The notes beneath the pieces were generated by a model that saw only the letters and a program-made list of their open reading frames with translations, was not told where the DNA came from and did no database searches. The position numbers and the translations under genes were made by a program. Below, in pieces: positions 1-20,592 of a stretch of 20,592 nucleotides of DNA. Origin of the DNA: a virus. Each line of letters starts with the position of its first letter. Positions within the stretch are counted from its first letter, which is position 1. The stretch lies in the IMG/VR virus record IMGVR_UViG_3300007960_010521, positions 1-20,592 of that record; one strand, given 5' to 3'.

Positions 1-2592
1 AAAAAGACAATTAGTTATTAAGCCGTCAAAGCTCGAGCTTTGAGCCAGAGTATTTGTTGCATTATTTAAGAATCCAGCGCCAAATCCGCTAAAATCTTGC
101 TGCCCTACTATTAAAAATGATCCACTTTTATTATTAGCAGAAATATTTTTCAAGACAGAGTTGTGTTCGATTAGCCTATGCGAAGAAGTTTGATAAAATT
201 CTAGAATATCGCCACTTTCTTGCTTTGCTGCTCTTAGAAAATATTGGGATCGATCTGTTTCACCAATGTCATGAGATCCTCTAGAGCCAAAAGAAATGTG
301 CCAAACATCTTCATCGTAAATATTAACACCTGTTAAAAATAAGTGACTTACATTTCCACCGCTTGTTTCTCTTGCAAACAAGTTAAGAGAATTATCAGTA
401 TCAGATACTAAATTCAAAATAACATTTTCATCTGACCCGGTGGTATGAATCCTTATCAAGCTTTGTGATCCAGAAGCAGGCTGAGTATATCTGTACAAAC
501 CTTCATATGTAAAAGATCCACTAGTAAACAAACCGTCATTCTCATTATTACTTTTACCTGAAATGAAAGTACCGCCAATGACTGGGTTGCCGGGTTCAAT
601 TCGTGAACCAGAGAGGTACCCAGATTTAATTCTAGGAACTTTATCAACAGGATAACCTTGTGCATCATAACTTGCAACAGAAGCATTTCTAGATCCTGAG
701 AAGTTTAAGAAACCTATCACATCAATCTTATCTTCTCTAGAAGCCTCAAGTGACTTTTGCTGAGCTCCTCCATATTCTCTAAAAGTTAAAATATTATCAG
801 GTTCAATTCCTGCTGATCTAAATACAGACTTGATAGAGTCAATTGTGCCTTTTGTAAGTTTAGAATTGACTGAGTCTGATATAATTCTTCTCCAAATCAT
901 ATTCTGTATTTCATTTAGAGTCATTGCAGCATTTGCATAATCTTCAGTTAGATTGACACCTGATATCAGTTGTGACAACTCTGCCGATGAAAAAAGTTTA
1001 GGTAGTTCTATATTAAGATCTTCTGCTCTTCTTTTTAAGAATACGTCGGGAGTTGTGTCATAATCTTCATAATTTGTGTGGTTTGTAGATGTAACTGCAT
1101 CTACTACAATCTTCATTTCATCAAAAAACTTTGCCCAGGAAAGCAAAAACTGCACCAAGAGTGTAGCGCTAGGAATTTCACTTATTTTTTTACCAGGAAA
1201 GTTGTTTGAATTTTGTGAAAAACTCTGTCCTAAATTTCCTAGAATTTCACTAAAGTTTTCTTGGTTATTAGCTTCTAAGAAATAATGAGGAGGTATTAAT
1301 TTTGTAATAAGGTTAGGATTGACATCATCATATTCGCTACCTGATGTTAAAAGTTCAGTATTTAAACTTTCAACGAGTTCATGATCGGGAAACAAAATAG
1401 GATGTCTAGAAATAATTTCATTTTTAACAGGATTATCAGATCCTGTTACTCTTGAGTAGTTATCTAAATAGTTAACAATTTTTGAGTGAAGATTGCTTTT
1501 TGAACTGTCTAAAACTACGCTTCTTGCAGAATACGAACCGCTCGGTTCGTTAAATTTAAAATAAAGCTTAAGATCTTCATTTGCATATACGCTGGTGTAT
1601 TTATCTTCACGAAGCTCTTTTTCGTTTTTTGCATAATGAAAATATCTAAATTCATCAATAGAACCAGAAAAAGTCTCTTGTTGAGTGAATATTGATTCGT
1701 TTATTCTTACCTGTTCACCTGTACCTATTGTTAAATTAGCCGAGGAGTAATTTAAAGAATCAAAAACTGTACTCATGCTAGAAGAGTATATTGTATCTTC
1801 AATCACAAGTTTTGTTTTTTCATCACCTTCCGGATCATATATTGCTGCAATTCTTACAAACTCTCCTTTGCTTACTGATCCAGAGACAAAAGAAAAATTT
1901 GATCCTGACGATATTCCAAATAAAATATCAGCTTCGCTCGTAGATACAGATGATGAAAGCGCAACAGTAATATTGTTTGATAAAGAGCTTTTCTTTTGAA
2001 GAATTATTTGATTATCATTAATCTTTTCGGGAATCTTACAAAAAAATGATATTGTCAAAGGTTTGTCTTTTGGATCTAAAACTCCTTTTGCACTTTTGAC
2101 CGAAGAAAGTGCAGTGTAAGTTGAACCTTCAGCATCATTTACCGATATATAAGTTCCATTTGAAGACGCTTCTCCTTTTTGTGTACCTGAGAACACTAGA
2201 TAACCTACATTTTTAGGAAACGTATCTAGAACATACTTCTCAAATCCTGTCATTTCATCTTCAAAAATTTCTATCTGTTTGTTTGTTCCGTTAAAAGGAT
2301 AAAAGTTGACAATTTTATCAAAAGACTCATTGACATTTGCAACAGCAGAATGAAAAAATGTATGATTTACAAAATTTGAATAATCAGTTCTGACCTGTTG
2401 AGTTGAAACCAAGTCTTTTTTATTTCCGTATCTAAAAGATGCATTACTTTCAATGTTAGTATCAGAAAGAATAGACAAGCTATAATCATTATTGTCTTGC
2501 TTTTTTAAATAATCTGATGAGCTATTTCTAAACTTTGGTTTAAAAATACCGCTAGGTTTGTTTCTATCAAATAGTGCTTTTTTGTTTGACAT
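1..2592 (-). CDS. Large LamG-domain virion protein, gp7-like position (3' part beyond window)
   Basis: The frame is open from the ATG at 2592 to the window edge (864 codons, no stop), so the C-terminus is missing. Reading it by hand shows a beta-rich segment at about residues 80-325 that closes with FSGSIDEFRYF (F at 308), the usual end of a LamG/concanavalin-like jelly roll. A helical middle part follows at about 350-620, containing IWRRI and then KGT...REYGG at 581-609. That motif recurs, from memory, in big phage baseplate/tail proteins. A second LamG-like segment starts near 667 and ends with SSFDGLITNCLF at the edge. LamG folds usually bind sugars or proteins, so a host-surface or peripheral baseplate role is inferred. 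The start overlaps the previous stop by one base (TAATG). Its place two genes after gp6 matches T4 gp7/gp8 in order only. Confidence 0.75.
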   Translation of the reverse strand, partial: MSNKKALFDRNKPSGIFKPKFRNSSSDYLKKQDNNDYSLSILSDTNIESNASFRYGNKKDLVSTQQVRTDYSNFVNHTFFHSAVANVNESFDKIVNFYPFNGTNKQIEIFEDEMTGFEKYVLDTFPKNVGYLVFSGTQKGEASSNGTYISVNDAEGSTYTALSSVKSAKGVLDPKDKPLTISFFCKIPEKINDNQIILQKKSSLSNNITVALSSSVSTSEADILFGISSGSNFSFVSGSVSKGEFVRIAAIYDPEGDEKTKLVIEDTIYSSSMSTVFDSLNYSSANLTIGTGEQVRINESIFTQQETFSGSIDEFRYFHYAKNEKELREDKYTSVYANEDLKLYFKFNEPSGSYSARSVVLDSSKSNLHSKIVNYLDNYSRVTGSDNPVKNEIISRHPILFPDHELVESLNTELLTSGSEYDDVNPNLITKLIPPHYFLEANNQENFSEILGNLGQSFSQNSNNFPGKKISEIPSATLLVQFLLSWAKFFDEMKIVVDAVTSTNHTNYEDYDTTPDVFLKRRAEDLNIELPKLFSSAELSQLISGVNLTEDYANAAMTLNEIQNMIWRRIISDSVNSKLTKGTIDSIKSVFRSAGIEPDNILTFREYGGAQQKSLEASREDKIDVIGFLNFSGSRNASVASYDAQGYPVDKVPRIKSGYLSGSRIEPGNPVIGGTFISGKSNNENDGLFTSGSFTYEGLYRYTQPASGSQSLIRIHTTGSDENVILNLVSDTDNSLNLFARETSGGNVSHLFLTGVNIYDEDVWHISFGSRGSHDIGETDRSQYFLRAAKQESGDILEFYQTSSHRLIEHNSVLKNISANNKSGSFLIVGQQDFSGFGAGFLNNATNTLAQSSSFDGLITNCLF

Positions 2593-4136
2593 TATTCAAC
2601 CCTAAATTTTGATGCAGCATCAGTTACTATTGTGTCAAAACCAGCTTTTTTAACTAAAAAGTCAAAAACATAAGTTCTTCCTCTTGGTAGTGCATCTATA
2701 TAAAACTCAAAATACATACCCGAAGAGTCTGTAGATAACTTAGTTGATCCATGAACAGTATCAAAATCTATTAATATATCACCTGTCTGAAAGTCTCTTA
2801 CACGATAAAACATTTGATGATATATCTGACTTTTCTTTTCTATAGGCGTTTTAGTATATGAAATTGGGCGATCTCTGTCTTCAGAAAAAACTTTGATTTT
2901 TACTACATCACCTGGCTTATAGGCATCTTTTAGATTTGTAACTGTTACAAGTATATTTTGCTGGAAATTATTAAATGCAGTTCTTGCATTTTTATTAACA
3001 GTGATTGATGATGAAAGATATGTAATTGTTTCATCAGAAGAAGACCATATTTCATCAAAAGTAATTGATCCGGAAACTTCTATATGCTTTTTAAGACTGT
3101 CTCCATTTACACTTTCTGTAGAAAAGCTACTAATAGCAAAAGAAGATGAGTAAACACCTGGAAGTCTCACATTGCCTCTTAATGCTTGAGACACATCGAA
3201 AGTTTTCTTAAAACTACCAGAGACTATTTTAAGTATCATAACATTTTCACCCGATAGTTCAGTTGCAGACTCACCTGTTAAAATATTTGAAGGAACTCCA
3301 AAATGAAAATTATTAAGATATAAGGATCCTGTGGAGTCAAATATAAAATCTTCGTGATTATCTTGTATACTGTCATCGTATTTGACTATCAACTTGGGTC
3401 TAATCGCTGTGTTTGAAGAATTTCTAGAAGCAAATCTTTTAACAAAGTATGTCTTGTCGTTTTGCTCATAGCTTCCAGAAAACCCTATAAGAAACCCATG
3501 ATCAGGAATCTGCCCTGATACTGTTCCCGAGACTATTCTAGTCACATCTATTAATAAATTTTCTTCTCCTGACTCAAAATACTGTGTTGGGCTAAGTGAA
3601 TATTGTGTAGGACCGCCCGGGCTAGAAAGTGTTCCGCTTACAATTACATCTATGTTTGATTCTCCCAACGAACCTGATGCTCTTGCCCCCGATCTCGTCC
3701 ACAAAGTTTGAACACCTCTACGATAAGATGCAGTTATAAAATTACATGTTCCTATGTCTCTATAGACACTAACATCGTATCCTGATCCTTCATCAAATGA
3801 TTTTGAAAGAGGAAATAAGATTAATTCAAAATTTTCAGGAGTAGTTTGACCTCCGTAAACATCATGAAGCCCTACAAGACACTTAAAACTATCATCATTG
3901 ATATCAATCTTTCCTGCATTGTTCATGCTTGTAATTTCTGCAATATCAAATTTTAAAAGAATTCTAGAAATTTCTGTTTGTTTATCAGACTGACCTGATA
4001 GAGTATTTTCATCATAAATTTTAAAAAGATCTAAGGTTCCAGCTTGACCCATGTTAGCATCAGTCGCTCTATAAGCTGAATTGATAATTTTATCTGTAAT
4101 ATAAGTGTCTTTTGATGCTGAAAGAATTCTATACAT
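2592..4136 (-). CDS. DNRLRE-like beta-rich tail/baseplate protein
   Basis: 514 aa. Residues 1-254 have the layout of a DNRLRE/CBM96-like beta sandwich: an opening TYITDK with a following Gly-rich turn, RILLKFDI at 58-65, and the closing RPKLIVKYDD at 246-255. Such modules are found on secreted and surface proteins and often bind polysaccharide. Residues about 265-395 form a second Ser/Gly-rich beta region. Residues 400-514 look like an Ig-like domain (YKPGDVVKIKVF at 406-417, final FRVE) of a type I recall from the ends of large-phage structural proteins. No signal peptide or membrane segment is seen. It lies between gp6-like and LamG genes with one-base TAATG overlaps on both sides, so translational coupling is likely. 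A virion structural role is well supported by context; sugar binding is inferred. Confidence 0.75.
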   Translation of the reverse strand: MYRILSASKDTYITDKIINSAYRATDANMGQAGTLDLFKIYDENTLSGQSDKQTEISRILLKFDIAEITSMNNAGKIDINDDSFKCLVGLHDVYGGQTTPENFELILFPLSKSFDEGSGYDVSVYRDIGTCNFITASYRRGVQTLWTRSGARASGSLGESNIDVIVSGTLSSPGGPTQYSLSPTQYFESGEENLLIDVTRIVSGTVSGQIPDHGFLIGFSGSYEQNDKTYFVKRFASRNSSNTAIRPKLIVKYDDSIQDNHEDFIFDSTGSLYLNNFHFGVPSNILTGESATELSGENVMILKIVSGSFKKTFDVSQALRGNVRLPGVYSSSFAISSFSTESVNGDSLKKHIEVSGSITFDEIWSSSDETITYLSSSITVNKNARTAFNNFQQNILVTVTNLKDAYKPGDVVKIKVFSEDRDRPISYTKTPIEKKSQIYHQMFYRVRDFQTGDILIDFDTVHGSTKLSTDSSGMYFEFYIDALPRGRTYVFDFLVKKAGFDTIVTDAASKFRVE

Positions 4137-5980
4137 TATGAAACCCTCCCTACTATGTCATCGCCCGGGTATTTTATTTCAAATATTCCGCCTGTTGGTG
4201 GAAATAAATAGCCTCTATCTATATTTCTTGTAGGATCAAAAAAGTATCCGGAGTATACATTATTGCCTGTTGCACCTGTCTTGTTGTTAAATTTCAAGCT
4301 GGTAATTGCTTCTACGTCAGGTGTATTCAATATTAAATTTTCAATTTCTCCCATTTTAATAGGTTGATCAATTTGAAAATTTTCTATATTAAAGTATTGA
4401 GTTAGTTTGCTATTTATTTCTCCAATAACAATAGAAGATATTGCATCTAGACCTAGTGTGACTGTATATTCTAATCCTAGATTCACAATACTTCCATCAA
4501 GTACATCGATTGCGTCGGTTATTATTCTAAATTTGCTTAAGTATTTGGATAAGTTTTCTTTTAATGTGTCTGACGCGAGTATTAAGTCTCCAGATGAGTT
4601 TCTAGACAATACAAAAAGCTGTGCTGCTTGCGGATTGTTAGGATTGTCTCTAACAGATGCTCTAAAAACTCTGCCAAAGTTATTTGGCAAAGAATAGACT
4701 CTTGCTAAAAGATCTTCACGACTTACTATTCTATTTTGAGAATTTCTATTAAGGAGTGCAATCTGACGGAGTGCCTCGATTGAAGGTTCATCTTCGCCAC
4801 CAATTACAGTTTTTGTGTTATTGCAAGTGGCAGAAGCTCTTATAAGCGTCGCCTCTGTGGTTCCGGAACCTGGAGGAAATTCTGTCAAAAGCGTTGTAAC
4901 AGTATTGATTTCTCCAACACCTGAATTATGACCTAACCCGCCGCCCGACCGATAATAAATTGTAAGAGTAGTATTTCTTGGACTTATTCCTAAAGTCTGT
5001 GTACCCAAAAATGAATTTGGATCGATCGTAATTTTATTTAAAGACTTTTTGTCACCATAAAGTCTGATGGCATGTTCAGACGGATCAGGGATAATATCTT
5101 CATCAAAAACATCTTCATTTCCTGATCCGAAAAGAAGAGACAATTGACCGCTTGACGTAGCTCTAGAAGCAACAAATCTTCTAGGCGCATGTATTAATTT
5201 AATTCTTTCGTCTGCAAGATGAGAATCAGATCTATTATTGGGCATTCTTTTAAAAATCGTACTCTGCGTTAGCGATTCGACTTCATAATATTCTTCACCA
5301 TCAGTGTCTACTACTCTAACAATCTCTGTTGCATCTGCATCTGTAATTATTACTCTTCTAAAAGGTACAAAAGTATCTGGAATATTAACAGTTTGAGTTT
5401 TTAGTTTTGAACTTACTACCAAGACACTTCTTGTCAATAGAAAGTCAACAGGCACACCTGCAGATGTTTGATTAATTTCATAACTTGCAACTAAATCGCC
5501 TGCTGAATCAGTTTCAGCAAAGTCTACATCATCTGGCATATAAAATTTTATACCTCTTCTTGATGTAAAGATTGACTCTGCTTTTATCTTCGGTATTTTG
5601 TTGACGTCAGGAATATATTCTCCTTCTGAGAGAACTGAAGGGATTACAATAGACACGTTTAAAAATCCGATCGCAGGTGATTTACCCTGTATTTTGACAC
5701 CCGCTTCTCTTACAAGCCTTTCTATGTTTCTTGTTTCTACAGCTTTTTCTAAAGAATTTTCATTAAACTGGTGGTCTAGATAAAAAGATGTAACATCACC
5801 CACATAAGCAGCAACATCAATTAACATACCTGCCAGTGATGTATCTGTCGTGTCTAGCAAAACATCTCTGTAGTATGTTCCTACAAATCTTTTTAGATCG
5901 TTTCTTAGACTTTCAAAGTCTCTGCTAGTATAAGATATATCTTTTTGTTTTTGAATGTCTTTTTTAATATTTTTTGCCAT
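4136..5980 (-). CDS. Baseplate wedge protein, gp6-like (Baseplate_J)
   Basis: 614 aa, close to the size of T4 gp6 (about 660). The N-terminus carries the typical opening TSRDFESLRNDL (18-29), then GMLIDVAAYVGDVTSFYLDHQ (51-71), as in gp6 proteins. FGSGNEDVF (284-292) matches the conserved FG(D/S)G turn. Residues 394-437 (GGEDEPSIEALRQIALLNR, then IVSREDLLARVYS) are the classic Baseplate_J core. PIKMGEIENLILNTPDVEAI (540-559) matches the usual C-terminal fold. In T4, gp6 forms the dimeric clamp linking baseplate wedges around the hub. The gene starts one base after the gp25-like stop, and the upstream string reads as a G-rich ribosome site. It ends in a TAATG overlap with the DNRLRE gene. Confidence 0.93.
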   Translation of the reverse strand: MAKNIKKDIQKQKDISYTSRDFESLRNDLKRFVGTYYRDVLLDTTDTSLAGMLIDVAAYVGDVTSFYLDHQFNENSLEKAVETRNIERLVREAGVKIQGKSPAIGFLNVSIVIPSVLSEGEYIPDVNKIPKIKAESIFTSRRGIKFYMPDDVDFAETDSAGDLVASYEINQTSAGVPVDFLLTRSVLVVSSKLKTQTVNIPDTFVPFRRVIITDADATEIVRVVDTDGEEYYEVESLTQSTIFKRMPNNRSDSHLADERIKLIHAPRRFVASRATSSGQLSLLFGSGNEDVFDEDIIPDPSEHAIRLYGDKKSLNKITIDPNSFLGTQTLGISPRNTTLTIYYRSGGGLGHNSGVGEINTVTTLLTEFPPGSGTTEATLIRASATCNNTKTVIGGEDEPSIEALRQIALLNRNSQNRIVSREDLLARVYSLPNNFGRVFRASVRDNPNNPQAAQLFVLSRNSSGDLILASDTLKENLSKYLSKFRIITDAIDVLDGSIVNLGLEYTVTLGLDAISSIVIGEINSKLTQYFNIENFQIDQPIKMGEIENLILNTPDVEAITSLKFNNKTGATGNNVYSGYFFDPTRNIDRGYLFPPTGGIFEIKYPGDDIVGRVS

Positions 5981-5981
5981 T

Positions 5982-6476
5982 TCATCCCCCGCCTTGCAAG
6001 GTTACGTCAATTGACTGATTTCCAATTCTTGCACTAGGTATTTGATATACAATTCTAAGTCTAATTTTTGCAAGACCTAATCTATTAATTTCTTCTTTTT
6101 CATTTTTATCTAGATCAATTTCGCTTATTGATTCTATTTGAATACCGGGCATATATTTTTGAATTGCAGTCTCTATTCTTTCTGATATTTCTGATTCAAC
6201 TGCTGGATTATTTGTAAACTCAAAAACTAATGCACTCAAATCAGCTCCGAAATCATACAAACCTAATCTTTCTCCAAAATTTGTTAATATTAAATTTCTT
6301 AAATTATCTTTAATCTGGTCAGCAGGGTCTTGATGCATATCAAATATTTGGTGACCTTGTGAATTCTTAAGAGGCGTTTTAATACCAATATCTCTCTGCT
6401 TTTTTGTAAATTTTTCAGTAGAAACACTTCTATCACTTATTCTCGTACCAGAACTTTTAAAACTAAAGCTTGCCAT
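5982..6476 (-). CDS. Baseplate wedge protein, gp25-like (GPW_gp25)
   Basis: 164 aa. Residues 45-155 fit the gp25/GPW family: DQIKDNLRNLILTNFGERLG (53-72), then DFGADLSALVFEF (75-87), an acidic helix SEISERIETAIQKYMPG (95-111), and a final beta hairpin. The E69-R70 pair falls where gp25 proteins keep their conserved GER motif. In T4, gp25 sits at the inner baseplate and is thought to seed sheath assembly. The approximately 45-residue basic, Ser/Thr-rich N-terminal extension is longer than in compact family members. A GAGGG ribosome site precedes the ATG. The gene lies directly before the gp6-like gene, as expected for a wedge operon. Confidence 0.92.
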   Translation of the reverse strand: MASFSFKSSGTRISDRSVSTEKFTKKQRDIGIKTPLKNSQGHQIFDMHQDPADQIKDNLRNLILTNFGERLGLYDFGADLSALVFEFTNNPAVESEISERIETAIQKYMPGIQIESISEIDLDKNEKEEINRLGLAKIRLRIVYQIPSARIGNQSIDVTLQGGG

Positions 6477-6527
6477 CTTACCCTCATTATAATTATTCGT
6501 CGGTAGAAAATATTGTTAATTAATTTT

Positions 6528-7499
6528 CTATTCTAATCCTAGAAGTGATCCAGTACCAAAAGAAATTAGTCCTTTATCAACCATAAAACCGACAAAGGCT
6601 GTTATGAAAGCAATAATGACTAGTTTAATCATTGCAATTATACATGCAACAAATAAAATTGCACCTTTTAAAACTTCCAATATTAATGCAATTGCTTCTA
6701 AGACGATATTGATAACTATTTCTATTACAGCTAACAAAAAATTAACTATGCCTTTTAAAAGTTCTAAAATTAATTCTCCTATTTTTGATATGAGCGCAAT
6801 TAAAGCATCGATAATACCAAGCATTATTTGTATTGGTACCCAATTTAAAGCCGGAAATTCCAAGTTTAAACTTAAAAAAGGATCAAGCGTAGGCAAGTCT
6901 ATGTCTATTGCAAAATCAAAGTCAAATGAAGGAAAGTCTATTTGAGGAGGAAACTCTAAGCTAATGTCAGGAACTGATAAACCACAAATAGCTTTTAGTT
7001 TTTCTGGAAGGTCGTTTGTATTAATTCTATCATCGATTTCAGAAAGACCTTGTGCAAATTCTTCATTTTCACATTGAGATAATTTATCCCACGGAAGATC
7101 TGATATTGCTTCTATATTTTCCAAAAACCAAGGAATAGGATCATTTATCCCTATATCAAAAAGTAAATTTAAAAACTCTGGTATGATTGGCTCAATTGGC
7201 TTTGTTGGATCTGTAAAACCAATAGGATTATTTGGACCGGGCGGAAGAATAGTATCAATTGCCTCTACAGAAGCATAAAAACCACCTGTAAGAATAGGAA
7301 AGGGATCACCATTGTTAATTTTTTCTTGTACAGCTTCAGACTGAGCTGCTCCTACTTCTGGCATGGGTAGAGGAAGCGGTATAGGTACACCGAAAACATC
7401 TCCTCCTCCTGTTTCTAATACCTTAACAACTTCTTGTTGGTATCTAGTCTTCCAAGATTCTTCATCTCCAAAAGTTGCTAATGTTCCTGACAAAGGCAT
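6528..7499 (-). CDS. Unrecognised baseplate-cluster protein with very apolar C-terminal third
   Basis: 323 aa, family not recognised. The N-terminal 60 or so residues include a Pro-rich stretch (PIPLPLPMP, 39-47). Residues 80-130 are rich in Pro, Ile and Asn. Residues 175-222 alternate aromatic/Pro with Asp (PSFDFDFAIDIDLPTLDP at 190-207). Residues 223-315 are almost uninterrupted Ile/Leu/Val/Ala/Phe, broken at intervals by single Asp, Lys or Glu, giving several helices that could be transmembrane or a bundled amphipathic array. Only two or three Cys are present and no catalytic motif is visible. An AAAAGGA ribosome site precedes the ATG. The position between the hub/spike gene and the gp25-like gene argues for a virion part. 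A membrane-inserting tip or plug, or a hydrophobic core of the hub, are possibilities, not demonstrated. Confidence 0.7.
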   Translation of the reverse strand: MPLSGTLATFGDEESWKTRYQQEVVKVLETGGGDVFGVPIPLPLPMPEVGAAQSEAVQEKINNGDPFPILTGGFYASVEAIDTILPPGPNNPIGFTDPTKPIEPIIPEFLNLLFDIGINDPIPWFLENIEAISDLPWDKLSQCENEEFAQGLSEIDDRINTNDLPEKLKAICGLSVPDISLEFPPQIDFPSFDFDFAIDIDLPTLDPFLSLNLEFPALNWVPIQIMLGIIDALIALISKIGELILELLKGIVNFLLAVIEIVINIVLEAIALILEVLKGAILFVACIIAMIKLVIIAFITAFVGFMVDKGLISFGTGSLLGLE

Positions 7500-7510
7500 T
7501 ATTATTCCTT

Positions 7511-9112
7511 TTAAATAGAAGGAACAGCAATTAATACTTTGTTGCTAAATGTACCCGTGCTTGGTTGCTCAGGAACAGCAACAAGGCCACCTGCTGTTGT
7601 AACTATTGTTGGAGCCTCAACATTTCCTAATGTTCTTAAAGAGTCTGCAGCAGCAACTAAACCGCCTACAGCATCATCAGCTCCTAGTTTAAGAATTCCA
7701 TTTACTCCTGGAACTATTCTAACATCTCCTCCTGATTCTAAAACAATTTTGGCTCCGCCTTCTTCGTTTGCAAATATAATGACGTCGCCGTCAGGAGTGA
7801 ATTGTATCCCACTTGATCCGGCAACATTGTGTATTTTAATTGTTTCAGTTCCTACAATTCTTGTATTTGTGCTTATTGCTGCAAGCGTTCCAAAATCACC
7901 TACACCTGTCAGGTCTTGCGGTGAAGCAGATAAATCTGGTTCTTTTGAATAATCTGATGAAAACAGTATGTCATCAATGGAGCTGGCATTTGTCAAATAA
8001 AGTCGCGCAGTACAATTATAAATATCAGAATCATAGAATTCTTCTTCAAAGATTTCTTTTCCTAATTTGTCTCTTGTTTTTTCATTTTCATAGTATCTTG
8101 CATCAGGGGGATTTTGCGATCCTGCAGAAGCTGATAATCCGGAGCCTTCTACGCTAATGCTATCTCCGCTGATTTCATTTGATCTAGTTAAACTTTTTAA
8201 TTCAAATATTTCTTTGGCTTTTCTCAATACACACAAATCAATGGCAGGTGATGTAGGCTTTCTAAATTGATTTGCATCAGTTTGACTAGATACAGTCGTA
8301 AATTCTTCTTGCGATGCTGTTGTTCCTGGTTCTTCGAATTTTTCTTTTCCTAGATATATGTGTGAGTTATTAGATCCTTGAATTAAAAAGTCTCCACAAT
8401 CCTTTACCTGTCTAGGAACAGGTTCCCCTGTAAACTCTTCTCCGGAAGCTATAGAAGAATTTAAAATTCTTTGTACATTTATTGAATTACCTTTCGAAAA
8501 CCCGCCTAAAAAGTGCGTATAAGTATTTTCATCTGTTGATGAGCCTACATTTGAAATCGCTTCTTCTCTTTGTCCTAACGTAAAATTTGTATCTTCAACT
8601 TGTCTAAATGAAGGCTGTCTGCAAATCCAGTAATAAATATTTTCATTAAATTTTATAACCCAGACAGATTCTCCTGGCTTAACAGGCATCATCATGTGAG
8701 AAGAAAAGAAAGGAAAACAAAGGATTGTTTTTCCTGATGCACCTCCAGAAATTTGTTCATTTAAAAATACAGAAATTGAATTTGCAGGCGCATAGTCAAC
8801 TACACTTGAATTTAAATAAGGTGTTTGTATTGGATTGTCATTGTCATCTTTTTTTATTCTTCCAGAAAAAGCATCTCCCACTGTAATAGTTTTTCCATTA
8901 GCAGTTTTTGATCCGTCTCCTAAGGGTCTATAGAAATAGTCATAAGGATTAGATATCACTTCTTCTACAATACCTACCTTAAATGTAGATCTACTACCTT
9001 CTTCTAAAGAAGATCTTGCTACATTATCTTCTAAATCTTTTTCTAAGCTTAGATCAGCACCTGATCCGCCTTGTGCTTCGTTTCTAAGCGTTCTTAGGCT
9101 CCATCTTCTCAT
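7511..9112 (-). CDS. Baseplate hub/spike protein, gp5 OB-fold-like
   Basis: 533 aa. After a charged N-terminus, residues about 45-165 resemble the OB-fold of gp5-type hub proteins. They end in PFFSSHMMMPVKPGESVWVI (134-153), a pattern I recall as ...H..LP(I/V)KPGE.VW. GDFLIQGSNNSHIYLG (240-255) is another recurrent element of such spikes. Residues about 410-480 are short Gly-turn beta repeats (IKIHNVAG, GIQFTPDGDVIIF, AKIVLESGGDVRIVPG, ILKLG), as expected for a trimeric beta-helical needle. No lysozyme domain like that between the OB and needle parts of T4 gp5 is seen; the middle is Ser/Glu-rich. The start overlaps the upstream stop as ATGA. Its role would be the central membrane-puncturing spike of a contractile tail. 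Confidence 0.8.
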   Translation of the reverse strand: MRRWSLRTLRNEAQGGSGADLSLEKDLEDNVARSSLEEGSRSTFKVGIVEEVISNPYDYFYRPLGDGSKTANGKTITVGDAFSGRIKKDDNDNPIQTPYLNSSVVDYAPANSISVFLNEQISGGASGKTILCFPFFSSHMMMPVKPGESVWVIKFNENIYYWICRQPSFRQVEDTNFTLGQREEAISNVGSSTDENTYTHFLGGFSKGNSINVQRILNSSIASGEEFTGEPVPRQVKDCGDFLIQGSNNSHIYLGKEKFEEPGTTASQEEFTTVSSQTDANQFRKPTSPAIDLCVLRKAKEIFELKSLTRSNEISGDSISVEGSGLSASAGSQNPPDARYYENEKTRDKLGKEIFEEEFYDSDIYNCTARLYLTNASSIDDILFSSDYSKEPDLSASPQDLTGVGDFGTLAAISTNTRIVGTETIKIHNVAGSSGIQFTPDGDVIIFANEEGGAKIVLESGGDVRIVPGVNGILKLGADDAVGGLVAAADSLRTLGNVEAPTIVTTAGGLVAVPEQPSTGTFSNKVLIAVPSI

Positions 9113-9453
9113 TCTGATATCTCCTTAAAAATATCATCGGGAGATACTGTATTAGCTACTTCTTCTTCTTTTGAAATTAATTCTGCCAATCTTAAAATCT
9201 GATCGTTTGACTTTGACATTCTTTCAAGATATTTTGTTGTAATTGTACCAAATTGCTGATGATGTGTAAGATTACCCTGTATTTGTAAAAGAATATCATC
9301 TACTAAAATAGATGCTGATTCTCTATCATTTAATGCATTTCTATATGCCTCTTTCCAGAGCATTTTCTTTTTGTCTTTCGTGTTTTCAAGTTCATCTAAA
9401 AGGTCAGCAAAATCTTTGATTTTATCTTCAACAGATTTTTCTTTTTTATTCAT
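9109..9453 (-). CDS. Small helical protein, possible gp16-like small terminase subunit
   Basis: 114 aa, charged and almost wholly helical, with no Cys and no membrane segment. The pattern of residues 30-92 (KMLWKEAYRNAL, ILVDDILLQIQGN, TITTKYLERMSKSNDQILRLAEL) resembles the T4 gp16/DNA_Packaging layout, in which an early Ala/Arg-rich helix is followed by ...M...T..N..ILKL. In T4, gp16 recognises phage DNA and regulates the terminase motor. The match is by eye and weak. No large terminase gene is in the window, so context does not confirm it. The C-terminus ends in an acidic SPDDIFKEISE, so an adaptor that binds another protein by its tail is an alternative. The gene lies 3 nt after the sigma gene and overlaps the hub gene by 4 nt (ATGA). 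Confidence 0.55.
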   Translation of the reverse strand: MNKKEKSVEDKIKDFADLLDELENTKDKKKMLWKEAYRNALNDRESASILVDDILLQIQGNLTHHQQFGTITTKYLERMSKSNDQILRLAELISKEEEVANTVSPDDIFKEISE

Positions 9454-9456
9454 TTT

Positions 9457-10200
9457 TTATCCAAATAAAATAAAGTGATCATCGTTCTTAACTATCTCTT
9501 TATAATATTTTCTAATATTAGAAAGTGAAGAGCTTAATTGCTTAGGATTAAGACCGGATATCTCCCTTAAGTAAACAAAAACTGCACGCTTGTTTAAAAA
9601 CTCTAATTCTTCTATATTCCCAAAAAGAGTAATTACTGCATTGATACACAGCTTTTCATTTTCATTAAGCGGTTTACTTTTAATCTTTCTAAGCATTTCT
9701 CTTAGAATAACTTTGTCTTCTTCTTTAATGAATAGATCATCTTGAGAAGGAATTATTTTATAAGATTCTATCATTTCCTTTTCAACACTACTCAAGCTTT
9801 GAAGATCTTCTATAGAGACATTTCTTATTTTACTCTTTTGAGTTTTTTTAGCACCTGCTAAAAGGTGGTTTTTTGCGCATGCATTGAAATAAGAAAAAGC
9901 TTTGCTACCTTGAGAAGCATCAAATTTATACAGGGTCTCGTATAAAAAAGATACACAGTCTGACTTGAGTACACAAAAATGATCAGGGTCTCTACTAAAT
10001 CCGTAAATATATATTAGATTTTCAGATAATTTTTCAAAAGCATTCTTTATTTGATTCTGATATATTTCATGCTTTTCTTCTTCACAGACAGTATTTTGAT
10101 ATTCGACTATCGCATCATGAACGTCTACACCAAAATAAGGTTTAGACTTCTTGCGGCGTCGGTCCGCTTTCATCTTCTTTAATTTCAATTTTTCTCCCAT
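9457..10200 (-). CDS. Late-transcription sigma factor, gp55-like
   Basis: 247 aa. Residues about 48-135 look like sigma-70 region 2 in its phage gp55 form: DCVSFLYETLYKFDASQGSKAF (81-102) followed by SYFNACAKNHLLAGAKKTQKSK. T4 gp55 has [21 protein letters not shown] at the same place. A linker with acidic patches follows, then a helical part (178-236) that includes VYLREISGLNPKQLSSSLSNIR (209-230), a possible helix-turn-helix. The last residues, DDHFILFG, are acidic then aromatic/apolar, resembling the clamp-binding tail LDFLYE of T4 gp55. The protein would direct host RNA polymerase to late promoters. The ATG at 10200 lies inside the previous gene (59-nt overlap) with no clear ribosome site; an ATG at 10176 is an alternative start, giving a protein 8 residues shorter. 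At 247 aa it is longer than T4 gp55 (185). Confidence 0.75.
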   Translation of the reverse strand: MGEKLKLKKMKADRRRKKSKPYFGVDVHDAIVEYQNTVCEEEKHEIYQNQIKNAFEKLSENLIYIYGFSRDPDHFCVLKSDCVSFLYETLYKFDASQGSKAFSYFNACAKNHLLAGAKKTQKSKIRNVSIEDLQSLSSVEKEMIESYKIIPSQDDLFIKEEDKVILREMLRKIKSKPLNENEKLCINAVITLFGNIEELEFLNKRAVFVYLREISGLNPKQLSSSLSNIRKYYKEIVKNDDHFILFG

Positions 10201-10477
10201 AACTTTCAGTCAGTTTGTTTGCGACATTAATCAAAGCTTCTCTTGATATTCTCAATTCATTAACTACTCTTCTTACTTCCATAGAATCAAAAAATACAGG
10301 TATTTCTAGAATTTCAGAAATATTCTTAAATCTTTCGTCAAGAATGTCTAAACATTCTTCTATTGAATCTTCTAGATTTATTAAGATCATAGAAAACCTA
10401 AAAAGTTTATAGAGGCAAAATGCAAGAGAAGCTGAAAGTATAACTACGCAAATTGTAAGTATTTCTATTAATCCCAT
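10142..10477 (-). CDS. Small membrane-anchored helical protein, unrecognised
   Basis: 111 aa from the ATG at 10477. Residues 4-26 (LIEILTICVVILSASLAFCLYKL) form one transmembrane helix near the N-terminus; little sequence precedes it. The rest is a charged helical domain likely facing the cytoplasm, with ISEILEIPVFFDSMEVRRVV (about 53-72) at its core, a pattern I recall from uncharacterised proteins of large phages. The tail is acidic, GPTPQEV. An upstream TTG at 10486 is in frame, but the ribosome site AAGGAG (10489-10494) is only 2 nt from it and 11 nt from the ATG, so the ATG is chosen. The 3' end overlaps the sigma gene by 59 nt. No function is known. Confidence 0.7.
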   Translation of the reverse strand: MGLIEILTICVVILSASLAFCLYKLFRFSMILINLEDSIEECLDILDERFKNISEILEIPVFFDSMEVRRVVNELRISREALINVANKLTESYGRKIEIKEDESGPTPQEV

Positions 10478-10479
10478 TT

Positions 10480-11658
10480 TTAACAATGCTCCTTGAAAAA
10501 CTTATCATATTTTTTACAAATCTTTTCTTTAGAAAATAATCGATTGACGTCTTTTTTGAGACTTTTTGCATTTTCTTCGTGTGTACGATAATCTTTCCTA
10601 AGGCTTTCTATGGCATCAATAAAGGATTTTTTTCGAGGTTCAGCCCATTGCACGCCTTTTACAAATATTCTTCCATCTACTCTTTTTTCAACAACAGGCT
10701 TTAGATCATATTCAACTTTTAAAAATTTGTCACTTAAAAAGTCTAAATGCCCAGACCAATTTGTTGCAATGACCGGAATGCCCGCAGCTGCTGCTTCTAC
10801 TAGCGGGAGACCATAACCTTCACCTCTTGTAGCAGATACATACCCTTTAATACTTCCTACTTTATAAAGAGAAGCTACTTCTTTTTTTGTCATATTTCCA
10901 TGAATTAGGTGAATTTTAGGAAACTCAGACTTTCTAAAAGCTTTTACTATTTGTGATATTGCAGACTTTGTCATTGCTCTGTCTTTGACTGAACCTCTTC
11001 CTAGACATGTCTTAACAACAATACCCGAGTCTTTTACACCATCGAGCGCTTCAATAGCCCATTTAATTGTATTAACTAAGTTTTTTCTGTCTGAATCTAC
11101 GTCTGCTGATGTTAGGGTACCTATTGTAAGCAAATTAAATTTTGTATCAAACTTAAACCTTTCGTCTTTATTTCTTTTTAGTTCGCTGTCTTTTAAAAGC
11201 AAATCGGTGTTAAACCATTCAGCAATTACGTGTATTTTTTTATCAAAAGTGGACCCAAAAGTATTTCTAATAACGTCTTTAGTAAATTCAGAAGGTACTA
11301 TGATCTGATCCATACTCATCATTTTATTAAACCAAGCAGGATTACATCTATCTGTTTCTACTAGCGCAGTTACGCCTACATTAAACTTGCCTAAGTTAGA
11401 GTCCCATTCATCAGGTAGTTGTACTTGAAAAGTTAAATCAAACTTTTTACCTTCTATACTGGAGGCTCTTTTCATAATTTCGCCAAAAATGCCTTCTTCA
11501 GTATTTGGATTTACTATCCAGGGTGTTGCTCCCCACTGCAAAGCTTGCACATGTACATTTAAATCTTTTTTAGTAAGAAGCCACTCAAATATTTGTCTTG
11601 AATGTACTCCATAACCGCTGTTTGTAAGTAGAGGTGCTCTTATAAGTACGTTTTTCAT
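10480..11658 (-). CDS. GT4-family glycosyltransferase
   Basis: 392 aa with a GT-B (two Rossmann domains) pattern. The N-terminal donor-free domain opens with VLIRAPLLTNSGYGVHSRQ (4-22). The C-terminal nucleotide-sugar domain begins around LLTIGTLTSADVDSDRKN. It contains SATRGEGYGLPLVEAAAAGIP, with the EX7E pair at E280 and E288 and the downstream GIPVIATNWSGHLDFL, diagnostic of retaining GT4 enzymes. It would move a sugar from an NDP-sugar to an acceptor in the cytoplasm. No membrane segment is seen. A GAGGA ribosome site at 11663-11667 lies 4 nt before the ATG and overlaps the previous stop. It follows a second GT4 gene and precedes the small membrane protein and the sigma factor, so it is probably expressed with them. 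Donor and acceptor are unknown. Confidence 0.9.
   Translation of the reverse strand: MKNVLIRAPLLTNSGYGVHSRQIFEWLLTKKDLNVHVQALQWGATPWIVNPNTEEGIFGEIMKRASSIEGKKFDLTFQVQLPDEWDSNLGKFNVGVTALVETDRCNPAWFNKMMSMDQIIVPSEFTKDVIRNTFGSTFDKKIHVIAEWFNTDLLLKDSELKRNKDERFKFDTKFNLLTIGTLTSADVDSDRKNLVNTIKWAIEALDGVKDSGIVVKTCLGRGSVKDRAMTKSAISQIVKAFRKSEFPKIHLIHGNMTKKEVASLYKVGSIKGYVSATRGEGYGLPLVEAAAAGIPVIATNWSGHLDFLSDKFLKVEYDLKPVVEKRVDGRIFVKGVQWAEPRKKSFIDAIESLRKDYRTHEENAKSLKKDVNRLFSKEKICKKYDKFFKEHC
10489..10494 (-). promoter_or_regulatory. Ribosome binding site AAGGAG deciding the start of the 111-aa gene
   Basis: AAGGAG on the minus strand sits 11 nt before the ATG at 10477 and only 2 nt before an in-frame TTG at 10486. 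The spacing excludes the TTG. Confidence 0.6.
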
Positions 11659-11665
11659 TTATTCC

Positions 11666-12919
11666 TCAAAAAGTAAATTTTTCCCAAGATTTGTAAGACT
11701 TGAATTCTTTAATTACGTCAAGCATGCTTTGGTGCCACAGGTCAACTGTTTTTTGCAAAGAAAATTCTTCACGAGCATAATCGTGTACCTTCTTGCTCAA
11801 TAGCAATCTTTCTTGCGGATTTAAGTCAAAAATCTTTCTTAGACCAGCTGCTATAGATTCATTACTTGCGTAGTCTTCATAAATATAAGGTACCCCTTGA
11901 CTTCCCACTAGAGTTCTTAGAGCAATAGGGACAGCCACACCGTTATGACTCTGATCTCTGTGGTCAACTACTTGACGTGTAAGTCCACCTGTCGTAGCTG
12001 CAACAATAGGAGTCCCGGACATCATTGATTCAAGAGTTGATAGGCCAAATCCTTCTGCATATGAAAGCGTAAAACAAACATCTGATATGTTGTATATCAC
12101 ATTCATTTTTTCAAAATCTATTCTGTCTCTTGAAAAGAAAACATTAGATTCTAACCCTAGCATTCTTGATGTTTCAAAAAGATTGGGTCCTTCATTGTCA
12201 GTAGGCTCAGTATGCATAATTAAAGTAGCTTTTCTGTGCCCGTGATCTTTTTCTAAATTGTCTAAAAAGATCTTCCATGACATTAATGCATCATTTGGTC
12301 TTTTTCTTTTTGCATTTCTATTTACCCAAAGTGCAACAAAATGGTCTTGTCTATCTTCTCCTAACAAAGTCTTTTTATTTAAAGCAACCAAATCTGTTGG
12401 GAGAGGTTTAAAAAGTTCATTAGGAAGTGCGTGAGGAATAAAAGAAGTTTTATGCCCGTGAACGCTTTCTTCTTTTAACATTGTATAAGTTAAATGAGAG
12501 TGACAGTTTATCTTATCAGTTGCATGATAATACATATCATTAAATTTTGGATACGGATAATTGTCCCATACATGCCACCAAACAATGGGGCACATTTGAT
12601 GTACTTCATCCTCAATTTCAAAAAGCCAAGTAAAAAATCTTGGGTCAGTGAAAATAAAAATAAGATCTGGTTTTTCTGTAGCTAAAGTAACTCTAATAAG
12701 ATCAGGATTTCCAAATCCGTCAATAGGCTTAATAATAAAATCTTCATTGACAACAACAGTATCATAGCTGCTATGCTTAATTGCTGCTCCAAACTGTCTA
12801 AAAGACCAACAACCTTTTTTTAACAAACCGTTTATCAAGTGTCTTGTTTGTGTCCCTACGCCGCTTGTTGAAAGTGCATGATCAGAAAGGACTAAAACTT
12901 TAAACTTTTTCTTATTCAT
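11666..12919 (-). CDS. GT4-family glycosyltransferase
   Basis: 417 aa from the ATG at 12919. The N-terminal Rossmann half opens with KFKVLVLSDHALSTSGVGTQ and keeps the Gly-rich loop that binds the acceptor side. The C-terminal half includes VALWVNRNAKRKRP (start of the donor domain) and LSYAEGFGLSTLESMMSGTP with the EX7E pair at E289 and E297, followed by PIVAATTGGL. This identifies a GT4-like retaining transferase; the protein has no membrane helix. An in-frame TTG at 12922 directly precedes the ATG, but AGAGG (12925-12929) is 5 nt from the ATG and 2 nt from the TTG, so the ATG is preferred. It is first after a 47-nt gap with a promoter-like box and is followed 7 nt later by another GT4. Substrate unknown. 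Confidence 0.9.
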   Translation of the reverse strand: MNKKKFKVLVLSDHALSTSGVGTQTRHLINGLLKKGCWSFRQFGAAIKHSSYDTVVVNEDFIIKPIDGFGNPDLIRVTLATEKPDLIFIFTDPRFFTWLFEIEDEVHQMCPIVWWHVWDNYPYPKFNDMYYHATDKINCHSHLTYTMLKEESVHGHKTSFIPHALPNELFKPLPTDLVALNKKTLLGEDRQDHFVALWVNRNAKRKRPNDALMSWKIFLDNLEKDHGHRKATLIMHTEPTDNEGPNLFETSRMLGLESNVFFSRDRIDFEKMNVIYNISDVCFTLSYAEGFGLSTLESMMSGTPIVAATTGGLTRQVVDHRDQSHNGVAVPIALRTLVGSQGVPYIYEDYASNESIAAGLRKIFDLNPQERLLLSKKVHDYAREEFSLQKTVDLWHQSMLDVIKEFKSYKSWEKFTF

Positions 12920-12924
12920 CAAAA

Positions 12925-12929
12925 CCTCT
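12925..12929 (-). promoter_or_regulatory. Ribosome binding site AGAGG deciding ATG over TTG
   Basis: AGAGG lies 5 nt before the ATG at 12919 and 2 nt before the TTG at 12922, so it fits only the ATG. Confidence 0.55.
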
Positions 12930-12938
12930 TTGATCTCA

Positions 12939-12947
12939 ATTATATCA
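12939..12947 (-). promoter_or_regulatory. Candidate extended -10 promoter (TGATATAAT)
   Basis: The 47-nt gap between the nuclease and the GT4 gene contains TGATATAAT, a perfect extended -10 (TGnTATAAT). It lies just after a seven-T tract and 19 nt before the ATG at 12919. A TTAACT at 12965-12960 is a weak -35 with a 15-nt spacer. The implied leader is very short (about 13 nt) but would still hold the AGAGG ribosome site. No T4-type TATAAATA late box was found near it. Confidence 0.35.
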
Positions 12948-12966
12948 AAAAAAGTTTTAAGTTAAA

Positions 12967-13803
12967 TCAAGTACAATGTTCAGTTTGATGATACTGACAA
13001 TATTTGCAAGAATCTCTATTCTTTAGAAATAACTTTCTTCTTACACCTGAGATCATACTATTAAGTACTTTTACTCCTTTTACTAAGGTCTTCGGGCCTG
13101 CTGACACTTTTACAAGTTGACAAACTTTTCCTTTTTTGGCACCTCGTCCTAGAGTAATAAAAGCACATCTAACTTGATTGTGCGGAATACCGTGTTTTTG
13201 AGACCAATAGTATTTGTAAAGAATTAACTGGAGCTGCATTAAAAAGTCTTGTTTTTTATCGCTTCTCCATCCTCCACTTCCTGCCGTCTTCCAGTCAATA
13301 ATCCAATACTCATAACCTTTTCCTCTCTTTTTGGGTACTTTAATGACACTGTCGATAAACCCTTTCAGCGAAAGATTTTTTCCTTCAACCGGTTCATAAA
13401 GCTCTTCCTCGGCAGCATGAAGTGTCCACCCAGGAAACTCTTGATCTAGAAAAGGAACAACTTCTGCCCACATATTTTCAGCCCATTTGCACCATTCGTC
13501 TAGAGGCGCGTAGGACTTTTTATACCAGTCAGGCTGTTTAGCTACCCACTCTGGATTATCAAAGTCATACTTTTTCCAAGCTGCTCTTATGTCAGACAAA
13601 AGCTTTTCTTTAGGTACTTCTTTTCTTTCTAGAAGAGTTTCACACCCTTCGTGAACTGCAGTTCCAAAGTCCAAATAAGGACTAGGTTCAAACATATCTA
13701 TCTTGTCAATATAAAGCAACTTATGTCTGTAAGGACACTCTTTCCAATGCTTAACTTCAGAAAAAGATACGTGTGGCTTTCCAGTTGGAAAATCTTGATT
13801 CAT
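12967..13803 (-). CDS. PD-(D/E)XK nuclease, Cas4/RecB-type with Fe-S cysteines
   Basis: 278 aa. The order of motifs is that of Cas4/AddB-like exonucleases: HVSFSEVKHWKECPYRHKL (11-29, with C23), FGTAVHEG (H51), GFIDSVI (D151), IIDWKTA (D170, K172), and QLQLILYKYYW with the conserved Gln helix. The C-terminal SCKYCQYHQTEHC supplies C266, C269 and C277. With C23, these four Cys are placed like the 4Fe-4S staple of Cas4, AddB and related DNA end-processing enzymes. It would act on DNA ends in recombination, repair or host DNA degradation. A strong ribosome site (TAGGAG) precedes the ATG. It stands alone between the sugar cassette and the GT4 pair, flanked by 47-nt gaps. No CRISPR array or other Cas gene is visible. 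Direction of cleavage cannot be read. Confidence 0.87.
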   Translation of the reverse strand: MNQDFPTGKPHVSFSEVKHWKECPYRHKLLYIDKIDMFEPSPYLDFGTAVHEGCETLLERKEVPKEKLLSDIRAAWKKYDFDNPEWVAKQPDWYKKSYAPLDEWCKWAENMWAEVVPFLDQEFPGWTLHAAEEELYEPVEGKNLSLKGFIDSVIKVPKKRGKGYEYWIIDWKTAGSGGWRSDKKQDFLMQLQLILYKYYWSQKHGIPHNQVRCAFITLGRGAKKGKVCQLVKVSAGPKTLVKGVKVLNSMISGVRRKLFLKNRDSCKYCQYHQTEHCT

Positions 13804-13805
13804 TT

Positions 13806-13827
13806 TAAACTCCTACAAAAGAGTTTA
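13806..13827 (-). promoter_or_regulatory. Inverted repeat overlapping the nuclease ribosome site
   Basis: On the minus strand TAAACTC, an 8-nt loop (TTTTGTAG), and GAGTTTA form a perfect 7-bp inverted repeat. The GGAG of the ribosome site spans the loop end and the 3' arm, with the ATG two bases after the arm. If it folds in mRNA it would partly hide the ribosome site. The stem is A/U-rich with only two G-C pairs, so stability is doubtful. Confidence 0.35.
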
Positions 13828-13830
13828 ATA
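13825..13830 (-). promoter_or_regulatory. Weak candidate -10 box (TATTAA) before the nuclease
   Basis: TATTAA follows a six-T tract and TG, 21 nt before the nuclease ATG at 13803. The layout mirrors the TATAAT box before the GT4 gene. It overlaps the inverted repeat, and no good -35 is seen. Confidence 0.2.
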
Positions 13831-13850
13831 CAAAAAATAAAACTTTACAA

Positions 13851-14720
13851 TTAATCTTCAGAAATTGCTCTTCCTTTCATCGATTCCCAGTCTCTATTTT
13901 TTCTTACTGCGTCATTTTTTTCTCTTGTTGCTTCTAGTATTGTAGGAGTGACATCTTTTTGAGTCATTAAGTAGATCATTGCATCTAAATCTTTTGGAAA
14001 ACAGTGCCCTCCATATCCAAAGTCACCGTCAGGCCCGGGGACTGCAAGATGACTTCTTCCTATTCTTTGATCAAATAGAGCATACTCAGTAACCTTATCA
14101 TAATCAATTCCTAGTTTACTGCAAATTTGATACATTTCATTTGCAAATGATACCTTGACTGACAGGAAATTATTAATAAAGTATTTTACCATCTCAGCAG
14201 TCTGATATCCTGTTTTAACAATAGGAATATGCGGAAATGCTTTTCTAAACATAGTTTTAACTTGTGTTGTATAAGGCCTCGGACCACCAAGTATTATACG
14301 AGTTTGATTTTTAAAATCTTCTATTGAATTAGCTTCTGTAAGAAACTCTGGACTAAAAACAATATTAAGATTTTCAAATTCTTGATTAAGCTTTTCGCAT
14401 GTTCCCGGTGGGACAGTTGACTTTATTACAATAATTGGATTTTTATTGTGAACTGACGCTATCGTATTTAGAGCTTCAAGAGAGTTTCTTACAAGGCTTA
14501 AATCGCATTCACCTGACTTTTTCATTGGTGTTGGCAAGCACTGAAATATTACATCACAATTTTGTACAATACTCGGTGGTGTTCCTAGCATCTCTTTAGG
14601 GCATAAATTTTTTTTTAAATCATATACAAGAATATTATAAAAATTCTTAAATCCTTCTCTAATCGCCGTTCCTACAAAACCTTGACCAATTATTCCTATA
14701 GTTGTTTTAGATACCGACAT
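13851..14720 (-). CDS. UDP-glucose/GDP-mannose dehydrogenase-like, short form
   Basis: 289 aa against about 390-430 for usual family members. The N-terminal NAD-binding fold has GQGFVG (12-17), CDVIFQCLPTP (55-65) and VIKSTVPPGT (98-107). FSPEFLTEA (122-130) and EMVKYFINNF (176-185) give the catalytic Glu, Lys and Asn. YGGHCFPKDL (236-245) holds the catalytic C240 and the Lys-Asp that follow in active enzymes. The protein stops about 45 residues later, so the third, C-terminal substrate-binding domain is absent while all active-site residues are kept. These enzymes oxidise an NDP-hexose twice to a uronic acid with NAD. The gene starts one nt after the WbqC-like stop. It may be an active short form or need a partner; the product sugar is unknown. 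Confidence 0.85.
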   Translation of the reverse strand: MSVSKTTIGIIGQGFVGTAIREGFKNFYNILVYDLKKNLCPKEMLGTPPSIVQNCDVIFQCLPTPMKKSGECDLSLVRNSLEALNTIASVHNKNPIIVIKSTVPPGTCEKLNQEFENLNIVFSPEFLTEANSIEDFKNQTRIILGGPRPYTTQVKTMFRKAFPHIPIVKTGYQTAEMVKYFINNFLSVKVSFANEMYQICSKLGIDYDKVTEYALFDQRIGRSHLAVPGPDGDFGYGGHCFPKDLDAMIYLMTQKDVTPTILEATREKNDAVRKNRDWESMKGRAISED

Positions 14721-14721
14721 T

Positions 14722-15327
14722 CTACTTCAGATCTCCGTTGTTTATGATATTGTATAGCATAGAATAGTAATTTTTAACTTGAGGATTAAAAAACTCTATA
14801 TTGATATTATTTTCTTTAAACATATTAATATCTAGATAATCTTTACCCGATGGACCTGAAATGTATGAGCTTGCATTCGTTTTTTTGCATATATCAAGAA
14901 GTAAATCTGTTTTTGATCCTTCTACATTTAATTCTGATGCAAATATCATAGGTGTTTCTATTTTTAACTTCTCTCTACACCACATAATTGATGATACATT
15001 TATATCTATTAACTTTTTAAAATTATACACGTTACTTAAATCTATTTTAAGATTATATTGTAATTTGTTTATTACTTTTTTCTTCCATCCATTTATTAAA
15101 TCGTCTACAACAACAACGTCTTTTATTTCCAAAGATGTACTTTTCTTAGGGACAGCTACACCAAACCATTCTTCTTTGCCCTTGCTATTGACTAGTTTAT
15201 TTCTGTTCTGAAAATAGTTTTTTCTAAACTTTACATTATCTAATATCACAAATAAGTCTGCTTCGTTCATTTTTTGGAAAAATCCTTCATATGGAAAGTG
15301 TTCGGGTTGATGAATCGTTATCTTCAT
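14722..15327 (-). CDS. WbqC-family protein
   Basis: 201 aa. The N-terminus MKITIHQPEHFPYEGFF (1-17) and LDNVKFRKNYFQNRNKL (29-45) match the WbqC family signature (HQP...P..GFF.K, L.DDVQ..K....NRN). EEWFGVAVPKK (52-62) and a central helical region complete a typical full-length member. WbqC-like proteins occur in O-antigen and capsule clusters. The family is little studied, though some are thought to make amidated or N-acylated sugar intermediates. The start overlaps the preceding methyltransferase stop by 4 nt (ATGA), so the two are probably translationally coupled. The neighbours (dehydrogenase, deacetylase, methyltransferase) fit a role in altering an amino- or uronic sugar, but the exact reaction is not known. 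Confidence 0.85.
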   Translation of the reverse strand: MKITIHQPEHFPYEGFFQKMNEADLFVILDNVKFRKNYFQNRNKLVNSKGKEEWFGVAVPKKSTSLEIKDVVVVDDLINGWKKKVINKLQYNLKIDLSNVYNFKKLIDINVSSIMWCREKLKIETPMIFASELNVEGSKTDLLLDICKKTNASSYISGPSGKDYLDINMFKENNINIEFFNPQVKNYYSMLYNIINNGDLK

Positions 15328-16082
15328 TTTTTATCTTTACTGCTTAAAATTTTATCAGAAGATTCTAATTGATTCATGCATGATTTGTCTAGATCAAACT
15401 TCTTTTTAAATACTAAAAGATTGTTGTAAGCGTGTATAAAAAGAATTTGATTTTTAAATTTTTTTGGATCGATGCCGGTATTCTTTTTTATATTTTTAGA
15501 TATTGGATGATCATAATTAGCTCTTTGATTTGGGTCTTTTTTAATTCTTTTATCTACGAGATTGTGAGAAAATATATCCAAATCTAATGTTCTAATTGCT
15601 CCTATTATAAATTTATCCCACGTCAATCTATGCTGTGGATATCCTAAGAAGTTGTCGTGAAATGTCATGCTAGTATCTTCTATAAAATATAAACCACCTA
15701 ATTTTAAATTTTGCCACAAGATTAAATATGAAGTTATCATGTGATTAAAAACATGACTTCCATCATCGATTATAATGTCAAACTTAGTATCTTTGATTTT
15801 TTCAAAGGTCTTAGGGTCGCTTTGATCTCCGATTATAATATCAATGTTTAAATTTTCGTCTTTTTCCTTTAAGCATTCAGGGTTTAAATCCACACCTATA
15901 ATATTTGCATTTTTAAAATATTTTGACCAAAGTCTAAGTGATTCTCCATTTTTAACACCAATCTCTAGTATATTAATATTTTTATCTCTAAGATCTTTAA
16001 AATAAAAATCATATATTCCAATATAATGTTCAAACTTATCTGTATTGATTTTTTGGTCTTCTTTTTCTTTTTTAGTAAACAT
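15324..16082 (-). CDS. Class I SAM methyltransferase, MycE/cephalosporin-hydroxylase-like
   Basis: 252 aa. HYIGIYDFYFKDL (19-31) then NILEIGVKNGESLRLWSKYF (37-56) is the opening typical of MycE-like sugar O-methyltransferases, where LEIGV..G.SL is the SAM loop. GVDLNP (63-68) is the acidic ribose-binding end of beta-2. DIIIDDGSH (102-110) supplies the Asp-Asp and His seen in metal-dependent members. FIEDTS (133-138) is another conserved edge. The C-terminal 50 residues are Lys-rich and probably irregular. It would methylate a sugar hydroxyl on a nucleotide sugar or glycan in the cytoplasm. The stop overlaps the WbqC-like start (ATGA), and the PIG-L gene lies 3 nt upstream. The substrate is inferred from the cluster only. 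Confidence 0.8.
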   Translation of the reverse strand: MFTKKEKEDQKINTDKFEHYIGIYDFYFKDLRDKNINILEIGVKNGESLRLWSKYFKNANIIGVDLNPECLKEKDENLNIDIIIGDQSDPKTFEKIKDTKFDIIIDDGSHVFNHMITSYLILWQNLKLGGLYFIEDTSMTFHDNFLGYPQHRLTWDKFIIGAIRTLDLDIFSHNLVDKRIKKDPNQRANYDHPISKNIKKNTGIDPKKFKNQILFIHAYNNLLVFKKKFDLDKSCMNQLESSDKILSSKDKK

Positions 16083-16085
16083 TTT

Positions 16086-16736
16086 TTACCTCCATTTTAA
16101 AATTTTAAAGCATTCTGAATGATTACTGCTGACAATTGCGAAATTTTCAATTTCGTAGACTCTGCCTATGTTGTAGTGAGATTCACTCTGCAAATAATAC
16201 CCTAAATTAGTATAAGATTGTTCATTATTGATATTATATACATCACACATTTCTTTTTTAATAGCGTAGTCTTCTTTGCTTAAATCTATCCATAAATTTG
16301 GTTTAAAGTTTGTTGTGCTAGGCGAGTATACTGTGATGTACTTGTCTGTATATTTAAAAAGGCCTTTTGATATCATCGCAACTGCTACATGGTCTGTGTG
16401 ACAGTCTTCTAAATCATGCGTCAATATGTCTATTTTAGTATATTTAGAAAAATTAATTTGACTATAAAATTTATCTTTAAGGTCATCAAATTTTGTCATC
16501 AATGTCCGCTGCTCGTATTCAAGGTTAAGATAATTTATTTTAAGACCTTCACATCTAGACTTAATCTTCTCTATGTTCTGATTCCAAAGTTTTTCTTTAG
16601 GCATCCATTTTGTAGCTATATAAAAATTAATCTCATCGTATTCTTTGTATTTTTTAAACACATAAGAGAGACAAGAAAGTTCTACATCATCAATATGAGC
16701 TAAAAATATTATTAAGTTTCTTTTTAATTCAACCAC
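16086..16736 (-). CDS. PIG-L/LmbE-like N-acetyl-sugar deacetylase
   Basis: 216 aa if begun at the GTG at 16736. FLAHIDDVELSC (11-22) is the zinc-binding AHPDDxE motif, with Ile in place of Pro. DCHTDHVAVA (111-120) is the second metal motif, usually HPDHxAV. These are the defining residues of the PIG-L family, which removes acetyl from N-acetylglucosamine-type groups. No membrane helix is seen. The start is uncertain: a TTG at 16766 extends the frame by 10 residues, but AAGGA (16744-16748) is 7 nt before the GTG and fits it well. The GTG lies inside the end of the upstream glycosyltransferase (13-nt overlap). Deacetylation of an amino sugar is the likely step, with the glycan unknown. Confidence 0.8.
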   Translation of the reverse strand: MVELKRNLIIFLAHIDDVELSCLSYVFKKYKEYDEINFYIATKWMPKEKLWNQNIEKIKSRCEGLKINYLNLEYEQRTLMTKFDDLKDKFYSQINFSKYTKIDILTHDLEDCHTDHVAVAMISKGLFKYTDKYITVYSPSTTNFKPNLWIDLSKEDYAIKKEMCDVYNINNEQSYTNLGYYLQSESHYNIGRVYEIENFAIVSSNHSECFKILKWR

Positions 16737-17674
16737 GACATTATCCTTTTGTAAGCTGACTGGCAAGCAAAATCAACAGTCAAATATTTTTTACCATCGA
16801 TGTAACATCTTTTTGATAAAATATCATTATCTCTGTTAACAAATTCGTCACATGATAAATTAAATTCTTCTCTATTGTTATTTTGATATGTGAGACAATA
16901 AGGAGCACAATATTCATTTACTAGAACTAGATCATTAATTATGCAAGGAGTTCCCGCTCTAATTGACTCAAAGATAACTCGTGGTCCTGGATCGAAGGGC
17001 TGGGCAGGTCTTGGGTCTGTTGTTAACATCGTAAGTCTTGAATTAAGAAATTCATATGCCAATTCTTCTCGAGTTAAAAAACGAAATGAACTTTTAAATC
17101 CTTTTAATTTAAGATTTTCGTATAGGTAATTTGCATATTGCTGATTGTATATTTTACCAGCAAATAAAAAACTATATCCGTTGAAAACTGATTCATCTAT
17201 TAAATCAACAATCTCTTTTTGATTTTTATCACTTCCAATTGACGCAGGAACAATTATTTGTTTTTTTCTGTCTCTCCAATTAAGAAAGTGATTATTAAAT
17301 ATTTTTTGCATCTCTTCGATAGGTGCTTTAATTAATTCGTTTTCTTTAAAGAAAAAATGACAATTTTTTTTATTGTGCTCAAAACCCATTGGTGTAACAT
17401 TTATAATGATAGTTTTGTTTGACGCAAAATTTTTTCCATATTTTTGAAATGAATCATTTTTACAAATTATTGCATCAAAATCAACTTTTTCTAAAAATTT
17501 TTTATCAATAATAGTTACATTTTTATTTATTCCGTTGTGAATAGCGCAAAAATTTCTTGATCCTTTTTCAAAAAGAGAAAAAACGCAATGTCCTTTTGAT
17601 GAAAAGAAATCTGGTAATATTTTTGATTCTATTTGATTGCTGTCAATTGGAAAATGTAAAAACAATATGTTCAT
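16724..17674 (-). CDS. Putative GT-B glycosyltransferase
   Basis: 316 aa. It opens with MNILFLHFPIDSN, a typical first strand of a GT-B fold. The second half has FLFAGKIYN (169-177), the start of the donor domain, and FDPGPRVIFESIRAGTPCII (227-246), which corresponds to the acidic donor-binding element (E.....EA.A.G.PVI) of GT4-like enzymes. Only E235 of the usual EX7E pair is present. NGI-type loops and a C-terminal helix ending in SWLN complete it. There is no membrane segment. It sits 4 nt after the sulfotransferase stop and overlaps the PIG-L start. The protein is shorter than most GT4s (about 370), so the acceptor domain is likely trimmed. Donor and acceptor cannot be inferred. Confidence 0.75.
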   Translation of the reverse strand: MNILFLHFPIDSNQIESKILPDFFSSKGHCVFSLFEKGSRNFCAIHNGINKNVTIIDKKFLEKVDFDAIICKNDSFQKYGKNFASNKTIIINVTPMGFEHNKKNCHFFFKENELIKAPIEEMQKIFNNHFLNWRDRKKQIIVPASIGSDKNQKEIVDLIDESVFNGYSFLFAGKIYNQQYANYLYENLKLKGFKSSFRFLTREELAYEFLNSRLTMLTTDPRPAQPFDPGPRVIFESIRAGTPCIINDLVLVNEYCAPYCLTYQNNNREEFNLSCDEFVNRDNDILSKRCYIDGKKYLTVDFACQSAYKRIMSWLN

Positions 17675-17678
17675 AAAT

Positions 17679-18443
17679 TTATTTTTCTTTTATTTTCTTT
17701 ACAAGATTTTCATAATTATTTAAAGAATACAAATAATCTTCTTCATCTTTAGTCATTATATAATGTGTTTTATCAAATTTCACTATATCTTTTACAATTG
17801 ACAACCATTTTAAATCATTTTCAATGTTTAATTTCTTGCAAAGATCTTCGCACCAATAGTCCACATCTTCAATCAAAAGATTGTAATTGATTATAATTCC
17901 TTTGTTTTCTTTAACGTAATCTATTCCTGCAATCATATGTTTAATAAAATCTCCGTCAGATGGACTTTTTATATTGTTATTTAAAATTAAATACGATTTA
18001 AAGACTTGTGCAGGATCTCTTACAACAGTTACAGGTAAAAAATCAATATCAATTAAATTAATTATTTTTTCTTTATTTTCGATCAATAAAGAAGTATTCC
18101 CTCCTTGCTTTTTGTCTCCGATATATTTAATTTCTTTTTTTTCTAAGATAGAAAGTTTAGAAGAATCTGTCCAATCTCTTTGCCACCTTTTTTGATTATC
18201 CTTTTTATCTATTCTGTCATATTGTATTGTTCCTTTTTTCATTGTTTCATAAGCAGTATATACTAATGACTCTATGTAATTAGAAATTTTTTTATTTTCC
18301 TTGTATGACTTTTGTAAAATTCTAGTTTCATTTGTAATTAACATTTCAGGATGATTATTAAGTAATTGTCCTACAAGAGTTGAACCGGTTCTTCCACTTC
18401 CTAAAAATAATAAATACTTAAGATTTTTTGATATATTTAACAT
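17679..18443 (-). CDS. PAPS-dependent sulfotransferase-like protein
   Basis: 254 aa. LLFLGSGRTGSTLVGQLLNNHPEM (11-34, key residues G15-T22) is the P-loop-like site for the 5'-phosphosulfate of PAPS. YIGDKKQG (107-114) is the usual strand-loop with the catalytic-side Lys. VTVVRDPAQVFKSY (138-151) holds R142 and S150, the 3'-phosphate-binding pair at the standard spacing of eight. Full-length members are 250-350 aa, so this is a compact but intact enzyme. It would put a sulfate group on a sugar hydroxyl, using host PAPS. No signal peptide or transmembrane helix is seen, so it would act in the cytoplasm. It lies 4 nt after the GT-A gene. The acceptor is unknown, but the neighbours suggest a glycan or lipid sugar. 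Confidence 0.87.
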   Translation of the reverse strand: MLNISKNLKYLLFLGSGRTGSTLVGQLLNNHPEMLITNETRILQKSYKENKKISNYIESLVYTAYETMKKGTIQYDRIDKKDNQKRWQRDWTDSSKLSILEKKEIKYIGDKKQGGNTSLLIENKEKIINLIDIDFLPVTVVRDPAQVFKSYLILNNNIKSPSDGDFIKHMIAGIDYVKENKGIIINYNLLIEDVDYWCEDLCKKLNIENDLKWLSIVKDIVKFDKTHYIMTKDEEDYLYSLNNYENLVKKIKEK

Positions 18444-18447
18444 TGTT

Positions 18448-19215
18448 CTAATACCATACAGCTTGAGACATTAAAATTTTTTCATATTCTTCAATATCAG
18501 TTAAGCTGTAATTAAATTTTCCATGATGAACTTCGCTATTATAATGCAAGTGATAAATTCTTGGTGCCATGTGTTGTTCTCCAAACTCATGCTTAAATCT
18601 ATCTTGCTTTTCTCTATTTGCTTTGCTTCTAATGTTGTATTCAAAAGGAAAGTGATGAATTCTAACATCACTATTCCAAAGTGCTATTCTTAGACTCACT
18701 TGATCCCATCCATTAGTCTCCCTAAAGTATTTGTAAAAATATTCTCTCCACATATTGAGAAAATTACTTGTTGATGCTGAATCATTATATGCCATAATTC
18801 CTCCATTGACTTCAGAGAATGAATAAGGTATTGCAGCGTATTCTGGAACTATGTTGGAATATTTTTTTCTTTTTCTTGCATAATCATTTGTAACAGCAAC
18901 GTCAAATCTTTCTAAAACTTCAAACATGTCTGTTATGTTTCTAACAACTATTGTATCAGAGTCTATATACACTGTATTTTTAAACGGAGTCTGAGATATA
19001 AAGTCTACTTTTGCCCTAATGTGTTTTGGTTCTATTTTTGCATACACATCAATCAGACCATCAAATTCAGAAGTTTTGTCTTTATCTGTGTATAGTGCAA
19101 CTGGTTCGTTATTGTATTTTTTAAGTGTTTTTATAGACATTAGAGCTTCTTTTGTAAAAGAGTCTCCAAAAGCTATGTAAAGAAATCCTCTGTCAGCTAA
19201 CTTTTGAACAGTCAA
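18448..19215 (-). CDS. GT-A glycosyltransferase, GT8-like, TTG start
   Basis: 255 aa. FLYIAFGDSFTKEALMSIKT (11-30) is the usual first strand and helix of this family. NTVYIDSDTIVV (80-91) carries the metal-binding DxD motif (D85, D87). VNGGIMAYN (136-144) and GWDQVSL (169-175) match the acceptor-site elements of GT8 or nucleotide-diphospho-sugar transferases. IYHLHYN (220-226) provides the late metal-binding His. The start codon is TTG at 19215, supported by AAGGAG at 19222-19227, 6 nt upstream. No in-frame ATG is available before the conserved fold except Met26. It overlaps the upstream stop by 4 nt. It would transfer a sugar in a metal-dependent manner; the substrate is unknown. Confidence 0.87.
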   Translation of the reverse strand: MTVQKLADRGFLYIAFGDSFTKEALMSIKTLKKYNNEPVALYTDKDKTSEFDGLIDVYAKIEPKHIRAKVDFISQTPFKNTVYIDSDTIVVRNITDMFEVLERFDVAVTNDYARKRKKYSNIVPEYAAIPYSFSEVNGGIMAYNDSASTSNFLNMWREYFYKYFRETNGWDQVSLRIALWNSDVRIHHFPFEYNIRSKANREKQDRFKHEFGEQHMAPRIYHLHYNSEVHHGKFNYSLTDIEEYEKILMSQAVWY

Positions 19216-20204
19216 TTTATTCTCCTTATTTTTTGTATTAGCTTATTTGCGTGCTTATGCGGGTCATAATATTCTTCAAACATTTTTTTATTACTTTCTG
19301 CAATTTTGTTTCTTATATTACAATCAGAAAGCTTTTTAAATTCTCTAATGTAGCTTAAGCTATCATGTGCGCATATAGTATAACCAGTTTTAGACATAAG
19401 TTCAAAACTGCTTGGGCTCATATCATGTATAACAGGAACACCTAGTTGATAAAAAACATAAGCTCTTCCTGCGTTTGTCTTGTTTTTCATTCTTAGAAAA
19501 TAGTCTGTATCATAAAGCCCAAAGTCAGCAGAAGTTATTTTTTGTATATCCTGCACAAATAAACGAATATCTGTTACATTAGGCACCAATCCTATGTCGC
19601 AAGATTTAATAATTTCTACAAAATTTTCATCATAATCAAATACCTCTATGTCAATATCGGGTCTTCCTCTTTTCCAATCAAAATTCTTGTTTCCTGTTAT
19701 AATTTTAAGTTTTACTTTTTTAATTTTATTAAATTCTTCGAGCGCATGTCTAAGAAAAGGTTCAAACTTAAAAAGATGAGGACAGTGACCGTGAAAGCAA
19801 AAATCTAAAGTTTCTTTTTCTAAGTGTTTTTTTATTTTAATATTTTCAAATTTTCTTTCAATTAACGGATAAATAAAAACATTTTCATAAAGACTCATAG
19901 AAGCATATTCTTCTGGTGACCCTACTATGACAAAGTCTATTGTTTCATCTATATGATTACATGGTATGTTTATGGCACCTATTTTGGCTTTTAAAAAGTG
20001 TTTTCTAACTTCAGATGCTGCTACATACGCAGACTTACATAAAATAATTACATCTGTATCTTTTTCTAATATTAATTCTTTTACACTTGTAAATATTTTT
20101 GAATCATACTCAATTTCATTTAGAGTTAAAGAAAGATCTCTTACCCAAATTCTATAAGATCCAGATTTTTCGTTAGGATTAAATGTTAAAAAGTTAATTT
20201 TCAT
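19212..20204 (-). CDS. Putative GT-B glycosyltransferase, divergent
   Basis: 330 aa. The N-terminus KINFLTFNPNEKSGSYRIWV (2-21) has the Gly-Ser loop of GT-B enzymes. The middle strand TLDFCFHGHCPHLFK (132-146) and the later VKLKIITGNKNFDW (164-177) look like the linker and start of the donor domain. SCDIGLVPN (201-209) and NKTNAGRAYVFYQLGVPVIHD (241-261) correspond to the donor-binding region, but the EX7E motif of GT4 is replaced by K242 to F251, so the family is divergent. No membrane helix is seen. The start lies in an 11-nt overlap with the upstream methyltransferase, and the stop overlaps the next TTG start. A role in the same glycan is likely by context; catalytic activity is not certain. 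Confidence 0.7.
   Translation of the reverse strand: MKINFLTFNPNEKSGSYRIWVRDLSLTLNEIEYDSKIFTSVKELILEKDTDVIILCKSAYVAASEVRKHFLKAKIGAINIPCNHIDETIDFVIVGSPEEYASMSLYENVFIYPLIERKFENIKIKKHLEKETLDFCFHGHCPHLFKFEPFLRHALEEFNKIKKVKLKIITGNKNFDWKRGRPDIDIEVFDYDENFVEIIKSCDIGLVPNVTDIRLFVQDIQKITSADFGLYDTDYFLRMKNKTNAGRAYVFYQLGVPVIHDMSPSSFELMSKTGYTICAHDSLSYIREFKKLSDCNIRNKIAESNKKMFEEYYDPHKHANKLIQKIRRIN
19222..19227 (-). promoter_or_regulatory. Ribosome binding site AAGGAG for a TTG start
   Basis: AAGGAG is 6 nt before the TTG at 19215, inside the end of the upstream gene. It is the reason to accept this non-ATG start. Confidence 0.7.
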
Positions 20205-20592
20205 TTACTTCAAACCTAACTCTTATTAAAACTTGATGACTTGGTTGACCACTTGCAGTCAATCCTATATCCCATATTTTAAATCCGTTTGAAGAATTTA
20301 TAAGCGTAGATATGTCTTTAAAACAACCAAACCTTACATCGAAATCATCAAATACCCACACCGGAGTTTTATTTTTTGCTTGGGTGCTAATTAGATTAAC
20401 AACATCTGTTATAACCGTATTTTCATCGTGAAGACCGTCAATATAAAACATTTCAATATCTTGTATGCTACTATTTTCACCCAATTCTTTGCTAGTTGCT
20501 TGATAATAGGTGCATTCTTTTTCGTATTCTAAGATGTGACTATTACTTCTAACGTCTCTTGGGTCACAACTATAAACTTTTCCGCTTGCTTC
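20194..20592 (-). CDS. SAM methyltransferase, Methyltransf_24-like, 5' end outside window
   Basis: The frame is open from the right edge to the TAA at 20194-20196, giving 132 residues. A TTG at 20484 is internal, not a start. The visible part begins EASGKVYSCDPRD, which fits the second strand with its acidic ribose-binding residue. IEMFYIDGLHDENTVITDV (about 45-63) matches the IDLLFIDGDHSYE..K.D element of Methyltransf_24-type enzymes. PVWVFDDFDV is the following strand, and the C-terminal part VLIRVRFEVNEN is a closing beta strand. The first SAM-binding loop is missing because it lies beyond the edge. It overlaps the next gene by 11 nt. The target is unknown; the sugar cassette suggests a glycan or nucleotide sugar. 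Confidence 0.7.
   Translation of the reverse strand, partial: EASGKVYSCDPRDVRSNSHILEYEKECTYYQATSKELGENSSIQDIEMFYIDGLHDENTVITDVVNLISTQAKNKTPVWVFDDFDVRFGCFKDISTLINSSNGFKIWDIGLTASGQPSHQVLIRVRFEVNEN

Follow-up and report, generated by a model that had tools for sequence, protein, structure and literature searches.

What does an apolar protein of no recognised family do in the middle of a baseplate gene block, and which of the neighbouring products is its partner? The question is raised by a gene for a 323-aa protein in a 20,592-base contig of a marine bacterial virus (IMG/VR record IMGVR_UViG_3300007960_010521, positions 1 to 20,592), the whole of which is referred to below as the window.

The gene and its surroundings

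The open reading frame runs on the minus strand from an ATG at position 7499 down to 6528, stop codon included (Table 1). A first-pass annotation of the sequence, which named no strand, had described a strong ribosome site, which we take to be real because an AGGA stands six nucleotides upstream of the start codon. It had also placed the gene between hub/spike and gp25-like genes; this holds, with gp25 recognised by PF04965 on one side and a spike-like ORF on the other. The gene is not an artefact, since diverged homologues occupy the same slot of about 30 contigs and homologue pairs have dN/dS values of 0.06–0.21; at the sequence level it behaves as a genuine gene under purifying selection.

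Table 1. Coordinates of the 323-aa protein gene, its parts and its neighbours in the window
Feature	Positions	Strand	Basis
Spike-paired apolar protein gene, 323 aa	6528..7499	-	ORF; ~30 same-slot homologues; dN/dS 0.06–0.21
N-terminal folded domain, residues 1–175	6975..7499	-	AlphaFold2 pLDDT mostly 75–93; conservation
Pro/Asp/aromatic stalk, residues 176–219	6843..6974	-	Alternating apolar/Asp pattern; P190 invariant
Long amphipathic apolar helix, residues 220–276	6672..6842	-	AlphaFold2 helices; helical periodicity
Transmembrane-like helix, residues 281–307	6579..6659	-	AlphaFold2; insertion energy; hydropathy
C-terminal loop and short helix, residues 308–323	6531..6578	-	AlphaFold2 short helix 311–319; G310 invariant
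Shine-Dalgarno AGGA	7506..7509	-	Sequence; 6 nt upstream of the 323-aa protein's ATG
Spike/hub protein, gp5/VgrG-like, 533 aa	7511..9112	-	Conserved motif; AlphaFold2 model
Spike C-terminal tail, residues 480–533, covaries with slot	7514..7675	-	Leave-one-out profile; independent pairs
gp25-like baseplate wedge / sheath initiator	5982..6476	-	PF04965, E 9e-9
gp6-like baseplate wedge, phylogenetic marker	4136..5980	-	phrog_219, E 7e-14

The spike ORF returned no match of its own in Pfam, PHROG and further sequence searches. We call it gp5/VgrG-like by its position, its conserved motif (P-F-F-P-x-H-L-x-L-P-x-K-P-G-E) and its AlphaFold2 model (mean pLDDT 69.5), which predicts a beta domain with strands in residues 44–165 and a stack of short strands, one every 9–11 residues, in 425–467. 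The last 54 residues are disordered in this model of the spike alone.

Other parts of the window deserve brief mention. A partial ORF at 1–2592, lying after gp6 and a 514-aa ORF, contains a Laminin_G_3 domain (PF13385, E 2.9e-8), a match that suggests a carbohydrate-binding baseplate or fibre protein. The gene at 9457–10200 has a weak match to a late sigma factor (phrog_234, E 4e-4) and is conserved in many relatives, where it lies two genes ahead of the spike. A small ORF at 10142–10486 has one N-terminal transmembrane-like segment; relatives have counterparts in this position whether or not they carry the slot protein. Judging from the sequences, the stretch directly beside the baseplate genes, 10480–20592, is a long series of ORFs resembling glycosyltransferases, nucleotide-sugar dehydrogenases and methyltransferases.

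An exchanged slot coupled to the spike tail

Relatives were gathered with gp6 as bait. Their slot between the spike-like gene and gp25 can hold diverged versions of the 323-aa protein with the same architecture, as it does in 27 of 99 resolved related marine viral contigs; this count leaves out five of the 32 positive contigs, which had been fetched with the 323-aa protein itself. The full set of 104 contigs comprises 32 positive ones, 28 with an empty slot and 44 with something else in it. All positive members are uncultivated contigs; a tblastn search of 50,697 phage records with the 323-aa protein gave no match, and no isolate carrying the gene was found in the phage collection. On a gp6 tree of the 104 contigs (a quick tree, LG+G4) presence and absence require 14 changes, and well supported branches force 11 of these. 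At least 11–14 gains or losses are what is expected of an accessory, and the distribution marks the protein as a swapped accessory, not a fixed part of the baseplate.

Proteins found in the slot of other relatives fall into clusters of their own, for which no link to the 323-aa family could be detected. Homology among the slot families was rejected, profile comparisons having given probabilities below 2%. In Microcystis phage Mel-JY01 (L013, 5918–6949) a putative chitinase (COG3179) directly follows the spike gene, at the start of the slot, and is possibly a separate tail lysozyme in the same position. The slot protein of Flavobacterium phage immuto (QQO91835.1; L014, 6015–7130) is annotated as DNA repair ATPase RecN; it has the look of a coiled-coil structural protein, and the annotation is probably wrong. 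Another family, Pro-rich and partly apolar (L143 903–2063, L157 2879–4429, L159 2945–4441, L153 4007–4453, L154 329–829), has a common C-terminal motif, AWAAAHVPPVDLRIGG in the long members, and adjoins spikes ending in Lys or Arg. Further apolar, Pro-rich slot proteins occur in L057 (1858–2301), L106, L107 (155–607), L108 (2018–2596) and L121 (117–719); in L057 and L121 they are followed by a small ORF whose cysteines are paired as in a zinc ribbon. In L161 an inserted ORF at 2751–3386, similar at its start to a GIY-YIG homing endonuclease, separates gp25 from gp6, and in L025 the slot gene (1488–2485) is split by a stop or frameshift, through decay or sequencing error.

What accompanies the 323-aa family is a particular ending of the spike. 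Spikes beside it terminate in a sequence of the type IKLGG-DA-KAIL ... TAGG ... F-x-x-KV-L-x-K; the other spikes have a helical-looking stretch with KS-x-x-IFGE, KILGS, SKVGKTK or similar at the end. Using profiles from which each spike and its close relatives were left out, the first tail type (score of at least 10) was recovered in 24 of 25 spikes next to the 323-aa protein, the sole exception being L011, and in none of 72 others, the highest of which scored 8.8. The pairing is kept in all ten phylogenetically independent pairs (sign test, p 0.002). One pair, L200 with a family protein and L047 without, has gp6 proteins 93% identical; their spikes resemble each other over the N-terminal part, and the divergence begins at the last putative beta-helix repeats. 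The two genes nearly overlap: in intact copies the spike stop lies −4 to +23 nt from the family start codon, against a gap of 21–137 nt on the gp25 side.

Coupling of the 323-aa protein to the spike gene and to the spike's C-terminal tail is well supported by this covariation, which points to the tail as its real partner. The first-pass annotation had the slot right; it missed both the exchange and this partner. Covariation can arise in another way: adjacent sequence could swap as one recombination block, the 3′ end of the spike and the next gene moving as a unit whose products have no contact, which counts against a docking interpretation and is compatible with any function. In favour of such hitch-hiking, the two stretches do adjoin and diverge at one point. 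However, a pairing kept in ten of ten independent comparisons argues against it, as does the fact that other slot families also go with their own tail endings: two other slot clusters (11 contigs) and the L057/L106/L108 type adjoin spike tails ending in Lys or Arg, and small helical slot families adjoin tails ending in Glu or Gln, these being descriptive observations. We consider hitch-hiking unlikely, while ranking it as one of the two main rivals to docking and membrane entry.

Fold of the protein and candidate identities

An AlphaFold2 monomer model was built on an alignment of 27 family members (mean pLDDT 77, pTM 0.75; moderate confidence). Its N-terminal domain consists of helices with a beta hairpin at 33–40 and contains a near-invariant Asp-Pro-Thr motif (D97-P-T99). 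The stalk that follows is predicted with low confidence (pLDDT < 50 for residues 181–216), and its P190 is identical in 27 of 27 members. The Pro-rich N-terminal stretch and the alternation of Asp and aromatic residues ahead of the tail, both described from the sequence beforehand, are present, the latter at about residues 181–217.

The apolar tail reported for residues 223–315 also stands up to scrutiny: Ile, Leu, Val, Ala, Phe and Met make up 72% of it, with single charges spaced between them, and its mean Kyte-Doolittle value of 2.03 over 93 residues lies above all of 2,000 shuffles of the protein (mean 1.08, maximum 1.73). The model resolves this tail into a long helix with one polar stripe and a second, transmembrane-like helix. 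The first is predicted with two short breaks (helices 220–238, 240–249 and 251–276), and in 23 of 27 members its helical periodicity is significant (p<0.05). Residues 224–292 include 13 polar ones, all of which fall inside one 120-degree arc (Rayleigh p about 1e-4), and a single helical phase runs over the last 80 residues in 25 of 27 members. The second helix has a mean hydropathy of 2.8, with an approximate insertion energy of −3.6 for residues 281–303 by a home-made approximation of the Hessa scale; beyond it, G310 is identical in all 27 members.

Such helices could also serve a soluble protein. A soluble oligomer could bury the apolar face, which counts against membrane entry, and the protein could dock on the spike and never enter a membrane, its apolar helices instead forming the interior of a soluble trimeric bundle, a cap or stiffener for the spike that would replace the helical tail carried by other spikes on their own chain. 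The spikes themselves offer some backing, as those without the 323-aa protein end in a predicted helical tail absent from this spike type, and the tails of empty-slot phages are more apolar than those beside other slot proteins, a comparison not corrected for kinship. However, helix 281–307 has hardly any polar residue, and a simple trimer would not need an apolar face as wide as that of helix 220–276. We regard this cap as fairly unlikely, yet it is, with hitch-hiking, a main rival. The hydrophobic hub core named in the first-pass annotation is also possible.

Database searches agree with the initial view that the protein is unrecognised and outside the standard T4 baseplate set. There was no meaningful Pfam or PHROG match, to T4 baseplate families among others, and a profile search returned no known soluble baseplate family. 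The best hit of the PDB profile search, a designed coiled coil (E 0.02), was not significant. No PAAR domain was among the Pfam matches or the other families listed for the protein family, and no chaperone or immunity family among the neighbouring proteins scanned against Pfam and PHROG. Scanning the whole family gave weak matches (best 1.8e-4) to two PHROGs annotated 'baseplate hub and tail lysozyme', a kind of match that the reversed control described below discounts.

Tape measure PHROGs were matched by 15 of 27 family members, with E-values down to 1e-8. Reversed sequences of five members, a control that keeps composition and helical spacing, matched the same tape measure families with similar E-values (down to 7e-7); the likeness is therefore one of composition and helical periodicity, not of ancestry, and homology was rejected. 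A match inside a siphophage tape measure protein (L197) was set aside, its bias being 67 bits and its score 45. Length and place do not suit a tape measure either, as family members have 312–438 aa and, in a 72-kb relative (G001), lie ~57 kb from the sheath- and tube-like ORFs. Within the structural module of G001, no plus-strand ORF other than the homologue has more than one transmembrane-like segment. In a relative without the slot protein (G009), compensation by tape measure transmembrane segments was not seen: no multi-pass-looking large ORF follows the tube gene.

These matches bear on a further placement, in which the protein would lie in the lumen of the tail tube or of the hub, beneath the tape measure protein, and be ejected ahead of the DNA like the tape measure's transmembrane part. 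Besides the matches in many members, it can appeal to the large ORFs of G001, none of which has transmembrane segments typical of siphophage tape measure proteins. We find a luminal position distinctly improbable, as the reversed sequences match equally well and covariation links the protein to the spike's distal end, not to a lumen protein. Transmembrane-like helices and an accessory distribution would also fit a non-virion protein acting in the membrane of the infected cell, in lysis or superinfection exclusion. This we hold to be very improbable: the gene lies inside a baseplate operon and is coupled to the spike gene and spike tail, and the N-terminal domain and stalk are unlike a holin.

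Proposed role and known systems

We hypothesize that the 323-aa protein is a virion accessory docked on the spike tip, whose helices enter the host membrane during infection and open a way for DNA; we give this full account an even chance, and more generally the protein probably helps the virus through the bacterial membrane. It would be made together with the spike and held by the matched tail at the spike's distal (C-terminal) end, where its N-terminal domain would dock and its Pro/Asp stalk would prolong the needle. The apolar helices may stay packed until the spike enters the cell envelope and then be released into the host membrane. Several copies could make a helix barrel, with an apolar outside facing lipid and the polar stripe lining the lumen, through which DNA could pass. 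The initial suggestion of a membrane-inserting tip or pore is in part supported, being consistent with the polar stripe of the first helix, with the transmembrane-like character of the second and with the link to the distal end of the spike. Against the proposed role counts the fact that many relatives manage without the protein.

The tape measure protein is usually credited with making a membrane channel for DNA. To our knowledge, how contractile phages cross the inner membrane once the spike has pierced the outer layers is poorly known, and the 323-aa protein is a concrete, testable candidate for this step. Beyond this locus, we tentatively speculate that contractile-tailed phages possess exchangeable two-part penetration cassettes, in which the spike's C-terminal tail is a docking code for the next-encoded protein, one such protein being an apolar helix-barrel former specialised in making the DNA channel through the membrane; as a generalisation, this is possible, if rather less than probable.

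Tape measure proteins with transmembrane segments offer one parallel, having long apolar amphipathic helices and a proposed role in a membrane channel; unlike them, the 323-aa protein has no homology to that group, is far shorter and is encoded after the spike. T4 gp5.4 and PAAR tip proteins are, like our candidate, thought to occupy the distal end of a gp5-like spike; however, it lacks a PAAR match and differs in composition and length. The L-loops of phi29 gp9 form a bundle in the tail knob and, after ejection, an alpha-helix barrel with a hydrophobic outer surface (PMC6542822). What the two would have in common is a set of apolar helices at the tail's distal end that are packed until infection and could form a barrel with an apolar exterior, a placement that for the 323-aa protein is our proposal. 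However, no common sequence was detected; phi29 has a short tail and infects a Gram-positive host, and its L-loops belong to the knob itself, where our candidate is a separate protein paired with the spike.

The type VI secretion system (T6SS) provides a close analogy for the pairing itself. C-terminal domains of VgrG select and stabilise cognate cargo, as in VgrG4b–PldA and VgrG5–PldB (PMC6684961). Here, too, covariation suggests a spike C-terminal domain matched to a specific protein in an exchangeable module, although this is a phage, the partner is no toxin that we recognise, and neither an immunity gene nor an Eag chaperone gene was recognised beside it. The spike tail pairing resembles the choice of cargo by T6SS spikes. 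It would extend the same principle to phages, and natural docking tags for contractile delivery machines might be found in this way.
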